64,000 nt of DNA from Verrucomicrobiaceae bacterium (lineage in GTDB: Bacteria; Verrucomicrobiota; Verrucomicrobiia; Verrucomicrobiales; Verrucomicrobiaceae), in assembly GCA_027486585.1 (NCBI GenBank), contig JAIXOU010000100.1, positions 186,001-250,000 of the forward strand. Reading direction: 5' to 3'. Each line of letters starts with the position of its first letter. The first letter of the stretch is position 1. Position numbers and translations under genes: made by a program. Under the pieces are notes generated by a model. It searched no databases, was not told the DNA's origin, and was given only the letters and a program-made list of their open reading frames with translations. Positions 1-64,000 of this stretch are shown here, piece after piece.

Positions 1-704
1 TTCAGTTTGATGTCGTCTGGCCAGACTGCCCCCTGCTCGACCCAGCCTTTCAGCATGGCGATCTCTTCTTTCTTCAGCGGGCCACCACTTTTCTTGGGTG
101 GCATCAGGTCATCATCCTCAGCATCCAGCGTGGTCGAGTGATAGATGGCGCTCTTGGCAAGGTCGAAAGGAACGATGTTTGGAGCGTTTTCGCCGGTTTC
201 AAAAGCTTCCTTTTTGCTACTCAGAATCCAGTCACCCTTGGCTTTTTCAGGGTTATGGCAGCTGACACAGTTCTGCTCAAGAATGGGCTGAATGTGCTTC
301 ACAAAGTCGATGCGTGGTTTCACGGCCAAAGTCACACCAGCAGGCCAGTCAGCACCCTGCTCGATCCAGCCTTTGATGACTTCGATCTGGGTTTTATCCA
401 GCAGACCTTCTTTTTCCGGTGGCATGACCATTTCATCGTCATGCGGGAGAATCAGCGTCGTGTAGATGGCACTCTTCGTTGCATCTTTGGCAGTCAACCC
501 TGGGCCGTTTTCATTTCCCTTCATCATGTCTTCCTTCGTGTGCAGACGGAAGTCGCCTTTGTCTTTCTCAGCGCCATGGCAATGGGTGCAGGCTGCTTCG
601 AGTATGGGTTTCACTTGGTTGGAGAAATCCACTTTCTCTGCCGCTGGGGCGGAAAGGGCTGCTAGGGCCAAAAGGGCGGAACTGAGATAACGGTGATCAG
701 ACAT
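1..704 (-). CDS. Planctomycete-type cytochrome c domain protein (partial, 3' end outside window)
   Basis: The minus-strand frame opens with an ATG at 704 and stays open to the left edge (234 codons seen). It starts with a probable signal peptide (about residues 1-22, hydrophobic SSALLALAALSAPAA) and then has two tandem PSCyt1-like modules. Each has a CXXCH haem-binding motif (CTHCH at residue 39, CVSCH in the second), a 'KGD' strand and an 'MPP' loop, where a methionine could be the distal ligand. Such modules occur in exported proteins of Planctomycetes and Verrucomicrobia, often repeated or fused to DUF1549/DUF1553 or other domains. The role is probably periplasmic electron transfer or haem binding. 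The full length and any C-terminal fusion cannot be known here. The family call is firm, the function is not. Confidence 0.85.
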   Translation of the reverse strand, partial: MSDHRYLSSALLALAALSAPAAEKVDFSNQVKPILEAACTHCHGAEKDKGDFRLHTKEDMMKGNENGPGLTAKDATKSAIYTTLILPHDDEMVMPPEKEGLLDKTQIEVIKGWIEQGADWPAGVTLAVKPRIDFVKHIQPILEQNCVSCHNPEKAKGDWILSSKKEAFETGENAPNIVPFDLAKSAIYHSTTLDAEDDDLMPPKKSGGPLKKEEIAMLKGWVEQGAVWPDDIKL

Positions 705-804
705 GGAGAGAGGAGTTAACATGAAGACGGCTAGGTGGCAACAGTGGAACGTTTATTCGAGACTCATCGTGACGGGTGAAAAACGCCTTTTCCTTCATTC
801 GGAT

Positions 805-1143
805 TCAAAGAAAGACGATTCCGGCAACAATGACGCTGATGATGGCACAGACTAGGACTGCGCCTGCAGCCGCGTCTTTGGCTCGGCGGATGTGCTCGTC
901 GGGATCGGTGGTGATGCGGTCACAGAGAACTTCTAACGCGCTGTTCATGAGCTCGGCCATCCAGACGAGGCTGATGCAGCCGAGAATGGCACACCATTTC
1001 CAGGCAGTTAGGTTGACGGCGAAGCCAAGACTGACAACGCAGAGGGTGGCCAGTGCATGAATCCTCAAATTTCTCTGGGTGCGCAGTGCCCAGCCAATGC
1101 CGGCAAAGGCACAGCGAAAGCTGCGAAGCAGAGCAGAGACCAT
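805..1143 (-). CDS. dgkA: Diacylglycerol kinase / undecaprenol kinase family (DgkA)
   Basis: A small integral membrane kinase of about 112 residues that phosphorylates diacylglycerol or undecaprenol in the inner membrane, feeding lipid recycling. The sequence has the family pattern: an N-terminal amphipathic stretch with NLRIH, about three membrane helices, the catalytic signature AELMNSALE and a downstream AKDAAAGAVLV helix. Conserved acidic and Asn/Lys residues (E, N, E, D, K-D) are in the expected places. The ATG at 1143 lies 2 bases after the stop of the upstream gene. A GTG at 1149 would give a 4-base GTGA overlap and two more residues. Either start implies translational coupling with the upstream gene. 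Substrate preference (lipid or undecaprenol) cannot be read from the sequence. Confidence 0.9.
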   Translation of the reverse strand: MVSALLRSFRCAFAGIGWALRTQRNLRIHALATLCVVSLGFAVNLTAWKWCAILGCISLVWMAELMNSALEVLCDRITTDPDEHIRRAKDAAAGAVLVCAIISVIVAGIVFL

Positions 1144-1145
1144 GA

Positions 1146-2150
1146 TCACTTGGAATCAGGCTTATCAGCCTCACTGCTGATAGGCGTGGGGGATGACTGA
1201 TTGACCAATTGGCGTAACTGTTGGACCCAATTTGGGGCATCCGCGTGGCCGGGGTTTTCTTTGATGTTTTTCAGCATATCACCCATGGCATTGATGGCCG
1301 AGGGACCTTTTTCATAAAGGTAGGTGGCACGCTCCCAACGCAGAGCTGGAAGTTCATTTTGAAGCCAAAGCGCATGCTCAGGCACCGTCATGTTTTCTTT
1401 GCGGAAGGCGGCATCAGCCGTGATCCGCGAATCCCAGAGGGTGGGAAGGCTATCCTTGGCATCGGTTTCAGCCATTTTTAAAATCGTTTCGCTATACATG
1501 CCGCCGATTGCCGTCGGGTTGTTGCTCCAGCCTTCCCGTTCTAAGTATCGGTCTAATTGAAAGGCTTCTACCACGGGGCTGCCTTGATTGCACACACGAT
1601 TGATCATGGTTAAAGCACGGCCTTTGAGCTTAGGCGCAGAGGCGACGAGGTCTTGGATATAAGTTTGGAGCTTGGGCACCATCTTTTTAAAATCTTCCTC
1701 TTTGGCCTCATGGGCCTCTAAAGTCATGACGAGGTATCGCAAGCCGAGACGAATGCCCAGTGCGGGGTCACCCTCGTCGGTCGTGTCGGTGCCTTTGCCC
1801 TTGCCTCCCTCAAGTCGGCGCTCAAGCTGCTCAGCGCGCGCGCGGGCTTCGGCTTTGCTTTCTTCTTTGCGCTCACTGTTCACCACGAGTTCACATTCCG
1901 TGTAGAGCTTTTGTGCAGCGGCATCGCTGGCCATGCCATCATTGAGCTTTGCCATGATGGAGGCAAGGCTGGTGCCGCGCTTGGTCAGGATGTCTGCCTC
2001 TAAAACCTTGAGCTGGCCAAGAACACTGGTGACTTGTTGGTCGGTCAGTTTTGGCTTCTCAACCGCAGGTGGGATAACCTCTGGTGCTTGCGCATGGAGG
2101 GCGAGCGGCAGCAAGCTGGGGATGATCAGGAGTGACAGGTAAGTTTTCAT
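1146..2150 (-). CDS. Secreted protein of unknown function
   Basis: A 334-residue exported protein that I do not recognise. The ATG at 2150 is preferred over one 16 codons upstream because it begins directly with a signal peptide (MKTYLSLLIIPSLLPLALHA, then a likely AQA cleavage site). The mature part is mainly helical, with a charged, coiled-coil-prone stretch (ERKEESKAEARARAEQLERR) and a Gly/Lys/Asp-rich loop near the middle, and it ends in a Ser/Pro-rich tail. There is no membrane segment beyond the signal and no catalytic motif that I can name. The gene lies just upstream of dgkA, with start and stop nearly touching, so the two are probably co-transcribed. Confidence 0.7.
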   Translation of the reverse strand: MKTYLSLLIIPSLLPLALHAQAPEVIPPAVEKPKLTDQQVTSVLGQLKVLEADILTKRGTSLASIMAKLNDGMASDAAAQKLYTECELVVNSERKEESKAEARARAEQLERRLEGGKGKGTDTTDEGDPALGIRLGLRYLVMTLEAHEAKEEDFKKMVPKLQTYIQDLVASAPKLKGRALTMINRVCNQGSPVVEAFQLDRYLEREGWSNNPTAIGGMYSETILKMAETDAKDSLPTLWDSRITADAAFRKENMTVPEHALWLQNELPALRWERATYLYEKGPSAINAMGDMLKNIKENPGHADAPNWVQQLRQLVNQSSPTPISSEADKPDSK

Positions 2151-2243
2151 CAAAGAGGAAGGTTGGTGAAGATGAAACGGGCGATCTGTTGTTTTCATAG
2201 GGGATATTTTGCGATCTTACTGAATCAAAGTGAGTGGCAAAAG

Positions 2244-2735
2244 TTACAGCAACTTGCGCTGTTCCAATCCTAATTGGGCTCGACGATCTCGGCGCAATCG
2301 GAATTCCTCACGGAAGATGCGGTCGCTTCCTGCAACGCCGTATTCGACGCTGAGGATGATGAGCTGAGGCATGGCGTCTAAGGACAGCACCTGGAAAATG
2401 GGCACTCGTTTGCTGCGGAAAAAGGCGTGCAATGGAATGTGCGGATGAGCGGCATTCCAGAGCCAGCGTGCAGGGGGGAAGTCTTCGACCTCCGAGAGTG
2501 TCAGTAACACCTCGCGTACGAGCGACTCGCTGTTTTTCTTGAGTAATCTGGAAGCTGCACGCCGACTGGTCATTTGTTCCAAGAGTGCGGCCACTGGATT
2601 GAGGTGATCTTCTTCCATCTCGTCGATGATTTCCAGCGCGTGGAGCTTCATCGCCTCGCGGAATTCATCACGCGTCATTTGCCCGTTGTCGAGCATTTGG
2701 AAAAGTTGTCGTGGGCTAGTGGGTTGGGCGGGCAC
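2244..2735 (-). CDS. Conserved hypothetical protein
   Basis: A 163-residue soluble protein with a GTG start at 2735. The N-terminal half is acidic and helical (LFQMLDNGQMTRDEFREAMK, then IIDEMEEDHLNP) and the C-terminal half is basic (FREEFRLRRDRRAQLGLEQR). There is no signal peptide or membrane helix. I recognise no domain. Codon use and composition look like those of its neighbours, so I consider it a real gene. It is co-oriented with the dgkA pair and the AraC gene, with 45- and 59-base gaps. Confidence 0.6.
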   Translation of the reverse strand: MPAQPTSPRQLFQMLDNGQMTRDEFREAMKLHALEIIDEMEEDHLNPVAALLEQMTSRRAASRLLKKNSESLVREVLLTLSEVEDFPPARWLWNAAHPHIPLHAFFRSKRVPIFQVLSLDAMPQLIILSVEYGVAGSDRIFREEFRLRRDRRAQLGLEQRKLL

Positions 2736-2794
2736 GACTGTGATGGTAGCCTCCCAAACGCAGCACGCAAGTCCATGCCCAATCGACTTGAGGT

Positions 2795-3670
2795 TTAGGC
2801 CTGTTGTTCCTGCTCACGGAATTTGGATGGCGTGAGCTGGGTCATTTTTTTGAAGTCTTTGCTGAAGAAAAATTGGTCGCTGTAGCCGACTTGCCGGGCG
2901 ATTTCTTTGATGGCGTCATCGCTTTCAATGAGGCGATGCTTGGCCTGGTTGATACGCTCTCGTCGTAGCCAGTCGATTGGGCTCGTGCCAATCGCCGCTT
3001 TAAATTGGCGACTGAAGTGGCTCTCACTCATGCTGGCGAGTTGGGCCAACTCGACGACGCGAATCGGGGTATGGAAGTAAAGGCGCATCTTTTCCAAAGC
3101 CTTTTGCACAGGCATGGGTAGTTCTGGCTGGATCGACTCTGAATCTGAAAGGCGGGCATGGAAAATGAGCGCAATGATGGCAGTTACTGCGGCATTGATC
3201 AGGGCGGCATCGCTCGGTCGGTTGCCGACCATGTGCTGAAGGATCAGCTCAAATTCCTTTGAGGCTTTTTCTGGATCGATGTTCCGGATGACGGGCTGAG
3301 ATCTCATTTCCAGGAGGTTGGCCACTTTTTCCAAAGGCCTGCCTTCGACCCGTATCCAGTAGAGTTCCCAGGGCTGTTTGGCGTCGGATCCGTAGGCGTG
3401 CGGGTGATGGCAGTTCACCCAGACGAGGTCATTGGCCGATATTTCATGGCGTTTGCCATTCACTTGAATCCAGCCTTGGCCGGCTGTGCAAAAAATCAGC
3501 TCATGTCCGGGATAGGTTTCTCTTTGAATCCGGTGTTCAGGACCAGCCTTGAGTTGTCCACCACGGACGACGGAATAAAACAAGTCACGCTGCCACTCGG
3601 CAGGGGTGGCATATAAATTATGGATAAAGACGGTTTCCTCGACTGGATTTGTCATGATGGGATATGACAT
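2795..3670 (-). CDS. AraC-family transcriptional regulator with N-terminal cupin
   Basis: A 291-residue one-component regulator. Residues about 25-150 form an AraC_binding cupin-like sensor domain (GHELIFCTAGQGWIQVNGK, then WVNCHHPHAYG), which in this family usually binds a sugar or small ligand. Residues about 190-287 hold the two helix-turn-helix motifs of the AraC DNA-binding domain, including VVELAQLASMSESHFSRQFK and the signature AIKEIARQVGYSDQFFFSK. A second ATG five codons in (3655) is also possible. The gene is divergent from the HAD phosphatase, with 122 bases between, and no obvious sugar gene is adjacent. The regulator of uxaC is one conceivable role, but that is speculation. Confidence 0.9.
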   Translation of the reverse strand: MSYPIMTNPVEETVFIHNLYATPAEWQRDLFYSVVRGGQLKAGPEHRIQRETYPGHELIFCTAGQGWIQVNGKRHEISANDLVWVNCHHPHAYGSDAKQPWELYWIRVEGRPLEKVANLLEMRSQPVIRNIDPEKASKEFELILQHMVGNRPSDAALINAAVTAIIALIFHARLSDSESIQPELPMPVQKALEKMRLYFHTPIRVVELAQLASMSESHFSRQFKAAIGTSPIDWLRRERINQAKHRLIESDDAIKEIARQVGYSDQFFFSKDFKKMTQLTPSKFREQEQQA

Positions 3671-3792
3671 ACGGTCTGGATTAGCCGATTCCTACTCCTT
3701 TTTTATCATGGCGGGTGCCGTCTGATGCGGCTGAATTTTGTCATTCTGCTTTCATCTGTGTTTCTGCCGCTTAAAGGCAGGGGACTTAAATT

Positions 3793-4485
3793 ATGCCACG
3801 ACTTTTACTTTTCGATATTGATGGAACTTTGCTCGACACGGGTGGCGCTGGCGGGGCCTCCTTACTGGATGCTGCAGAAGAAATCTTTGGTGTTTCTCGG
3901 CATGAATTGCCACCTTTGGATCTAGCTGGCGCAACGGACGGCGGGGTGCTGCGGCGATTGTTTAACCAGGTCGGGCACGACTTTGTGCCTGAGGCGATGG
4001 AGGCTTATTTGACCTGTTACCTGGGGCATTTGAATCGTCGGCTTCAGCATGAAAGTTTTGCTGGGCAGACTTTGCCGGGCGTTGGTGCTCTGCTGGCTGC
4101 GCTTCATGCTCAAGGCGGCGCTGACATTGGCCTGCTCACGGGCAATGTGCGCCGTGGGGCGGAGCTGAAGCTGGCCCGTTTTGATCTAAGTTCATGGTTT
4201 GTGGACGGGGCCTTTGGCGATGATGCGGAGGATCGGAATCTGCTCGGGCCGGTGGCCATGCAGCGCATGTCGCAGGCGACGGGGCGTGAATATGCGGTGG
4301 AGGATGTGATCGTGATCGGTGATACGCCGAAAGACATTGCCTGTGCCCATGCCATCGGTGCGCGTTGCTTAGCCGTTGGGACGGGGCATTTTCAAGCGGA
4401 CGCACTGCGGATTCATCAGCCATGGCAGTGTTTGGATCATTTGTTAGAGACGGATCGGATCTGTGAGCTATTGCTAAAGGCATGA
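3793..4485 (+). CDS. HAD-superfamily phosphatase (phosphoglycolate-phosphatase-like)
   Basis: A 230-residue soluble hydrolase with the HAD motifs in order: motif I FDIDGTLLD (nucleophile D8, acid/base D10), motif II LLTGN, and motif IV GDTPKDIACAHAIGA (D177 and the following D). A helical cap lies between motifs I and II, as in subclass C1 Gph-like enzymes. It probably dephosphorylates a small phosphorylated metabolite; the substrate cannot be assigned. A purine-rich AGGGGA lies 8 bases before the ATG, one of the few Shine-Dalgarno-like sites here. Its stop overlaps the ATG of the next gene (ATGA), so it opens a translationally coupled three-gene operon with a cation transporter and birA. Confidence 0.88.
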   Translation: MPRLLLFDIDGTLLDTGGAGGASLLDAAEEIFGVSRHELPPLDLAGATDGGVLRRLFNQVGHDFVPEAMEAYLTCYLGHLNRRLQHESFAGQTLPGVGALLAALHAQGGADIGLLTGNVRRGAELKLARFDLSSWFVDGAFGDDAEDRNLLGPVAMQRMSQATGREYAVEDVIVIGDTPKDIACAHAIGARCLAVGTGHFQADALRIHQPWQCLDHLLETDRICELLLKA

Positions 4486-5390
4486 CGGCATCTTCCTCCA
4501 AATCCTCTTTTGCCATGAGGCTGTCTTTGGTCACTGGCTTTGTGATGCTGGTGCTGAAGATGGGTGCTTACTTACTGACTGGTTCAGCGGCGATTCTTGG
4601 GGATGCTGCCGAGTCGGTGGTGCATGTGGCGGCAGTTATTTTTGCTACATATAGCCTTTGGTTAGCTAGTCAGCCTGCGGATGAGGATCATCGCTATGGC
4701 CACAGTAAAATTTCATTTTTCTCTGCCGGTGTGGAAGGCGGGTTGATCGTTTTAGCGGCCGTCTTCATCATTTATGAATCGGTGCGCCGCTGGATTGCTG
4801 GGGCAGAGGTGGCTAACCTCAGTTCAGGTGTCTGGATCACGGTCCTAACCATTGTGATCAATGGCGTGCTTGGCTGGTATCTTTTGCGGACGGGTCGTGG
4901 CGGAAACTCACTCATTCTCGTTTCTAACGGAAAGCATGTCCTCACCGATTGCTGGACCAGCCTAGGTGCTTTGGTGGGTTTGGGATTGATGCATTTGACG
5001 GGCCAGGCCTGGTGGGATCCGGTGTGTGGATTGCTCATGGCCGGCAATATTCTTGTTTCTGGTTATGACTTGCTCCGGCAAAGTGTGATCGGTCTCATGG
5101 ATCACGCGGACCCGGCGGTGACGCTAGTTTTGGATCAGACTCTGGCCCGGGAAACAGCCAAGCATGGGGTGACCTTTCACGCTTTGCGTCATCGCAATTC
5201 GGGGCACGTACACTACGTGGACGTGCATTTTCTTTTCCCAGATGACATCTCTCTGCGTGAGGCTCACCGTACGGCGACAGAGATCGAATCTGCGGTGCAG
5301 CATAGCGTCGATCATCAGGTGCAGATCACCACGCATCTGGAGTGCGTGGGGGATCATGATGAGCTACATCCAGATGATCGATTGCCATGA
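4482..5390 (+). CDS. Cation diffusion facilitator (CDF) transporter
   Basis: A 302-residue inner-membrane metal-ion/proton antiporter with about six membrane helices and a short cytoplasmic C-terminal domain. Visible family marks are GDAAESVVHVAAV in helix 2 (the place of the usual SDALESxVNV), HRYGHSKISFF after helix 2, and HVLTDCWTSLGALVGLG in helix 5, which supplies the H-x3-D metal ligands. The C-terminal domain has the His-rich HALRHRNSGHVHYVDVHF. Helix 2 has H where many relatives have N, so metal specificity (Zn, Fe, Mn, Co) is not predictable. It overlaps both neighbours by ATGA, which suggests an operon, although the three functions are not obviously linked. Confidence 0.9.
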   Translation: MTASSSKSSFAMRLSLVTGFVMLVLKMGAYLLTGSAAILGDAAESVVHVAAVIFATYSLWLASQPADEDHRYGHSKISFFSAGVEGGLIVLAAVFIIYESVRRWIAGAEVANLSSGVWITVLTIVINGVLGWYLLRTGRGGNSLILVSNGKHVLTDCWTSLGALVGLGLMHLTGQAWWDPVCGLLMAGNILVSGYDLLRQSVIGLMDHADPAVTLVLDQTLARETAKHGVTFHALRHRNSGHVHYVDVHFLFPDDISLREAHRTATEIESAVQHSVDHQVQITTHLECVGDHDELHPDDRLP

Positions 5391-6181
5391 GTGCATTGAA
5401 TGCTGAAGGTCTCAATAACGCCTGTGCTCAAGAATCGTTACCCTGGCGTGTGCAGGTGGTCGATGAGGTGGGATCCACGAGCGACGAAGTGCGGAAGGCT
5501 GCCTTGGCGGGTGAGGATTCAGGGTTGATCCTGTTTGCCGAATCGCAGACGGCGGGGCGTGGGCGGCGGGACAACCGCTGGTCCTCTGCCAAAGGCAAAG
5601 ACTTCATGTTTTCTCTCTTGCTCAGACCCGAGGCTCCGATGGTCTTTTGGCCAAGACTGACCACTTTGGCAGCACTAGCCTTATGCCGTGCGGTGGAAAT
5701 CGAGTTGCCGCTGAAGCCTCAGATCAAGTGGCCCAATGATCTTTATCTCAATGATCGCAAGATCTGTGGTCTTTTGGCTGAAGCGGTCACGGTGAAAGGT
5801 GAGCTAGCCTTGGTTCTGGGGGTTGGGATGAATGTGAACAATCGCAAGTTCCCCTCAGAGTTGACCGGCCAAGCGACCTCGCTTTTGCAGGAGCTCAATG
5901 CACCCTCTGTTCGCGAGTTGGATCGCCAGTCATTGGCCATGACGATCTTGAAGCAGTTCAACACTCAGTTTCAGCGCATGGATCAGGGCTTTCATGAAGT
6001 CATCGCTGAGGTGCGAGTCCGCAGCTGGCTTTTAGGCCGCCAGATCCGCGCGACAGTTGACGGACGCGAGGTCTTTGGTCGTGCTTTGGATCTCAATGCT
6101 GAGGGTCATCTTGTGCTTGTTCTCCCAGATGGTTCACTCACGACGCTCAGTAGCGCGGAAGGCGTGCGCCAAGTCATGTGA
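5387..6181 (+). CDS. birA: Biotin--[acetyl-CoA-carboxylase] ligase
   Basis: A 264-residue biotin protein ligase that makes biotinyl-5'-AMP and transfers biotin to a carrier lysine, mainly on acetyl-CoA carboxylase. The catalytic core is clear: the biotin-binding loop AGRGRRDNRWSS (from about residue 57), the KWPNDLYLNDRKICGLL motif with the active-site lysine near residue 115, and a GVGMNVNN strand. A small C-terminal SH3-like domain follows (DGREVFGRALDLNAEGHL). There is no N-terminal winged helix-turn-helix, so this is a monofunctional enzyme rather than an Escherichia coli-type repressor. It is translationally coupled (ATGA) to the CDF gene. Confidence 0.95.
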   Translation: MSALNAEGLNNACAQESLPWRVQVVDEVGSTSDEVRKAALAGEDSGLILFAESQTAGRGRRDNRWSSAKGKDFMFSLLLRPEAPMVFWPRLTTLAALALCRAVEIELPLKPQIKWPNDLYLNDRKICGLLAEAVTVKGELALVLGVGMNVNNRKFPSELTGQATSLLQELNAPSVRELDRQSLAMTILKQFNTQFQRMDQGFHEVIAEVRVRSWLLGRQIRATVDGREVFGRALDLNAEGHLVLVLPDGSLTTLSSAEGVRQVM

Positions 6182-6278
6182 ACAAACATCTTTTGGAAGA
6201 TAACTGCTTCTTCAAAGAAAGACTGTGCGTTCCTTTGAGCTGCGCCAAGCTCTCTTGAACGACAAACCCTGAATCCTT

Positions 6279-6836
6279 ATGGCTGAAACTCCCTCCACTC
6301 GTGTCCTTCCCATCGCTTCCTATGCACCTGAATTTGAGCTTCCCGATGCTCATGGGCAATCGTTCACCTTGGATGATGTGCGTGGGCCGCGCGGACTTCT
6401 GGTGATGTTTGTCTGCAATCACTGTCCCTTTGTCGTGCATCTGGCAGAGGCTCTCAGTGCTTTTGCCAAAGAGGTCGATGGACTGGGAATCGGTGTCGTG
6501 GCGATCAACTCCAATGACACTCAAAACTACCCAGCGGATGCACCCGACAAAATGATCGAGTTCTCCGCTAAGTATGATTGGGCTTTCCCCTATTTGTTTG
6601 ACGAAGATCAGTCGGTGGCCAAGTCCTATGTAGCCGCCTGCACCCCGGATTTCTATCTTTTTGATGGCGAACTAAAGCTGGTTTACTGCGGACAGTTTGA
6701 TGCCTCACGTCCTCGGAACAGTGAGCCTGTCACGGGTGCGGACATGCGCACCGCAGTGACACGGATGCTGGCCAATGAGGGACCGCTGGAAAATCAACGG
6801 CCCAGCACAGGCTGCGGCATCAAGTGGAAAGTCTGA
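6279..6836 (+). CDS. Thioredoxin-fold protein (AhpC/TSA-like redoxin)
   Basis: A 185-residue cytoplasmic redoxin-like protein. It has the thioredoxin/AhpC fold pattern (PEFELPDAHGQSFTLDDVRG, then GLLVMFVCNHCPFV) with a CNHC pair at residues 46-49, a cis-Pro-region strand with CTPDFYLFDGELKLVYCG, and a C-terminal NQRPSTGCGIKWK that is typical of this subfamily. These proteins are annotated as peroxiredoxin-like or thioredoxin-family proteins; thiol-disulfide or peroxide chemistry is inferred from the fold and cysteines. The gene stands alone, 97 bases after birA and 9 bases from the end of the convergent uxaC. Confidence 0.88.
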   Translation: MAETPSTRVLPIASYAPEFELPDAHGQSFTLDDVRGPRGLLVMFVCNHCPFVVHLAEALSAFAKEVDGLGIGVVAINSNDTQNYPADAPDKMIEFSAKYDWAFPYLFDEDQSVAKSYVAACTPDFYLFDGELKLVYCGQFDASRPRNSEPVTGADMRTAVTRMLANEGPLENQRPSTGCGIKWKV

Positions 6837-6845
6837 AGTCAGTTT

Positions 6846-8258
6846 TTAGGACTTCACGAGGTCAAGGTAGGACTTGGCATTTGAGTAGCAGATGTTTCTC
6901 ACCATGCCACCGACCAGCGCATCATCGTTGGGGAGTAAGCCCGCTTCGACATCGTTGCCTAGCAGATTGCAAAGGGTGCGGCGGAAGTATTCATGGCGTG
7001 GGAAACTCATGAAGCTGCGGCTGTCCGTCAGCATGCCAATGAAACGGCTGAGTAGGCCCAGATTGCTCAGCGCATTGATCTGCCACTCCATGCCTTCTTT
7101 TTGATCCACAAACCACCAACCTGAGCCGAACTGCACTTTGCCTGGGGTTGTACCATCGGCAAAGTTACCCGCCATCGTGCCAAAGACATAGTTGTCCGCA
7201 GGGTTGACGTTGTAGAGAACCGTTTTTGGCAGGGCGTTTTCGTTATCCAGTGCGTCAAGGAAGCGGGAGAGATTTTCCGCTTGGGAATAGTCGCCAATGC
7301 TATCACAACCCACATCAGCCCCGATTTCACGAGCCAGGCGGGTATTGTTGTTCCTGACCGCACCGAGGTGTAGCTGCATGGTCCAGCCTTTCTTGGCATT
7401 GAGCCGACCGACATGCATCATCACATGAGTAGCCAGGGTCTCGATATCCTCCTGGTAAATCTTCCGCACATTAGAGCCACGATAGCGGTCAAAAATGCGT
7501 TGGGTAGATTTGGAGCTATCAAAATTAGCAAAAGCATGAGTCAACCCGTGGTCGCTCAGGCGGCAGCCGACACTGTGGAAAAAGTCGTGTCGTTTTTCGA
7601 GTGCCGTCAGCAGCTTATCAAAGCTGTTGATGTCCATGTTTGTTGCAGCACCGAGTTTGTCACACCAGGCATTCCAGGTGTTTGAGTCAGAGATAGCAAA
7701 GGCTTTGTCAGGACGGAAGGTCGGATAAACACCGATCTCAAAACCATCGGCGGCACATTTCTGATGCCAGGAAAGATCGTCTGTCGGGTCATCTGTCGTG
7801 CAGAGGGCCCGCACTTTTTGGGTCCGCAGAATATTGCGCACACTCATTTCGGGCTTGGCCAGGGCGGCTTCCGTTTGCTCCCAGATCTCAGGACCCGTTT
7901 TTTCGTTCAGCAGCGTATCGATCCCGAAATAGCGTTTCAGTTCGATGTGGGTCCAATGATAAAGTGGGTTACGAAGTGTTTGTGGCACCGTCGCTGCCCA
8001 AGCTAGGAATTTGTCGCGAGCTGTGGCGTTCCCTGTAATTAGGCGCTCTGGGATTCCATTGCAGCGCATAGCACGCCATTTGTAGTGATCTCCTTCTAAC
8101 CAAATTTCATGGATGTTCTTAAACTGGCGATCTTCTGCAATGTCCTTGGGTGGCAAATGATTATGATAGTCGATAATCGGCTCATCCTTAGCAAAGGTAT
8201 GATAGAGTCTCCGCGCTGCAGTGGTTGAAAGAAGGAAATCGTCTGTGATGAAGGCCAT
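6846..8258 (-). CDS. uxaC: Glucuronate isomerase
   Basis: A 470-residue enzyme that converts D-glucuronate to D-fructuronate (and galacturonate to tagaturonate), the first step of hexuronate breakdown. Length and sequence match the family end to end. The N-terminus carries the metal-site-like IIDYHNHLPPKDIAED; conserved blocks such as WHQKCAADGFEIGVYPTFRP, GWTMQLHLGAVRNNN and YNVNPADNYVFGTMAGNF follow, with SRFIGMLTDSRSFMSFPRHE near the C-terminus. The other uronate genes (uxaB, uxuA, kdgK) are not next to it. Isolated placement suggests either its own promoter in the 111-base divergent gap or scavenging of plant or algal uronates. Confidence 0.97.
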   Translation of the reverse strand: MAFITDDFLLSTTAARRLYHTFAKDEPIIDYHNHLPPKDIAEDRQFKNIHEIWLEGDHYKWRAMRCNGIPERLITGNATARDKFLAWAATVPQTLRNPLYHWTHIELKRYFGIDTLLNEKTGPEIWEQTEAALAKPEMSVRNILRTQKVRALCTTDDPTDDLSWHQKCAADGFEIGVYPTFRPDKAFAISDSNTWNAWCDKLGAATNMDINSFDKLLTALEKRHDFFHSVGCRLSDHGLTHAFANFDSSKSTQRIFDRYRGSNVRKIYQEDIETLATHVMMHVGRLNAKKGWTMQLHLGAVRNNNTRLAREIGADVGCDSIGDYSQAENLSRFLDALDNENALPKTVLYNVNPADNYVFGTMAGNFADGTTPGKVQFGSGWWFVDQKEGMEWQINALSNLGLLSRFIGMLTDSRSFMSFPRHEYFRRTLCNLLGNDVEAGLLPNDDALVGGMVRNICYSNAKSYLDLVKS

Positions 8259-8369
8259 ATTTAAAGATGTGAGATTGTTGTTTGTGAGTTACAGAATGTT
8301 TACTTTGGTAGAATGAACGATATTTTTCAGGATGCACATCAATACATTTGTAAGTAAAACTTCAGGTTT

Positions 8370-9419
8370 ATGCGCCAGGTAATGTTCATCTTAGGTGGTT
8401 TGACGGGAATTTTATTGTGCTCCTGTTCCACTCTCCACTTTTACAGCCAAGCTGTTGCTGGTCAGGTGGAAATGATGCAAAAGGCACAGCCAGTGGCCCG
8501 AGTGATCGTTTCACCCAAGACAAAGCCGTTACTAAAACAAAAGCTGGCGACAGTGTCAGACATCTTGTCCTTTGCTGCAACGGAAATGCATTTGCCTGCT
8601 AAAGGCCAGTATGAACGATATTCTGACCTAGGGCGCAGCCATGTGGTCTGGGTCGTGTTTGCGGCCCCTGAATTCAGCGTTGCTCCGAAGACGTGGCGCT
8701 ATCCATTTTTGGGTAAACTGACCTATCGAGGTTTTTTTAAGGAGTCACTCGCCCTGCAAGAGGCAGCTAAACTCAAGGCTGAGGGTTACGACGTTCATGT
8801 AGCCGGTGTCGATGCCTATTCGACTCTGGGTTTTCTGCGGGATCCTCTATTAAATACCTTCATCGGGCGTGACGATGCGGATTTAGCCGAGCTGATTTGT
8901 CATGAACTCACCCATCAGCGTCTCTATTTAAAGGGCGACACCGATTTTAATGAGGCCTTTGCCACGGCTGTCGGGCAGGAGGGCGCCCGTCGCTGGTTAA
9001 AAGCCAGGGGCCGACTGAAGGATCTGGCTCAATATGAGCGGGACCTGCGTGCCGAGCGTGCCTTTGTGAACCTGGCCTTGGCCACCCGAGAGGAACTGAA
9101 AAAAATCTATGCAGCGACTGATGAATCTCGTGAGTCTGAGCTCAGCCAGAAACAAGCTGTCTTGGAGCGATTCAAAAACCGCGCCATCACTCTGAATCAG
9201 CGTCACCAAGGCAGCATGAGCATTGAGCGCTGGTTCAATAAGCCGGTGAACAATGCCCGACTGGCTACCCTCTCGACCTATTTTGAAATGTTGCCAGGTT
9301 TTGAAGCCATGCTCCGCCGTGGGGCTGGCAATCTAGAGGCCTACTTTAATGAAGTAGAATCCATGCGCCAGCTGACGGTGGCCGCACGCAGGCAACGCAT
9401 TCTCTCCCTCGCTCCATGA
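8370..9419 (+). CDS. Putative lipoprotein aminopeptidase (Aminopep family, PF10023-like)
   Basis: A 349-residue exported zinc peptidase. The N-terminus is a lipoprotein signal (GLTGILLCSCS, lipobox cysteine near residue 19-20) followed by LHFYSQAVAGQVEMM, a hallmark opening of this family. The zinc site is HELTHQ (H178, E179, H182), with the downstream NEAFATAVGQEG supplying the third ligand E195. The C-terminal half is helical and charged. It is probably anchored in a membrane facing the periplasm. The stop overlaps the next gene's start by ATGA, so it is coupled to a PpiC-type isomerase. Natural substrates of the family are not known to me. Confidence 0.88.
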   Translation: MRQVMFILGGLTGILLCSCSTLHFYSQAVAGQVEMMQKAQPVARVIVSPKTKPLLKQKLATVSDILSFAATEMHLPAKGQYERYSDLGRSHVVWVVFAAPEFSVAPKTWRYPFLGKLTYRGFFKESLALQEAAKLKAEGYDVHVAGVDAYSTLGFLRDPLLNTFIGRDDADLAELICHELTHQRLYLKGDTDFNEAFATAVGQEGARRWLKARGRLKDLAQYERDLRAERAFVNLALATREELKKIYAATDESRESELSQKQAVLERFKNRAITLNQRHQGSMSIERWFNKPVNNARLATLSTYFEMLPGFEAMLRRGAGNLEAYFNEVESMRQLTVAARRQRILSLAP

Positions 9420-10267
9420 AGAGACTTTTGCCGCTTTTGATTCTATCTCTTCTTTTGGCAGCTGCCTGCTGGCGCTGGCAGAGTCTGCGCTCTCAGGACG
9501 AATGGCAGATCGCTTGGCAACAAGCGCAGTTCCGTGCACCGCAGATGAATCGAGAGTCTGTGATGGCCGCATTTCATCAAAGGCAGCGACTGACGGATTC
9601 GGTGCCTCTGACCTTCATGCCAGATCTCGATCTCGCATTGAAAGCCGAGTATGAAACCTGGCGGAAGCAGTTTGAGAAGGGCGAAACCGATCGTCAGGCT
9701 CGACTGACATGGCAGGATCAGACTGAAACCTCGCTGAAGCAATCCATCCGAGACGATTTGAGGTCGCAGGCCTGGTTGGAGCAGCAGATTCAGCAGAAAG
9801 CAGCGCCAGTCACCGATGCCCAAGCTCTGGCCTGGTTCAACGAGCATGCCGAGCAGATGCGTGTTCCTGAACTGCACCACGTCTTTCACCTCTTTCTCTC
9901 ACGCCATGACCCAAAGCGTCCAGACCGTTCTGCTGAAATCCAGGCTCTGCATCAACAGCTCACCCGTGGAAAGGCAAGCTTCGCAGATTTAGTCGCCAAG
10001 CACTCCGAAGACAGTCGGTCCAAAGTTCGCGCTGGCGATCTCGGCTGGGTCAGTGCCTCCCGAATGCCCGCAGAGTTCATGCAAGCTCTGGAAAGAACCC
10101 CTGTCGGAGTAATCAGCCCACCCATTGAAACCAAGCTCGGCTGGCATCTTGTGCGCGTCTCAGCCCGCCATGAATCACGTTTGCCTCATTTTGTCGAAGT
10201 GCGGGAGGAGATCATCGCCATGCTCGATCAGCAGCGGCGGGAGGCTGCCTTAGGTCAGGTCAATTAG
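9416..10267 (+). CDS. Parvulin-type peptidyl-prolyl cis-trans isomerase
   Basis: A 283-residue exported folding factor. An N-terminal hydrophobic segment (LLPLLILSLLLAAACWRW) acts as signal or anchor. A helical SurA-like region follows. A PpiC/parvulin rotamase domain lies at about residues 140-250, marked by ELHHVFHLFLSRHDP, FADLVAKHSEDSRSK, GDLGWVSASRMPAEFMQAL and IETKLGWHLVRV. It probably assists folding of outer-membrane or periplasmic proteins. The gene is translationally coupled to the aminopeptidase lipoprotein upstream, a pairing that suggests envelope protein quality control (inference). Confidence 0.9.
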   Translation: MKRLLPLLILSLLLAAACWRWQSLRSQDEWQIAWQQAQFRAPQMNRESVMAAFHQRQRLTDSVPLTFMPDLDLALKAEYETWRKQFEKGETDRQARLTWQDQTETSLKQSIRDDLRSQAWLEQQIQQKAAPVTDAQALAWFNEHAEQMRVPELHHVFHLFLSRHDPKRPDRSAEIQALHQQLTRGKASFADLVAKHSEDSRSKVRAGDLGWVSASRMPAEFMQALERTPVGVISPPIETKLGWHLVRVSARHESRLPHFVEVREEIIAMLDQQRREAALGQVN

Positions 10268-10745
10268 TAGAGATCGGAGGAAAGAGAAAAAGATGACCTG
10301 TCCTCCGTTCCATTCTCCGAAGCTCAACGAGCAAAGGAGGAAAGCTCAACGAGCGAAGGAGGAAGGAGGTAGGTCAGAGGTTCTTCGTTCTTCGTTGGTA
10401 GCCGCGTCCGATGATTCCACCAAGAACTAGGAACCGCCAAGCTCGCCTCGGGAGGATTGTTTAGGTTAACCCTTCTGAGAGAGTTGACTTAAATCAACAG
10501 CACAGCGATTAATCATTTCGTATGATCCGTTTAGTGAGTAGATTTAATCAACGACTTGTAATCTTATGCAATGATGATCGCGGAAGATCCTGCACATCCC
10601 TCTGATTTCCTGGTCGTTCAGGGGATTCCTTCACGCCATGACTGTCGTGGACGGGTCTCTGTTCGGGCTTCCTTACCCCTAGCCGCAGCCCTTCGTTCAA
10701 GGCCAACAGGTGGCCTATTCCCGAGCTGTATTCAAACCAAGTGGC
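10268..10745. other. Intergenic region with GA-rich direct repeats, no convincing gene
   Basis: A 478-base gap between the PPIase and the XRE gene. The first 120 bases are GA-rich and hold two adjacent copies of an 'agctcaacgagcRaaggagg' repeat. The middle is AT-rich (around 10485-10565) and the last 180 bases are GC-rich without a supported reading frame. A plus-strand frame from 10571 runs antisense into the XRE gene and shows no protein family signs. Confidence 0.6.
10320..10363 (+). repeat. Two tandem copies of a 22-bp dispersed repeat
   Basis: Two neighbouring copies of agctcaacgagcRaaggagg (first copy has 'gcaaagg', second 'gcgaagg'). A third copy with one further change occurs near 29.13 kb in the opposite orientation, also followed by a gtcagaggt-type sequence. 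The element therefore looks like a dispersed intergenic repeat rather than local slippage. Confidence 0.7.
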
Positions 10746-11048
10746 TTATGGCTTTGGGTTGGCCTTGGAGTGCTTGCTTAAGGTGGCGCGGATGCTGTCT
10801 TGAAAAAGCTCGGGTATGGTACAGCCAAGCTGCTGACAAAGTTGAAACATTTCAGCCAGTTCCTGTATGGTAAATTCGAGCGGTAAGTTGGCATACATTT
10901 TGTCTGCGACCCAGGCCGGGATGCCACGTTTTCGGCCTTCCCATTGCACGATAGCACCTGGGGAACAGCCGAGTTCGTTGGCAAGTTCTTGGCGGGTCAG
11001 ACGGCGCTCCTTGCGCAGCTGCAGCAGTTGTTCTGGAGTGATTTCCAT
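10746..11048 (-). CDS. XRE-family helix-turn-helix regulator
   Basis: A 100-residue DNA-binding protein. Residues about 6-60 form a Cro/C1-type helix-turn-helix: LLQLRKERRLTRQELANELG (helices 1-2), then CSPGAIVQWEGRKRGIPAWV, where the recognition helix is followed by the conserved WE. The C-terminal 40 residues are unassigned. It is transcribed divergently from a tiny ribbon-helix-helix gene, with 101 AT-rich bases between that hold repeated ATTGAG motifs and a palindrome, a layout typical of autoregulated small modules such as toxin-antitoxin or phage-remnant switches. No toxin domain is visible, so the role is open. Confidence 0.85.
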   Translation of the reverse strand: MEITPEQLLQLRKERRLTRQELANELGCSPGAIVQWEGRKRGIPAWVADKMYANLPLEFTIQELAEMFQLCQQLGCTIPELFQDSIRATLSKHSKANPKP

Positions 11049-11149
11049 GAGGGATCTTCAAACGTATTTTTGATTGAGCAAGTTCTGTTGACTCAATTGA
11101 GCTAGTGACAAAATAAACCTATCAATCATTCAATCATTGAGTTTAATTT
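11049..11149. promoter_or_regulatory. Divergent promoter/operator region of XRE and RHH genes
   Basis: An AT-rich 101-base region between two divergent DNA-binding-protein genes. It contains a perfect 10-bp palindrome ctcaattgag (11092-11101), three ATTGAG occurrences at 11073, 11096 and 11136, and a direct repeat 'tcaatcat' close to the RHH start. A TTGACT at 11088 could be a -35 element for the plus-strand gene, but I see no good -10 box. Binding by the XRE or RHH protein is inferred from layout only. Confidence 0.45.
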
Positions 11150-11329
11150 ATGAAGCTAAACCTGAACATCGCTCACGATCTCAAGCCTGAAGAGCTCAGA
11201 AAGATCGTGGATTTGTCCAAAAAAACCAACCAACCGATCAGCCAATTGATCTTGGAAGCCGCTCGTGAATTGGCAGCCGATTCTCAGGCCGATCGAGACA
11301 ACGCTAAGCCTCAGGAGAACGGCGGGTGA
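11150..11329 (+). CDS. Small ribbon-helix-helix (CopG-like) protein
   Basis: A 59-codon gene, easily missed because of its size. The protein begins with an alternating-hydrophobic beta strand (MKLNLNIAHDL), then a helix (KPEELRKIVDLSKKTN), a short turn (QPI) and a second helix (SQLILEAARELAAD), which is the ribbon-helix-helix plan of CopG/Arc-type antitoxins and repressors. The tail is polar. It starts in the XRE divergent region, and its stop overlaps a GTG start of another short frame (GTGA). It may be an antitoxin or a small repressor. Family assignment is by pattern only. Confidence 0.6.
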   Translation: MKLNLNIAHDLKPEELRKIVDLSKKTNQPISQLILEAARELAADSQADRDNAKPQENGG

Positions 11330-11460
11330 AACCGAGCGCTCAAGTGCTCTGGGACCTGCCATCCCAATGGGCACAACCCATCCTAGCCAGGGCCACACCC
11401 TGGGTTGGTAAAGCCAACTTGCCTGGTCCCATCGTCTTCCGCGTCTCTGTGACGAGTTGA
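11326..11460 (+). CDS. Possible short protein coupled to the RHH gene
   Basis: A 44-codon frame with a GTG start that overlaps the RHH stop by GTGA, the arrangement used by coupled gene pairs. The peptide is rich in Trp and Pro (two W-containing segments, VLWDLPSQWAQP and ATPWVGKA) and resembles nothing I know. It could be the truncated start of a former partner gene. The only support is its position, so it is a weak call. Confidence 0.3.
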   Translation: MKPSAQVLWDLPSQWAQPILARATPWVGKANLPGPIVFRVSVTS

Positions 11461-11510
11461 TTCGGTGCAGAGGTGATTTTCTCTGTCGCGGACCAAAGTC
11501 AGTCCGCATG

Positions 11511-11568
11511 GGACTTAACCTTTTCCAATCCGGACTAAACCTTTTCCGTTACGGACTCAATCTTTGCC
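11511..11568. repeat. 2.8 copies of a 21-bp tandem repeat at a gene's 3' end
   Basis: Three consecutive units with exact 21-base spacing start at 11511, 11532 and 11553 (consensus ggactNaaccttttccNNtNc). On the minus strand the third unit contains the last codons and stop of the small frame that ends at 11557, so the array looks like a tandem copying of that frame's tail. A 6-bp inverted repeat (gcggac/gtccgc, 11488-11507) lies just beyond. Confidence 0.65.
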
Positions 11569-11892
11569 TGGCCAGATGAAGAGCTGTCCGTCGGGGTTAA
11601 ACATCCGAACAACAGGCATTTTGATCATTTCCCCGATGAGCGCTTTGGTGAACTCGTCGCGCGTCAGTCGGCGCACTTTTTCGAGGTAGTAGCGGGTGTG
11701 ATGCACTGATTTCCAGGAACGACTGTGATGCCTTTGACTCACTGAGCGAGTTATCTTGACTCGGATTCTAAGACCGACATCGCCAACGGCACTGTTGAAC
11801 ACAGCTATGCCGTGAAAGGGCGTTAAACGCAAAACGAGGCCGACTTTCGTCGACCCCGTTGAGCTACTCCTAACTGTCTTCGCGATTCGCAT
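11557..11892 (-). pseudogene. Probable gene remnant of unknown family
   Basis: A 111-codon frame downstream of the secreted protein gene, with its ATG overlapping that gene's stop (TGATG). The N-terminal half has a low-quality composition, while the last 45 residues (from HHTRYYLEKVRRLTRDEFTK to LFIWPGKD) look like genuine folded protein. I therefore suspect the surviving C-terminal piece of a longer gene, joined to unrelated DNA. I cannot name the family. Confidence 0.3.
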
Positions 11893-13340
11893 CAAGGTGC
11901 GACCGAGCTGCGCTGCAAGGTGAAGACGCCCGCGTTGAGAGAATTGCCGCCAGTGAGCACGCTACCCAACCCGGCTGGACTGTAGATGATGCCATTGCCG
12001 TTGTTTTCGGCATACCCGGCAGGCAAGCGGTCGCCGGTCACGAAGCCCGCCGTATCAATCCGCATCACCTGCTCGCAGTTGCTGATGGCAACGAAATCCC
12101 AGCTTTGGCCGGTGGCATAGACAATACCAGTGGTAGTGCCCGTGCCGATGGTGAGATCGCAGACTTCGTCAGTAGGCATCGCGCCATAAGCAAAGTTAGC
12201 GGCAGGGCCCACAGCACCGACGTTGGTGCTAATGTAGCGGCTAACAATTCCTGTGGCGCCATTATTGCCGCCATGGCTGAATGTATAGGCTCCAGCGTTA
12301 TCGTAGGCTTCGATGTCATTGGAATAGGAGCCCAGCGCGCCAATGAGCGGCGTGCCTCCACGATTCGCGCCATTGGCCAGCAATGAGATGGTCATGGAAG
12401 ACGGCACCGCGCCACCGTTCACACTTGCTCCTGCCGCATAAGCGTAGTCGCCGATAGCAGCGAGGCCGAACATGCAATCCCGCTGGCCAAGGTTGTCGCG
12501 GAAAGCAGGGAATCCTACCGCCACAGCGCCCGCTCCTTTGCTCACACGCAACACAGCCATGTCTTCCTGCAAACCTGTGGCGCGATTGACCGTGCCCCCG
12601 AGGATGACGCTACCGTTCGTTGCCCTAACAAAGGACTGGCGCACAGCCTGGAAGATACCACCCGCAACACTGCCAGGCATCAGCAGTGCTGGGCACGTCC
12701 AATTTGCTCCAATCATATAGCGCACCCCGGCATTGGCAGGAGCAATAGCTCCCCATGTGGCATCCGGTAAGCCCGTAGCAGGTACCAATTTCACTGCGAC
12801 CACGCCGTTGTTCAGGCAGCCTGAAACAAACAAACTGACACCATCGAAGGCAATCGTGGAGCCGTAAGTGCTTACGTTGCCTATCCCCAGCGCCACAGGG
12901 TTCAAATAAGTGATCCAGTTCTGAGCACCTATGGCAACGCCAGGGTTCACGGCCACTGAGCGGACAAACCAAGTGTTCACGCCAGCAACAACTCGTGTGC
13001 CAGTGAGATACAAGCTGTTGGAGGCAGAATTGAAGGCAACGGCTGTGTAGTGGTACTGATCAGCCGTTGGCCGGAAGAAGGCGTCACCCAATCCGCCACC
13101 GCCGTTGAGCCGATAAGTCACAAGCGCCTGCACATTGCCTGCGCCGTAATCACGATAGCCAGCGGAGAAGACATTGCCTGCTGCGTCGGTCGCAATCGCT
13201 GCCTTGGCATATTCGACACGCTGGCCAGCGGGAACAGCAGCGGGGCTATCCCATTTGACGGCAGCGTTGCCAGGAAGTTGCAGTGCAAGGATGGAGGTAA
13301 CTGCAAGGGCTGTAGTGATGAATGTCTGTTTAGTTTTCAT
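11892..13340 (-). CDS. Secreted beta-propeller-like protein of unknown function
   Basis: A 482-residue exported protein. The start at 13340 gives a clean signal peptide (MKTKQTFITTALAVTSILAL... with an NAA-type cleavage site); an in-frame start 15 codons earlier would spoil it. The mature protein has repeated AIATDAAGNVFSAGY- and AFNSASNSLYLTGT-like strands, similar to SBBP or NHL-style propeller blades, and no catalytic motif. It contains few cysteines and is rich in Gly, Ala and Asn. It is transcribed divergently from the ECF sigma factor gene, with 222 bases between, so it is a candidate target of that sigma factor (inference). Confidence 0.75.
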   Translation of the reverse strand: MKTKQTFITTALAVTSILALQLPGNAAVKWDSPAAVPAGQRVEYAKAAIATDAAGNVFSAGYRDYGAGNVQALVTYRLNGGGGLGDAFFRPTADQYHYTAVAFNSASNSLYLTGTRVVAGVNTWFVRSVAVNPGVAIGAQNWITYLNPVALGIGNVSTYGSTIAFDGVSLFVSGCLNNGVVAVKLVPATGLPDATWGAIAPANAGVRYMIGANWTCPALLMPGSVAGGIFQAVRQSFVRATNGSVILGGTVNRATGLQEDMAVLRVSKGAGAVAVGFPAFRDNLGQRDCMFGLAAIGDYAYAAGASVNGGAVPSSMTISLLANGANRGGTPLIGALGSYSNDIEAYDNAGAYTFSHGGNNGATGIVSRYISTNVGAVGPAANFAYGAMPTDEVCDLTIGTGTTTGIVYATGQSWDFVAISNCEQVMRIDTAGFVTGDRLPAGYAENNGNGIIYSPAGLGSVLTGGNSLNAGVFTLQRSSVAP

Positions 13341-13562
13341 ATGTTTTTTTGGTTTGCGGTTTCTGTTTTGCCCCACTCTGCTCACCGTTTTTCGGCGATG
13401 AACTCATCGGGGCTTCAATCACAGGTTCCGGGTTTTCTGATTCCGATTTCACCTTGACCCCAATTTTTTTCATTTTTTCTCATTTCCCCTGGGCAAACCT
13501 CATTTGCACAAGTGTTGACGCAGTGCGCGTACCTGTCAGATTTGCCTTCTTCTCCCGAACCC

Positions 13563-14297
13563 ATGAACGTTGAAAACAAGCAGCACTCCATGCCTTTCCC
13601 TGCGACCTCTTGGACGCGGGTCATGCATTACCAGGAGGGAGAAGAACAAGCAGCGAGATCAGCCCTCGAAGACCTCTGCCGCACCTATTGGCAGCCAGTG
13701 GTGAACTACTTCCAAGCCATCGGCTGTGATCCTGAAGAAGCTCGCGATGCCGCTCAGGAATTCATGGTCCAGTTCGCCACGCCGGGCCAAGGTTTTGATC
13801 GCATTGATCCCGCCAAGGGCCGCCTGCGTTCCTACATGAAACAAGCGGCGCGGCATTTCATCGTGAAAGTGCGCGAGAAAGCCAATACCCAGCGGCGCGG
13901 TGGCGGCACGGAATCCATCTCCATTGAAGAAAACGAAGAATCCTTGGGCACTGAAGACGAAGAAGCCTCCGTATCCTATGACCAGAGCTGGGCGATGACG
14001 GTGCTTGAAGCCGCCTTTGCCAAGCTGCGTGATGAATACGCAGCGAGGGGAAAGGCGACGCTTTTCGAACGAATAAGACCCGGTCTTCTAGAACCCGAGG
14101 ACGGTGGCGCACTTTGCCATCAACTTGCCGAGGCCTTCAAAACCTCCAGCGCGGCGATGAGCCTGGAGATCCACCGCACCCGCAAACGCTTGGCTCGCCA
14201 CCTGCGCCAGCAAGTGCTCGCCACCGTGGAAACAGAAGCCGAAGCGGAGGAAGAACTCAGATACCTCATGCGTATCCTTGCTTATGGACGGGCCTGA
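13563..14297 (+). CDS. ECF-type RNA polymerase sigma factor
   Basis: A 244-residue sigma-70-like protein. Region 2 is recognisable at about residues 25-95 (ALEDLCRTYWQPVVNYFQAI, DPEEARDAAQEFMVQFA, then GRLRSYMKQAARHFI). An acidic linker follows (SIEENEESLGTEDEE), and a region-4 helix-turn-helix lies near residues 185-225 (LAEAFKTSSAAMSLEIHRTRKRLARHLR). Planctomycetes and Verrucomicrobia encode expanded ECF sets of this kind next to Ser/Thr kinases. The ATG at 13563 is chosen over upstream alternatives because it starts at the conserved sequence. Its 3' end overlaps the kinase gene by 14 bases, and no anti-sigma factor is seen. Confidence 0.85.
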   Translation: MNVENKQHSMPFPATSWTRVMHYQEGEEQAARSALEDLCRTYWQPVVNYFQAIGCDPEEARDAAQEFMVQFATPGQGFDRIDPAKGRLRSYMKQAARHFIVKVREKANTQRRGGGTESISIEENEESLGTEDEEASVSYDQSWAMTVLEAAFAKLRDEYAARGKATLFERIRPGLLEPEDGGALCHQLAEAFKTSSAAMSLEIHRTRKRLARHLRQQVLATVETEAEAEEELRYLMRILAYGRA

Positions 14298-16188
14298 TAT
14301 TCCAACCATCCTCGTGCCCGGACCCGCCAGGCAGCCAGAGCGCCGTTGCACATCGTGCGACAGCGTACTACCGGATCGTGGCTCGCTCAATGGCATTTGC
14401 CCGGTGTGCATCGCCCGGTCCATGACGATCTCGCTCACGGAAGACGATGGTCGCTACGATCTGCTGGAAATGTTTAATTCCAGCCTGCCGACCGTCAGTG
14501 GCTACCAAATGGGGCCGCTCGCGGGTTCTGGCGGCATGGGGCTTGTGTTTCGCGCCACCCATGAAACCGATGGTTCCACGGTGGCGCTCAAGATGCTTTC
14601 CAGCCGCTGGTACGATGACAAGGAACAGGTCGCTCGCTTCGAACGGGAAGCTCGCATGCTGTCTCAGTTGGATCACCCCAACATCGTAAAGTTTATCGAG
14701 TCTGGCGAAACGGACGATGGCCATCTCTTTATGGCCACAGAGTTTGTTGAAGGCGTCGATATGCGACGCCGATTGGTGCAAAAAGCAATGGCTTCCCAAG
14801 AAGTTTTTTCGATTTTTGAGCAGATCTGCACGGCCATCGAGTATGCGCATTCCAAGAACATCGTTCACCGCGATCTTAAGCCATCAAACGTGCTGCTCGG
14901 CACGGATGGCAGCGTAAAAGTTGCTGATTTCGGCATCGCAAAACCTGCTCCTACCGGCTCAGCGGCAGTATCGCTGACGCAATCAAACTCCACCATCGGC
15001 ACCCCGTACTACATGGCACCGGAGTCGATCAACAACCTTTCCAAAGCCACTGGGCGTTCAGATATTTATTCACTGGGTGTGATGCTTTATGAGCTGCTCA
15101 CGGGTTCCCTGCCCATGGGCCATTTTGCGCCGATTTCGAAGAAGACCGGTCTCGACCCGCGATTCGACGATGTCATCCGCAAAGCCCTGGCCGAAGACCC
15201 GGCGCACCGCTTCGGAACGGTGAAGGAGTTCCGCGATGCAGTGCAACGCCTCGCCACCCCGCCCCCACCGCGTATCTGGCTTCGCGCCCTCGCCGTCATC
15301 GTGATTCTTGCAGCGGGCGGTTTTGCATGGGCGTGGCAACAGCATCAGCAAGACCTTCAGCGGGCGCGACCGGAGTACGCCGCCTCGCGAGCGAACCCTT
15401 ATGTGAATGATTTGGGCATGAAGTTCGCTCCCCTGCCAAGCCACCCCGTACTGTTCAGTTTGTGGGAGACTCGCATCCACGACTTTGAGACCTTTGCCTA
15501 CGAAACAGGCACAACCGAAGCCACTGAAAAGCCATCGAGCGGAATACGTGTCCCTGGCCGCTCAGGATGGCAGGAAGGTCCTGGCGCCACATGGAAGCAA
15601 CCAGGCTGGCCAGTGACGCCAGATCATCCGGCGTGTGGTGTGTCCTTTGTCGAAGCCACCGCTTTCTGCGCTTGGTTGACCACACGTGAGCGGGCCGCAG
15701 GGCGTATCACTTCTGAACACATCTACCGACTCCCGACCTCGGATGAATGGCAGGACGCAGCGGCACGCCCTTCGACAACGCCTGGCGACAGCTCCACTAC
15801 CGAGTTTATCTGGGGCGATACCTGGCCGCCCCCTCGCGGCGCGGGAAACCTCACTGGGCACGAAGTGACCCAACCTCCGTGGCCGAGCTGGAATACCCTC
15901 GAATACGAGGACGGCTATCCCCGCACCGCTCCCGTCGGCCAGTTTGCACCTTCCGCCTTGGGTTTCTTCGATCTGGAAGGCAACGTCAAGGAATGGTGCC
16001 TGCCCTTCCCCGGCGGCGATAGTACCGTTGTTCCGCTGCGCGGCGCAGCCTGGGGCACAAACGCCCAACGCAAACTGTATGGCATGCGCTACCTCTCCCT
16101 GGCAGAACCCAAAGAACGCCATTCGCTACACGGATTTCGCTGCGTGCTGGAGTACGCGCCCGCCAATAATCACGCTCCGAAACCGTGA
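14284..16188 (+). CDS. Membrane Ser/Thr protein kinase with zinc ribbon and FGE-like domain
   Basis: A 634-residue multidomain signalling protein. Residues about 20-45 hold a CxxC...CxxC zinc ribbon (RRCTSCDS... GICPVC). Residues about 75-320 are a PknB-like kinase with a complete active site: glycine loop AGSGGMGLVF, lysine in VALKML (K103), catalytic loop HRDLKPSN (D197), DFG (D215) and a GTPYYMAPE activation segment. A single membrane helix follows at about 331-351. The outer part, about 375-630, is a SUMF1/FGE-like fold (ACGVSFVEATAFCAWL, YRLPTSDEW, LEGNVKEWC). The RGGSxxC-type catalytic cysteines of true formylglycine enzymes are absent (RGAAWGTNAQR), so it is likely a sensor or binding domain. 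It overlaps the ECF gene, which suggests joint signalling. Confidence 0.92.
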   Translation: MDGPDIPTILVPGPARQPERRCTSCDSVLPDRGSLNGICPVCIARSMTISLTEDDGRYDLLEMFNSSLPTVSGYQMGPLAGSGGMGLVFRATHETDGSTVALKMLSSRWYDDKEQVARFEREARMLSQLDHPNIVKFIESGETDDGHLFMATEFVEGVDMRRRLVQKAMASQEVFSIFEQICTAIEYAHSKNIVHRDLKPSNVLLGTDGSVKVADFGIAKPAPTGSAAVSLTQSNSTIGTPYYMAPESINNLSKATGRSDIYSLGVMLYELLTGSLPMGHFAPISKKTGLDPRFDDVIRKALAEDPAHRFGTVKEFRDAVQRLATPPPPRIWLRALAVIVILAAGGFAWAWQQHQQDLQRARPEYAASRANPYVNDLGMKFAPLPSHPVLFSLWETRIHDFETFAYETGTTEATEKPSSGIRVPGRSGWQEGPGATWKQPGWPVTPDHPACGVSFVEATAFCAWLTTRERAAGRITSEHIYRLPTSDEWQDAAARPSTTPGDSSTTEFIWGDTWPPPRGAGNLTGHEVTQPPWPSWNTLEYEDGYPRTAPVGQFAPSALGFFDLEGNVKEWCLPFPGGDSTVVPLRGAAWGTNAQRKLYGMRYLSLAEPKERHSLHGFRCVLEYAPANNHAPKP

Positions 16189-16796
16189 TGTACAGAATCC
16201 GACTGACTATATTGATCGACTTGTACAACTCTACGACCTTCGCCGAAAAGCAGGCGACAAGCTTCTCTATTTGGCCGAACCCGTTGAGGATGCTAAGCAC
16301 AGGCCGCTCACGGGACTAGAGCTCGCCACACCCCATCCCCGCTCCACGTCCAAACCGACAAGCTCCTCTCAAAAGCCTTCTCCTAGCAGTCACCCTGGTA
16401 GAAACCCAATCCTCCTCCGCTTCTGCCCAGCATCTCCTGCGTGACTTTCCACCTCGCCGACTTCCCATCCACGCTCCCCGCATGAATCGCGTTCACGCAA
16501 ATGTTGAGAATGTCCCCGCCGCTAAGGCCCTTGGATAGCTCCGAGAGAACTCCGTAATCAGCCTGAACCCGATCAGGATTGGGGAGATGAAGGGCGAAGA
16601 GCTCCCTGCGCATGGAAGCGTCTGGAAGACGGAACTGCCGTCGTCACCACCCGCAACCATGGCATGGGTGAAAAGCTGCAAACCTTGCCAAAACGGATCA
16701 TTCCTGCTTTGATTCGGTGACTTCAAATCACCGAGCTCTTGCTCGCATTTTCTCAAAAATCTTATGATGGTTCTCTCTCAACAAACATTGTCCTCT
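16189..16796. other. Eroded intergenic region with an AAA-ATPase remnant
   Basis: About 600 bases between the kinase and the next secreted protein. Apart from the minus-strand AAA-ATPase fragment in the middle, I see no gene. A 7-bp inverted repeat (tcggtga / tcaccga, 16714-16734) lies 60 bases before the next coding start and could be a regulatory or terminator-like hairpin, though no T-run follows. Confidence 0.5.
16383..16613 (-). pseudogene. C-terminal fragment of an AAA+ ATPase
   Basis: A 76-codon minus-strand frame encodes the helical C-terminal lid of an AAA ATPase: RRELFALHLPNP, then LSELSKGLSGGDILNICVNA (the conserved 'GLSGGDI.N.C..A' sensor-2 region), then RWKVTQEMLGR. No Walker A or B is found upstream, where the frame is broken and composition is random. 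This is what remains of a deleted SpoVK-like AAA gene. It is probably not expressed. Confidence 0.6.
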
Positions 16797-18326
16797 ATGT
16801 TTCAGATGGCTCTTCGCCGCACGTTTGCGATTCTCTTCATAGGCAGTGTGATATGGAGTCCTGTGGCCTTTGCCGATGCCCCGACCGAGTGGCTTGTGGG
16901 ATTCGACAAGCAGTGGTCATCAGCAATTGGCCAGATCAAACCATCACCGGAAATACTCAAGATTATTGACTCTAGTAAGGGTGGCTTGTTTGCCGATATC
17001 GATTTGGCCGATGCCTGGCAAGACCGTGTGCTTGGCTTTCTTCAAAATGGCCTCATGTCCGGACGCAGCGCAAAAGTATTTCTCGCGCCTGGCATCGGGC
17101 TGCCTGCCAATCAAATGAATGACGGGCAATTCCAGGAAGCCACCAAGATTCTTGCTGATCTGAAAGGACTGCCTGGGGAGAAGATTCTCGCGTTTGTTGC
17201 TGACGTCAGTGAACAATGGGAACTTTGGACGACCGAATGCATTTATGCGAATGGCTACGGTGGTGGCATGGCACGGGTGGAGAAAACCAGTTATGGCTGG
17301 AGCTTCCCTGACCTCATGTTCGATGGCGAGAAAAAGCATCTCGAAGTCTTGCGCTTCTGGGATCTTGCGCTGAGCAACGATACCGCTGAAGACGTGAAGG
17401 GCCCCAAGGGCACTGAAATCATCGGGACTTTTGTGAAGCTCGTTCTCAACCGTAACATCGAGCCGAAAGCGACCACGACGATCTTCGCCACCCGACCAAA
17501 ACGCACCGATCAAGTATTGTTCATGCAAAACGAGTGCCGCCGATTCCTGAGCGCGCGCATCGTGAAAGCGATGCAGAAAGACAAGCTAATGCTCACCAAT
17601 CATTCCGGTTTTCGCTTTGCCAAATGGGGGACGAACTTCGACGAGACCGCGAAGTTGCTCATGCCCTTCCTTCTGCATGACGCCCCGGATTCATTCATTA
17701 GCAGCCGTCTCACGCCGGATATTCTCATGCTTTACAGCAAGCATTTGGCAACCACCGAAGCTGTCGCTAAAACCATCAAATCCGATCTATGGCCCTCTAT
17801 TCTCAAGTTTCAAGTGCAGCAGATCACCGATAACATGGCCGAGCGAATCGGCATTTCCATTGCGACTCATTCATTCACAGGCCGGCACGATATGCTGACC
17901 GATTTCATTGAGACCACAGGCATTCCTGTGGCACCAAACTTCGACTACTGGAGCTACGCAACGTCCGCTGGACGCTACACTGCGTGGTTCATCGACGACC
18001 AGTTCTACGCCATGGACATCGAACCCTTGAACGACACAGCCAAGCATATCGACGCGCTCATGGCCGACTTCACCAAACGTTACGGCGAATTCACTGACAA
18101 GCCTGGCAAACTTGGTAAAAGTCATTTCATCCATGAGGATGCCGACGGGGGCGCCCTCGTGATGTATGAACCCCGAGGTAACACCAAGGAATTAAAGCGC
18201 ATTTATCATTACTCGCTGAAGATGCGCCCCATGGTGAGCGCAAAACTTGCAGCACTGAAGGATGAAGCAGACAAGAAAGCTGCCGACGACAAGTCAGCGA
18301 CCGCGAAGAAAGCGTCGCAATTTTAG
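16797..18326 (+). CDS. Secreted protein of unknown function
   Basis: A protein of about 509 residues that I do not recognise. It opens with a signal peptide (FAILFIGSVIWSPVAFADA, cleavage after ADA). Starts at 16764, 16797 or 16806 are all in frame, and the last gives the most compact signal. The mature part is rich in aromatic residues and mixed alpha/beta, with segments such as LMFDGEKKHLEVLRFWDLAL and ATTTIFATRPKRTDQVLFMQ. It ends in a Lys/Ala-rich low-complexity tail (about 25 residues). There are no further membrane helices and no catalytic motif that I can name. It is flanked on both sides by gene remnants, so it may be part of an accessory block. Confidence 0.75.
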   Translation: MFQMALRRTFAILFIGSVIWSPVAFADAPTEWLVGFDKQWSSAIGQIKPSPEILKIIDSSKGGLFADIDLADAWQDRVLGFLQNGLMSGRSAKVFLAPGIGLPANQMNDGQFQEATKILADLKGLPGEKILAFVADVSEQWELWTTECIYANGYGGGMARVEKTSYGWSFPDLMFDGEKKHLEVLRFWDLALSNDTAEDVKGPKGTEIIGTFVKLVLNRNIEPKATTTIFATRPKRTDQVLFMQNECRRFLSARIVKAMQKDKLMLTNHSGFRFAKWGTNFDETAKLLMPFLLHDAPDSFISSRLTPDILMLYSKHLATTEAVAKTIKSDLWPSILKFQVQQITDNMAERIGISIATHSFTGRHDMLTDFIETTGIPVAPNFDYWSYATSAGRYTAWFIDDQFYAMDIEPLNDTAKHIDALMADFTKRYGEFTDKPGKLGKSHFIHEDADGGALVMYEPRGNTKELKRIYHYSLKMRPMVSAKLAALKDEADKKAADDKSATAKKASQF

Positions 18327-18374
18327 ATGCACGATTATCATTGTGCTAACAAGCGGCAATCAACGAATGCCTAG

Positions 18375-18692
18375 GCACCTCAAATCGCACGCGGGACCAT
18401 CCGGCCAACGGCCATCGGCAAGAAGAACTGGCTGTTTATTGGGGAAGCCGAAGCCGGCCAACGCAGTGCCATCCTCTTTACCCTCATCGAAGCCTGTCGT
18501 AGTCGAGGCATCGACCCGCAAACCTACCTGTGTGAAGTCCTCACCCGCTTGCCGACGCTAACCAACAAGCAAATCAAGGACATCACCCCAGAAGCTTGGG
18601 CTAAACTTCAAAAACCGACTATCAGCGGAAAGCGGCGTAGTCGTCAAAATCAAAAGACAAGCTCAGAACGATGGCACTCCGCGCACCGCTAA
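18375..18692 (+). pseudogene. IS66-family transposase C-terminal remnant
   Basis: About 105 codons open only at the 3' end of a former transposase. The translation holds the hallmark end of the IS66 DDE transposase: TIRPTAIGKKNWLFIGEAEA, then AILFTLIEACRSRGIDPQTY and LTRLPTLTNKQIKDITPEAW. A stop precedes it in frame and there is no start. No terminal repeats or other IS66 orfs remain, so the element is dead. The remnant abuts a decayed copy of the trm112-like gene, marking a rearrangement point. Confidence 0.85.
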
Positions 18693-18696
18693 CGTC

Positions 18697-18800
18697 CTTG
18701 GGTAGCTTTAAGTTTCGGGCAACAGGATGGGGATTCCTGCATCAATCGGAAACAAGGCGTGAGCCATCTTCTCGGGCTAGGGCCTTTATCTCAGGGGGCA
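18697..18800 (-). pseudogene. Decayed 3' fragment of the trm112-like gene
   Basis: About 100 bases match the 3' half of the trm112-like gene at 29.2 kb, including the shared cttgggtagctttaagYttc downstream of the stop and the codons for the 'DAGIPILLPE' end. By eye, identity is roughly 80-85% with a one-base insertion that shifts the frame. The 5' half is lost. It starts five bases after the IS66 remnant ends. Confidence 0.7.
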
Positions 18801-18833
18801 TGGTTTGATGATGGCTGGCATCAACCATGGCCC

Positions 18834-19502
18834 CTAGCTCGTTCTGTAGTGTGCAAAAAAATCCCTCCAGGTAGCATATTTTGGAATATGCGGCGCACTG
18901 CCTCTACGGCTTTTCAAATAGTCACGGGGCAGGCGGTCTGAATATCGGGCATCATTCTCGACTAGATCCAATAATTTGGTCTTGGACAAACCTAGCCCGG
19001 CGCAATCGAATTGGCTGATTCGAACATAGGGCCAGAAGCCGTGGCGAGTTAACAGGGTTTTATCCAGCAATTCTAAGAACTCATCAGGATGTTGATCCAT
19101 GTATTCTTGCTCCGCCAAAGTGAGTTTGATTTGGCTGGATCTAATGATGGAAGGACTGAGGAACGGGGGAGGTATAAGGGAATTCGGGTCTCTATGAGTG
19201 TACTCGCTCATACTGAACAAAAAGTGGGTGTATTCTGTGGAAAACGGGCCGTTTCGCCAGTAAGCCAGATAATCTTTGACTGGATGATTGGCCCAATCAG
19301 AGGCGATGGGGACATCGGCATTTATTCTCCCAGTGACATCGTTTTCCCAATTCTTTGAGCTGATGTAGAGTTGATTGATGCGCGCATCATTCAAAGCGGC
19401 CCTTTGAAACTTATGACGCAATTTGGTTACGTCGAGCCTCTTGAATGTAGCTAATTGACAGGAAGAAATGCAAAGCAGCAGAGCAATGGTGAAAAGCTTC
19501 AT
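18834..19502 (-). CDS. Lipoprotein of unknown function
   Basis: A 222-residue exported lipoprotein. The N-terminus MKLFTIALLLCISSC is a compact signal peptide with a lipobox ending in Cys15. The mature part is polar, rich in Tyr, Asp and Arg, and ends in a basic segment (RRGSAPHIPKYATWRDFFAH). I recognise no domain. It is followed, in the same orientation, by other small envelope proteins of unknown function, which suggests a lineage-specific cell-surface group. Confidence 0.65.
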   Translation of the reverse strand: MKLFTIALLLCISSCQLATFKRLDVTKLRHKFQRAALNDARINQLYISSKNWENDVTGRINADVPIASDWANHPVKDYLAYWRNGPFSTEYTHFLFSMSEYTHRDPNSLIPPPFLSPSIIRSSQIKLTLAEQEYMDQHPDEFLELLDKTLLTRHGFWPYVRISQFDCAGLGLSKTKLLDLVENDARYSDRLPRDYLKSRRGSAPHIPKYATWRDFFAHYRTS

Positions 19503-19538
19503 ATGAAAAGGTTAGGTGGTGAATTCGTCATCAAACCT

Positions 19539-20042
19539 TTACTTCTCGATGGATGGTTGCAGCAAGGTCTCGGGGACATTGCTCCAAAGGGTGACATCAC
19601 GACCCTCAATCTTAAGATCAACGCGATAGACCAGCGTCTGGCCTTTCAGTTTGGGCTCGAATCGTTGTCCCGTCGGTCCCACGAAAACAATCGCCTCCAC
19701 GGTCTCTTGCGGATGTTCAGCCAGGAAGCGTTCAGCGAAGCGCAGCTTATCGAGTTCTCCGTACTCGAAGACTCGCTTTGAGGCTACTCGGATACCCATC
19801 TCCTTCGAATCTGGTAAGCCCGGAAATTCAATGCCTGAGGCACCGAGAATAGCCTTTGGCGACGCATCGAAGACCTCTTCTGCTCCACCAGCTCTATACA
19901 CAAAACTCAAACCAGGATTCCTTTTCATTTCCAGAGTCCCCAACTGCACTCGAAACGACTGAAGAAGGGTTTCACCACCTTCACACGTGGCGACTAAAAC
20001 CAATCCAAGGAGAACGGCGAGAAAGTGGGTGGAACGGCTCAT
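19539..20042 (-). CDS. Small secreted protein of unknown function
   Basis: A 167-residue protein starting at the ATG at 20042, which begins with a signal peptide (MSRSTHFLAVLLGLVLVATC; a cysteine near the cleavage site could instead be a lipid anchor). The mature part is mixed alpha/beta with no known motif. A GTG two codons upstream is also possible. It is co-oriented with the lipoprotein and TonB_C genes around it. Confidence 0.6.
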   Translation of the reverse strand: MSRSTHFLAVLLGLVLVATCEGGETLLQSFRVQLGTLEMKRNPGLSFVYRAGGAEEVFDASPKAILGASGIEFPGLPDSKEMGIRVASKRVFEYGELDKLRFAERFLAEHPQETVEAIVFVGPTGQRFEPKLKGQTLVYRVDLKIEGRDVTLWSNVPETLLQPSIEK

Positions 20043-20125
20043 TGGCACAGCAGGGTTGGTTGAGTGATCTTTGATGATGCTTGGAATGAAGGGTTTCTCG
20101 TCTCAAAGGATCAAAAGCGCCGCCG

Positions 20126-20896
20126 TTATTTAAAGACCATTTTGACAGCCACGGGAAAAGCCTCCTTCTTGCCGTCCACCGTGCCAGGCTCGAACTGCCA
20201 GGTGTTCACTGCCTGGAGGATCGACTCCTGAATTATTTTGGGTGAATCACCCACAATCTGAACATCTCGAGCTCGTCCGAGTTCGTCGATGACAAAGGCT
20301 ATCCAGACAAACCCCTCAACTCTCTTTCCCTCAGGATAGTCGGGAAGCTTGCGTTGCAAAGTCTTTGGACCCGTCACATTCCTCCCCTCTCGGTAAATGG
20401 TCTCCAGCCTGCGGTATTCCACTGGAAAGAGCGCTTTTGTGATGGCGGCATGTGGTACGAAGGTAATGCCATCGTTCGCCTGATTTGCTTTAGCTGCATA
20501 TCCATCGTGGGGTGCGAAAGCGATCTTCATTTGCATCGGAAAAGTGGCGGGCCGGTCATTGACGGTGCCCGGTTTGAACTTCCATTGCTTCAGCGCTTTC
20601 AGGATGGACTCCTGGTAGGGGGCCGGTGCTTTGCCGACAATCTTGACTTCCTCCACATTCCCTTCTGGCCCGACCTTCATGACTGACCAGACATTGCCCG
20701 CGGCTACCATTGACGGGTAAACGGGTTTGACCGATTTCTTCACCTCCGGGTAAACCAGTGAGTGCCCAGCCTTCCTATGCCGATGGATCTCCGCGTCCAG
20801 CTCTGGAAACGCCTGTGCTGTGGGGTCTGTGGCACAGCTGGAGATGAGCCCAGAAAGGCAGATGAAACCAAGGGCCTGGTGGAAACAGTTTTTCAT
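20126..20896 (-). CDS. Lipoprotein with two TonB C-terminal-like domains
   Basis: A 256-residue protein. It begins with a signal ending in the lipobox LISSC and carries two TonB_C-type domains. The first runs from about residue 55 to 130 (KPVYPSMVAAGNVWSVMKVG, GNVEEVKIVGKAP, ILKALKQWKFKPG). The second, about 180-255, shows the same pattern (LPDYPEGKRVEGFVWIAFVI, ARDVQIVGDSP, ILQAVNTWQFEPG). Classic TonB has an N-terminal membrane helix and a Pro-rich spacer, which are missing here. It is therefore probably a periplasmic, lipid-anchored binding protein rather than an energy transducer. No ExbB/ExbD or receptor gene is adjacent. Confidence 0.85.
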   Translation of the reverse strand: MKNCFHQALGFICLSGLISSCATDPTAQAFPELDAEIHRHRKAGHSLVYPEVKKSVKPVYPSMVAAGNVWSVMKVGPEGNVEEVKIVGKAPAPYQESILKALKQWKFKPGTVNDRPATFPMQMKIAFAPHDGYAAKANQANDGITFVPHAAITKALFPVEYRRLETIYREGRNVTGPKTLQRKLPDYPEGKRVEGFVWIAFVIDELGRARDVQIVGDSPKIIQESILQAVNTWQFEPGTVDGKKEAFPVAVKMVFK

Positions 20897-21078
20897 ACGT
20901 TGCTTGAATTTATAACACCGCGCTATCCCATGATCAATCGCTCCCAGAGACTGAAGGAGGACCTGCCTGGGCAGGATTCAGAGCATGTAAAAAATGGAAC
21001 CATGCTATTTGAAACACCGGCCCCCGTTTAGTAGCTTCTCATAGCATCTGTCAAGCTGCACCCGTTCCATCAACATGT

Positions 21079-21993
21079 TTACGCTCTTTTGCGTTGTACT
21101 ATGGCTACACGAAAGCCTATCAAAGACCGCCAAAACATCGCTTTTTCGGCATAACGACAGGCAGATCGGCAGGTGAAAGCGTTTCCGTGCCAGGAGCCCC
21201 CGCGATACACACGGTAAAGCCATTCGCCAGTTCCCACGGGATCTGTTCCTCCAATGAGTTTGTCAGTTCGCACGTCCTCGCACCATTCATGGACATTTCC
21301 ATGCATGTCGTAGAGCCCCCAGTTGTTCGCGGGATAGCGGCGAACAGCACAAGCCTTCGCCAGTACCACTTCCTTGAGCGTCGCGGGTTGAAAAACATTC
21401 CTTGGGTCAATATTGGCCTGAAGGCTAGTCAACTTGTCGCCAAAGCAAAACGCAGTCTTTGTTCCGGCCCGACATGCGTACTCCCACTGTGCTTCAGTCG
21501 GTAGAGCAAAATTCCATCCCGAGGCTGGGCCTGCCACTCCGTTGAGTCTTGTGATGAACTGCTGAGCATCATCCCAGCTCACAAAATACATGGGATAGTC
21601 ATCTCCGATGCCATTAAGCACTCCAGCGTCGTTAGCTTTCTCAGCCTGTTGGGCGATGGTGGTGCCCATCAAGACGTGCCACTGTTCCTGCGTGACTTCC
21701 GTCTGCCCCATCCAGAAGCCTTTGCTGATGCGCACCTGCACTTGTTCTTCATCGCTCATTTGGCCGTCTTCACCTACCGGGCTGCCCATGGCAAAGCTTC
21801 CATGCGGGCAATATGAAAACTTCATGAGTACATCCCCCAGCAGCTTCACTTGGAAAACCTTACCTACTTCTCCTGCATCCAGAAGTTTGTCATTTGCGGC
21901 GATTTCACTGGCCGCGACTGCCGCAGGCTCAGCGGATAGGCGGCTCACAAAGTTCAAAGTCAGCAGGGTAAGAATGGTCGAGATTTTTATCAT
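21079..21993 (-). CDS. Exported SUMF1/FGE-like domain protein
   Basis: A 304-residue exported protein. The ATG at 21993 is chosen because it begins a signal peptide (MIKISTILTLLTLNFVSRLS). The body is one FGE-sulfatase-like domain: FAMGSPVGEDGQMSDEEQVQ, KGFWMGQTEVTQEQWHVLMG, LPTEAQWEYACRAGT, NWGLYDMHGNVHEWCEDV and RGGSWHGNAFTCRSACRY. The first catalytic cysteine of true formylglycine-generating enzymes is not in place (RGGSWHG). It is thus more like the large non-catalytic or sugar/nucleotide-binding members of the family. Its substrate or partner is unknown, and the gene has its own 5' region. Confidence 0.85.
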   Translation of the reverse strand: MIKISTILTLLTLNFVSRLSAEPAAVAASEIAANDKLLDAGEVGKVFQVKLLGDVLMKFSYCPHGSFAMGSPVGEDGQMSDEEQVQVRISKGFWMGQTEVTQEQWHVLMGTTIAQQAEKANDAGVLNGIGDDYPMYFVSWDDAQQFITRLNGVAGPASGWNFALPTEAQWEYACRAGTKTAFCFGDKLTSLQANIDPRNVFQPATLKEVVLAKACAVRRYPANNWGLYDMHGNVHEWCEDVRTDKLIGGTDPVGTGEWLYRVYRGGSWHGNAFTCRSACRYAEKAMFWRSLIGFRVAIVQRKRA

Positions 21994-22424
21994 TGGATCA
22001 AAGCTGGAAAGAAGGAAGATGTGGCAGACGGAATGAAGCATGGTACATCCTATTTTCCATCTGCATAAACGAGGTGAAAGTGGTCAGGTGTTTCATGTGG
22101 CGGAGCTCTCCTGACTAACTTGGCTGGTGAAGTGACGCGATGTTCCGCACGCCATGGATGATATGACACTGTTCGTGATTCGAGTTTGTAATCACAGGAT
22201 TCACAGGAATGGGTTCTGACCTGTAAATCATGTCTTTCTGTTTTCCTGTAGAATGGAGTATCCACTTGCTTGGTTGTCTCCGACTCATACGGCCAAAGTG
22301 ACTCTTCGTTCCACATCCCAAGACCGTGGATTGTCTGTTAAAAACAGGAATCTTGAAATATGAATCGCCGGTCCCCTTTCACTCCTTGAACAATTTGAAT
22401 CACCTGCCATCTCTCACCCCTTGC
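21994..22424. other. Divergent intergenic region
   Basis: About 430 bases between the divergent SUMF1-like and DUF1549 genes. No supported gene. It holds a short tandem repeat-like stretch (cacaggattcacagga, near 22194) and a T/C-rich stretch; the region must contain the promoters of both flanking genes but I cannot place them. Confidence 0.4.
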
Positions 22425-24806
22425 ATGAAAAGCCTCCTGGCGTGTTCAATGATCGTCACGTTTTGGCTTGGGACGATCGCCCGAGCCGATATCAACGTTT
22501 CTGCCGCCGCCGCTGAAATTGACGCGCTTTTGGCGAGGGATTGGGCGGCGAACCATTTGACGCCCAATGCCCCGGCGGATGACAGTGTTTTCGTGCGCCG
22601 CATCTATCTGGATGTGGTGGGCCGCATTCCCACCTCGCGTGAGGCTGAGGAGTTTCTGGCTTCCAAAGAAAAGAGAAGGCGGGCGGCACTGATCGACAAG
22701 CTCCTCGATTCCGAGGGCTATGTGCAGAACTACTTCCACTACTGGGCGGACGTGCTGCGTGTGCAATCCAAGGGCCAGCGGACAGGCCCCGCGTATGTTC
22801 ATTTCATCAAGGATGCCCTGCGCAGCAACAAGCCATACGACGTGTTCGTGCGTGAGATGGTCGCCGGAGATGGCCGGGCCTGGTCCGATGGGGCGATTGG
22901 CTACTACACCCGTGATCGTGGAATGCCTTTGGATAACATGGCCAGTACGCTGCGCGTCTTCCTGGGCACCCGCATCGAATGCGCCCAGTGCCACAATCAC
23001 CCCTTCGACAAGTGGACCCAGAGGCAGTTCTACGAGATGGCAGCCTTTACCTTTGGCGTGGAAATCAGAGACTCCGGTGGCAGTTTCACGGGCGGTATCA
23101 GCGACCTTTTGCGAGAGCAAGGCCTGGCCATTCGTGCCACGTTCAAACAGCCTGAATGGCCCAAAAACAGAATCACCCAGACCGAGCGCCTCGCTTTCTG
23201 GGCAGAGTCGGAGAAAGTGCAGCAGGCACGCCGAGCGGCGGAGGAGTACTTGCTCCAGGCGGATCGATTATTCAATCAGACCATGAGCGCTCCTCGTGTC
23301 ATCGGACGCTACCCCAAGGTGACCTTTGATGAGAAGCGCTTGCTCACTCTGCCACCGGATTACCAGTATGACGATGCGTTGCCAAAATCCGTCGTCAAAC
23401 CAGCTGCCGTCATGGGCCATGCCTCTTCTCCTCTGCCAGGGGAATCACGGGTCCAGGCCTACGCACGCTGGCTGGCGAATCCCGATAACGACCGCTTCAA
23501 CAAGGTCGTGGTCAATCGCCTGTGGAAAAAGGCCTTCGGCCTCGCCCTGATCGAGCCGCTCGACGATCTCACGGACACGACCGTGGCGGTGAATCCTGAA
23601 CTCTTGAGCCATCTTGAAAAGCTCATGGTCAGCCTGAAGTACGACATGAAGGCCTTTCTGCGCATCCTTTTCAACACCAGCACCTACCAGCGCCAGGCCT
23701 CCCATGAGGAGGTGGCACCCGGGACTGCCTACCACTTCACGGGCCCGCTGCTGCGCCGCCTGACCGCCGAGCAACTGTGGGACAGCTTTGTGACGCTGAT
23801 CAACCCGAATCCCGACATGCTAAACGCGGCCACCCACGAACTCTTGGAGCAGCGCAGGCTGGCTCTGGAAAAGGTCGCCGATCCGGCTGAAACGTTTAAG
23901 AGCATTCAAGTGGCCGCCAAGAGGTACCAGCAGCAGCCGGAAGGTCTGGAGGCCTTGCAGAAAAGGTTGGCGGAGGCCCGCGAGGAGGCCAAAAAATACC
24001 AATCCATCGCCGCCATAGCCACCGGACCTGAAAAAGAGGCTGCCTCTGCCCACGCGGCGGAGTGCCAGGCGAAAATCAAATCCATCAGCCGTGAGATCAC
24101 TGCGCTATACAGCCATGCACGCCGCACCGTCATGACGGAAGTGATCATTCCCGGCCAAAAAAAGCTGTTCGAGAAGGTCACCGGCAAGCCCTGGGAGCCC
24201 CTTGCTGATGAACCCAAGCGTGAGGTTCCGACTCAGGCCGCCCCCAATGCCGAAATGCAGGCAGCCGGTGCTGCCAACGGCGCACGCACCATGGCACCTG
24301 CGGATGGCAAGACCAAGCTGACCAAGGCCGAGGCCGCCGAAGCTGAGATCAAGGCCTGGAGCGAAGAGGCCACCTACTATGCCATCCCTCGGAGGCAGTG
24401 GCGCGACTACTTCCGTTCGCGGGCCCAGCAGTCCCGGCAGTGGTTGCGCGCTGCGGAAATCGAAAGCCCCGCCCCGCGCGGTCATTACCTGCGCGAATTT
24501 GGCCAGAGCGACCGTGAAATCATTGAGAACAGCAACAGTGACGCCTCCGTTCCCCAGGCACTGGCCTTGATGAATGGAGAGCTCCTGCCGCAGATCCTTC
24601 ACCGCTACAGCCAGCTCATGCTCACCGTGGGCAAGGCCCAGTCTGCCGACGAAAAAATCGACGCCGCTTACATGGCCGTGCTTTCCCGCCAGCCCACCGC
24701 CAGGGAAAAGGCCCTTTGCCTTCAAGCCCAGGCCAAGGGCCTCAGCACCCTGGAGGACCTGATCTACGCCCTGATCAACACCCAGCAGTTCATCTTCAAT
24801 CCGTAA
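22425..24806 (+). CDS. DUF1549/DUF1553 domain secreted protein
   Basis: A 793-residue exported protein. The ATG at 22425 starts a signal peptide (MKSLLACSMIVTFWLGTIAR... ADI); upstream in-frame starts would bury it. Residues about 25-225 form DUF1549 (DSVFVRRIYLDVVGRIPTSR and a CXXCH-like IECAQCHNHPFDKW). DUF1553 lies further on (ARWLANPDNDRFNKVVVNRL, then MKAFLRILFNTSTYQRQ). Between and after them are Ala/Glu/Lys-rich coiled segments. Such genes are amplified in Planctomycetes and Verrucomicrobia, usually with a DUF1501 partner and often with PSCyt1 domains. The partner is absent here. The biochemical function is not established; a role in periplasmic polysaccharide or sulfated-glycan use has been guessed for the family. 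Confidence 0.93.
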   Translation: MKSLLACSMIVTFWLGTIARADINVSAAAAEIDALLARDWAANHLTPNAPADDSVFVRRIYLDVVGRIPTSREAEEFLASKEKRRRAALIDKLLDSEGYVQNYFHYWADVLRVQSKGQRTGPAYVHFIKDALRSNKPYDVFVREMVAGDGRAWSDGAIGYYTRDRGMPLDNMASTLRVFLGTRIECAQCHNHPFDKWTQRQFYEMAAFTFGVEIRDSGGSFTGGISDLLREQGLAIRATFKQPEWPKNRITQTERLAFWAESEKVQQARRAAEEYLLQADRLFNQTMSAPRVIGRYPKVTFDEKRLLTLPPDYQYDDALPKSVVKPAAVMGHASSPLPGESRVQAYARWLANPDNDRFNKVVVNRLWKKAFGLALIEPLDDLTDTTVAVNPELLSHLEKLMVSLKYDMKAFLRILFNTSTYQRQASHEEVAPGTAYHFTGPLLRRLTAEQLWDSFVTLINPNPDMLNAATHELLEQRRLALEKVADPAETFKSIQVAAKRYQQQPEGLEALQKRLAEAREEAKKYQSIAAIATGPEKEAASAHAAECQAKIKSISREITALYSHARRTVMTEVIIPGQKKLFEKVTGKPWEPLADEPKREVPTQAAPNAEMQAAGAANGARTMAPADGKTKLTKAEAAEAEIKAWSEEATYYAIPRRQWRDYFRSRAQQSRQWLRAAEIESPAPRGHYLREFGQSDREIIENSNSDASVPQALALMNGELLPQILHRYSQLMLTVGKAQSADEKIDAAYMAVLSRQPTAREKALCLQAQAKGLSTLEDLIYALINTQQFIFNP

Positions 24807-24928
24807 GTGTCTGCCGTCGGCGTTCTCCCCTCGAGCCAAACCCTGCCAAGACTTTCCTGATCGGCTGAGACGTACGGCGGTAGGGGAATCAAGTCTGCGT
24901 CTCTTAGCGGGGCTTGGGAAAATGTTTG

Positions 24929-25017
24929 GAAATCTGCGCAAGTCTTGGAGGCGACCTGCATCTGCGATGTGAAGGGCGGCAAAAGCTGCCCGCTCAATCA
25001 CAAACACATCCACCACT
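24929..25017 (+). promoter_or_regulatory. Conserved 5' leader, copy A
   Basis: The 89 bases before this secreted-protein gene closely match those before the next one. Shared blocks are aatctgcgcaagt, gacctgcatc, tgaagggcggcaaa and the final acaNatccac just before the start codon. The gggcggc/gctgccc arms (24974-24991) can form a hairpin. It may be a promoter with leader, a structured RNA, or simply retained from gene duplication. Confidence 0.6.
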
Positions 25018-25995
25018 ATGAAGAACCTCACTCAAAACATCCGCTCGATCAGCGGCATCATTGTTTCCCTTGGTCTGCTGCTTGCAGGCTCCATCCAGGA
25101 AGTTTCAGCGCAGGCCGCAGCCAACGCCCCAAAGCTTACTACGACGATTCAGGATCGCGGAAATCCCGGTGCGATCATTCAAGTCAATGGCAGCAATTTA
25201 AATCGTGGTAGCAATGGCCTCACTTGGGCAGGCCAGGCCCCTTACGTCGTTCAGATGACGGGTCAAAATGGACAACCCGTGAACTGCTTCTTCCGATTCG
25301 TCAGCACCGTCCGAATCGATGTCACCATCCCAGCGACGGCCATCAGCAGCCGCATTCGCCTCGTTCAGGGAAACTACACCAGCCTGATCAATCGAAGCAT
25401 TCGTGTGACTCGTGCGATCCCCGCAGGCAAAGGTGTGCTGACGATTGATAACCTGAGCCAATACAACATCCTCGGCCTGCAGCTCAATGGCGTGGAGCAG
25501 TTGCCTGCCAACATTGGCTTTCTGGTCAAGACAGCTGGCGAGCTGACGCTCAATCCAGGGCAGTATCAGGTTCGTGCCACTCTGGGCACCTTTGATCGTA
25601 ACAATCCTTTCTTCTTCTCGCAGCTAACCGTCACTGTCACCAATGGTGGACGCCATTTGATGAGCGTGGCCCGTGTTACCATCGCCCAGTTGATGACCAA
25701 TTTCCGCCCCTCTGGCGATTGGAATTCGGATCTGGTTTTTGGCAACGACAATGCTTTTCACATCCGCTCGGTGCGCTTCAACTCAAATGGCACCTACACC
25801 CTGCGTGAACTCCGTGCTGGCAATGTCGTGGTGAATATCGAAAGCAGCACCTATGCAGAACTCGACTGGCCTGACAACAGCATCGCGCTCACCTTCCGTC
25901 TCGGCAACCGCACGGTTTCGCTCTTCAGTCCTTTTGCCCAGTTTGTATCGACCGTTGGCCGCAATAATCAGAACCTGACTTTGACCCGCCAATAA
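25018..25995 (+). CDS. Secreted IPT/TIG-like domain protein (paralog 1)
   Basis: A 325-residue exported protein. Signal peptide at residues 1-31 (IIVSLGLLLAGSIQEVSA, then QAAA). Residues about 35-130 look like an IPT/TIG immunoglobulin-like fold (PGAIIQVNGSNLNRGSNGLT, then VDVTIPATAISSRIRLVQG-type strands). Two further beta-rich regions follow, with GVLTIDNLSQYNILGLQLNG and a C-terminal WNSDLVFGNDNAFHIRSVRF. No catalytic residues are seen. The downstream gene encodes a protein with the same order of modules, so these are paralogs. They share a leader sequence. It is probably a surface or matrix protein. Confidence 0.75.
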   Translation: MKNLTQNIRSISGIIVSLGLLLAGSIQEVSAQAAANAPKLTTTIQDRGNPGAIIQVNGSNLNRGSNGLTWAGQAPYVVQMTGQNGQPVNCFFRFVSTVRIDVTIPATAISSRIRLVQGNYTSLINRSIRVTRAIPAGKGVLTIDNLSQYNILGLQLNGVEQLPANIGFLVKTAGELTLNPGQYQVRATLGTFDRNNPFFFSQLTVTVTNGGRHLMSVARVTIAQLMTNFRPSGDWNSDLVFGNDNAFHIRSVRFNSNGTYTLRELRAGNVVVNIESSTYAELDWPDNSIALTFRLGNRTVSLFSPFAQFVSTVGRNNQNLTLTRQ

Positions 25996-26013
25996 GAGCA
26001 GCACGCTTCGCGA

Positions 26014-26046
26014 AACCCCTGTTAGCAAGGTCTGGCAGGGGTTTTT
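26014..26046 (+). terminator. Rho-independent terminator
   Basis: An inverted repeat aacccctg / caggggtt, 14-base loop, followed by a run of five T. It sits 18 bases after the stop of the first IPT/TIG gene and separates it from the leader of the second. Confidence 0.75.
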
Positions 26047-26082
26047 GGTCTCTGTCGGAGTGCCTGGAAAAAACTTTTTTCA

Positions 26083-26173
26083 GGAATCTGCGCAAGTTCC
26101 GACAATGACCTGCATCAGCAGAATGAAGGGCGGCAAAGCCGACCACGAAAAACTCAAAAACAAATCCACTGCC
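26083..26173 (+). promoter_or_regulatory. Conserved 5' leader, copy B
   Basis: The second copy of the leader described upstream of the first IPT/TIG gene. Conserved blocks come in the same order and at nearly the same distance from the start codon (88 and 90 bases from aatctgcg to ATG). The hairpin core reads ggcggcaaagccgacc here, so the stem is kept but shorter. Confidence 0.6.
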
Positions 26174-27253
26174 ATGAACTCCGAAACTCAAAACAACGCT
26201 CATCCTGCTACACTGATCCCCATGCTGCTGCTCGCCATCTGGTTCATCTGCCAATCTTATGCGAGTGCTGACGTCATCAACGTCACCGGCCCTGGAGCCC
26301 GCACCGGTCTGCCAGCTGTCTCCTCTTTTGTGCCTGCGAATGCGGCGGTCGGTGACAGCGTGTATGCCAACCTGGATTACTCAACTGTAACGGTCGATCA
26401 CAAGACCGTGACAGCCGTCAGGCTGGTGGCTGCGGATGGCAGCGCCGTGTCTGCTCCCGCCACCGTGCATGGAGATCGCCTCATCGAGTTCCGCATCCCT
26501 TCGGGGGCGGTGTCTGGAAATGTGACGATGGCTGGTGGGGATGGCTCGACACGATCAAGTGGTCTGTCGATCTCAGTGATCCCGCCGACGCTCCGTGCCC
26601 GAGGTGTCGTGCTGGTGAATAAATCACAATTCAGCATTGGCCGTGTTGTCAGCGGAACCCAGACGTTTATTCCCTCCAGTCGCGTGCTGGGGATTGCCAA
26701 AGGCAGTGCTTTCTTCATCTCTGCCACACTGAGCGCCACGGTGGCAAAGCCATTCGACATCAGCCTTGTGAATCAAAGTTTCATCGAGCCAATGACGCTC
26801 TTTACGCAGAGTGAGTCTGTGCGTCTCTTCAAACTGCCTGGCCGTTCGCTGCCTGTCAGCAACAACGTCACGCTCACCATCGAACCTGTTACCGTGGCGG
26901 AAGCTCTTGGTGCTACCTCGTCCAACGCCAACTGGAAGATTCTTCAGCGCGGTCTGAATCGCAGCATGGTGGTCACACCCGAAGGCAGTGTCAGATTGAA
27001 TGATGCCATTTTCGGAGGCAATCCGAACCGCAGCTTTCAAATCGAGGAGATTGCTTGGAATGAGTCGAATGGCAGTGTCACCTTTGCGCTTCGTGATGGT
27101 CCGGCACGTGTCGGTAGCATCATCACTCTTTATCCGCCTTATGATGCACTGAGCTGCAATCGTCTGGGCCATTTCAACAGCAGCGATGAAAGGGATGTCT
27201 TTCTTGCTCCCGCTGATTTCGAGGCCAACCCGATTCTGGCGCGCCGTCGGTAA
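26174..27253 (+). CDS. Secreted IPT/TIG-like domain protein (paralog 2)
   Basis: A 359-residue exported protein. The ATG at 26174 matches the position of the first paralog's start relative to the leader and begins a signal (LIPMLLLAIWFICQSYASA). Residues about 35-140 form an IPT/TIG-like domain (GDSVYANLDYSTVTVDHKTV, then IEFRIPSGAVSGNVTM). The middle resembles its paralog (RGVVLVNKSQFSIGRVVSGT). The C-terminal domain carries ANWKILQRGLNRSMVVTPEG and IEEIAWNESNGSVTFALRDG, again parallel to the WNSDLVFGN... region of the first. Overall similarity is low but collinear, which implies an old tandem duplication. The function is unknown; surface adhesion or glycan contact is a guess. Confidence 0.72.
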   Translation: MNSETQNNAHPATLIPMLLLAIWFICQSYASADVINVTGPGARTGLPAVSSFVPANAAVGDSVYANLDYSTVTVDHKTVTAVRLVAADGSAVSAPATVHGDRLIEFRIPSGAVSGNVTMAGGDGSTRSSGLSISVIPPTLRARGVVLVNKSQFSIGRVVSGTQTFIPSSRVLGIAKGSAFFISATLSATVAKPFDISLVNQSFIEPMTLFTQSESVRLFKLPGRSLPVSNNVTLTIEPVTVAEALGATSSNANWKILQRGLNRSMVVTPEGSVRLNDAIFGGNPNRSFQIEEIAWNESNGSVTFALRDGPARVGSIITLYPPYDALSCNRLGHFNSSDERDVFLAPADFEANPILARRR

Positions 27254-27279
27254 AACATAAGATCTGGCGGCTCGTCCTT

Positions 27280-27313
27280 AACACCTCGCTCACATTTTGG
27301 GCGGGGTGTTTTG
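27280..27313 (+). terminator. Rho-independent terminator
   Basis: acacctcgc ... gcggggtgt stem (one mismatch) followed by TTTT, 27 bases after the second IPT/TIG gene. It marks the end of that transcription unit and the start of the disturbed 27.4-29.4 kb region. Confidence 0.7.
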
Positions 27314-27472
27314 TGCTTCATGGAGGTCTGTTACAGTTCTCATCCGGCAGCAGATAACTTGTCTGGGTCCAAGTGGAGAAGAGTTGCCTTAGCTGGCCGT
27401 ATTTTCCTACAAAGGGCGCAGAAAGTCGTCCTTTGATAATCTAGGCTTGTTTGCCTGACGAGAGACCGGGGG

Positions 27473-27780
27473 TCTTCACGGGCTAGGGCACGCGTCTCAG
27501 GAGGCAAGGCGTGGCGCGCGAGATCCTCGCCAGCGGAGAGATTGATGCGTGTCGGGACAGCGCATGGTGGGGAGAAAATCGTTGATCCAATCGTGATTCA
27601 TGAGTGTTAGCGGATCTGGCCGGAGCCATCGACGAGGTATTTATAACTGCAAAGTTCTGCCAAGCCCATGGGGCCGCGGGCGTGGAGCTTGTCGGTGCTG
27701 ATGCCGATCTCGGCTCCGAACCCAAACTTGCCGCCGTCATTGAAGCGGGTGCTGGCATTGTGCATGACCACGGCGCTGTC
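27473..27780 (-). pseudogene. Duplicated trm112-like/proA junction (truncated copy)
   Basis: A direct copy of the sequence at about 29259-29575. It holds the last 58 codons of proA, stop at 27607, still in frame and about 97% identical by eye. Next to it is the 5' part of the trm112-like gene (ATG at 27601), with an 8-base deletion that shifts its frame, and no 3' end. Because it lacks the rest of proA and any start, it cannot encode the enzyme. The copy lies on one side of the Xre/RES module and the intact genes on the other, which suggests that the duplication came with, or flanks, that insertion. Confidence 0.85.
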
Positions 27781-27879
27781 TGTGTGAGGCAGCTGGCTCA
27801 AGAGTTCCGCCAATGTCAGGGGGAATCTCCGGTCGTTGCTGGCTTAATGAGTGGTCTGCATAGTCAGCGATTGACCTTC

Positions 27880-27893
27880 GTCTCAGGTGAGAC
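27880..27893 (+). promoter_or_regulatory. Candidate operator of the Xre/RES module
   Basis: A perfect 6-bp inverted repeat gtctca-gg-tgagac lies 15 bases before the antitoxin start. Xre-type antitoxins usually repress their own operon through such palindromes. Assignment by position and symmetry only. Confidence 0.5.
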
Positions 27894-27908
27894 TAAAAAT
27901 TGAATCAA

Positions 27909-28439
27909 ATGGGAACATCAATCACCAAGCCAAAATCAAAGGCTGTCGCCCCACGGGCGGTCATTCGCCGTAAACTTCGAAAAGCCGTAATCGCGGAGCT
28001 GTCCGGTGCAGGCGTGGTCAAGTTCTGTGTTCAAGGATCAGCGGCTTCATCCACTGCGATCAAATTCACACCCTCGAAGCTTATTGAGGCGCTTCAGTTG
28101 GGCCTGCCTTTCCAGGAGCTTCAGGTCTTGCAGACAAGTCTCGCGGTGCCGTCCGAGAAGCTGGCCTCGATGCTAGGTATTTCCAAAGCCACGTTCCACC
28201 GGAGCAAAGGAGCGGCCAGCAGGCTGAATTCCGCCGTGTCGGATCGCGTGGTCAGGTATGCCAGACTCCTGGGCTTTGCGGTGAAGGTCTTTGGCAACTT
28301 GGAGGATGCCAAGCTGTGGCTAAACGCACCGCAGTTCGGCCTCGGCGGTGCAGTGCCGCTGGAGTATGCAAAAACGGAGATCGGGGCACGCGAGGTGGAG
28401 AACCTCCTGGGCCGCATTCAATACGGAGTCTATTCATGA
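27909..28439 (+). CDS. Xre/MbcA/ParS-type antitoxin
   Basis: A 176-residue protein. The ATG at 27909 is favoured over a TTG three codons upstream. After a basic N-terminal tail it has a helix-turn-helix-like region (LQTSLAVPSEKLASMLGISK, then ATFHRSKGAASRLN). The C-terminal DUF2384 (MbcA/ParS toxin-binding) domain follows, with the marks RVVRYARLLGFAVKVFGNLE, DAKLWLNAPQFGLGGAVPLE and an ending in EVENLLGRIQYGVYS. This is the antitoxin of a RES-type toxin-antitoxin system: it binds the RES toxin and represses the operon. The stop overlaps the toxin start by ATGA. Confidence 0.92.
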   Translation: MGTSITKPKSKAVAPRAVIRRKLRKAVIAELSGAGVVKFCVQGSAASSTAIKFTPSKLIEALQLGLPFQELQVLQTSLAVPSEKLASMLGISKATFHRSKGAASRLNSAVSDRVVRYARLLGFAVKVFGNLEDAKLWLNAPQFGLGGAVPLEYAKTEIGAREVENLLGRIQYGVYS

Positions 28440-28900
28440 TCCGCACGGGATGGCGCATCGTTCCTGAGGAACTGGCCGCCAACGCCTTTGATGGCGAGGG
28501 TGCGCGGCTCTTCGGTGGTCGTTGGAATTCCATCGGCATGCCCATGGTCTATGCTGCCGAGCACCTTTCGTTGGCCGCTCTGGAGGTCCGCGTCCACATC
28601 GACCGCACAAGCCTGAAGAAGCGCTACAAGTGCATCACTTTTGAGTTTGATGAGCGTCTGATGAAGGCCCTCCCTGCCGCGTCGCTACCAAAGCACTGGC
28701 AGCAGGAGCCACCATCGCCCTCTTTACAGGCCGTCGGCGATCACTGGCTTGCCTCTGCGGATTCCGTCATCCTCGCCGTCCCCAGCGTCATCATTCCTGC
28801 CGAGTACAACTTTCTGCTCAATCCTCGCCATCCTGATTTTAAGAAGGTGAAGCTTGGGAAACCCAGGGACTTCAGTTTCGACTACCGCCTTTTCCAATGA
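28436..28900 (+). CDS. RES-domain toxin
   Basis: A 154-residue toxin of the RES family; known members (for example MbcT) destroy NAD+, arresting growth. The family signature is complete: R in IRTGWRIV, the GARLFGGRWNSIGMPMVYAA segment with the conserved arginine, glycine and tyrosine, EHLSLAALEVRVHID with the glutamate, and C-terminal VIIPAEYNFLLNPRHPDFKK. The name comes from the conserved R, E and S, all visible. It is translationally coupled to the antitoxin upstream. Length fits the family, and nothing suggests inactivation. Confidence 0.93.
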   Translation: MIRTGWRIVPEELAANAFDGEGARLFGGRWNSIGMPMVYAAEHLSLAALEVRVHIDRTSLKKRYKCITFEFDERLMKALPAASLPKHWQQEPPSPSLQAVGDHWLASADSVILAVPSVIIPAEYNFLLNPRHPDFKKVKLGKPRDFSFDYRLFQ

Positions 28901-29002
28901 TGCCTCCAAGTCGCGTGATGCCCGCCATGGAGACCGTCCAGCCCACCCCCACGTGGGCTACTCTTCTGTTCTTCGACTTCACGGGCTGGAAGCACATGGG
29001 AG

Positions 29003-29098
29003 GAGAGATGGAGAGAAGGAGAGAAGGAGAGAAGGAGAGAAGGAGAGATGGAGAGATGGAGAGATGGAGAGATGGAGAGATGGAGAGATGGAGAGATG
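29003..29098. repeat. 8-bp microsatellite, 12 copies
   Basis: Twelve perfect-phase 8-base units: one gagagatg, four gagagaag, then seven gagagatg. It lies about 100 bases after the toxin gene and 100 bases before the 3' end of the trm112-like gene. Two unit types in blocks point to slippage growth. It has stop-free frames, but they are repeats and not a gene. Confidence 0.9.
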
Positions 29099-29123
29099 AT
29101 CTCTGATCCCTGACCTCTGATCT

Positions 29124-29145
29124 TCCTCCTTCGCTCGTCGAGCTT
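29124..29145 (-). repeat. Third copy of the 22-bp dispersed repeat
   Basis: cctccttcgctcgtcgagct here is the reverse complement of the repeat found twice near 10.34 kb, with a single base change (g for a). On the minus strand it is followed by a gatcagaggtcagggatcag stretch and then the microsatellite; the 10.3-kb copies are also followed by GA-rich sequence with gtcagagg. Confidence 0.65.
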
Positions 29146-29200
29146 TCGGATTGGGGGCCTGGGGCACAGGGTGGTGTGCCGATGGTGATCTTGGGTAGCT

Positions 29201-29395
29201 TTAAGCTTCGGGCAGCAGGATGGGGATGCCTGCATCAATGGGAAAGAGGCTCGAACCATCTTCGCGGGCTAGGGCACGTGTCTCAGGAGGCAAGGCGTGG
29301 CGCGCGAGATCCTCGGCGGTGGCCCAGCGGAGAGACTGATGCGTGTCGGGACAGCGCATGGTGGGTAGGAAATCGTTGATCCAATCGAGGTTCAT
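29201..29395 (-). CDS. Trm112-like small protein (COG2835/YcaR type)
   Basis: A 64-residue protein. The ATG at 29395 is 5 bases after the proA stop (TAA at 29403-29401) and gives the family opening MNLDWINDFLPTMRCPDTHQ. The end LFPIDAGIPILLPEA is the hallmark of the family. A longer start inside proA is unlikely. Members resemble the methyltransferase-activating Trm112 zinc proteins, but this one keeps only one cysteine (Cys15), so it probably binds no zinc. It is coupled to proA. One truncated direct copy lies at 27.5 kb and one decayed copy at 18.7 kb. Confidence 0.85.
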   Translation of the reverse strand: MNLDWINDFLPTMRCPDTHQSLRWATAEDLARHALPPETRALAREDGSSLFPIDAGIPILLPEA

Positions 29396-29400
29396 GAGTG

Positions 29401-30666
29401 TTAGCGGATCTGGCCGGAGCCATCGACAAGGTATTTGTAACTGCAAAGTTCTGCCAAGCCCATGGGGCCGCGGGCGTGGAGCTTGTCGGTGCTGATGCCG
29501 ATCTCGGCTCCGAAACCGAACTCGCCGCCGTCATTGAAGCGGGTGCTGGCATTGTGCATGACCACGGCGCTGTCGATCTCATGCTGGAAACGCTCAGCCG
29601 CAGCGCGGTCGGCGGTGATGATGCTGTCGGTGTGATGCGAGCCGTAGTGATTGATGTGAGTGATGGCCTCATCGAGATCGGCGACTGTTTTGGCCGATAA
29701 AATTAGGTCCAGCCACTCGGTGCTCCAGTCCTGTTCGGTGGCAGGGATGGACTCGACACCCAAGAGGGACTGAGCCTCTGGGTCGGCGTGAATTTGAACG
29801 CCGGCTGCTTTTAAACGCTGGCCGATGCGTGGATAAAAGCTGGCGGCGATCTCGCGATTCACGAGGATGGTTTCGAGCGCATTGCAGACGCCTGGTTTTT
29901 GGGTCTTGGCATTGACGATGATCTGGGCAGCCATCTCCTGATCGGCATCTGCGGCGACATAGACATGGCAGACGCCGTCGTAGTGCTTGATCACAGGCAT
30001 GCGAGCCGTGGCTACGACTTTTTCAATCAGGCCTTTGCCCCCACGTGGGATGATGAGATCCAGATACTGGTCCATCTTGGCCATGTGCTCGACACTGGCG
30101 CGGTCGGTGAAAGGAATGAGCTGCACGCTATCGGCAGGCAGCCCAGCCCGCTCACCACCGGCTTGCAGGGCAGCGGCTAAGGCAACATTGGAGTCGATGG
30201 CCTCGCTGCCGCCACGCAGCAGGGTGGCGTTGCCGGTTTTGAAGCAGAGGCTGGCGGCATCGGTGGTGACATTGGGCCGGGATTCAAAAATGATGCCGAT
30301 GACGCCGATGGGTACCCGCTTCTTGGTGATGTGCAGGCCGTTTGGACGGCTCCAATCGGTGAGCACCTCGCCCACGGGATCAGGTAGAGCGGCGACTTCG
30401 CGGACGGCATCGGCCACCGCTTTGAGTCGCTTCGGGTCCAACGTCAGACGATCCATCATGGCTTTGGACAGGCCGTTCTGGGTCGCGCGGGCCAGGTCCT
30501 TGGCATTGGCCTCTAGAATCAGTGTTTGGCGTGCTTCAATTTCATCAGCCATGGCCAAAAGAATGGCGTTTTTTTGAGCCGTGCTCAGCTTGACGAGTTC
30601 GCGCGAAGCAGCGCGAGCTTTGCGTCCCATCTCCAGGATGGCGGATTGAATATCAGTGTCAGTCAT
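29401..30666 (-). CDS. proA: Glutamate-5-semialdehyde dehydrogenase (gamma-glutamyl phosphate reductase)
   Basis: A 421-residue enzyme of proline synthesis that reduces gamma-glutamyl phosphate to glutamate-5-semialdehyde with NADPH. Length and sequence are typical. Visible marks are ESRPNVTTDAASLCFKTGNA, LRGGSEAIDSN, LIIPRGGKGLIEKV and KTQKPGVCNALETILVN with the catalytic cysteine. The C-terminus has [20 protein letters not shown]. proB is not next to it. The gene is followed closely by the trm112-like gene and preceded by two ABC permease genes. Its last 58 codons are duplicated near 27.7 kb. Confidence 0.97.
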   Translation of the reverse strand: MTDTDIQSAILEMGRKARAASRELVKLSTAQKNAILLAMADEIEARQTLILEANAKDLARATQNGLSKAMMDRLTLDPKRLKAVADAVREVAALPDPVGEVLTDWSRPNGLHITKKRVPIGVIGIIFESRPNVTTDAASLCFKTGNATLLRGGSEAIDSNVALAAALQAGGERAGLPADSVQLIPFTDRASVEHMAKMDQYLDLIIPRGGKGLIEKVVATARMPVIKHYDGVCHVYVAADADQEMAAQIIVNAKTQKPGVCNALETILVNREIAASFYPRIGQRLKAAGVQIHADPEAQSLLGVESIPATEQDWSTEWLDLILSAKTVADLDEAITHINHYGSHHTDSIITADRAAAERFQHEIDSAVVMHNASTRFNDGGEFGFGAEIGISTDKLHARGPMGLAELCSYKYLVDGSGQIR

Positions 30667-30678
30667 GTCTTGGATACG

Positions 30679-31458
30679 TCATGCCCTTCGATTCCGCCTC
30701 TGCAAACGGAAACTCACGGTCGCGAGCAAGAAGGTGCTGGCGATCATGAGGGTGCTCAGAGCATTGATCATGGGCAGGCTGCGGCTGGTTTTCATCATGC
30801 TGGCCACACGCAGGGGCAGGGTGGTGGTGCCAGGACCCGAGACAAAAAAGGTGATGACGTAGTCGTCGATGGAAAGCGTGAAGGCCAACAGTCCCCCGGC
30901 CAGAATGCCCGGCAGTAGCAGGGGGAGAAGCACGCGCCGCATGGCCTGCCAGCGTGAGGCTCCCAGATCGCGAGCTGCCTCCAGCAGCGTGAAATCAAAG
31001 TCCTGCAGTCGAGCCAGCACGGTCATGGTGACATAACTGAGGCAAAAGGTCGTGTGGGCGATCCATAAGGTCAGCATCCCTGTTTCCACCCCCAAGGCGA
31101 CAAACATGGCGAGTAAGGACATGCCCATCAAAATGTCCGGTAAGGCTAGAGGCAGCGTGACCAGGGTTTGATGCGTGGTTTGGAGCCAGGAGCGGTAGCG
31201 GTGCAGGGCGAGGGCGGCCAGGGTGCCCAGTATGACGGCAGCTAGCGTGGCACAGGTCGCGACTTGAAGGGTGATGAGCATCGATTCCCAGACCTCATCG
31301 GCTGCCCAGAGCTTTTCATACCATTTGAAGGTGAAGCCTTCCCACGAACCTCCGAAGCGTGAGGCGTTGAACGAATTTACGACAAGAACGACCAGCGGTG
31401 CATGCAAAAATAGCAGCACCACTGCTGTGATCATGAGTGGCAGGCGGGACCGTTTCAT
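30679..31458 (-). CDS. potC: Spermidine/putrescine-type ABC permease (PotC-like)
   Basis: A 259-residue inner-membrane permease with about six helices. The ATG at 31458 overlaps the stop of the upstream permease (ATGA) and begins the first helix (LPLMITAVVLLFLHAPLVVL). The EAA loop that docks the ATPase is clear (EAARDLGASRWQAMRRVLLP). FTLSIDDYVITFFVSGPGT is the typical PotC strand for polyamine or related importers. The ATPase (PotA) and binding protein (PotD) are not seen in the window. The substrate is inferred from family only. Confidence 0.88.
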   Translation of the reverse strand: MKRSRLPLMITAVVLLFLHAPLVVLVVNSFNASRFGGSWEGFTFKWYEKLWAADEVWESMLITLQVATCATLAAVILGTLAALALHRYRSWLQTTHQTLVTLPLALPDILMGMSLLAMFVALGVETGMLTLWIAHTTFCLSYVTMTVLARLQDFDFTLLEAARDLGASRWQAMRRVLLPLLLPGILAGGLLAFTLSIDDYVITFFVSGPGTTTLPLRVASMMKTSRSLPMINALSTLMIASTFLLATVSFRLQRRNRRA

Positions 31459-32327
31459 GACCTGTAGGTGCGTTTGCTGAAGCGCGACGATGAGCGTTCC
31501 CTGAAAAGCAGTTTGGCGAGAGTTCCCACGGTCAATACGGTCAGCAGTAAGGCACCTGCTAATGCGCAAGCCAGAGGCAGGTTCCGATCCGAAAAGGCGC
31601 GCTGGACGATCTTGTTTCCCAGCATCTCATCAGCCGTGCCACCGATGAATTGAGGGATCACATACTGCCCAAGCGAGCAGACAAAGACGATGAGCGCGGC
31701 GGAAACGATGCCTTGTCTCACGCCTGGCAGGAACACTTTTCGAAAGGCCTGCCAGCCGCTGGCACCTAGATCACGGGCGGCATCGATGAGTCTGAAATCG
31801 AATTTTTCGGCAGCGGCGTAGAGTGGTAGAATGGCAAAGGGCAGCTGGGTGTAGATCATTACCAGCAAGACCGCTGCGGCATGATTGAGCAGGAAGGTTT
31901 CTTCATTCACGACATGCAACCAGAGCAGCATTTGTTTCACCGGTCCTTCGGGATGCAGCAGAGATCTCCAGGCGAAGATGCGGATGAGGAAGTTGGTCAG
32001 AAACGGCAGCACCACGAGCAGCAGTAGCGCATTCCGCCAGCGGGGCGTCAGTTTGGCTAAATGCCAACTCATGGGCAAAGCCAGAGCTAGGCAGAAAAGG
32101 GTCGTGAGGCTGCTGATCCACAGCGTGCGCCAAATCATGGGTAGGTAAAGAGGGTCGGCCAGAGCCAGCACCGTCTCTAGTGTCCACCCATCCGCCACAC
32201 CGCCGCGAAGATCACTCACATGAAAGGCGATGGTGAGTGTGAGTAATGCCGGTAAAGCAAAGAATAGGATCAGCCACCCCAGCGAAGGGAGCGTGAAAAT
32301 GAATTCCTGTCGATGAGGTTTTGGCAT
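31455..32327 (-). CDS. potB: Spermidine/putrescine-type ABC permease (PotB-like)
   Basis: A 290-residue inner-membrane permease with about six helices, partner of the adjacent PotC-like protein. The start at 32327 is preferred to an ATG 10 codons upstream. An EAA loop is present (DAARDLGASGWQAFRKVFLP) and the end SLGQYVIPQFIGGTADEMLG is typical of PotB. The overlap with the next gene (ATGA) implies stoichiometric translation. The 54-base gap to the DUF4407 gene could hold a promoter, but none is clear. Missing ATPase and binding protein must be elsewhere in the genome or in a broken operon. Confidence 0.88.
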   Translation of the reverse strand: MPKPHRQEFIFTLPSLGWLILFFALPALLTLTIAFHVSDLRGGVADGWTLETVLALADPLYLPMIWRTLWISSLTTLFCLALALPMSWHLAKLTPRWRNALLLLVVLPFLTNFLIRIFAWRSLLHPEGPVKQMLLWLHVVNEETFLLNHAAAVLLVMIYTQLPFAILPLYAAAEKFDFRLIDAARDLGASGWQAFRKVFLPGVRQGIVSAALIVFVCSLGQYVIPQFIGGTADEMLGNKIVQRAFSDRNLPLACALAGALLLTVLTVGTLAKLLFRERSSSRFSKRTYRS

Positions 32328-32381
32328 CGTCCTGCGGGAGCAAGCTCTTGAGTTCAAATCAGCCTGCGTGGCTTCAATGCC

Positions 32382-34097
32382 TTAAGCTCGGGCTGTCGAA
32401 GAGGTGCGTTTGCTATCGTCACGGAAGAAGGAGTCCATGCGATGACGGAGGTCGGCGTAGAAGGCACTGGCCATTTCTTCGAGCATTTCAGCTTTGCCGG
32501 CGATGCCGTTGGCGGTCTGCTTCTCGCGCTCGAGACGGATTTTTTCCTGGAAGGTTTGTTCCAGTTCCATCAGGTGCTCTAGGAAGGCTTTGGCGGCGCG
32601 GCTGCGATCCACGCCTTCAATCAGGGAGCGCTCTAAAGGACGATTCTGGGTGATGTGCAGGAAGGGGCTGTCCACGAGCTGTTTCATGTAGCGATCAAAG
32701 CCTTTGAGGAAGGCTAGGCGCTCGCTGGCGAACTTGACTTCATCGCAATCGAGAAGGGCGTCATACGGACCGGGCTTGGAGAAGAACTTCACGACGAGTG
32801 GGATGGTGTCCACCAGCATGAAGAGCATGGATAAAACGAGGTAGGCGATGAAGGCGAAGTTTCCGCCTTCAGCCCCGTGATCAAAGAGGTCGTGCAGAGC
32901 CAGTGTTTGAGTAAGGATGTCGCGGCGAGGTTCATCACGGATCTTGGTGATGCGGGCTTCCGCATCGGTGCCGAGTCGGGTGATTTCTGCTTGGAGGTTG
33001 TTAAACTGAACGAGCTGGGCGTCGATCTGGGCTTTGAGAGTTTCGCGGATAGAGTTTTGCTGGCCGACGAATTGATCTGCCTGCTGCTGCTGGACTTGGC
33101 GGCGTAGGGCATCGATCCGATCTTGTTCAGCTTTGATCTTGGATGCATCGGCTAGGGCTTTGGCATCGAGCGCTGCATTCACACCATCTTCAGCGGCTTT
33201 GATTTCTGCGACAATGGCGACGCGGGTTTGGGTCATGGTATTGAGAATGCCACTGAGGCGTGCAGACTCGGCACGGCGCCAGGTGAGCTGGTCTTCCTGG
33301 ATGCTTTTAGCACGAGGTCCGAGACCGACGATACCACTGCGTTGGCCATTGACTTCCCGTTCAAAGTCAGTCTGCCACTGATTGAGTTCGGTGACGATTT
33401 TTTGGCTCTCAGCGCTGATTTTGGCCATCTCCTTATCCAGCGTTTCTAGCCGCAGTTTGCCGGGTGCAACGGCTTCGGCGATCTTGGAGTCGCGCTCGGC
33501 CTTGGCTTTCTTTTCATCGTCAGTCAGGGGCTTTTCGATAGGCTTGCCATTTTCGTCCAAGAACTTGGCGGAGAAAGAGGCATTCCAGGCTTCGCGCTGG
33601 GTGGCGATTTCGGTTTCGAGTGTTTTAGCACGAACTTCGACGGCGGCTTTTTGCGTCACAGCGAGCTGGCGGACTTTATCAATATCGATCTGTCTCTCCG
33701 CTTCGATCACCGAAGTGATGGTGTCTTTGAAGAGAAGCAGGGTCAGCGGGTGGGAGATGGTGATGCCCATGAGCGCCGCGACGACGATACGCAGGCTGAA
33801 CTGGGAGAGCTTGCGGAAGATGTTTTGATAGGCGCGATAGGTGGCTAGAAGGGCGCGGTCCACCGTGAGGATGATGAAGGCCCAGACGAGAGAAACGATG
33901 CCAATGATCCACCAGTTATCCGTGAGTGTGGAAAGGGCATAGGCACAGGCAATGGTGGCAAAGGTGGATGGCACAAGAACGGTGGCACCGAAGGCCACAT
34001 ACTTCCGGCGTTCCCAGGCAGGGCAGGCGTCGAGATTATCGGCACTGGCTCCGGCGAGCCAGAAGAAGACGCGTTCGATTCGGTCAAGGATGCTCAT
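32382..34097 (-). CDS. DUF4407 domain membrane protein
   Basis: A 571-residue membrane protein. The N-terminus has the family opening (RVFFWLAGASADNLDACPAW) and two to three helices within about 130 residues. A long helical, coiled-coil-prone region follows (about 140-385; Ala/Glu/Lys/Gln-rich, for example KIKAEQDRIDALRRQVQQQQ), with a further helix near residue 410 (NFAFIAYLVLSMLFMLVDTI). The C-terminus is cytoplasmic and charged. DUF4407 proteins are widespread and uncharacterised. The gene is in the same direction as the permeases and divergent from the nuclease gene. No partner suggests a function. Confidence 0.85.
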   Translation of the reverse strand: MSILDRIERVFFWLAGASADNLDACPAWERRKYVAFGATVLVPSTFATIACAYALSTLTDNWWIIGIVSLVWAFIILTVDRALLATYRAYQNIFRKLSQFSLRIVVAALMGITISHPLTLLLFKDTITSVIEAERQIDIDKVRQLAVTQKAAVEVRAKTLETEIATQREAWNASFSAKFLDENGKPIEKPLTDDEKKAKAERDSKIAEAVAPGKLRLETLDKEMAKISAESQKIVTELNQWQTDFEREVNGQRSGIVGLGPRAKSIQEDQLTWRRAESARLSGILNTMTQTRVAIVAEIKAAEDGVNAALDAKALADASKIKAEQDRIDALRRQVQQQQADQFVGQQNSIRETLKAQIDAQLVQFNNLQAEITRLGTDAEARITKIRDEPRRDILTQTLALHDLFDHGAEGGNFAFIAYLVLSMLFMLVDTIPLVVKFFSKPGPYDALLDCDEVKFASERLAFLKGFDRYMKQLVDSPFLHITQNRPLERSLIEGVDRSRAAKAFLEHLMELEQTFQEKIRLEREKQTANGIAGKAEMLEEMASAFYADLRHRMDSFFRDDSKRTSSTARA

Positions 34098-34204
34098 GGA
34101 TCTCCGAAGATGGGGGCTTAGGAATAACTGTCAACGCTGGGGATGATAAGAATGGGCAGGAGGAAGCTTGCGGACAATCGTCTGGTGCGTATAAAAAAAT
34201 CGTC

Positions 34205-37200
34205 ATGCGTTCGCAGCGCCATTTTTGCCTGATCGTCTGGATCATTCTCACGGGAACCGCGTGGGGTCAGATTAGCTATACCGGCGGCGTGGTGGTTCAG
34301 GATTTTAATTCGCTGCCCACTACTGGAACTTTTACTTTCAGCGGCAAAGGTCCACAGTCTCTGGACCAAGCACCCATCCTTGCCATAAGCGCTGTCGGCT
34401 GGAGCCTTTTTGCCAATGTCGGCACGCCCTTGGTCTTTGCGGTAGATGGCGGAGGCAGCACCTCTGCCTCAGTTTACTCGTATGGCAGTCCCGGTAGTAG
34501 TGAGCGGGCTTTGGGTTTCATGGCCAACAGCACTCGCACCTGCCGCGCGGGGCTGAGACTGGTGAATAATACCCAGCAAACGTTGACGCAACTGCACCTC
34601 TCCTATGTCGGCGAAGAGTGGCGGAGTGGTGGAACTACAAATGCCAATAACCTGATCGTCGATTACCGCATCTCGGCGCCGCCATTTGATATTGATTCAG
34701 GTGGTAGCTACACGGCTGTGACGGCTCTGAATTTTAACTCGCCGACGAATTACACTCAAAGTGTCGGTTTGAACGGCAATCTCAATGCCAACCGTAGCCT
34801 CATTACTGCCACGATCAATGTCTCATGGCCTGTGGGTCAGATGCTCATGATCCGCTGGCGTGATGATGATTCAACCGGAGAAGATGATGGCCTTGCCATT
34901 GATGACGTTGCCTTTTATGCCACGCCTCAGCCTGTTTCTGCTCCGCAAGTGCTTAGCACCCTGCCCGTGGCTTCAGCAAGTGGAGTGGCCACAGCTTCAC
35001 GTCTAACCGTGCTCTTTAATCAACCCGTTATCGCCACTGGAGTTTGGGCACAGTTGGCCGACGCAAGTATGAATCCTGTGCCAGTGACTTTTAGCGGTGG
35101 ACAAATGCGTTTTGAGATCACGCCTACATCACGTCTGTTGCCGGGGCAAAACTACTCACTGACGATTTTTGCCAGCCAGATCACCAATTCCAGCAGTGCG
35201 GCTATGGCCACCAATGTGGTCATCCCATTCACCACACAGTCAGCGAGTTTAAATCCACAACTTATCAGTGCTGTGCAGGGAAGTGGCACAGCTACCCCTT
35301 TCGCCAATCAAGTGGTAACGGTGACGGGTGTTGTGACGGCCGATTTCCAAGGGGCTCCACCTGCACTTGGTGGATTTTTTGTGCAGTCACTAGCAGCGGA
35401 TGTTGACGCCAATGCAGCTACTTCGGAGGGGCTCTTTGTCTATGACTTTAGTTCTGAAGGTAGTGGTCCTATGAGTGTAGGTGATCTGGTCACGCTTACT
35501 GCTACAGCGGCAGAATTTGGATCCCAGACGCAGCTTTCTAATGTGTCTGCCCTTAGCCTAAATGGGACTAGTTCACTGCCAGCACTGACAGATGCCGCAT
35601 TGCCCATGCTCACCACGACCTCACTGGAATCCCTCGAGGGCATGAGTGTGCGCTTCCCGCAGGCGCTACACGTCACTTCCACAAGCACAAGCTCCAACTT
35701 CACCTTCAACTATGCCCGTAATGGTGAACTCATCCTTGCTGCTGAGGGCCCGCTGATCGAGCCGACGGAGTTCATCGATCCCAATGATGCACCTGCCAGT
35801 GGCACGAGTACTAGTGGCAACTCCAACGTCGCTGCTATCACGGCTCAAGCTTCAGCAACGGCACTGCGGACCCTTGTTTTAGATGATGCTAGCACGTCGG
35901 TTTATCCAGTTCCCACTCCCTATTTGAATGCCCAAAACACCCGCCGCTGTGGGGATACGGTGACTGGCCTTACTGGTATTCTAAGTTTCAGCAATGGGCG
36001 CTATCGCGTACAGCCAACAGGTGCAGTTACTTTTGCAGACACGAATCCACGCCCAACCGCACCACCTGCGCTTACAGGAAGATTAAAGGTTGTGGCTATG
36101 AATGTGTTGAACTACTTCACCACTTTTGGTGGAAGTAATGACCGTGGTGCAGACAATGCTGTCGAGTTTCAGCGCCAGAAGGACAAGATTATCTCCGCTC
36201 TCATGGGGCTGGACGCAGATATTCTTGGGCTGATGGAAATCCAAAATACCAGTGGTGCCGTGAGTGACCTCATTACCGCTCTGAATGCTGCCGTAACAGA
36301 CGATTACACACTCGTCGCCGCACCAGTGAATGGAGTCGGCGGAGATGCCATCCGCTGTTTGTGGCTATACCGCGCCTCTAAAGTCAGTCTTTTTGGGCCT
36401 TGTTATTCTGATGGCGACAGCGTCTGGAATACACCAAACCCACTGAGACAACCGCTAGCGCAGGTCTTTATCGAAAAAAGCACAGGCGAGCGGTTTCTCG
36501 GGTGCTTGAATCACTGGAAATCTAAATCATCCAGCGGTGCTTCGGGCCTGAATATCGATCAAAATGATGGGCAAGGAGCTTGGAACGATCTACGCAAACA
36601 ACAGGCTAATCGGCTCCACGCATGGCTACAAAGCATCGCCACTCTTACCGGGGAAAATGACATGCTCATTCTGGGTGATCTCAACTCTCTCGGAGAAGAA
36701 GATCCGCTGGATGTGTTGCGTGCATTTGGTTATGCAGATCAGAGCGCCCGCTTTGACGCGAACGATTACAGCTACCGGAATACGGAGCTTCGAGGTCGAT
36801 TGGATCACGCTTTTGCGACTATCAGCTTAGACTCACAGATCCTCAGCGGCGGTCACTGGCACATCAACGCAGATGAGCCTGCCTTTTATGACTACAACAC
36901 GGAGAACAAAAGCGCTGCTCATTTGCTGGTGAACGTGGGCACGCCTTTCCGTAGCAGTGATCACGACCCAATCCTCATGGGGGTGAGTTTGATGCCGCAG
37001 TCCACGACTTATGCCATGTGGCAGGCTGCGCGAGTTTGGGTCTCTGCCAGCACGGCGGCTACGGACGATCCAGATGCGGACGGATTGCAGAATTTGGTGG
37101 AGTTTGCCATGAATACGAATCCTGAAATGTCGAGCGCTACTCAGCTGCCGGTGGCAGATCGTTTGCAGAATGAGTTACGGTTTGATTACCGTCAGCGTGT

Positions 37201-37378
37201 GCAGCTCAGTGGCACTCAAATCATCCCTGAATGGTCGGAAGATATGGTTTCCTGGTCGCTCATGCCAGCTGCTAGCACGCTGCAAAGTCTGGATTTACAG
37301 ACAGAACTGAAGCGTGCTGTTATTTCGACCGTTGGTAAAGATCGCCTTTTCCTGCGACTCAGGGTTACTGGGCCTTAG
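34205..37378 (+). CDS. Secreted ExeM/NucH-type endonuclease
   Basis: A 1,057-residue extracellular nuclease. The ATG at 34205 starts a signal peptide ([20 protein letters not shown] then GQ). Next come an N-terminal beta-rich domain (about 20-240), a Big_5-like domain (about 245-345; [20 protein letters not shown]), and an OB-fold-like region (about 350-610; [14 protein letters not shown]). The endonuclease/exonuclease/phosphatase domain follows at about 620-935, with [17 protein letters not shown] (catalytic E), [18 protein letters not shown] and SSDHDPILM (active-site D and H). The C-terminal 100 residues are a Verrucomicrobia-type tail ([20 protein letters not shown]). It probably degrades extracellular DNA for nutrient or matrix remodelling. 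It ends 14 bases into convergent coaD. Confidence 0.92.
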
Positions 37379-37850
37379 CCTGTTTGGCCTTGAGCGCGGC
37401 GACCACATGTGGTGGCACGAACTGATTCACATTGCCACCAAGACGGGCGATTTCCTTCACGAGGCGGCTGCTGATGTAGGTAAGCTCTTCCCGTGGCATG
37501 AGAAACATGGTTTCAAGATTTGGCTCCAGTTTCCGGTTCATGAGAGCGAGCTGGAACTCGAATTCAAAGTCACTCACCGCACGCAAACCTCGGACGAGAG
37601 CCATGGCCTGTTGTTGGCGGGCGAAATCGACCAGCAAACCCTCAAAGGGCATCACTTTCAAATTAGGTAGGTGCTCAGTGGCGGCTTGGAGAAGCTCCAC
37701 ACGCTCTTCGACGGTGAAGAGGCTCTGTTTGGCATTGTCACGGGCGACAGCGACGATGAGCTCATCAAAAAGCCCTGAGGCACGCTGAAGCACGTCGAGG
37801 TGCCCATTGGTGATGGGGTCAAAACTTCCTGGATAGATGGCGCGGCGCAT
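37365..37850 (-). CDS. coaD: Pantetheine-phosphate adenylyltransferase
   Basis: A 161-residue cytoplasmic enzyme for the penultimate step of coenzyme A synthesis (4'-phosphopantetheine + ATP). The start at 37850 gives the standard N-terminus [20 protein letters not shown] with the nucleotide-binding T/HxGH motif (here TNGHLD). [20 protein letters not shown] and a [17 protein letters not shown]-terminal signature are also present (an R replaces the usual S). Length is normal. Its 3' end overlaps the secreted-nuclease gene by 14 bases in convergent orientation. Confidence 0.96.
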
Positions 37851-38150
37851 GGTGGACCGTAGCGGTTCGCAGGCCCAGTGCAAGGCGCTGAAAGGTTAGT
37901 GCTCGATCTCTGCCATTCCGCTTCTCTTCTTGAGGGTAAACATTAAACTTCATCTAGTGGATTTACGGATTAATCCCCAGCCGATGGCTTTCTTCTAGCG
38001 CTGCGATTGAGCCATGTGGGTTTATTGTCTCGACCTTTCCCCCGAGCTGGAGGAGCGGCAGATGGCTGGTTCGAATCCAAGTAATGTCCTAGTTTAGAGT
38101 AAATTAGGATTGTAAGGCTGTGGTAGTTTCGATAAAACCAACAGACAATT

Positions 38151-41100
38151 ATGAGTAATTTCGAAAATAGAAATTCTATTGGCTTGGTTTCTGCCTTGGT
38201 TTTCATGGTGGGGATTTGCGGTTGGGTTTTCAGAGAGGCTTTTGAAGAGCCCAATCAAGTGCCTGTTAAACCCGCACGGGTTGAGGAAGGCTCGCCAGTT
38301 GTATCTTCGACCAAAAAAGTAAAGTTTGTTAAGGCTAAGCCAAAGCCGTTGCCTGAAGTCGATTTGAGGTCGAAGAGTGCTGGGCCTGTTCTGCCGGTGG
38401 GGCGGGGTGAGGCTTTTGCGCAGCTTAGACGGAATGTTCCCACAGCCGAAGTGATGTTTGATGAAATTTCGGGCGCTCCAAGCCATTTACAAGCCACGGG
38501 GAGGTTTCTGACAGCAAAGAACTCGGGCAAAAAGGCAGCAGACATCGTGCGGGACTACGTGGCGGAATATCCAGACTTGTTTGGGCATCCAGCTGAGTTT
38601 TTGAATCAAGCGAAGGTTTCCCGTGAGGATGTGACGGCCCATAACGGGATGAGTACCCTGGTGTGGGAGCAACAGCATTTGGGAATCCGCCTTTATAACA
38701 CGATCTTTAAAGCCAACGTGACTCGGGATGGCGAGATCGTGACATTGAATGATCATTTTCTGCCCGATCCAGCAGGCGCTGCGGGCGCGCAGGATGCCGT
38801 GCCTGATCTTACGGCTGAGGATGCGGTCGTCGCTGCAGCAGCAGGTCTGGGCGATGAAGTGGCACTGGCAGATCTGAAGGCCAATGGCGAGGCCGAAGGG
38901 GTGGAGCAAAAGCAACAATTCACGGCTCAGAAGCTCAGCGATACCACCGCGCACTTAACTTGGCTGCCGCTGAGCGCAGAGGAGATGCGACTGGCCTGGG
39001 ATGTCGTGACGTTCAGCTTGGCGCGCAATGAGATGTATCAAAGCGTGATCGACGCTGAAACGGGTGAGGTGCTGGCGCGGCGTAGCCTGACGGCAGATAT
39101 CAGTGATGCGAGCTACAGGGTCTTCACGAGTGATAGCCCATCGCCTTTTTCTCCGGGGCATGCGAATGTGAGCAGTGTGCAGCCGCCTGAGGTGCCTCGG
39201 CAGCTAGTGACGCTTTCAGCCCTGAATACGACGGCATCGCCGAACGGATGGATCGACGATGGGGATACCCAGACTCTAGGGAACAATGTGGACGCCCATA
39301 CAGATGTGGACGCCAATAATGTAGCAGATCTGCCGCGGCCTACTTCAGCGTCGCGTGTGTTTGATTTTACGGCCGATTTGACGCAGGCCCCGAGCACCTA
39401 TAGGGATGCGTCAGTCACCAATCTGTTTTATTGGACGAACGTCTTTCATGACAAAATGTATGAACTGGGCTTCACGGAGACGGCTGGGAATTTTCAAACG
39501 AATAATTTTGGCCGTGGCGGCCTGGGTAATGATGCCATTCAAGCTGATGCCCAGGATGGGAGCGGCACGGATAATGCGCAATTTTCGACACCGCCCGGTG
39601 ATGGTTCACCTGGCCGAATGCAAATGTTCCTATGGACAGGGCCGAATCCAGATCGTGATGGGGACTTTGAGATGGAGGTGGTGCTACATGAGTTAGCTCA
39701 CGGGGTGACAAACCGGTTAGTGGGCGGTGGTGTGAACATTAGTTCTAGCGCGACACAAGGCATGGGAGAAGGATGGTCGGATTTTTACGGTCTAGCCATG
39801 CTGGCGGAGGCTGGAGATGATGTGAATGGAAATTGGGCTCGTGGGGGCTGGAGTCGTTACCTGTTGAGTGGGACCTTCACGGAAAACTATTACTATGGAG
39901 GACGCCGCTACCCTTATACGACGAACAAGATGAAGAATCCGCTGACTTTGCGGGACATTGATCCGACGCAGCAAAATGTGCATCCAGGCATTCCTCGTCA
40001 TCCTATGGTGGCCAATACCGCTGATCAGGTGCATAACATGGGAAATGTATGGTGCGTGACTCTGTGGGAAATGCGGACCAATTTGATCCTGAAGCATGGC
40101 TTCGCTGTAGGGAATCAGCTGGCTCTGAGACTGGTTACGGATGGTTGTAAGCTCTCCCCGGCCAATCCCAATTTCCTGCAAGCTCGTGATGCCATCATTC
40201 AGGCAGATTTGGTCAATAATGCGGCAGCGAATCAGCGGGAATTATGGGCGGCTTTTGCGAAGCGGGGGATGGGGCTGAGTGCTACGGCACCGGCGGCCAC
40301 GACGACGGTGGGCATCTCTGAGGCGTATGATGTGCCGGATGATTTATTGGTGACTCCGGTAAGTGGTTTTGACTCACAAGGCGTGGCTGGTGGGCCGTTT
40401 TCTCGAACCTCCCGCATTTACACGATCCAAAATAATAGCATGTCGCCCGTAAACTGGACGGCGGCTAAAACACAGAGCTGGACGACGATCAGCGCCACAA
40501 GTGGGACGCTGGCTGCGGGCGCTTCGACGACGATTAATTGGTCACTCAACACGGGTGCAAATAGCTTGGGGGTGGGTGAGCAGATGGATACTTTGAGCAT
40601 TGCGAATGGGACGACGACGCTCGTGCAATCTAGGCCTCTGAGCCTGATCGTGAATGCCGCTCTTTTAGCGCAAACGATCACCTTTCCTGCTCTAAGCGCA
40701 AAGCTGCCTAGCGCGGCTCCTTTTCCCCTGAGTGCTACAGCTAGCAGCAGCCTGCCGGTGACCTACACGCTGCTGAGTGGTCCTGCGACTCTCAGTGGGA
40801 ATACGGTGACTTTGACTGGCTCCTCGGGGGCCGTGACGATTCGTGCCAGTCAGTCTGGGAATGGCTTTTTTTCACCTGCGGCGGATGTGGTGCGGACGTT
40901 TGTAGTGGGGAGTGGGTTTGGCTTTACCAAGGTGATGGCTTCTCCTAGTGGCTCGTTTACGTTTGGGCTGAAGGCTGACGGCACGCTTTGGACCTGGGGT
41001 GGGGCAGGCTTAGGCACTGGCATCTTGGCAGACACCTCCACCGGTGGGCGTGCCACACCTTTGCAAATCGGGTCTGCCACCACCTGGAGTGATCTGGCAG

Positions 41101-44100
41101 CAGGTGCGAGTCATGGCTTGGCGCTACGCAGCAATGGTACGCTCTGGGGCTGGGGCACAAATACGAATGGCCAGGTGGGGGATGCAACAACGGTCACGAA
41201 GACCGCGCCTACACAGATTGGTGTGCTGACGACTTGGGCAAAGATCGCGGCAGGTCAGAGTCACTCTGCGGCCATCCGCACAGATGGTACTCTTTGGTTG
41301 TGGGGTATAAACTCATCCAATCAGCTCGGTGACGGTACGACGACTCAGCGCACCAGTCCTGGGCAGCTGGGCACGGCGACCAATTGGGTGTCAGTGGCCT
41401 GTGGAAGCACTCACACTTTAGCCGTGAATAGCAGTGGGGAACTTTGGGCCTGGGGGGCAAATGGTGCCAGTCAGCTCGGTGACGGCACGACGACGACCAG
41501 CAGTGTGCCATTGCGTATCGGTACAGCCACCAATTGGGCCAGCGTCACGGCGGCATTGAGTTCATCGTATGCTTTAAAAACGGACGGTACTCTCTGGGCT
41601 TGGGGCTCCAATGGTGCGGGTCAGCTTGGAGATGGGACCGTTGTTACAAAAACGACCCCGACTCAGATCGGCACAGACACGACCTGGACACAAATCTCTG
41701 CTGGGGCGAATAATAGTGCTGGTAGAAAGAGTGATGGCAGCCTGTGGGTATGGGGTAGCAATGCCAGTGGGCAATTTGGCAATGGCACGACGACAAACGT
41801 CACTTCGCCAACGGCATTTGCTGCGGGGGCCACGGACTGGGCGGCTATTAGCTGTGGGGTGAACTTCATTACGGCTCAGCGTAATGATGGCAGTCTTTGG
41901 ACGGCTGGAGAAAGCAGCGGTGGCACGGGCGTGCAGCCTCGTGGTCTGGCCTTGGCGGCAGCAAGTACTTCTACCTGGCAGCAATTGACTGGGACAAACG
42001 GCACCTTTCATGCCGTGCGCTCAGATGGCACGCTGTGGGGTTTTGGGGCAAATAGCTCTGGCCAGGTGGGGAATGCGTCCACCACGGAAGTTCGGACGCT
42101 GACTCAGGTGGGCTCGGCGGTGGATTGGCGTCAGGTCTCAGGTGGCACGAGTCATACGATGGGGGTGAAGACGGGAGGCACCCTCTGGGCCTGGGGCTCT
42201 AATATCTCCAATCAGCTAGGAGATGGCACCACTACCACGCGTTCCAGCCCCGTCCAGATCGGCACGGACAGTGACTGGCGACAAGTCGCCGCAGGTAGCA
42301 TTCATACCATGGCCGTAAAAACTACGGGCACTCTTTGGGGTTGGGGGACGAACGGCAACGGCCAGCTTGGAGACGGCACGACGACGGCCAAAACGGTGCC
42401 GACTCAGATCGGAACGGATACGAATTGGTCAAAGGTAGCGGTGAGTGCCACCCATACACTGCTGCTGAAAATAACCGGAACGCTCTGGGCCTGCGGCTCC
42501 AATAATTCAGGTCAGCTCGGGGATGGATCGACGACGCAACGAACTGCCCCGGTCCAAGTAGGCACGGATACAAACTGGACAGAGATTGCAGCGGCTGGCT
42601 CAGGATTTTCCCTGGCGCTGAAATCCAACGGCACGCTCTGGAGCTGGGGACAAGGCGTGAACGGTCAGCTTGGTTCTGGCTCCACGGCCAATCGATCTGC
42701 TCCAGTACAGGTGGGAACGGACACGGATTGGGCTAGAATCAGTGCAGGAAACAACACGACGGTGGCGATCAAATCGAATGGCACTATCTGGACCTGTGGA
42801 CTAGGCGCACATGGTCAGCTGGGGGATGGTCAGACGGGAAGTGTGAGCACGCTGGCACGCATCGGCAATGAAACGACTTGGCTACATGCGGCAGTCGGGC
42901 AGAACTCCCTGGCGGCGATCCGTTCGGATGGTTTTTGGACGGCAGGTGCCTCTGCCGCAGGCCGTACTCTGGCTGCGGGGCGTGACACGCGGCTTCTCTT
43001 GCCAATCCTGCCAGCTTTGCAAACGCAGAGCTTCAACACGCTGGCTGCCAGTTATTCCACTTACCAGTCCCCCGTGGTTGTTTCGGCGACGAGTGGGCTG
43101 ACTCCCTCGTTGACCCTGATTTCTGGGCCAGCCACTCTGAGTGGCAATCAATTGACGCTCATTGGCAATGGCACGGTGGTGCTCACTGCGGCACAGTTTG
43201 GGGATGACTCCGCCTGGAACTCCATCCCGCCGACTCGGATGAGCTTCACGGTTGGAAATAGTTTAGCGGTGAGCTTTCCGAGTCTGGGGAGTATTGGACT
43301 GACGGCCAATGGCTTTGATGCGCGTAATGTGGTGCTGACTCCGACGCTTGGATTTGCCCCCACTTTGGGCACTGCCCTGACTCTAGTGAATAACACAGGC
43401 TCGGGCTCTGTGCTGGGCACTCTGGCTGGCATTCCGCAGGATGGGTATCTGACGATGACCTTTGGTGGGGTGACGTATGGCTTTAGGGTCGATTATTTCG
43501 GCGGTGATGGCAATGACATCGTGCTGACTCACGAGCAGACGCCACAGACAATCACCTTCAATCAAATCAGCCCAAAGGAGACGACAGATACCCCTTTTGC
43601 AGTCACGGCAACGAGCACGGGGAATCTGCCCGTCACGCTCAGCATCGCTGCCGGCCCCGCGACGATTAGTGGGAATACCATCAGTCTCACTGGCACGGTT
43701 GGCTCTGTGACCGTCAAGGCCACGCAAGCTGGGAGCACTTTGTTTACGGCTGCTCCTGACACGCTGCATACTTTTGCAGTTGGCACTAACGTGAAGTTTG
43801 CTAGCCATAGTACCTCCAATACAGGTAATCATGCCGTGGCCGTCGGAACCAATGGATGGCTGTGGGGCTGGGGGGTAAACTCGGCCAATCAGCTCGGTGA
43901 TGGCACCACCACTACGAGTCATCAGCCCGTCCGCATCGGCACAGCTACGGATTGGCTTAGAGTCGCCGCAGGAAGTAGCTATTCCTTGGCCATTAAGACA
44001 AACGGCACTCTCTGGGGTTGGGGCAGCAATACCACTGGCTCTTTAGGGGATGGCACTGGTGTCAGCAAAACCACCCCCACGCAGATCGGCACCGCTACGA

Positions 44101-47100
44101 ACTGGTCTAAAATCAGTGCTGGTAGTGGTCATACGCTGGCGCTGAGGACGGATGGCACTTTGTGGGCAACGGGGACTAACACTCAAAGTCAGGTGGGCAA
44201 TGGGATGACCACAAATGTGCTTACTTTTACGCAGATCGGCACGGCGACGGATTGGGTCTCGGTCTATGCGGCTCAGCAGCACTCTATGGCGATCAAGTCA
44301 GATGGCACACTCTGGGTCTGGGGCTTGAATAATAATGGGCAACTCGGGCTTGGTGATACGGTCAATCGCACTGTGCCCACGCAGCTTGGGACAGCGACAA
44401 ATTGGAAGGCTGTCGCTGGCAGTCTGCACTCGGTCGGGGTGCGCACGGACGGAACCCTCTGGGGGTGGGGACTGAATTCAAGCGGACAAGTCGGAGATGG
44501 CACGGCAAACAACCGCTCTCTTCCGGTGCAGATTAGTTTTGCCACGAATTGGAGTGATGTGGGCTCGGGCATTAGCACCTCTTTTGCTATAACGACAGAG
44601 GGTGTGCTCTGGTCCTGGGGGGCGAACAGCACCGGCCAGATTGGAGATGGCACCTATATCAATCGTAGCGTGCCGACTCGTTACCCAGGTTTTGGTGCCT
44701 GGAGCGGGGTGCAGGGAAATACGAACGGTGCCCTGCTGACCCGAACAGATGGCACCGTCTGGACCTTGGGGGATGGCGCTGGCTCAGGCAGCACGGGACT
44801 TGGGCCACGTAGTCTTGCGCGGGCGATGGCATCAGGGGTGAATAACCAGATCAGCGCTGGTGTGAATCATAATTTGGTCAGTCGCAGTGATGGCACCCTA
44901 TGGGTTTTTGGCGGCGGTGGCAATGGCCAGCTTGGGAATGGAACGACGGCGATTTCAGGGATCGATCCGCAGCCTGTGGGCACCGCCACCAGCTGGGCGA
45001 GCGTCCGCGCGGGTGGCGGCTTCTCCATGGGGATTCAGGCAGACGGCACGCTCTGGGGGTGGGGGGCAAATGCCATCAGTCAGCTTGGGGATGGCACCAC
45101 GACCGCGCGCACCTTGCCCGTGCAGATTGGCACGGCTTCAGATTGGGCCGTGGTGGCACCCTCACCTTCAGCCTCGCTGACGAGCAATGGATTCACCGCG
45201 GCGATCAAAACAAACGGCACACTCTGGGGCTGGGGCTTGGGGACCGGTGGGCAACTGGGTGACGGAGCTAGCACCAGCCGCACCACGCCCACACAGATTG
45301 GAACGGATGCTGACTGGAGCAAGGTGGCGACTGGCAGTGCTCATACTTTGGCCATCAAAGCCAGCGGCAGCCTCTGGGCGGCTGGCACGAATACCAATGG
45401 TCAGCTGGGTGACGGTAGCACGACGACCCGCGCCGCCTTTGTCCAGATCGGCACTGCCACGGACTGGGCCAGTGTGGCCGCCTATGGCTCCTCATCCTAT
45501 GCCATCAAAACCAATGGCACACTCTGGGCCTGGGGCCTGAACACTACGGGTCAGCTAGGTGACGGCAGCACGACCCAGCGGACGGCACCTGTGCAGATCG
45601 GCACGGACACCAATTGGCTGCAAGTGACAGGTGGCTCAACTCATGCAGGGGCTATCAAGACAACCGGCACCCTTTGGGTTTGGGGCAGTAACTTGTTTGG
45701 TCAGCTCGGTGATGGTACTACCACTCAGCGCAGCAGCCCCGCGCAGCTCGGTACTCAGGCGGGCTGGGTGGCCGTAAGTGCCGGTGATGCACGCATCATA
45801 GCTCTCCGAAATGATGGCTCCGTCTGGAGCGCCGGTGCGAATGCTCAATTGCGCTTGGCTAGCACCTCTGGGCGTTCTCCCTTTGTCATCGCGCCCGTTG
45901 TACCTGCCCTGGCCACGCAGACGCTAAATACGACTCCGATTGGCAGCAACCCCTATCGCTTTACCGCCAGCAGTGGGCTGCCAGTACAGCTTTCCCTGGT
46001 CTCTGGTCAGGCCACGATCACTGGGGATCAAATCAATGTCACAGGGCCGCCCGGCACGCCTGTAGTACTGCTGGCCTGGCAGCCTGGAGATGAGTTTGCC
46101 TGGAATGCAGTCGGTCCTGAGCAGATCACCATCGGGACTCTGGTGGCACCGGTCATCAATACTACGGCTCATGCCAATGTGGATGGTTCAGGCGCTGATC
46201 TTACCGCCATGGTGAATCCGAATGGTGCCCTAACTTCGGTGAGCTTCCAGTATGGCACTTCTCCGACTCTGGCATCTTTTACCACCACGGCTAGTCAGAG
46301 TGTAGGCTCAGGCACATCGAGTTCTGCGACTCCGGTCTTTGCCCTCAGTGGTCTGAATGCTGGCGTGACGTATTATTACCGTGCTACGGCCTCCAATGCT
46401 GGCGGCACGGTCACCAGTAGTATTCAAAGCTTCACCACACTAGGGATCGACATCATCGTGGAGCAGCCAGCAGCAACGGAGATCAGCAGCGGAGTGACAT
46501 TTGGTTATGGAAGTCTCAACATGGGCACCAGCAGCGGTCTGACCTTTACGCTTCGAAACGCCACTCCCGGCACCGCGGTGAGCATCGGCACGATCTCGCT
46601 AACGGGTGCTGATGCGCCTCATTTTGTGCTGAGCACGGTCGGTATAAATAACTCCCTCAGCAGTGGCCAAAGCACGACTTTCAGCGTTAGCTTCACGCCG
46701 CTGCTCCAAGGCAGTCGCAGCGTCACTCTGAGCATCCCGAGCAATGATCCAGATGAGAATCCCTTTCTTATCACGCTCACTGGCACCGGTGTAGCCGTCC
46801 CAGGCCCTGGACAGACGATTTTTGGCCCCGCTTCTTTTGCTCCACGATTCGTCAGTGATGGACCATTGTCGCTTCTCGGCTTCGGCTCTACCAGTGGTCT
46901 TCCTGTCTCACTCCAGATCGTCGCTGGTGGTGGGGGAACATTGACTGGCACCACCCTCACCCCTAGCACCACCGGAGGCCCCGTGACGATTCGCATTTCA
47001 CAGTCCGGTGGCAGTGGCTATACGTCGGCACCCGATGTCTATCGGACCTTTGTCGTCGGCGAGGGTAAATTTAGCAGGTTGGCCATCGGGCCAATGGCCA

Positions 47101-49883
47101 ATCATAGCGTTGGCATTAAAACGGATGGCACGCTCTGGGCCTGGGGGCAGAACAACAATGGGCAAGTCGGCAATGGCAGCACCACGGACGTGCGCGTGCC
47201 AGTAAAGATCGGCACCTTTACCAATTGGTCCTCAGCCGCAGCAGGTGCCGATTTTACCGTGGCCATTCGTGCGGGTGCCTTGTGGGTCTGGGGCGGGAAC
47301 GCCAGCGGTCAGCTAGGACTAGGAGACACAATTAGCCGCTCTTCGCCAACCCAAGTCGGTGCATTGACGACCTGGTCTCAAGTGGCAGCTGGGGCAGATT
47401 TTGTCATCGCCGTGCAGACCAATGGCACGCTCTGGGCCTGGGGAGGAAACGCAAGTGGCCAACTTGGGCTCGGAGATCTAGTTAGCCGAAATGTGCCGAC
47501 GCAGATCGGCGTAGCTACCAATTGGAGTACCAGCGCACCTAGCCTTGCGGCCGGCAGCGCCCATGCTCTTGCTCGCACCACGACGGGGAATCTGTTTGCT
47601 TGGGGGCTCAATAGTAGTGGTCAGCTCGGTTTGGGAGATACTAGCACTAGGACATCCCCTGCCCAAGTCGGAACTAGCACAGCTTGGAGCAAGCTGGCTT
47701 GTGCCGCCAATACATCCTACTCGATTCAGAGCGGCGGATTACTCTGGGCCTGGGGCAGTAACAATGGCTATATGGTGGGAGATAACTCACTGACGAATCG
47801 TACCTCACCTGTCCAGATTAGTGGTAGTATTGCTACCTGGACCCAGATCGTCCCAGGTCAGGGCCACTGCCTGGCCACACGCTCTGACTTCAGTCTCTGG
47901 GCCTGGGGCGGAGGCTCCGGCACGGCACCGCAGGGCTTTGGGGACAGCAGCATCCGTACTGCGCCGAATCGGGTCGGCACAGATAATGACTGGTCCACAG
48001 CACTGGCAGCCATCAGTGGCGGTGCAGATCACAGTCTGGGCGTGAAGATTGACGGTTCTCTCTGGAGTGCAGGCGGTAATAACCGTGGCCAAATGGCCAC
48101 TGCGGCCCCAAACCTCACCGCTATCACCAGTGGTGGCATTTTAGCTTTTTGTGAAAACAATTGGGCCAATCATTTCATTCGCAGCAATGGCACTCTGTGG
48201 GGCAGCGGCTCCAATTTCAGTGATCTCGGTGATGGCACCACCACCCGCAGACCGCAACCAGTCCAGATTGGCTCTGCCACGAACTGGATCTCTTTAGCTG
48301 GCGGCCAGAGCTTCACCCTAGCTTTGCGCAGCGACGGAACCCTTTGGGCAGCTGGGATCAATTCCAATGGCCAGCTGGGAGACTCCTCTACGACGACTCG
48401 CACGGCTTTTATCCAGATAGGCGTGGTATCCACCTGGTCAAAAATCTCCGCAGGCTCCTCACACAGTGCCGGTATCCGCGCTGATGGCAGTCTGTGGACC
48501 TGGGGCCTAAATACCAATGGCCAGCTCGGTGATTCCACAACGACGCAGCGCAGCGCTCCCGTCCAAGTGGGCACAGCCACTGACTGGGTCGCCGTGGATT
48601 GCGGCGGCAGTCATACCCTGGCTCTGAAGTCAAACGGCACGCTCTGGGCCTGGGGTCTGAACTCAAGTAGTCAGCTCGGTGATGGCAGCACGGTTCAGCG
48701 GACAGCACCCGTGCAGATCGGCACGGATACGAATTGGGCCAAGATCTCAGGCGGTGCAGCTTTCAGTCTGGCCATCAAAACAACCGGCAGCCTTTGGGCC
48801 TGGGGGCTCAATGGCTCCGGTCAGCTGGGAGATGGTAGCCTCACGACTCGCTCCGCTCCTGTTCAGATCGGCACAGACACCACATGGGCGCAATTGAACG
48901 CAGGCATTGAACACAGCATCGCATTGAAATCAGACGGCACCGCCTGGGGCTGGGGTGGCAATTATTATGGCCAAACCGCCGACGGCACGACGGTGAACCG
49001 CAATACACCCGCGCAGATCATCCCAGGCACCAACATCTGGTCGCTGCTAGGCAATGGCAACGGTTTCCACACCTTGCTAGCCAGTGCTGACGGCACCCTC
49101 TGGGGCATCGGTAGCAATGCGGACTATCAGGTGACTAGCCTAGCCCGAGTCAATAGCCTCTTTGAGTATGCGCACCCTGGCATCTCCACCCAGACCATCA
49201 CTTTTCCAGCCGTGACCATCTCCAACTATGGCACCCCCATCCCACTCACCGCCACAGCCAGCTCGGGATTACCCATTACCTATTATGTGAGTGGTCCTGC
49301 CAGCGTGAGTGGAAACCAGCTCACTGTCACCGGCCCAGGCACCGTAAAAATCCTCGCCTATCAAACAGGCGAACGGCCCGTGTGGCATACACCGCCCCTC
49401 ATGCAGGGCACCGTCATGAGTCTGGTGGAGGCATGGCGGCTCACTAACTTTGGCAGCACTGTGGAATCCGGAGCTACTGCCAATACAGGTGACGCAGACG
49501 GTGACGGCGTCGCCAATCTCTTCGAGTTCGCCTTTGGCACGAATCCCTCCAGCAACGCCTCAGGGGCTGGAGTCCTGGTGACTACGGGTGGACTCGGCGG
49601 TGGTTCCTTGGTCACGCGCGGTCAACCCACCACCCTCTTTGGGCCTATCAGCACCGGCACGGATTACCGAGTCGTCTTCATTCGCCGAAAAGATCATGTG
49701 GCAGCAGGCCTAATCTACACGCCGCAGTTCAGCGCTACCCTTTCCTCCTGGCAAAACAGCACCACTACGCCCACGGTGCTCGCAGATGACGGCACCTACC
49801 AGGCGGTGAGCGTGCCGTATCCACGTTTCATTGCTGGTAAAAAAGCTCGATTCTTTAGAATGTCCGTTGATATCACCCCCTGA
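38151..49883 (+). CDS. Giant secreted M36 metallopeptidase with six predicted RCC1 propellers
   Basis: A 3,910-residue exported protein. After a hydrophobic signal or anchor (IGLVSALVFMVGICGWVF) comes an FTP-like propeptide (about 60-275). A fungalysin-type M36 domain follows (about 400-735), with the zinc site HELAH at H513-H517 and the third ligand in GEGWSDF (E540). A BACON-like domain follows (about 740-838). Three super-blocks come next, each of a short beta module, 14 RCC1-like units of about 50 residues (marks: GTLWxWG.N, QLGDG, P.QIG) and a second such beta module. Blocks 1 and 2 are separated by a GGDGND-type spacer. Blocks 2 and 3 are separated by an Fn3-like domain and a choice-of-anchor D-like domain. 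The C-terminus is a Verrucomicrobia tail (GDADGDGVANLFEFAFGTNP). The frame is intact over 11.7 kb. Function: extracellular proteolysis with a large adhesive scaffold (inference). Confidence 0.93.
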   Translation: MSNFENRNSIGLVSALVFMVGICGWVFREAFEEPNQVPVKPARVEEGSPVVSSTKKVKFVKAKPKPLPEVDLRSKSAGPVLPVGRGEAFAQLRRNVPTAEVMFDEISGAPSHLQATGRFLTAKNSGKKAADIVRDYVAEYPDLFGHPAEFLNQAKVSREDVTAHNGMSTLVWEQQHLGIRLYNTIFKANVTRDGEIVTLNDHFLPDPAGAAGAQDAVPDLTAEDAVVAAAAGLGDEVALADLKANGEAEGVEQKQQFTAQKLSDTTAHLTWLPLSAEEMRLAWDVVTFSLARNEMYQSVIDAETGEVLARRSLTADISDASYRVFTSDSPSPFSPGHANVSSVQPPEVPRQLVTLSALNTTASPNGWIDDGDTQTLGNNVDAHTDVDANNVADLPRPTSASRVFDFTADLTQAPSTYRDASVTNLFYWTNVFHDKMYELGFTETAGNFQTNNFGRGGLGNDAIQADAQDGSGTDNAQFSTPPGDGSPGRMQMFLWTGPNPDRDGDFEMEVVLHELAHGVTNRLVGGGVNISSSATQGMGEGWSDFYGLAMLAEAGDDVNGNWARGGWSRYLLSGTFTENYYYGGRRYPYTTNKMKNPLTLRDIDPTQQNVHPGIPRHPMVANTADQVHNMGNVWCVTLWEMRTNLILKHGFAVGNQLALRLVTDGCKLSPANPNFLQARDAIIQADLVNNAAANQRELWAAFAKRGMGLSATAPAATTTVGISEAYDVPDDLLVTPVSGFDSQGVAGGPFSRTSRIYTIQNNSMSPVNWTAAKTQSWTTISATSGTLAAGASTTINWSLNTGANSLGVGEQMDTLSIANGTTTLVQSRPLSLIVNAALLAQTITFPALSAKLPSAAPFPLSATASSSLPVTYTLLSGPATLSGNTVTLTGSSGAVTIRASQSGNGFFSPAADVVRTFVVGSGFGFTKVMASPSGSFTFGLKADGTLWTWGGAGLGTGILADTSTGGRATPLQIGSATTWSDLAAGASHGLALRSNGTLWGWGTNTNGQVGDATTVTKTAPTQIGVLTTWAKIAAGQSHSAAIRTDGTLWLWGINSSNQLGDGTTTQRTSPGQLGTATNWVSVACGSTHTLAVNSSGELWAWGANGASQLGDGTTTTSSVPLRIGTATNWASVTAALSSSYALKTDGTLWAWGSNGAGQLGDGTVVTKTTPTQIGTDTTWTQISAGANNSAGRKSDGSLWVWGSNASGQFGNGTTTNVTSPTAFAAGATDWAAISCGVNFITAQRNDGSLWTAGESSGGTGVQPRGLALAAASTSTWQQLTGTNGTFHAVRSDGTLWGFGANSSGQVGNASTTEVRTLTQVGSAVDWRQVSGGTSHTMGVKTGGTLWAWGSNISNQLGDGTTTTRSSPVQIGTDSDWRQVAAGSIHTMAVKTTGTLWGWGTNGNGQLGDGTTTAKTVPTQIGTDTNWSKVAVSATHTLLLKITGTLWACGSNNSGQLGDGSTTQRTAPVQVGTDTNWTEIAAAGSGFSLALKSNGTLWSWGQGVNGQLGSGSTANRSAPVQVGTDTDWARISAGNNTTVAIKSNGTIWTCGLGAHGQLGDGQTGSVSTLARIGNETTWLHAAVGQNSLAAIRSDGFWTAGASAAGRTLAAGRDTRLLLPILPALQTQSFNTLAASYSTYQSPVVVSATSGLTPSLTLISGPATLSGNQLTLIGNGTVVLTAAQFGDDSAWNSIPPTRMSFTVGNSLAVSFPSLGSIGLTANGFDARNVVLTPTLGFAPTLGTALTLVNNTGSGSVLGTLAGIPQDGYLTMTFGGVTYGFRVDYFGGDGNDIVLTHEQTPQTITFNQISPKETTDTPFAVTATSTGNLPVTLSIAAGPATISGNTISLTGTVGSVTVKATQAGSTLFTAAPDTLHTFAVGTNVKFASHSTSNTGNHAVAVGTNGWLWGWGVNSANQLGDGTTTTSHQPVRIGTATDWLRVAAGSSYSLAIKTNGTLWGWGSNTTGSLGDGTGVSKTTPTQIGTATNWSKISAGSGHTLALRTDGTLWATGTNTQSQVGNGMTTNVLTFTQIGTATDWVSVYAAQQHSMAIKSDGTLWVWGLNNNGQLGLGDTVNRTVPTQLGTATNWKAVAGSLHSVGVRTDGTLWGWGLNSSGQVGDGTANNRSLPVQISFATNWSDVGSGISTSFAITTEGVLWSWGANSTGQIGDGTYINRSVPTRYPGFGAWSGVQGNTNGALLTRTDGTVWTLGDGAGSGSTGLGPRSLARAMASGVNNQISAGVNHNLVSRSDGTLWVFGGGGNGQLGNGTTAISGIDPQPVGTATSWASVRAGGGFSMGIQADGTLWGWGANAISQLGDGTTTARTLPVQIGTASDWAVVAPSPSASLTSNGFTAAIKTNGTLWGWGLGTGGQLGDGASTSRTTPTQIGTDADWSKVATGSAHTLAIKASGSLWAAGTNTNGQLGDGSTTTRAAFVQIGTATDWASVAAYGSSSYAIKTNGTLWAWGLNTTGQLGDGSTTQRTAPVQIGTDTNWLQVTGGSTHAGAIKTTGTLWVWGSNLFGQLGDGTTTQRSSPAQLGTQAGWVAVSAGDARIIALRNDGSVWSAGANAQLRLASTSGRSPFVIAPVVPALATQTLNTTPIGSNPYRFTASSGLPVQLSLVSGQATITGDQINVTGPPGTPVVLLAWQPGDEFAWNAVGPEQITIGTLVAPVINTTAHANVDGSGADLTAMVNPNGALTSVSFQYGTSPTLASFTTTASQSVGSGTSSSATPVFALSGLNAGVTYYYRATASNAGGTVTSSIQSFTTLGIDIIVEQPAATEISSGVTFGYGSLNMGTSSGLTFTLRNATPGTAVSIGTISLTGADAPHFVLSTVGINNSLSSGQSTTFSVSFTPLLQGSRSVTLSIPSNDPDENPFLITLTGTGVAVPGPGQTIFGPASFAPRFVSDGPLSLLGFGSTSGLPVSLQIVAGGGGTLTGTTLTPSTTGGPVTIRISQSGGSGYTSAPDVYRTFVVGEGKFSRLAIGPMANHSVGIKTDGTLWAWGQNNNGQVGNGSTTDVRVPVKIGTFTNWSSAAAGADFTVAIRAGALWVWGGNASGQLGLGDTISRSSPTQVGALTTWSQVAAGADFVIAVQTNGTLWAWGGNASGQLGLGDLVSRNVPTQIGVATNWSTSAPSLAAGSAHALARTTTGNLFAWGLNSSGQLGLGDTSTRTSPAQVGTSTAWSKLACAANTSYSIQSGGLLWAWGSNNGYMVGDNSLTNRTSPVQISGSIATWTQIVPGQGHCLATRSDFSLWAWGGGSGTAPQGFGDSSIRTAPNRVGTDNDWSTALAAISGGADHSLGVKIDGSLWSAGGNNRGQMATAAPNLTAITSGGILAFCENNWANHFIRSNGTLWGSGSNFSDLGDGTTTRRPQPVQIGSATNWISLAGGQSFTLALRSDGTLWAAGINSNGQLGDSSTTTRTAFIQIGVVSTWSKISAGSSHSAGIRADGSLWTWGLNTNGQLGDSTTTQRSAPVQVGTATDWVAVDCGGSHTLALKSNGTLWAWGLNSSSQLGDGSTVQRTAPVQIGTDTNWAKISGGAAFSLAIKTTGSLWAWGLNGSGQLGDGSLTTRSAPVQIGTDTTWAQLNAGIEHSIALKSDGTAWGWGGNYYGQTADGTTVNRNTPAQIIPGTNIWSLLGNGNGFHTLLASADGTLWGIGSNADYQVTSLARVNSLFEYAHPGISTQTITFPAVTISNYGTPIPLTATASSGLPITYYVSGPASVSGNQLTVTGPGTVKILAYQTGERPVWHTPPLMQGTVMSLVEAWRLTNFGSTVESGATANTGDADGDGVANLFEFAFGTNPSSNASGAGVLVTTGGLGGGSLVTRGQPTTLFGPISTGTDYRVVFIRRKDHVAAGLIYTPQFSATLSSWQNSTTTPTVLADDGTYQAVSVPYPRFIAGKKARFFRMSVDITP
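40918..43020 (+). repeat. RCC1 block 1 (14 units, about 150 bp each)
   Basis: Fourteen RCC1-like units inside the giant peptidase gene, residues about 923-1623. Units 7 and 14 lack the QLGDG...P.QIG half and instead read WTAGESSGG... and WTAGASAAGR..., so the block splits naturally into 7 + 7. This is coding DNA, not a CRISPR or satellite. Confidence 0.85.
43793..45912 (+). repeat. RCC1 block 2 (14 units)
   Basis: Fourteen RCC1-like units, residues about 1881-2587. Units 7 and 14 are again degenerate (VWTLGDGAGSG..., VWSAGANAQLR...), with the short Arg-rich stretch in place of the loop. Unit order is the same as in blocks 1 and 3. Confidence 0.85.
47068..49180 (+). repeat. RCC1 block 3 (14 units)
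   Basis: Fourteen RCC1-like units, residues about 2973-3677. Units 7 and 14 are degenerate (LWSAGGNNRGQM..., LWGIGSNADYQV...). The second seven units are closer to the consensus than the first seven, which have more insertions (for example in units 3 and 6). Confidence 0.85.
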
Positions 49884-49895
49884 TAGATTCCTTTC

Positions 49896-50489
49896 ATGAA
49901 AAGCCTCCTCACACTTTCCATCGCCTGCCTCGTGATGCACTCGGCGGCACAAGCAGCCGTCGTCTATTCAGGCATCCGTAATCTCACCATTCCGGTAGAT
50001 CCCGATGGCTTGTATTTCAACATCGTCTCAGGCGCCACGTCTGCCACTGAGCCTGGAACGTTTAATACCGCCCCATGGTTTAATCCCTTCTTCGGTGGTC
50101 AAGACATCGGTGTGGGTAATCTTTCGCAGTTGGTCTTTGCCGGAGTGGATGTGCTCAATCTCGGCACCGGAACGCTCATCAGTGGAGCCAGTAACTTCGG
50201 CCCAGCAGGCTTTGGTGGTTCAGCGGTTCTTGGCCTTGCGCTGGGGAATTTCCAAATCACCACACCCGGTCTTCTCGGGATCGCTTTCAAGCAGACCGTG
50301 GGTGGCCCTGTTCATTACGGCTGGGTGCGGCTAGTCATCGACAATTCCTCTCCCGAAGGGACTGTGGTGGACTGGGCCTACGATAGCACCCCTGGCACTT
50401 CGATCCTTGCAGGTATCGTCCCAGAACCTAGCCGAGTGGTTTTGTGGATCTTCGGCTGCTTTGGCATGATGCTACCTCGCCGCAGATAA
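49896..50489 (+). CDS. PEP-CTERM protein
   Basis: A 197-residue exported protein. Signal peptide LLTLSIACLVMHSAAQA, a Gly-rich beta-type body, and a C-terminal sorting signal (VPEPSRVVLWIFGCFGMMLP followed by RRR) of the PEP-CTERM class, which is cut by an exosortase and anchors or releases the protein at the surface. The gene begins 12 bases after the giant peptidase stop, so they are probably one transcript. No exosortase gene is in the window. Confidence 0.9.
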   Translation: MKSLLTLSIACLVMHSAAQAAVVYSGIRNLTIPVDPDGLYFNIVSGATSATEPGTFNTAPWFNPFFGGQDIGVGNLSQLVFAGVDVLNLGTGTLISGASNFGPAGFGGSAVLGLALGNFQITTPGLLGIAFKQTVGGPVHYGWVRLVIDNSSPEGTVVDWAYDSTPGTSILAGIVPEPSRVVLWIFGCFGMMLPRRR

Positions 50490-50530
50490 AGCCTTTCTCA
50501 AACTGGGATCTGAGGGCGCCAACTTGTCGT

Positions 50531-51910
50531 TTATTTTCCTCCAGCGCTCATGGGCAGTGGCATTTTCCAGACGGCAGCATCACGAGGGATCTCTTCTAAT
50601 TCCATGAAGGGAGCTGCGGCTGGATTGGGCTGGCTGGTGCGGGCGACTCGGGATGGATCGACCTCTGTAGGGTCGGAATTCTGAGCAAATCCGGAAGGCA
50701 TCGGTTTGCTTTCAGGTGTCAGTGAACGTGGTTCCACACGGGTCCAGGTTTTTGGGGAAAAGTATTCGTTTTTCCAAGTCTGCCCGGGTGTGCTGCGTGC
50801 GTAGATGGCGAACCTGTCAAAGAGGATCTCTGGCACATAACGGCTACCGACTTTTGAGACAAGGGGCGGGTTGCTCGGGTCAGGCATAGCCTCAGTGGAC
50901 TCCAAGAGATACTCACGATCTTCCAGCTTCACCACGACCCAGGCATGGCCACCGAGGTCGCCATATCTACCTAAAGCTACACGGGCGTTGAAGCCACGAG
51001 TGAGTAGCCAGTCGCAGAGGTAGATCGCGGAGTCTTCGCAGTCACCTTGGCCCAGGCGTTGAGTTTCTAAGCTTGTCTGCCAGGCATCTGTCGCGTCTTT
51101 TTTCACCCCTGGATCACGAGTGTAGATGCAGTTGCCATGAACGGCTGAGCAAATGGTCATGAGCTGGAAATAGCGCGACAGATCCTTATTAAAGACTGCT
51201 GGTGGTGCGTATCCCGTGAGGAACTCATTCACGTAGCGGAATTGGCCTTTCTGATCAGAGGCTACAACAGCGTAGGTCCGTCGGCAGTTCGGGCATTCCA
51301 GCCCCAGGCTATGCTGGGCACGTGAGACTCGGACGATGTGTGGGTGCTTGCAGTGCAGGCAGCGGCTGAAATACGCGTCATCCTTTTTTTGTGTGAGGGT
51401 TTCTGGGCTGAAATCGCGTAGGCGCTGACCCACGATCACTAGAGCCTGCTGCGTGAGTCCACCCACAGAGGAGCGGATGGCGCAGCCCAAGTGTGACATT
51501 TCTGGATTTGTCTTGGATGAGAATTCTTGGAACTGATCGAGCAGTAGTTTCAGGGATGGACCTGTCGCCGTGCAGACGCTGACACGATAATAGCGTGGAA
51601 GTGCGGTCTGAATCTGCTTTGTCACCGTATTCATGTCCTCCATGGCCATGGTCGGGAAGTTGGTTGCCATCCAGGCATCTAGCTCTGGGTCCACCCGTAT
51701 TATTTCCTGTTTATTGGCGATTCGAGCGTAATTGAGCCGATCCACGAGATCCACGCGGAACTTGGTGTAGGAGGTGGCCATGTTTTCTCCGGTGTACCAA
51801 GAATGGGCTTTCTCCTGGATCGCAGAAGTTAGGCCTTGCTTATGCGCCATGAGACCTCCCGCGAGGAGGACCCCAGCGAGAACAGACCATGTGATAAGAC
51901 GTTGCAGCAT
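50531..51910 (-). CDS. Transglutaminase-like membrane protein with zinc ribbon
   Basis: A 459-residue protein with an N-terminal membrane helix (LITWSVLAGVLLAGGLMA) and a mainly extracytoplasmic body. A zinc-ribbon-like C-x2-C...C-x2-C (RCLHCKHPHIVRV... LECPNCRRTY) lies at about residues 186-213. The papain-like transglutaminase core follows at about 285-360. It has the catalytic Cys in LGQGDCEDSAIYLCD, His in GGHAWVVVKL and a later acidic residue in YLLESTEAM. It may be a protease or a cross-linking enzyme acting on the cell envelope. The start is the first ATG. It is convergent with the PEP-CTERM gene and divergent from nadE. Confidence 0.85.
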   Translation of the reverse strand: MLQRLITWSVLAGVLLAGGLMAHKQGLTSAIQEKAHSWYTGENMATSYTKFRVDLVDRLNYARIANKQEIIRVDPELDAWMATNFPTMAMEDMNTVTKQIQTALPRYYRVSVCTATGPSLKLLLDQFQEFSSKTNPEMSHLGCAIRSSVGGLTQQALVIVGQRLRDFSPETLTQKKDDAYFSRCLHCKHPHIVRVSRAQHSLGLECPNCRRTYAVVASDQKGQFRYVNEFLTGYAPPAVFNKDLSRYFQLMTICSAVHGNCIYTRDPGVKKDATDAWQTSLETQRLGQGDCEDSAIYLCDWLLTRGFNARVALGRYGDLGGHAWVVVKLEDREYLLESTEAMPDPSNPPLVSKVGSRYVPEILFDRFAIYARSTPGQTWKNEYFSPKTWTRVEPRSLTPESKPMPSGFAQNSDPTEVDPSRVARTSQPNPAAAPFMELEEIPRDAAVWKMPLPMSAGGK

Positions 51911-52078
51911 TTGTTTTGAATTATAGTATTTATAGTCGGCTGCGCAAGATTAAACCGCATTTTAACATAAAGCTTACTGGTGCCGAGCTCTACTGCATCA
52001 TCAGCCCTGGAGGAATGGTCTGATTTAGACTCTAAGTTCTGGCGTGGACTGAGGGTTTCCATCCGGCTGAACTGTGGT

Positions 52079-54025
52079 ATGTCTTTTTTCATGTCAGCCC
52101 AGCCCCAGCCCGATTATCAGTCAGAAAAGCACGGTTTTGCCCGCGTGGCGGCTGTTTCCCCTGAGTTGAAGCTCGGGGATGTTGCTGCTAATGTGGCCAT
52201 TTTGACTCTTGAAATGCGGCGTCTAGCTGGAGAGGGCTGCCGTCTGGTGGTTTTTCCAGAACTTTGCCTGACGGGTTATTCTTGCGCGGATCTGTTCCAC
52301 TTTTCATCGCTGCAAAATCAGGCGCTGAGCGCTTTGGCGGAAATTGCGGCAGCAAGTGCCGACCTAGGCTGTCTGGCGGTCGTTGGTCTGCCTTTGGCGG
52401 TAGAAGGCAGACTTTATAACGTGGCTGCGGTGATCGGGGATGGACGTGTTTTGGGCTATGTGCCGAAGAGTTTTCTGCCAAATTCAGGCGAGTTCTATGA
52501 GCGCCGCTGGTTTTCCCCCGCGGCGACGCTGCGTGCCACGGAGGTGGCTGGTGTGCCGATTGGCGTAGATCTACTGTTCGAGTTGGCTGACTTGCCGAAT
52601 TTTGTCGTCGGAGTCGAGATCTGTGAAGATCTATGGACCGTGGTTCCACCCTCTAGCTTAGCAGCGCTCGCCGGGGCCACCGTTTTGGTGAATCCTTCGG
52701 CCAGCAATGAAGTTCTCGGAAAGGTGCAATATCGCCGCAATCTCGTCACTCAGCAGTCGGCGCGCTGCCTGGCCGCTTATGTTTATGCCAGTGCGGGGGC
52801 AGGGGAGTCGTCCACGGATACGGTCTATTCCGGCCATGGTCTGGTGGCTGAGAATGGTGCGTTACTCGGTGAAACGGAGCGTTTCAGCTTTGCTACTCGT
52901 GATGTGGTCGTGGATGTGGATCTGCAGCGCCTAGCTCATGAGCGCCTAAAAAGCGCAGCTTTCCGCGATGACGAAACGCGGCCTGATTATCGCAAAGTCA
53001 GCGTCACTCTGGGGGCGACGTCTGGATTGAAAGCTGGACTGCTCCGCCAAGTCTCTGCGCATCCCTTTGTGCCGTCTGCTGGAGCTGACCGTCGCGCTGT
53101 GTGTGAGGAGATCTTTGCTATCCAGGCCACAGCGCTGGCCCGCCGCCTGCGGCAAACCAAAAGCAAGACTGCCGTGCTTGGCCTATCTGGCGGCTTGGAC
53201 TCCACCTTGGCCCTGCTGGTGATGATCGAAGCTCTGAAACGCGCCGACATGCCTTGCAGCGCTGCTTTGACCGTGACCATGCCCGGCTTTGGCACTACAG
53301 CCCGAACCAAAGGCAATGCCGAGCAATTGGCGCAGGCACTTGGTATCACCCTGCGCACCATCAGCATCCGTGCCGCTGTGGAGCAGCATTTCAGCGACAT
53401 CGGTCATCCCTCTGACCTGCATGATATCACCTATGAAAACGCTCAGGCTCGCGAGCGCACCCAGGTGCTCATGGACGTGGCCAATCAAACCGGCGGCATC
53501 GTTATTGGCACAGGTGATTTATCTGAGGCCGCGCTGGGCTGGTGCACCTTCAATGGCGACCACATGAGCATGTATCACGTCAATTCTGGCGTGCCAAAAA
53601 CGCTGGTGAAATATCTGATCGACTGGTGCGCCACAGAACTCTATGCAGGTGAGGCTGGAGCTATTTTGAAGGATATCATCGATACGCCTATTTCGCCCGA
53701 GCTATTGCCCGTCGGCGCTGACGGTAAAATGGAGCAAAAAACCGAAGATACCGTCGGCCCCTATGAGCTGCACGACTTTTTCCTTTTCCACTTCGTACGT
53801 CATGGCTGTTCGGCTGACAAAATTCGTTATCTCGCGGCCATCGCCTTTTCCGGCAAATATGAGTACGGCGTGATCGACAAATGGCTGGCTCTTTTCCTGC
53901 GCCGATTTGCCCAAAATCAGTTCAAACGCAGTTCCATGCCCGACGGTCCAAAGGTCGGTTCCGTGGCCCTATCACCGAGGGGAGATTGGCGTATGCCGAG
54001 CGATTGGGCTGGGGTTTTGGGATAG
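52079..54025 (+). CDS. nadE: Glutamine-dependent NAD+ synthetase
   Basis: A 648-residue cytoplasmic enzyme that amidates nicotinic-acid adenine dinucleotide to NAD+ with glutamine-derived ammonia. The N-terminal nitrilase-type amidase (about 20-300) shows its catalytic triad: E in FPELCLTGYSCADLF, K in PKSFLPNSGEFYERRWF and C in VGVEICEDLWTVVPP. The C-terminal synthetase (about 330-640) carries the P-loop LGLSGGLDSTLALLV and GTGDLSEAALGWCTFNGDHM. ATGs at 52079 and 52091 are both possible; an earlier in-frame start at 51980 is unlikely because it adds an unconserved Ser-rich tail. No Shine-Dalgarno is evident. Confidence 0.95.
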   Translation: MSFFMSAQPQPDYQSEKHGFARVAAVSPELKLGDVAANVAILTLEMRRLAGEGCRLVVFPELCLTGYSCADLFHFSSLQNQALSALAEIAAASADLGCLAVVGLPLAVEGRLYNVAAVIGDGRVLGYVPKSFLPNSGEFYERRWFSPAATLRATEVAGVPIGVDLLFELADLPNFVVGVEICEDLWTVVPPSSLAALAGATVLVNPSASNEVLGKVQYRRNLVTQQSARCLAAYVYASAGAGESSTDTVYSGHGLVAENGALLGETERFSFATRDVVVDVDLQRLAHERLKSAAFRDDETRPDYRKVSVTLGATSGLKAGLLRQVSAHPFVPSAGADRRAVCEEIFAIQATALARRLRQTKSKTAVLGLSGGLDSTLALLVMIEALKRADMPCSAALTVTMPGFGTTARTKGNAEQLAQALGITLRTISIRAAVEQHFSDIGHPSDLHDITYENAQARERTQVLMDVANQTGGIVIGTGDLSEAALGWCTFNGDHMSMYHVNSGVPKTLVKYLIDWCATELYAGEAGAILKDIIDTPISPELLPVGADGKMEQKTEDTVGPYELHDFFLFHFVRHGCSADKIRYLAAIAFSGKYEYGVIDKWLALFLRRFAQNQFKRSSMPDGPKVGSVALSPRGDWRMPSDWAGVLG

Positions 54026-54159
54026 AGCGAATTCGCGTTCTGATCTTTCAACTTTTTTCTCCCAAAAAAAGACCGGTTTATAGACATAAAAGCCTTTGCA
54101 TGAGGTCCTAGCTTGCTAACCTTTGTCTCAGCCCATCGAGCACGTTTCTGAAGTGGTAA

Positions 54160-56748
<2,589 letters not shown>

Positions 56749-56798
56749 TTTTTTCTCCAGCCCTACTTTCTCATCTTTAGCTTATTCGTTTTCCGTCC

Positions 56799-59438
56799 AT
56801 GCAAGAATCCAACACCCGCCCCATCTCTGTCGCTGACGAGGTGAAGAACTCCTTTCTTGATTACTCGATGTCAGTCATCATCGCTCGTGCATTACCTGAT
56901 GTGCGAGATGGGCTGAAACCATCTCAGCGACGCATTCTTTATGCAATGCATGAACTCGGTCTTTATCCGCCGAAGAAGCAGATGAAGTGCGCGAAGATTT
57001 GCGGTGACACCTCAGGTAACTACCATCCGCACGGTGAAGCGGTGATTTATCCGACGCTCGTTCACATGGGCCAGCCCTGGGCCATGCGTGAGACATTGAT
57101 CGATCCTCAAGGAAACTTTGGTTCGGTGGAAGGTGACCCGCCAGCTGCCATGCGTTATACGGAAGCTCGCATGACGCCTCTTGGCGGCACGCTTATGTCC
57201 GACATGGAAAAGGACACGGTCGATTTCGTGCCCAATTACGATGAGCGTCTAACTGAGCCAACCGTTTTTCCTGCTGCTTTCCCCAATCTGCTCGTCAATG
57301 GCGGAACTGGCATCGCCGTGGGTATGGCCACGAATATGCCGCCGCATAATCTGGGCGAAATCGTCGATGGCGTCTGCGCGCAGATCGACAATCCGAGTAT
57401 CACGGTGAGTGAACTCAGCCAGTTCATCAAAGGCCCCGATTTCCCGACAGGTTGTGTGATTCACGGGCTGGATGGCATCCGTGAATACATGGAGACGGGC
57501 CACGGCAGCGTCCGTGTTCGTGGTCAGGCTGAGATCACGGAAACCAATGGTCGTGAACAGATCATCATCACCGAAATTCCGTATAACGTGAACCGCGCTG
57601 AGTTGGTGAAACGGATTGCTGAATTAGCCAATGAAAAGGTGATCACCGACATTGTTGCCGTGCGTGATGAATCGGATGAAAACACTCGTGTCGTCGTTGA
57701 TCTAAAACGTGATGCACGTCCACAGGTCGTGCTGAACAATCTCTACAAGTTCACCGCCCTGGAAAGCAGCTTCAGCATCCACATGCTGGCTATTGATGGC
57801 GGTCGTCCTCGTGTGCTCAGCATCAAAGACGCCATCGCTTGCTACATCGAGCATCGTCGTGAGGTCATCATTCGCCGCACGAAGTTCCTTTTGAAAAAAG
57901 CGGAGCAGCAGGCCGAGAAGCTGGAAGCCTACCTTCTCGCACTTGGTCATCTCGATGACTTCATCAAGATCATCCGTGACAGTCGCAATCGCGATGAAGC
58001 CCGTGCCGGATTAAAAGCCTACCAGTTCAGCACAGAGACTGCCATGCGTCTGGGTATCCTCATTCGCGGACAGCCGAGTATTCAGGGAGATAGCTATGTC
58101 TTCACGGATACCCAAGTGGACCAGATTCTGGAACTCCGCCTCTATCAGCTTACGGGCATGGAGCGGGATAAGATCAAGGCCGACTACGATGAGTTGCTGG
58201 CTACGATCACCGATCTCATGGACATCCTCGCTCATGAGCATCGTGTTCTCACGATCATCAAAGATGAGCTTCATGTCATCAAATCCAAGCACGGTAATGG
58301 CCGTCTTACTCGCATCGACGCCACCGGCGGTGGTATCGAGACTATCGACCTCATTCCGAATGATGCCAATATCGTTACGCTAACTCACTTCGGATACGTG
58401 AAGCGCACGCTCACGACTGAGTATCGTCTGCAAGCTCGCGGCGGCAAGGGGTTGAAAGGCATGGAAGCCCGTGAGGCCCAATCGAAGGAAGACAAGAATG
58501 ATTTCGTGGAGACGCTCTTCAGCGCCAACATGCATGACTTCCTGCTCTTCTTTACCAATACAGGACGAGTCTATGTGGAACGTGTGTATCAGCTCCCAGA
58601 GGCGCCACGCACTGGCAAAGGACGCAGCATTAAAAATGTTCTCAACCTTGGCCCAGAAGAGAAGATTAACAGCGTTCTGCGCCTTGAGGCACAAGGTGTG
58701 GAAGATGAAGCCATGTGGAGCCCCGAGAAGTTTGTGCTCTTTGCCACTCGTGATGGAACAGTCAAAAAAACCGCGCTTGATGCTTTCAAAAATTATCGCA
58801 AAGCCGGCATGATCGCCATCAACATCGAAGAGGGTAATGACCTCGTCGATGTGGTGCTCACAGATGGTAAAAGCAATGTTTGTTTTGTTACCCATGAAGG
58901 CATGTGCCTCCAATGTGAAGAGACTGACATTCGCCCTGTGGGTCGTAACTCCATCGGTGTCCGTGGTATTCGTCTTGAAGAGGGAGACTACCTCGTCTCA
59001 CTCACTGCCGTGGAGCCAAACAAACAGCTTCTTGTGGTTTCTGAAAAAGGCTTGGGCAAACGCACACCGTTTGAAGAATACCGCCTCATCAATCGCGGTG
59101 GTAAAGGAGTGACCACTCTGAATGTCACCGAAAAAACGGGTAAAGTCGCAGCTGCCATGGCGGTGCATGATGATGACGAACTGATGCTCATCACGAGCAA
59201 AGGCCAAAACGTCCGCATCCGTGTCGGTGGTGAAAAAGGTATCCGCGAAACTGGGCGTAATGCTCAGGGCGTGAAGCTCATGGACCTCAAGAAAGACGAG
59301 ACCATCCAAGACGTGGCTACTGTCATCGCCGATGAAGAAGAGGAAGTCTCTGATGAGGCTACAACGGAGGAAGTCGTCACAGGTGAATCAGCCGATGTGA
59401 TCGACACACCCGCTGACGAATCCTCAGCTGAGGCGTAA
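56799..59438 (+). CDS. gyrA: DNA gyrase subunit A
   Basis: An 879-residue catalytic subunit that cuts and rejoins DNA. The breakage-reunion domain has the active-site tyrosine Y120 in AAMRYTEARMT and the adjacent PHGEAVIYPTLVHMGQP (quinolone region, normal). The C-terminal beta-pinwheel includes the GyrA-box, here QARGGKGLKG in place of the usual QRRGGKG. A 35-residue acidic tail (EEEEVSDEATTEEVV... type) ends the protein. It is the second gene of the gyrBA operon and is followed by a strong terminator. Confidence 0.98.
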   Translation: MQESNTRPISVADEVKNSFLDYSMSVIIARALPDVRDGLKPSQRRILYAMHELGLYPPKKQMKCAKICGDTSGNYHPHGEAVIYPTLVHMGQPWAMRETLIDPQGNFGSVEGDPPAAMRYTEARMTPLGGTLMSDMEKDTVDFVPNYDERLTEPTVFPAAFPNLLVNGGTGIAVGMATNMPPHNLGEIVDGVCAQIDNPSITVSELSQFIKGPDFPTGCVIHGLDGIREYMETGHGSVRVRGQAEITETNGREQIIITEIPYNVNRAELVKRIAELANEKVITDIVAVRDESDENTRVVVDLKRDARPQVVLNNLYKFTALESSFSIHMLAIDGGRPRVLSIKDAIACYIEHRREVIIRRTKFLLKKAEQQAEKLEAYLLALGHLDDFIKIIRDSRNRDEARAGLKAYQFSTETAMRLGILIRGQPSIQGDSYVFTDTQVDQILELRLYQLTGMERDKIKADYDELLATITDLMDILAHEHRVLTIIKDELHVIKSKHGNGRLTRIDATGGGIETIDLIPNDANIVTLTHFGYVKRTLTTEYRLQARGGKGLKGMEAREAQSKEDKNDFVETLFSANMHDFLLFFTNTGRVYVERVYQLPEAPRTGKGRSIKNVLNLGPEEKINSVLRLEAQGVEDEAMWSPEKFVLFATRDGTVKKTALDAFKNYRKAGMIAINIEEGNDLVDVVLTDGKSNVCFVTHEGMCLQCEETDIRPVGRNSIGVRGIRLEEGDYLVSLTAVEPNKQLLVVSEKGLGKRTPFEEYRLINRGGKGVTTLNVTEKTGKVAAAMAVHDDDELMLITSKGQNVRIRVGGEKGIRETGRNAQGVKLMDLKKDETIQDVATVIADEEEEVSDEATTEEVVTGESADVIDTPADESSAEA

Positions 59439-59452
59439 TTAAGTTCGCTTTG

Positions 59453-59488
59453 AAACAGGGCAGCCATCACTTGGCTGCCCTGTTTTCA
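59453..59488 (+). terminator. Rho-independent terminator after gyrA
   Basis: An 11-bp perfect inverted repeat (cagggcagcca / tggctgccctg, 5-base loop) followed by TTTT, 15 bases after the gyrA stop. It is the strongest hairpin terminator in the window. Confidence 0.92.
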
Positions 59489-59545
59489 TGTTGAGATCAT
59501 TGCTGGAATAAAACGTGATCTCATGTCTCGTACTAGTTCAATACC

Positions 59546-61348
59546 ATGAATCATTCTGTCATTCGTCTTTTGCTGTTATCTCTCGGCCTGCTTAGTTCGG
59601 CAAACGGCCAGTTCAATCCCATTGGCGGTGAGGACTCAGCCAAAGTGAAGGCTTCTATTGTTTCTGAGGTGAAGTCTGCTGTTCCAGGTCAATCTTTCCG
59701 AGTTGCTGTAAAGCTCGTTCATGAAGCGCATTGGCATACTTATGGCAAAGAATTGCCGCCAGAAGTGATCGGTAAACCCACGAAACTGAAGTGGATATTG
59801 CCTGAGGGCTGGAGCGTTGAGGAACTGCCCTGGCCAGCGACGAAGGAAGTCGATTCTACCGACGGCAAAAAATCCCAGGGTTATGAGGGCACCGTTTATC
59901 TGCCCGCCAAGATGACGGCAGCGGGTAAGGTTGGCGATAACATTCAAATTTCGGTCAAGGTGGATGCCTTAGCCTGCAATCCTGAAAACTGCATGCCTGT
60001 GAAGCCTGAGGCCATGCTTTCGATTCTGCTTTCGGATAAGGTCGAGATTGATCCTGCCGCAGTGGATGTGTTTGGCATAGCTCCAGCTGCCGAACCGGCC
60101 GCGGTCAAAGGAATGTCGGTCAAGTCTGTCGAACGTACCTTTTTGGGCTATCTCGTTTTCGCTTTCATTGGCGGTTTGATTCTTAATGTCATGCCATGTG
60201 TTTTTCCAGTGCTTGGGATCAAGATCATGAGTGTCGTTGAGCAGGCAGGAGAAGATAAAAAGCAGGTTCTCCTTCATGGCCTATCTTACACGCTCGGTAT
60301 CTTGCTTTGCTTCTGGGGGTTGGGTGGTTTGGTGATTGCGTTAGGAAAGACCTGGGGCTTTCAACTGCAATCGCCCGGCTTCGTCTATGGTCTCTGCGTT
60401 TTCTTTCTCATCTTCGGTTTAAACATGGCAGGCCTGTTTGAGATTGGCGCTTCAGCTGTTGGTGTCGGAGCGGATTTACAAGCCAAGCATGGTCTCAGCG
60501 GTTCCTTCTTCTCAGGTCTTCTTGCCACGGTGGTTGCCACGCCTTGTTCAGCCCCATTCCTTGGCTCGGCCTTGGGTTACACGGTCACGCTTCCAGCTCC
60601 TCAGGCCATGCTCATGTTCACGATGATCGGGATTGGACTCGCGAGTCCGTTCCTGGTTCTTTCTTTGGTTCCGAGTCTCGTTTCCGCCCTGCCGCGTCCG
60701 GGTGCATGGATGGAAAGCTTTAAGCAAGCCATGTCCTTTCTGCTCTTTGGAACAGTCGCTTTTCTGGCTTGGGTTCTCACTGGCATGATCGAAGGGCAGC
60801 CTCTGTTATTTCTGCTTTTTAGTCTCGTCATCATCGCGCTTGGCTGCTGGATCTACGGGCGCTGGTCCCTGCCGCATAAGCCATCACGCACTCGCTTGAT
60901 TGCTGTTCTATTGACTCTCGGCTGCTTGGTCGGTGGCATGACTTTTGGTTGGCCAAAGGTGGAGAAGAATGCAGATATCGAAGGCAGTCATGTCGAGGGT
61001 GGGCTCAACTGGGAAGCGTGGTCGCCAGAAAAAGCTGCACAACTGCGCACTGAAGGCAAAGCAGTCTATATCGATTACACCGCCAAGTGGTGCTTCACTT
61101 GTCAGGTGAATAAGCGTGTCTATAAGGATGCGGCTTTGCTGAAACTCATCGCTGATAAAAAGATCGTGCTCTTGAAAGCCGACTGGACCAACGAAGACCC
61201 ACGCATCACGAAAGCCTTGTCAGATCTTGGCAAAGCCGCCGTGCCCGTAAATGTACTCTATCTTCCCGGTAAAGCAGAACCAGTCATTCTTCCTGAGTTA
61301 CTCAGCGTGAACAATGTTTCAGAGGCCTTTAATCAAGTTGCTCACTGA
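59546..61348 (+). CDS. dsbD: DsbD-type thiol:disulfide interchange protein
   Basis: A 600-residue inner-membrane electron conduit that passes reducing power from cytosolic thioredoxin to the periplasm. After a signal peptide (LLLLSLGLLSSANG) there is an nDsbD-like domain with ALACNPENCMPV (redox pair). The membrane part has eight or so helices, with NVMPCVFPVLGIKI and ATPCSAPFLGSALG carrying the two transmembrane cysteines. A C-terminal thioredoxin domain has KWCFTCQV (C516-C519). All six redox cysteines are present. It stands alone with its own region after the gyrA terminator and converges on the ATPase gene, 5 bases away. Confidence 0.93.
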   Translation: MNHSVIRLLLLSLGLLSSANGQFNPIGGEDSAKVKASIVSEVKSAVPGQSFRVAVKLVHEAHWHTYGKELPPEVIGKPTKLKWILPEGWSVEELPWPATKEVDSTDGKKSQGYEGTVYLPAKMTAAGKVGDNIQISVKVDALACNPENCMPVKPEAMLSILLSDKVEIDPAAVDVFGIAPAAEPAAVKGMSVKSVERTFLGYLVFAFIGGLILNVMPCVFPVLGIKIMSVVEQAGEDKKQVLLHGLSYTLGILLCFWGLGGLVIALGKTWGFQLQSPGFVYGLCVFFLIFGLNMAGLFEIGASAVGVGADLQAKHGLSGSFFSGLLATVVATPCSAPFLGSALGYTVTLPAPQAMLMFTMIGIGLASPFLVLSLVPSLVSALPRPGAWMESFKQAMSFLLFGTVAFLAWVLTGMIEGQPLLFLLFSLVIIALGCWIYGRWSLPHKPSRTRLIAVLLTLGCLVGGMTFGWPKVEKNADIEGSHVEGGLNWEAWSPEKAAQLRTEGKAVYIDYTAKWCFTCQVNKRVYKDAALLKLIADKKIVLLKADWTNEDPRITKALSDLGKAAVPVNVLYLPGKAEPVILPELLSVNNVSEAFNQVAH

Positions 61349-61353
61349 TTTGA

Positions 61354-64000
61354 TTAGCCTTGGTTTACATCGCTACTGACATCGACAGGCAGGCCACCTT
61401 CTTCCTGTTTCTCCACTGGCTGAACTTTGATCTCCACGTTCACTGGAACGGCTCGCAGACCTTCGATAATCTTCTGCAGCCGTTCCATCGTCAGGTCTGA
61501 AAGCGTGGGCTTGTTCATCGCTTGCTCGATCTTCTCCAAACCGACGGTGAACGCATTCATGTGGCCGGTGATGCGGTTGATCGGATCGTTCTCGCCAGCG
61601 CCGCCGGTGAGGAGGTTACGTTTAAAGGTGCGCTTGATCTCGTCCCAGCGTGTTTTGTCTTCTTCAGTGGCCAAGCCATTGATGTCACGCCACTTCAGTA
61701 AGTTCGATTCAGCCGCACCGCTGAGTGTTTGTGCCTCACCTCGATAATGATCGGCGATGAGTTGCGCCACTTCCTTGTCGGTCATGAGTGGCAGGATTTT
61801 CTCCGCGATCTTGTTCATGTTGCGGTAGCTGCCTTGCAGTTTGAACGGCGGCTCCACGCGGTAAGCGTCTTCCATCGCCGCACTGGCCACGTACTGCTGA
61901 TTCACTCGCAAAATGACCTCGCGCACATGCAGCAGCTTCTCCATCACAGCCACCGCATCGTTGATCTCCTCCGCGCTGAAGCTGCCTTCAAACTCCACGC
62001 CTTCTCGTGTGCCAGTCTGAGCAATTTTGAGCACGGTCAGAGCATCTTTATGACTGCGCGCTGCAATGCGAGCCAGCGTGGCATTGCTGGTGAGTCCGTT
62101 CTCGATGTAGCTATCTTTGAAGACTTCTTGATGCCCGCCGAGGATATCGCCGAGATTGTAGGTGTCGGCGCGGTTTGCCAGCATGTCGGGCACCTGGAAT
62201 TTGCCACCGACTTCGGTATAGGGATTGCCCGCCATCACCACAGCCACTTTGCGGCCGCGTAGGTCGTAGGTCTTTGCTTCGCCTTTGAAGACGCCTTCGA
62301 TTTTGCGCGTGCCGTCGCACAGTGGGATGAACTTTTGCAAAAACTCGGGATTCGTATGCTGGATGTCATCGAGATAAATCATGACATTGTCACCCATCTC
62401 AAAGGCGAGGTTCAGCTTCTCGATTTCTTCTCTCGCTGAGGCATTTCGTGCCTCACTTGGATCAAGCGATGTCACCTGATGACCCAATGCTGGCCCGTTG
62501 ATCTTCACCAGCGTAATGCCGAGCCTACTGGCGATGTATTCCATCAGCGTCGTCTTGCCATAACCCGGTGGTGAGATGAGCAACAGCATGCCCATGCGAT
62601 CCGTGCGAGTGTCCTTGCCTGCGGCACCGAGTTGCTTGGCCAAATTCGCGCCGATGAGCGGTAGATACACCTGATCGATCAGGCGGTTCCGCACAAACGA
62701 ACTGAGCACGCCTGCCTTGAACTGATCCAGCCGCAGATCCTTCCTTCGCGCTTCCGCTAATGAGTGCTTCAGCTTTTGGAAGGCCGTAAAGGCAGGCACG
62801 ACTTCGCTTTCATAGCTTTGCAGGCGTGTGGTGAACTCATGGTAATCGAGTTCCATCTTTGCCTCGCTGATTCGACCATGCGTGCCAGTGAAGCCGCTAA
62901 TCGTCACGCGAGAGACAGGCTCTGTGGGCGTTGCGGCAGGTGATTGATCGTTGGTGACGACCATCGCCGCCGTTTCGATTAACACCCCACGATCCGCATT
63001 CGGATTCAGGGCCGTCAGCCACTCCAAGGCAATCTCAAAGGCCAGCAGCGGCTGTGCGGCGAGATCGCTCATCGTTGCTTCGAAGTCCTTAGTTGCCCGT
63101 TTAGCGGTCAGCTCCTTTCGGAATGATTTCAAAAGCTCCACAGCTGAGGCCGAACGCGTGAAGTAGGTCTTGGACTGCAATTCATCTAGCAAGCACGCAC
63201 TGATTTGGCGTGTGAAAGCTCGCGGGAGCGTCCTGGAGTGCGCCGGTCCTCCGGCGCTTTCGGATGTTCCACAGCCTGCGGAAAGCTCCAGAGGGCTGGA
63301 GCACTCCAAAACGCTGCCGCGCTGTTGCAGGCTCAAAAAGCTATCGACACGCTTCGTCAGTTCGTCATCGCTGCTTGCATTTGAGACACCCAGAAGCTCA
63401 TGCATTCGGCCTTTGGATTGCATCCGAGCTGCGAGAGCCTTTTTATCTGCATCTTCAGTCCAAGCATGCCAGAACAGCCGAGCATAACCGCGTGCGGCTG
63501 GTGAATGCCTCAGCAGACCAAGGGCAGCCTGCATCTCCCGCAGTGGCTTCAAAAGCAGCGAGGCATCGTGGTCATGCACGCCCTTGGTGTAGCCTTCATC
63601 ATAGCGTTGGGCAATGAAAGCAGACACATCGTCGCTACTAGTCTTCAGCATCTGCCACGCGAGATATTCAGCGCGATAAACCTGCTCATTCTCCGAGACG
63701 ACGGCTTGATCCCAGACACTGCGCTGGTTTTCCAGCTCGGCGTTCTCGACTTTCTCAAAGAAGCGCGTGCCGGTGAGGTGAAAGGCTAATCCGCCTTCAC
63801 GCGGCAAGATAGCCAGCTCAAGCGGCTGCTTGTTCACACTGAATTGATGCTGTCCGAGTTGGATCAAATCTCCGCCACCAACAAAGATCTCCGACTTATC
63901 GCGGATCTGCTTCAGCGAGTCTTGCTGCACGGTCTTCAATCGCGTTCCCAGTTCATCAGCCCGCACGCTGTCGCCGAGCTTGCGAAGTTCTTCGATGAGG
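61354..64000 (-). CDS. DUF3686 AAA ATPase ('DNA repair ATPase'), partial
   Basis: The C-terminal 882 codons of a large cytoplasmic AAA+ protein; the frame stays open to the right edge, so the start lies outside. Marks are Walker A SPPGYGKTTLMEYIASRLGI, NGPALGHQVTSLDPSEARNA, Walker B NVMIYLDDIQHTNPEFLQKF, and sensor VVMAGNPYTEVGGKFQVPDM, then NRADTYNLGDILGG. The N-terminal part visible here is helical and belongs to DUF3686. Members are described as ATPases of DNA repair or replication stress, but proof is thin. The ordinary protein is about 1,600 residues. A 33-codon palindromic element is inserted in frame in the variable helical region. Confidence 0.9.
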   Translation of the reverse strand, partial: LIEELRKLGDSVRADELGTRLKTVQQDSLKQIRDKSEIFVGGGDLIQLGQHQFSVNKQPLELAILPREGGLAFHLTGTRFFEKVENAELENQRSVWDQAVVSENEQVYRAEYLAWQMLKTSSDDVSAFIAQRYDEGYTKGVHDHDASLLLKPLREMQAALGLLRHSPAARGYARLFWHAWTEDADKKALAARMQSKGRMHELLGVSNASSDDELTKRVDSFLSLQQRGSVLECSSPLELSAGCGTSESAGGPAHSRTLPRAFTRQISACLLDELQSKTYFTRSASAVELLKSFRKELTAKRATKDFEATMSDLAAQPLLAFEIALEWLTALNPNADRGVLIETAAMVVTNDQSPAATPTEPVSRVTISGFTGTHGRISEAKMELDYHEFTTRLQSYESEVVPAFTAFQKLKHSLAEARRKDLRLDQFKAGVLSSFVRNRLIDQVYLPLIGANLAKQLGAAGKDTRTDRMGMLLLISPPGYGKTTLMEYIASRLGITLVKINGPALGHQVTSLDPSEARNASAREEIEKLNLAFEMGDNVMIYLDDIQHTNPEFLQKFIPLCDGTRKIEGVFKGEAKTYDLRGRKVAVVMAGNPYTEVGGKFQVPDMLANRADTYNLGDILGGHQEVFKDSYIENGLTSNATLARIAARSHKDALTVLKIAQTGTREGVEFEGSFSAEEINDAVAVMEKLLHVREVILRVNQQYVASAAMEDAYRVEPPFKLQGSYRNMNKIAEKILPLMTDKEVAQLIADHYRGEAQTLSGAAESNLLKWRDINGLATEEDKTRWDEIKRTFKRNLLTGGAGENDPINRITGHMNAFTVGLEKIEQAMNKPTLSDLTMERLQKIIEGLRAVPVNVEIKVQPVEKQEEGGLPVDVSSDVNQG
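63222..63320 (-). repeat. In-frame 99-bp palindromic element with cloverleaf potential
   Basis: Outer arms of 20 bases (63222-63241 and 63301-63320) are complementary with three mismatches. Inside are three hairpins: gccgg/ccggc (63242-63255), gctttc/gaaagc (63256-63286) and ctccag/ctggag (63287-63302). The element is 99 bases long, so it adds 33 residues (RGSVLECSSPLELSAGCGTS... ) without shifting the frame of the ATPase. It is GC-rich and breaks the helical, charged composition of the host protein. Confidence 0.8.

Follow-up and report, generated by a model that had tools for sequence, protein, structure and literature searches.

The fungalysins of fungi are short enzymes. Solved chains of this peptidase family, M36 (PF02128; PDB IDs 4k90, 7z6t, 7qfy and 7qp3), run to 388-391 aa and carry a catalytic domain with an HExxH metal site, while bacterial M36 heads with large tails have been described as families named by sorting system, namely T9SSA_dep_M36 (NF038113), myxo_dep_M36 (NF038112) and rhom_dep_M36 (NF038111). 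The RCC1 repeat forms a seven-bladed ring in UVR8, the HERC1/HERC2 RLDs, RPGR and RCC1 itself, with one ring per listed chain region, and the beta-lactamase inhibitor BLIP-II is a single ring of the same group. Among highly repetitive beta-propellers as many as 47 blades in one protein are reported in one study (PMC9218822). In the literature that we searched, with most subscription journals outside its scope, there was no description of a protease with six RCC1 rings.

The window considered here is a stretch of 64,000 nucleotides from the draft genome of a Verrucomicrobiaceae bacterium (GCA_027486585.1, 147 contigs; contig JAIXOU010000100.1). It encodes a giant protein whose anatomy, an M36 head followed by a tail of three ring modules, we hold to be established with a high degree of confidence. 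Its features are listed below by position in the window; ‘Ig-like’ is a label that we chose for beta-rich domains without a Pfam match.

38151..49883, + strand: giant M36-RCC1 protein, 3910 aa, a single uninterrupted ORF
38175..38234, + strand: single N-terminal hydrophobic stretch, ~residues 9-28, putative signal peptide or signal anchor, read by eye
38613..38756, + strand: FTP propeptide motif, residues 155-202 (Pfam PF07504, 19.8 bits against a cut-off of 21)
39186..40283, + strand: Peptidase_M36 domain, residues 346-711 (Pfam PF02128)
39687..39770, + strand: zinc site, HELAH (513-517) and E540, in invariant columns of 21 M36 heads
40656..40913, + strand: Ig-like (beta-rich) domain before block 1, ~residues 836-921, strands in the model, bounds approximate; blocks 2 and 3 have a similar domain in front of them
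40914..41957, + strand: block 1 ring 1, units 1-7 (unit HMM and model)
41961..42962, + strand: block 1 ring 2, units 8-14 (unit HMM and model)
43008..43265, + strand: Ig-like (beta-rich) domain after block 1 (alignment and model; bounds approximate)
43779..44828, + strand: block 2 ring 1, units 15-21 (unit HMM and alignment)
44829..45887, + strand: block 2 ring 2, units 22-28 (unit HMM and alignment)
45918..46145, + strand: Ig-like (beta-rich) domain after block 2 (alignment; bounds approximate)
46233..46439, + strand: Fn3-like domain, residues 2695-2763 (Pfam PF16656, sub-threshold, 19.6 bits against 30)
46491..46757, + strand: choice-of-anchor D-like domain, residues 2781-2869 (NF012200, 40.9 bits against a cut-off of 45)
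46803..47060, + strand: Ig-like (beta-rich) domain before block 3 (alignment; bounds approximate)
47061..48125, + strand: block 3 ring 1, units 29-35 (unit HMM and model)
48126..49163, + strand: block 3 ring 2, units 36-42 (unit HMM and model)
49203..49445, + strand: Ig-like (beta-rich) domain after block 3 (alignment and model; bounds approximate)
49497..49880, + strand: C-terminal domain, 128 aa, a DxDGDG motif and then a beta-rich part ending KKARFFR...P (outside all Pfam and NCBIfam families)
49896..50489, + strand: small partner protein, 197 aa, with a PEP-CTERM-like VPEPS-hydrophobic-RRR tail (read by eye), 12 bases downstream of the giant gene

The Peptidase_M36 profile matches at 365.8 bits (cut-off 23.3), and the four PDB sequences matched by the domain, those named above, are all extracellular metalloproteinases. 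Residues H513, E514, H517, E540, D544 and H628, which we take to have the metal-site roles of their counterparts in thermolysin and fungalysin, with a glutamate as third ligand beside the HExxH motif, all lie in invariant columns of 21 aligned M36 heads, in agreement with the intact zinc site described in the initial annotation. Profile match and residues together mark the head as an M36 metallopeptidase whose metal site is intact, and proteolysis is its predicted activity. The catalytic domain and HExxH site are thus shared with fungalysin, the FTP match being sub-threshold here, whereas the giant protein is 3910 aa long and adds three RCC1 modules and a C-terminal domain. Its best NCBIfam matches are the three bacterial families with large tails, but it scores far below the cut-off of each (NF038113, 376.5 against 885 bits; NF038112, 339.1 against 1500; NF038111, 302.3 against 1700), and its C-terminal domain has no family match in Pfam or NCBIfam. 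As far as profile matches tell, head and repeats alike belong to kinds already known, but the C-terminal domain does not.

Behind the head three blocks of 14 RCC1 units had been read by the initial annotation, and this count was recovered. The Pfam profiles for RCC1 (PF00415, repeats of ~50 residues) and WD40_RLD, the RCC1-like domain (PF25390), match at 873.8 and 1310 bits (cut-offs 21.7 and 150), and a unit HMM built from the giant protein's own units finds 42 of them at residues 922-1604, 1877-2579 and 2971-3671. Units 7 and 14 had moreover been held to be degenerate in every block, and in the same way. Their scores are indeed low (units 7 and 14 score 40 and 10 bits in block 1, 30 and 41 in block 2, and 45 and 41 in block 3), but the likeness is loose in block 3, where unit 7 reads NRGQMATAAPNLTAI, and of the other 36 units, 28 of which score 50-78 bits, eight also fall below 50, the weakest being block 1 unit 1 (33 bits) and block 3 unit 6 (22 bits). 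The DNA copies listed by the repeat finder are only 60-84% identical to the reference copy (60% being the finder's floor), so that the units must be old, and fresh tandem duplication is ruled out on this ground. Blades of different blocks are on average ~44-47% identical and block 3 is under selection (see below), in contrast to the long, highly repetitive blade arrays described in PMC9218822. Units at the same position in different blocks have an identity of 0.468 against 0.435 for others (permutation p 0.0015), a signal also present in two 3 x 14 homologues (permutation p 0.0105 and 0/2000), and comparison of unit identities in these three proteins gave no signal of a ring 1/ring 2 duplication; this hints weakly at a history of duplication for whole blocks only.

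Prediction of two of the blocks as separate structures, as proposed in the initial annotation together with its reading of each block as two seven-bladed propellers, gave 7 + 7 blades. AlphaFold2 models cover blocks 1 and 3, i.e. 4/6 rings, and in them each of these blocks folds as two separate seven-bladed rings; block 2 was placed by alignment, being in register with block 1 at 46% identity. Taken together with the repeat count, this supports six seven-bladed rings in all. The model rings fit the solved rings of UVR8, HERC2 (7q40, 3kci) and RPGR at 1.6-2.1 Å over 326-355 residues (Z 44-52), and this full-ring superposition supports closure of rings whose closing units are those of lowest model confidence (near units 7 and 14 the pLDDT is ~33-83 in block 1 and 34-82 in block 3, against mostly 87-98 in the middle units of each ring). 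That the degenerate unit marks the ring end is well borne out in block 1, where only units 7 and 14 are three-stranded, all others having four strands, and where the fit to solved rings switches from ring 1 to ring 2 at model residue 412 (protein residue 1261); it is less clear in block 3, whose unit 7 retains a short fourth strand of four residues. On near-identical blades, in the 47-blade case, structure prediction failed according to PMC9218822. Repeat and ring are those of UVR8, the HERC RLDs, RPGR and RCC1, but here two rings of seven are fused without a spacer, three times over, behind a bacterial protease domain.

Solved BLIP-II chains (1jtd, 3qhy, 3qi0) are among the fold matches as well (Z 27-28, rmsd 2.2-2.5 over 247-252 residues), and PMC9218822 presents BLIP-II as a secreted bacterial member of the RCC1 group. 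Both points would suit rings that act in the manner of BLIP-II as inhibitory or regulatory binders, holding the enzymes of competitors or shielding the protein's own active site until it meets substrate. However, a shared fold says nothing on ligand, UVR8, HERC, RPGR and RCC1 fit at higher Z (~39-52, partly owing to longer chains), and no target enzyme is indicated by the neighbouring genes. We regard such a role as improbable. BLIP-II itself is an inhibitor and no enzyme, whereas the giant protein is multi-ring with an M36 head. Mimicry of Ran exchange, prompted by the name RCC1, is not expected, as the bacterial protease head speaks against it.

A search of relatives for the combination of peptidase and RCC1, also suggested at the outset, was productive. 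The 3 x 14 order is colinear in two other genomes (homologues L061 and L064; two slightly different unit HMMs give 42 and 41 units for L064 and 41 by both for L061), and a further protein, L059, is also M36 plus RCC1. M36 matches occur in 21 of the 96 relatives surveyed, 29 in all, and among the 26 M36 ORFs from 19 genomes that were examined at length (the giant protein included, the fragments L041, L042 and L047 left out) an RCC1 tail is present in just these four; 4/26 ORFs are truncated where a contig or locus ends. In genome contigs, within the best 80 of 399 M36 loci, RCC1 accompanies at least 2/82 M36 ORFs, many of them cut at the 10-kb flank, and these two are seemingly L061 and L064 again. 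Against a sibling gene, block 3 has a dN/dS of 0.084 over 700 codons and is under purifying selection. That assembly error produced the count of 42 units, or that the gene is decaying, could be argued from the draft state of the genome and from the habit of repetitive genes to break assemblies, perhaps so in the sibling L191, whose contig begins inside block 2 and which lacks 214 bases relative to the giant gene, with a change of frame. We consider this extremely improbable, since DNA copies as divergent as those listed are hard to confuse, the same plan stands in the assemblies of L061 and L064, and the ORF is open over 11.7 kb with the low dN/dS just given. The two colinear homologues and the purifying selection thus argue that the 3 x 14 plan is no accident of assembly.

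Units of the same index are more alike between homologues than other units (mean identity 0.55-0.57 against 0.41-0.43). Despite this higher diagonal mean, strict unit-by-unit orthology was rejected, the best match having the same index in just 20/41, 15/42 and 14/41 comparisons. Unit columns 14, 15 and 31 vary most between homologues, and between close relatives the two loops at these positions have no excess of changes (3 in their 125 sites, and 29 in the 539 sites elsewhere), which leaves the idea of fast-evolving binding loops unsupported.

The sevens extend well beyond these proteins. In a panel of 40 regions taken from best-scoring rather than random matches, together with the giant protein, L059, L061, L064, L075 and L076, and with blocks of fewer than four hits excluded, as well as four that run into the edge of a contig or locus, 56/73 RCC1 blocks are a multiple of seven units. 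Setting aside the giant gene and its three homologues leaves 42 ORFs with 63 blocks, of which 48 consist of exactly 7 or 14 units (binomial p 3e-28, assuming independent blocks, which those of the panel are not). Of the 15 exceptions six have 8 units and five have 6, while blocks of 4, 5, 12 and 15 units occur once each; five of the six 8-unit blocks in fact measure 6.9-7.0 unit lengths, starting and ending mid-unit, the one in L190 measuring 7.3. Moreover, in the 14-unit blocks of the other ORFs (n=24) unit 7 scores below other units (Wilcoxon p 3e-6), and in 17/24 the minimum among units 2-13 falls on unit 7 or 8. Sevens are thus the rule for RCC1 units in this group of bacteria. Two homologues share the plan of six rings, which is therefore not unique; nor is it the largest, as a subtilase relative has 63 RCC1 units. 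RCC1-type matches were also seen in 36 of 50,697 phage records.

With RCC1 blocks making up ~53% of its chain, and with neither an HExxHG nor a subtilase motif in 36/49 RCC1 ORFs (several truncated, two being pieces of the sibling gene), the giant protein might be mainly an adhesin, whose M36 head would trim only the protein itself or neighbouring surface proteins. We think this has little to recommend it, as none of the 21 aligned heads has lost its metal site, and two unrelated protease families carry such decks, suggesting that it is proteolysis that matters in these members.

RCC1 double rings are found on subtilases too, and M36 heads close to that of the giant protein (L057, 67% identical, and L066, 62%) carry tails of ELWxxDGT, or of ELWxxDGT plus Kelch. 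Comparison of M36 heads with RCC1 tails places their histories in disagreement: a single clade uniting the three 3 x 14 proteins by their M36 heads is rejected (AU p 0.022), as is one that includes L059 (AU p 1.3e-5). From these sequence comparisons the propeller tail seems to be exchangeable and to have been swapped between giant proteases, though the M36-RCC1 proteins may have had a single origin followed by losses, the AU test for the three proteins alone reaching only p 0.022. Exchange of RCC1 for ELWxxDGT or Kelch would also suit rings that need nothing more than length and stability, as in a stalk of folded, protease-resistant discs that lifts the catalytic head off the cell and has no specific ligands. 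The lack of excess change in the loops agrees with this, and structural constraint alone could give a low dN/dS. On the other hand, selection over block 3 and the greater likeness of same-index units suggest some reason for the retention of every blade; in a spacer, sequence change and differing numbers of blocks might be better tolerated. We therefore see a plain stalk as unlikely, while taking it more seriously than the other alternatives.

The C-terminal domain is commonly followed by a small gene of the PEP-CTERM type. Such a gene lies directly downstream, meaning within 700 bases (one of 30 pairs has a gap of 510), of 28 of the 35 best matches to the domain and of 30 of the first 53 listed, and in the opposite direction the domain is upstream of 26 of the 30 best partner matches. 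The pairing is incomplete: among these 53 C-terminal matches and the 51 partner matches counted, the partner is absent after 23 of the former (7 of the best 35, one at a contig edge and one with an interrupted partner) and the C-terminal domain is lacking for 21 of the latter. The giant gene's own partner has NF038129 as its best NCBIfam model, at 13.7 bits against a cut-off of 65, while its homologue next to L061 matches the PEP-CTERM tail model TIGR02595 at 17.9 bits (cut-off 16), and the genome holds two matches to exosortase (PF09721; 129.0 and 125.5 bits, cut-off 25.7). The C-termini of L059 and L064 are of another type, and neither protein is among the listed matches to this domain, so that docking by way of the partner would be inapplicable to both.

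Considering all of the above, the giant protein is probably an exported M36 zinc metallopeptidase held at the cell surface, a function and location that we infer from its parts. The head would be made as a proenzyme, as the weak FTP match suggests, and then exported. The tail would represent three copies of one module (an Ig-like domain, a 7 + 7 RCC1 double ring and a second Ig-like domain), and its six rings could together serve as a multivalent binding deck. Each disc-shaped ring would grip a protein or surface polymer with its loops, and the protease would in this way be kept against its substrate. To this picture of a surface-docked protease with a putative ring-built deck, including its presumed ligand and location, we give an about even chance. 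The C-terminal domain might dock the giant protein on the small PEP-CTERM-type protein, or co-mature it with that protein, which in turn would be processed by exosortase; docking through a partner is a more tentative proposal, and one we would sooner expect to fail than to hold. Equally speculative is the wider suggestion that the order possesses a combinatorial surface system, in which a head from either of two unrelated families, M36 or subtilase, is joined to an exchangeable propeller tail (RCC1 7 + 7, ELWxxDGT arrays of 18, or Kelch) and, in many members, to the new C-terminal domain. The co-encoded PEP-CTERM partner would bring this domain to the cell or keep it there, making the two a new pair dedicated to docking or sorting, with the propeller deck as the cargo-specific recognition part.

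The C-terminal domain and its PEP-CTERM-type partner are thus a candidate for the surface holding of giant proteins in this group, and the sevens, with fused 7 + 7 double rings recurring in otherwise different proteins, provide a rule for reading long propeller arrays of near-identical blades that have defeated prediction. Swaps between heads and tails would give bacteria a way to retarget their secreted enzymes, and the giant protein offers a test case for how giant bacterial enzymes are built from exchangeable parts.

The two genes considered here are:

38151-49883, + strand, giant M36-RCC1 open reading frame, uninterrupted, 3910 aa
49896-50489, + strand, partner gene, 197 aa, start 12 bases past the stop codon of the giant gene

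Pfam places Peptidase_M36 at residues 346-711 of the giant protein (365.8 bits against a cut-off of 23.3), scores an FTP propeptide motif below threshold, and finds RCC1 matches along the whole tail (RCC1 873.8 bits, RCC1-like domain 1310 bits). With a unit HMM made from the protein's own units we counted 42 RCC1 units, 14 in each of three blocks (residues 922-1604, 1877-2579 and 2971-3671). Units 7 and 14 were weak in every block (10-45 bits), and of the other 36 units 28 scored 50-78 bits and 8 lower, with a minimum of 22 at unit 6 of block 3; these counts and scores show that the initial annotation had correctly seen three blocks of 14 with degenerate units 7 and 14. Each block has a beta-rich domain on both sides, which we label 'Ig-like' and for which a Pfam search returned no match, so that in the tail one module (Ig-like, 14 RCC1, Ig-like) is present three times; a Fn3-like and a choice-of-anchor-D-like domain, both sub-threshold matches, lie between copies 2 and 3. 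The C-terminal domain (last 128 residues, 49497-49880) matched no family in Pfam or NCBIfam. The protein is a new variant built of known kinds of domain.

AlphaFold2 models were made for four of the six predicted rings, those of block 1 (residues 850-1745, custom alignment of ten double-ring modules; mean pLDDT 77.6, pTM 0.53) and of block 3 through to the C-terminus (residues 2880-3910, alignment of 18 rows; pLDDT 77.4, pTM 0.59), and at these pTM values the relative placement of the rings is not fixed by the models. In block 1, units 2-5 and 9-13 are mostly at pLDDT 87-96, units 1, 6-8 and 14 are partly far lower (58-93), and the stretches following units 7 and 14 fall to 30-46. The strand list gives three strands in units 7 and 14 and four in units 1-6 and 8-13, and superposition on solved rings divides the model into two, with residues 70-412 matching UVR8 (4dnu; Z 48.9, 1.8 A over 339 residues) and residues 412-743 or 416-743 matching HERC2 domains (Z 46-47, 1.6-2.0 A over 327-331). 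The Foldseek results, with a highest TM-score by target of 0.82, are consistent with this split, although several UVR8 alignments among them span both rings at high rmsd. Block 3 gave the same two-ring outcome (residues 438-767 on HERC2, Z 46.8, 1.6 A over 329; residues 16-422 on RPGR, Z 44.3, 2.1 A over 328); its UVR8 rows (Z 49-52, 1.6-2.1 A over 339-355) run from ring 1 to past ring 2, so that the range alone cannot assign the ring. Here unit 7 retains a short fourth strand (444-447), and a four-residue strand of low confidence (793-796) follows the three strands of unit 14. From the full-ring superpositions we infer that the rings close, and the earlier proposal of two seven-bladed rings per block holds for the four modelled.

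Among 26 M36 ORFs read at length from 19 genomes, the window counted, RCC1 arrays occur in four: the window protein, a homologue from another genus of the family (L061; 41 HMM hits, with unit 14 recovered through alignment), one from the window's own genus (L064; 42 units by HMM) and L059, whose 14 units lie close to the C-terminal end. All ten blocks of these proteins align in register, and block 1 of the window protein is 67% identical to that of L061 and 63% to that of L064, degenerate units included. A sibling species carries a copy of the window gene (L191, G024:C254) with conserved gene order and 95% amino-acid identity in block 3; its contig begins within block 2, and compared with the window it lacks a stretch of 214 bases and shifts frame, which may be an assembly fault or real. 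Over 700 codons of block 3 the two copies give dN 0.030 and dS 0.359 (ratio 0.084), which points to purifying selection on this block. The window's genome contains two more RCC1 genes, L075 (G000:C97), which has two separated blocks of 7 units, and L076 (G000:C5), which has 7 units.

The same kind of head is also found on other tails. L057 has an M36 head 67% identical to the window's, followed by two 18-repeat ELWxxDGT blocks, and L066 a head 62% identical, followed by one ELWxxDGT block of 18 and Kelch (the family assignment was made for these two). Across the M36 giants L057, L066 and L068, all four ELWxxDGT blocks found had 18 HMM hits, a size that may correspond to 2 x 9 or 3 x 6 blades. 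A tree built from 21 M36 heads joins the window protein to L061 (100/99) and places L064 elsewhere; constraining the three into one group lowers the log-likelihood by 25.5 units (AU p 0.022, only moderately strong), and by 79.3 (AU p 1.3e-5) when L059 is included. Since the RCC1 tails are colinear while the heads disagree, head and tail appear to have had partly different histories, which could have arisen either by exchange or by repeated loss.

RCC1 matches were present in 43 of 96 relatives, and in the 40 regions fetched around the best matches listed, RCC1 units in sevens are the rule. By HMM count exactly 7 or 14 units make up 48 of the 63 blocks in 42 ORFs, not counting the window gene or its homologues L059, L061 and L064, and five of the six blocks with 8 hits are seven unit lengths long because start and end fall mid-unit; in this panel one or more exact blocks occur in 35 ORFs, and 30 have exact blocks exclusively. 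Over the 24 blocks of 14 outside the window family, median unit scores were 37, 37, 36 and 30 for units 1, 7, 8 and 14, and the medians of units 2-6 and 9-13 were 49-68. Unit 7 scored below the others (Wilcoxon p 3e-6, a guide only, as blocks are not independent), and the lowest-scoring of units 2-13 was unit 7 or 8 in 17 of the 24 blocks. The subtilase serine motif is present in 9 of 49 RCC1 ORFs, and Pfam confirmed the domain in all three motif-bearing ORFs scanned (L177, L199 and L194/L203). The last of these (G047:C42) is a 5722-aa ORF in which a subtilase domain precedes 63 RCC1 units arranged 14+14+14+14+7, with block starts spaced 984-992 residues. Separately, a protein with RHS repeats (L172, G058:C1) has a 14-unit RCC1 block at its N-terminus.

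By eye, the partner protein begins with what looks like a signal peptide and ends in VPEPS...RRR. We searched the 96 relatives with two separate queries, the last 128 residues of the giant protein and the small protein. Of the 35 best domain matches, 28 have the small gene directly 3' and in the same orientation, as do 30 of the first 53; the domain precedes 26 of the 30 best small-protein matches (30 of all 51). These 30 pairs are spread over 22 genomes, and the gap between the two matches has a median of 56 bases; among the seven best domain matches lacking a partner, G024:C492 is at a contig edge and G055:C18 (L068) has interrupted but recognisable partner pieces. The large proteins bearing the domain vary (320 to 4781 aa where uncut; M36, RCC1, ELWxxDGT and others), and in some loci (L214, L217, L222) the partner is the beginning of a larger ORF. 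A second pair in the window's genome (L158, G000:C130:174-1157) sits at the very start of its contig, so that its large protein is lost to an assembly break. Judged from these sequences, the domain and the small PEP-CTERM-type gene form a gene pair conserved across the order; the entries listed by one literature search named nothing of this sort. An upstream ORF (33926-37378, 1150 aa), a putative extracellular nuclease, ends in a similar tail (DPDADG...FLRLRV) and weakly matches the C-terminal domain (E 0.0017). Two exosortase matches were found in the window's genome. PMC4960237 describes PEP-CTERM tails as sorting signals with a presumed role in bringing proteins to the cell surface; they were first recognised in Verrucomicrobium spinosum, and 23 are predicted in Akkermansia muciniphila.

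Starting from this anatomy we propose, for every step, that the giant protein would most likely be exported, that the proenzyme would then be activated, that the C-terminal domain and partner would retain it at the surface, and that the rings would hold substrate. Several solved rings among the fold matches are complexed with protein or peptide (RPGR-PDE6D 4jhp, RCC1-Ran 1i2m, HERC2-peptide motif 7q41, BLIP-II-TEM-1 1jtd), which argues for a putative binding role. So does the position of the unit columns most divergent between homologues (14, 15 and 31, next 33 and 34), which fall in the strand 1-2 turn and strand 3-4 loop and, going by propeller topology, would share one face. The main rival is that the rings are a plain stalk; the purifying selection on block 3 counts for binding instead, whereas faster change at the divergent loop positions was looked for between the window and L191 and not found, which counts against it. 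The stronger result is the more general one: RCC1 units arranged in sevens, giant proteases whose propeller tails appear to be exchangeable, and the conserved pairing of C-terminal domain and partner gene.
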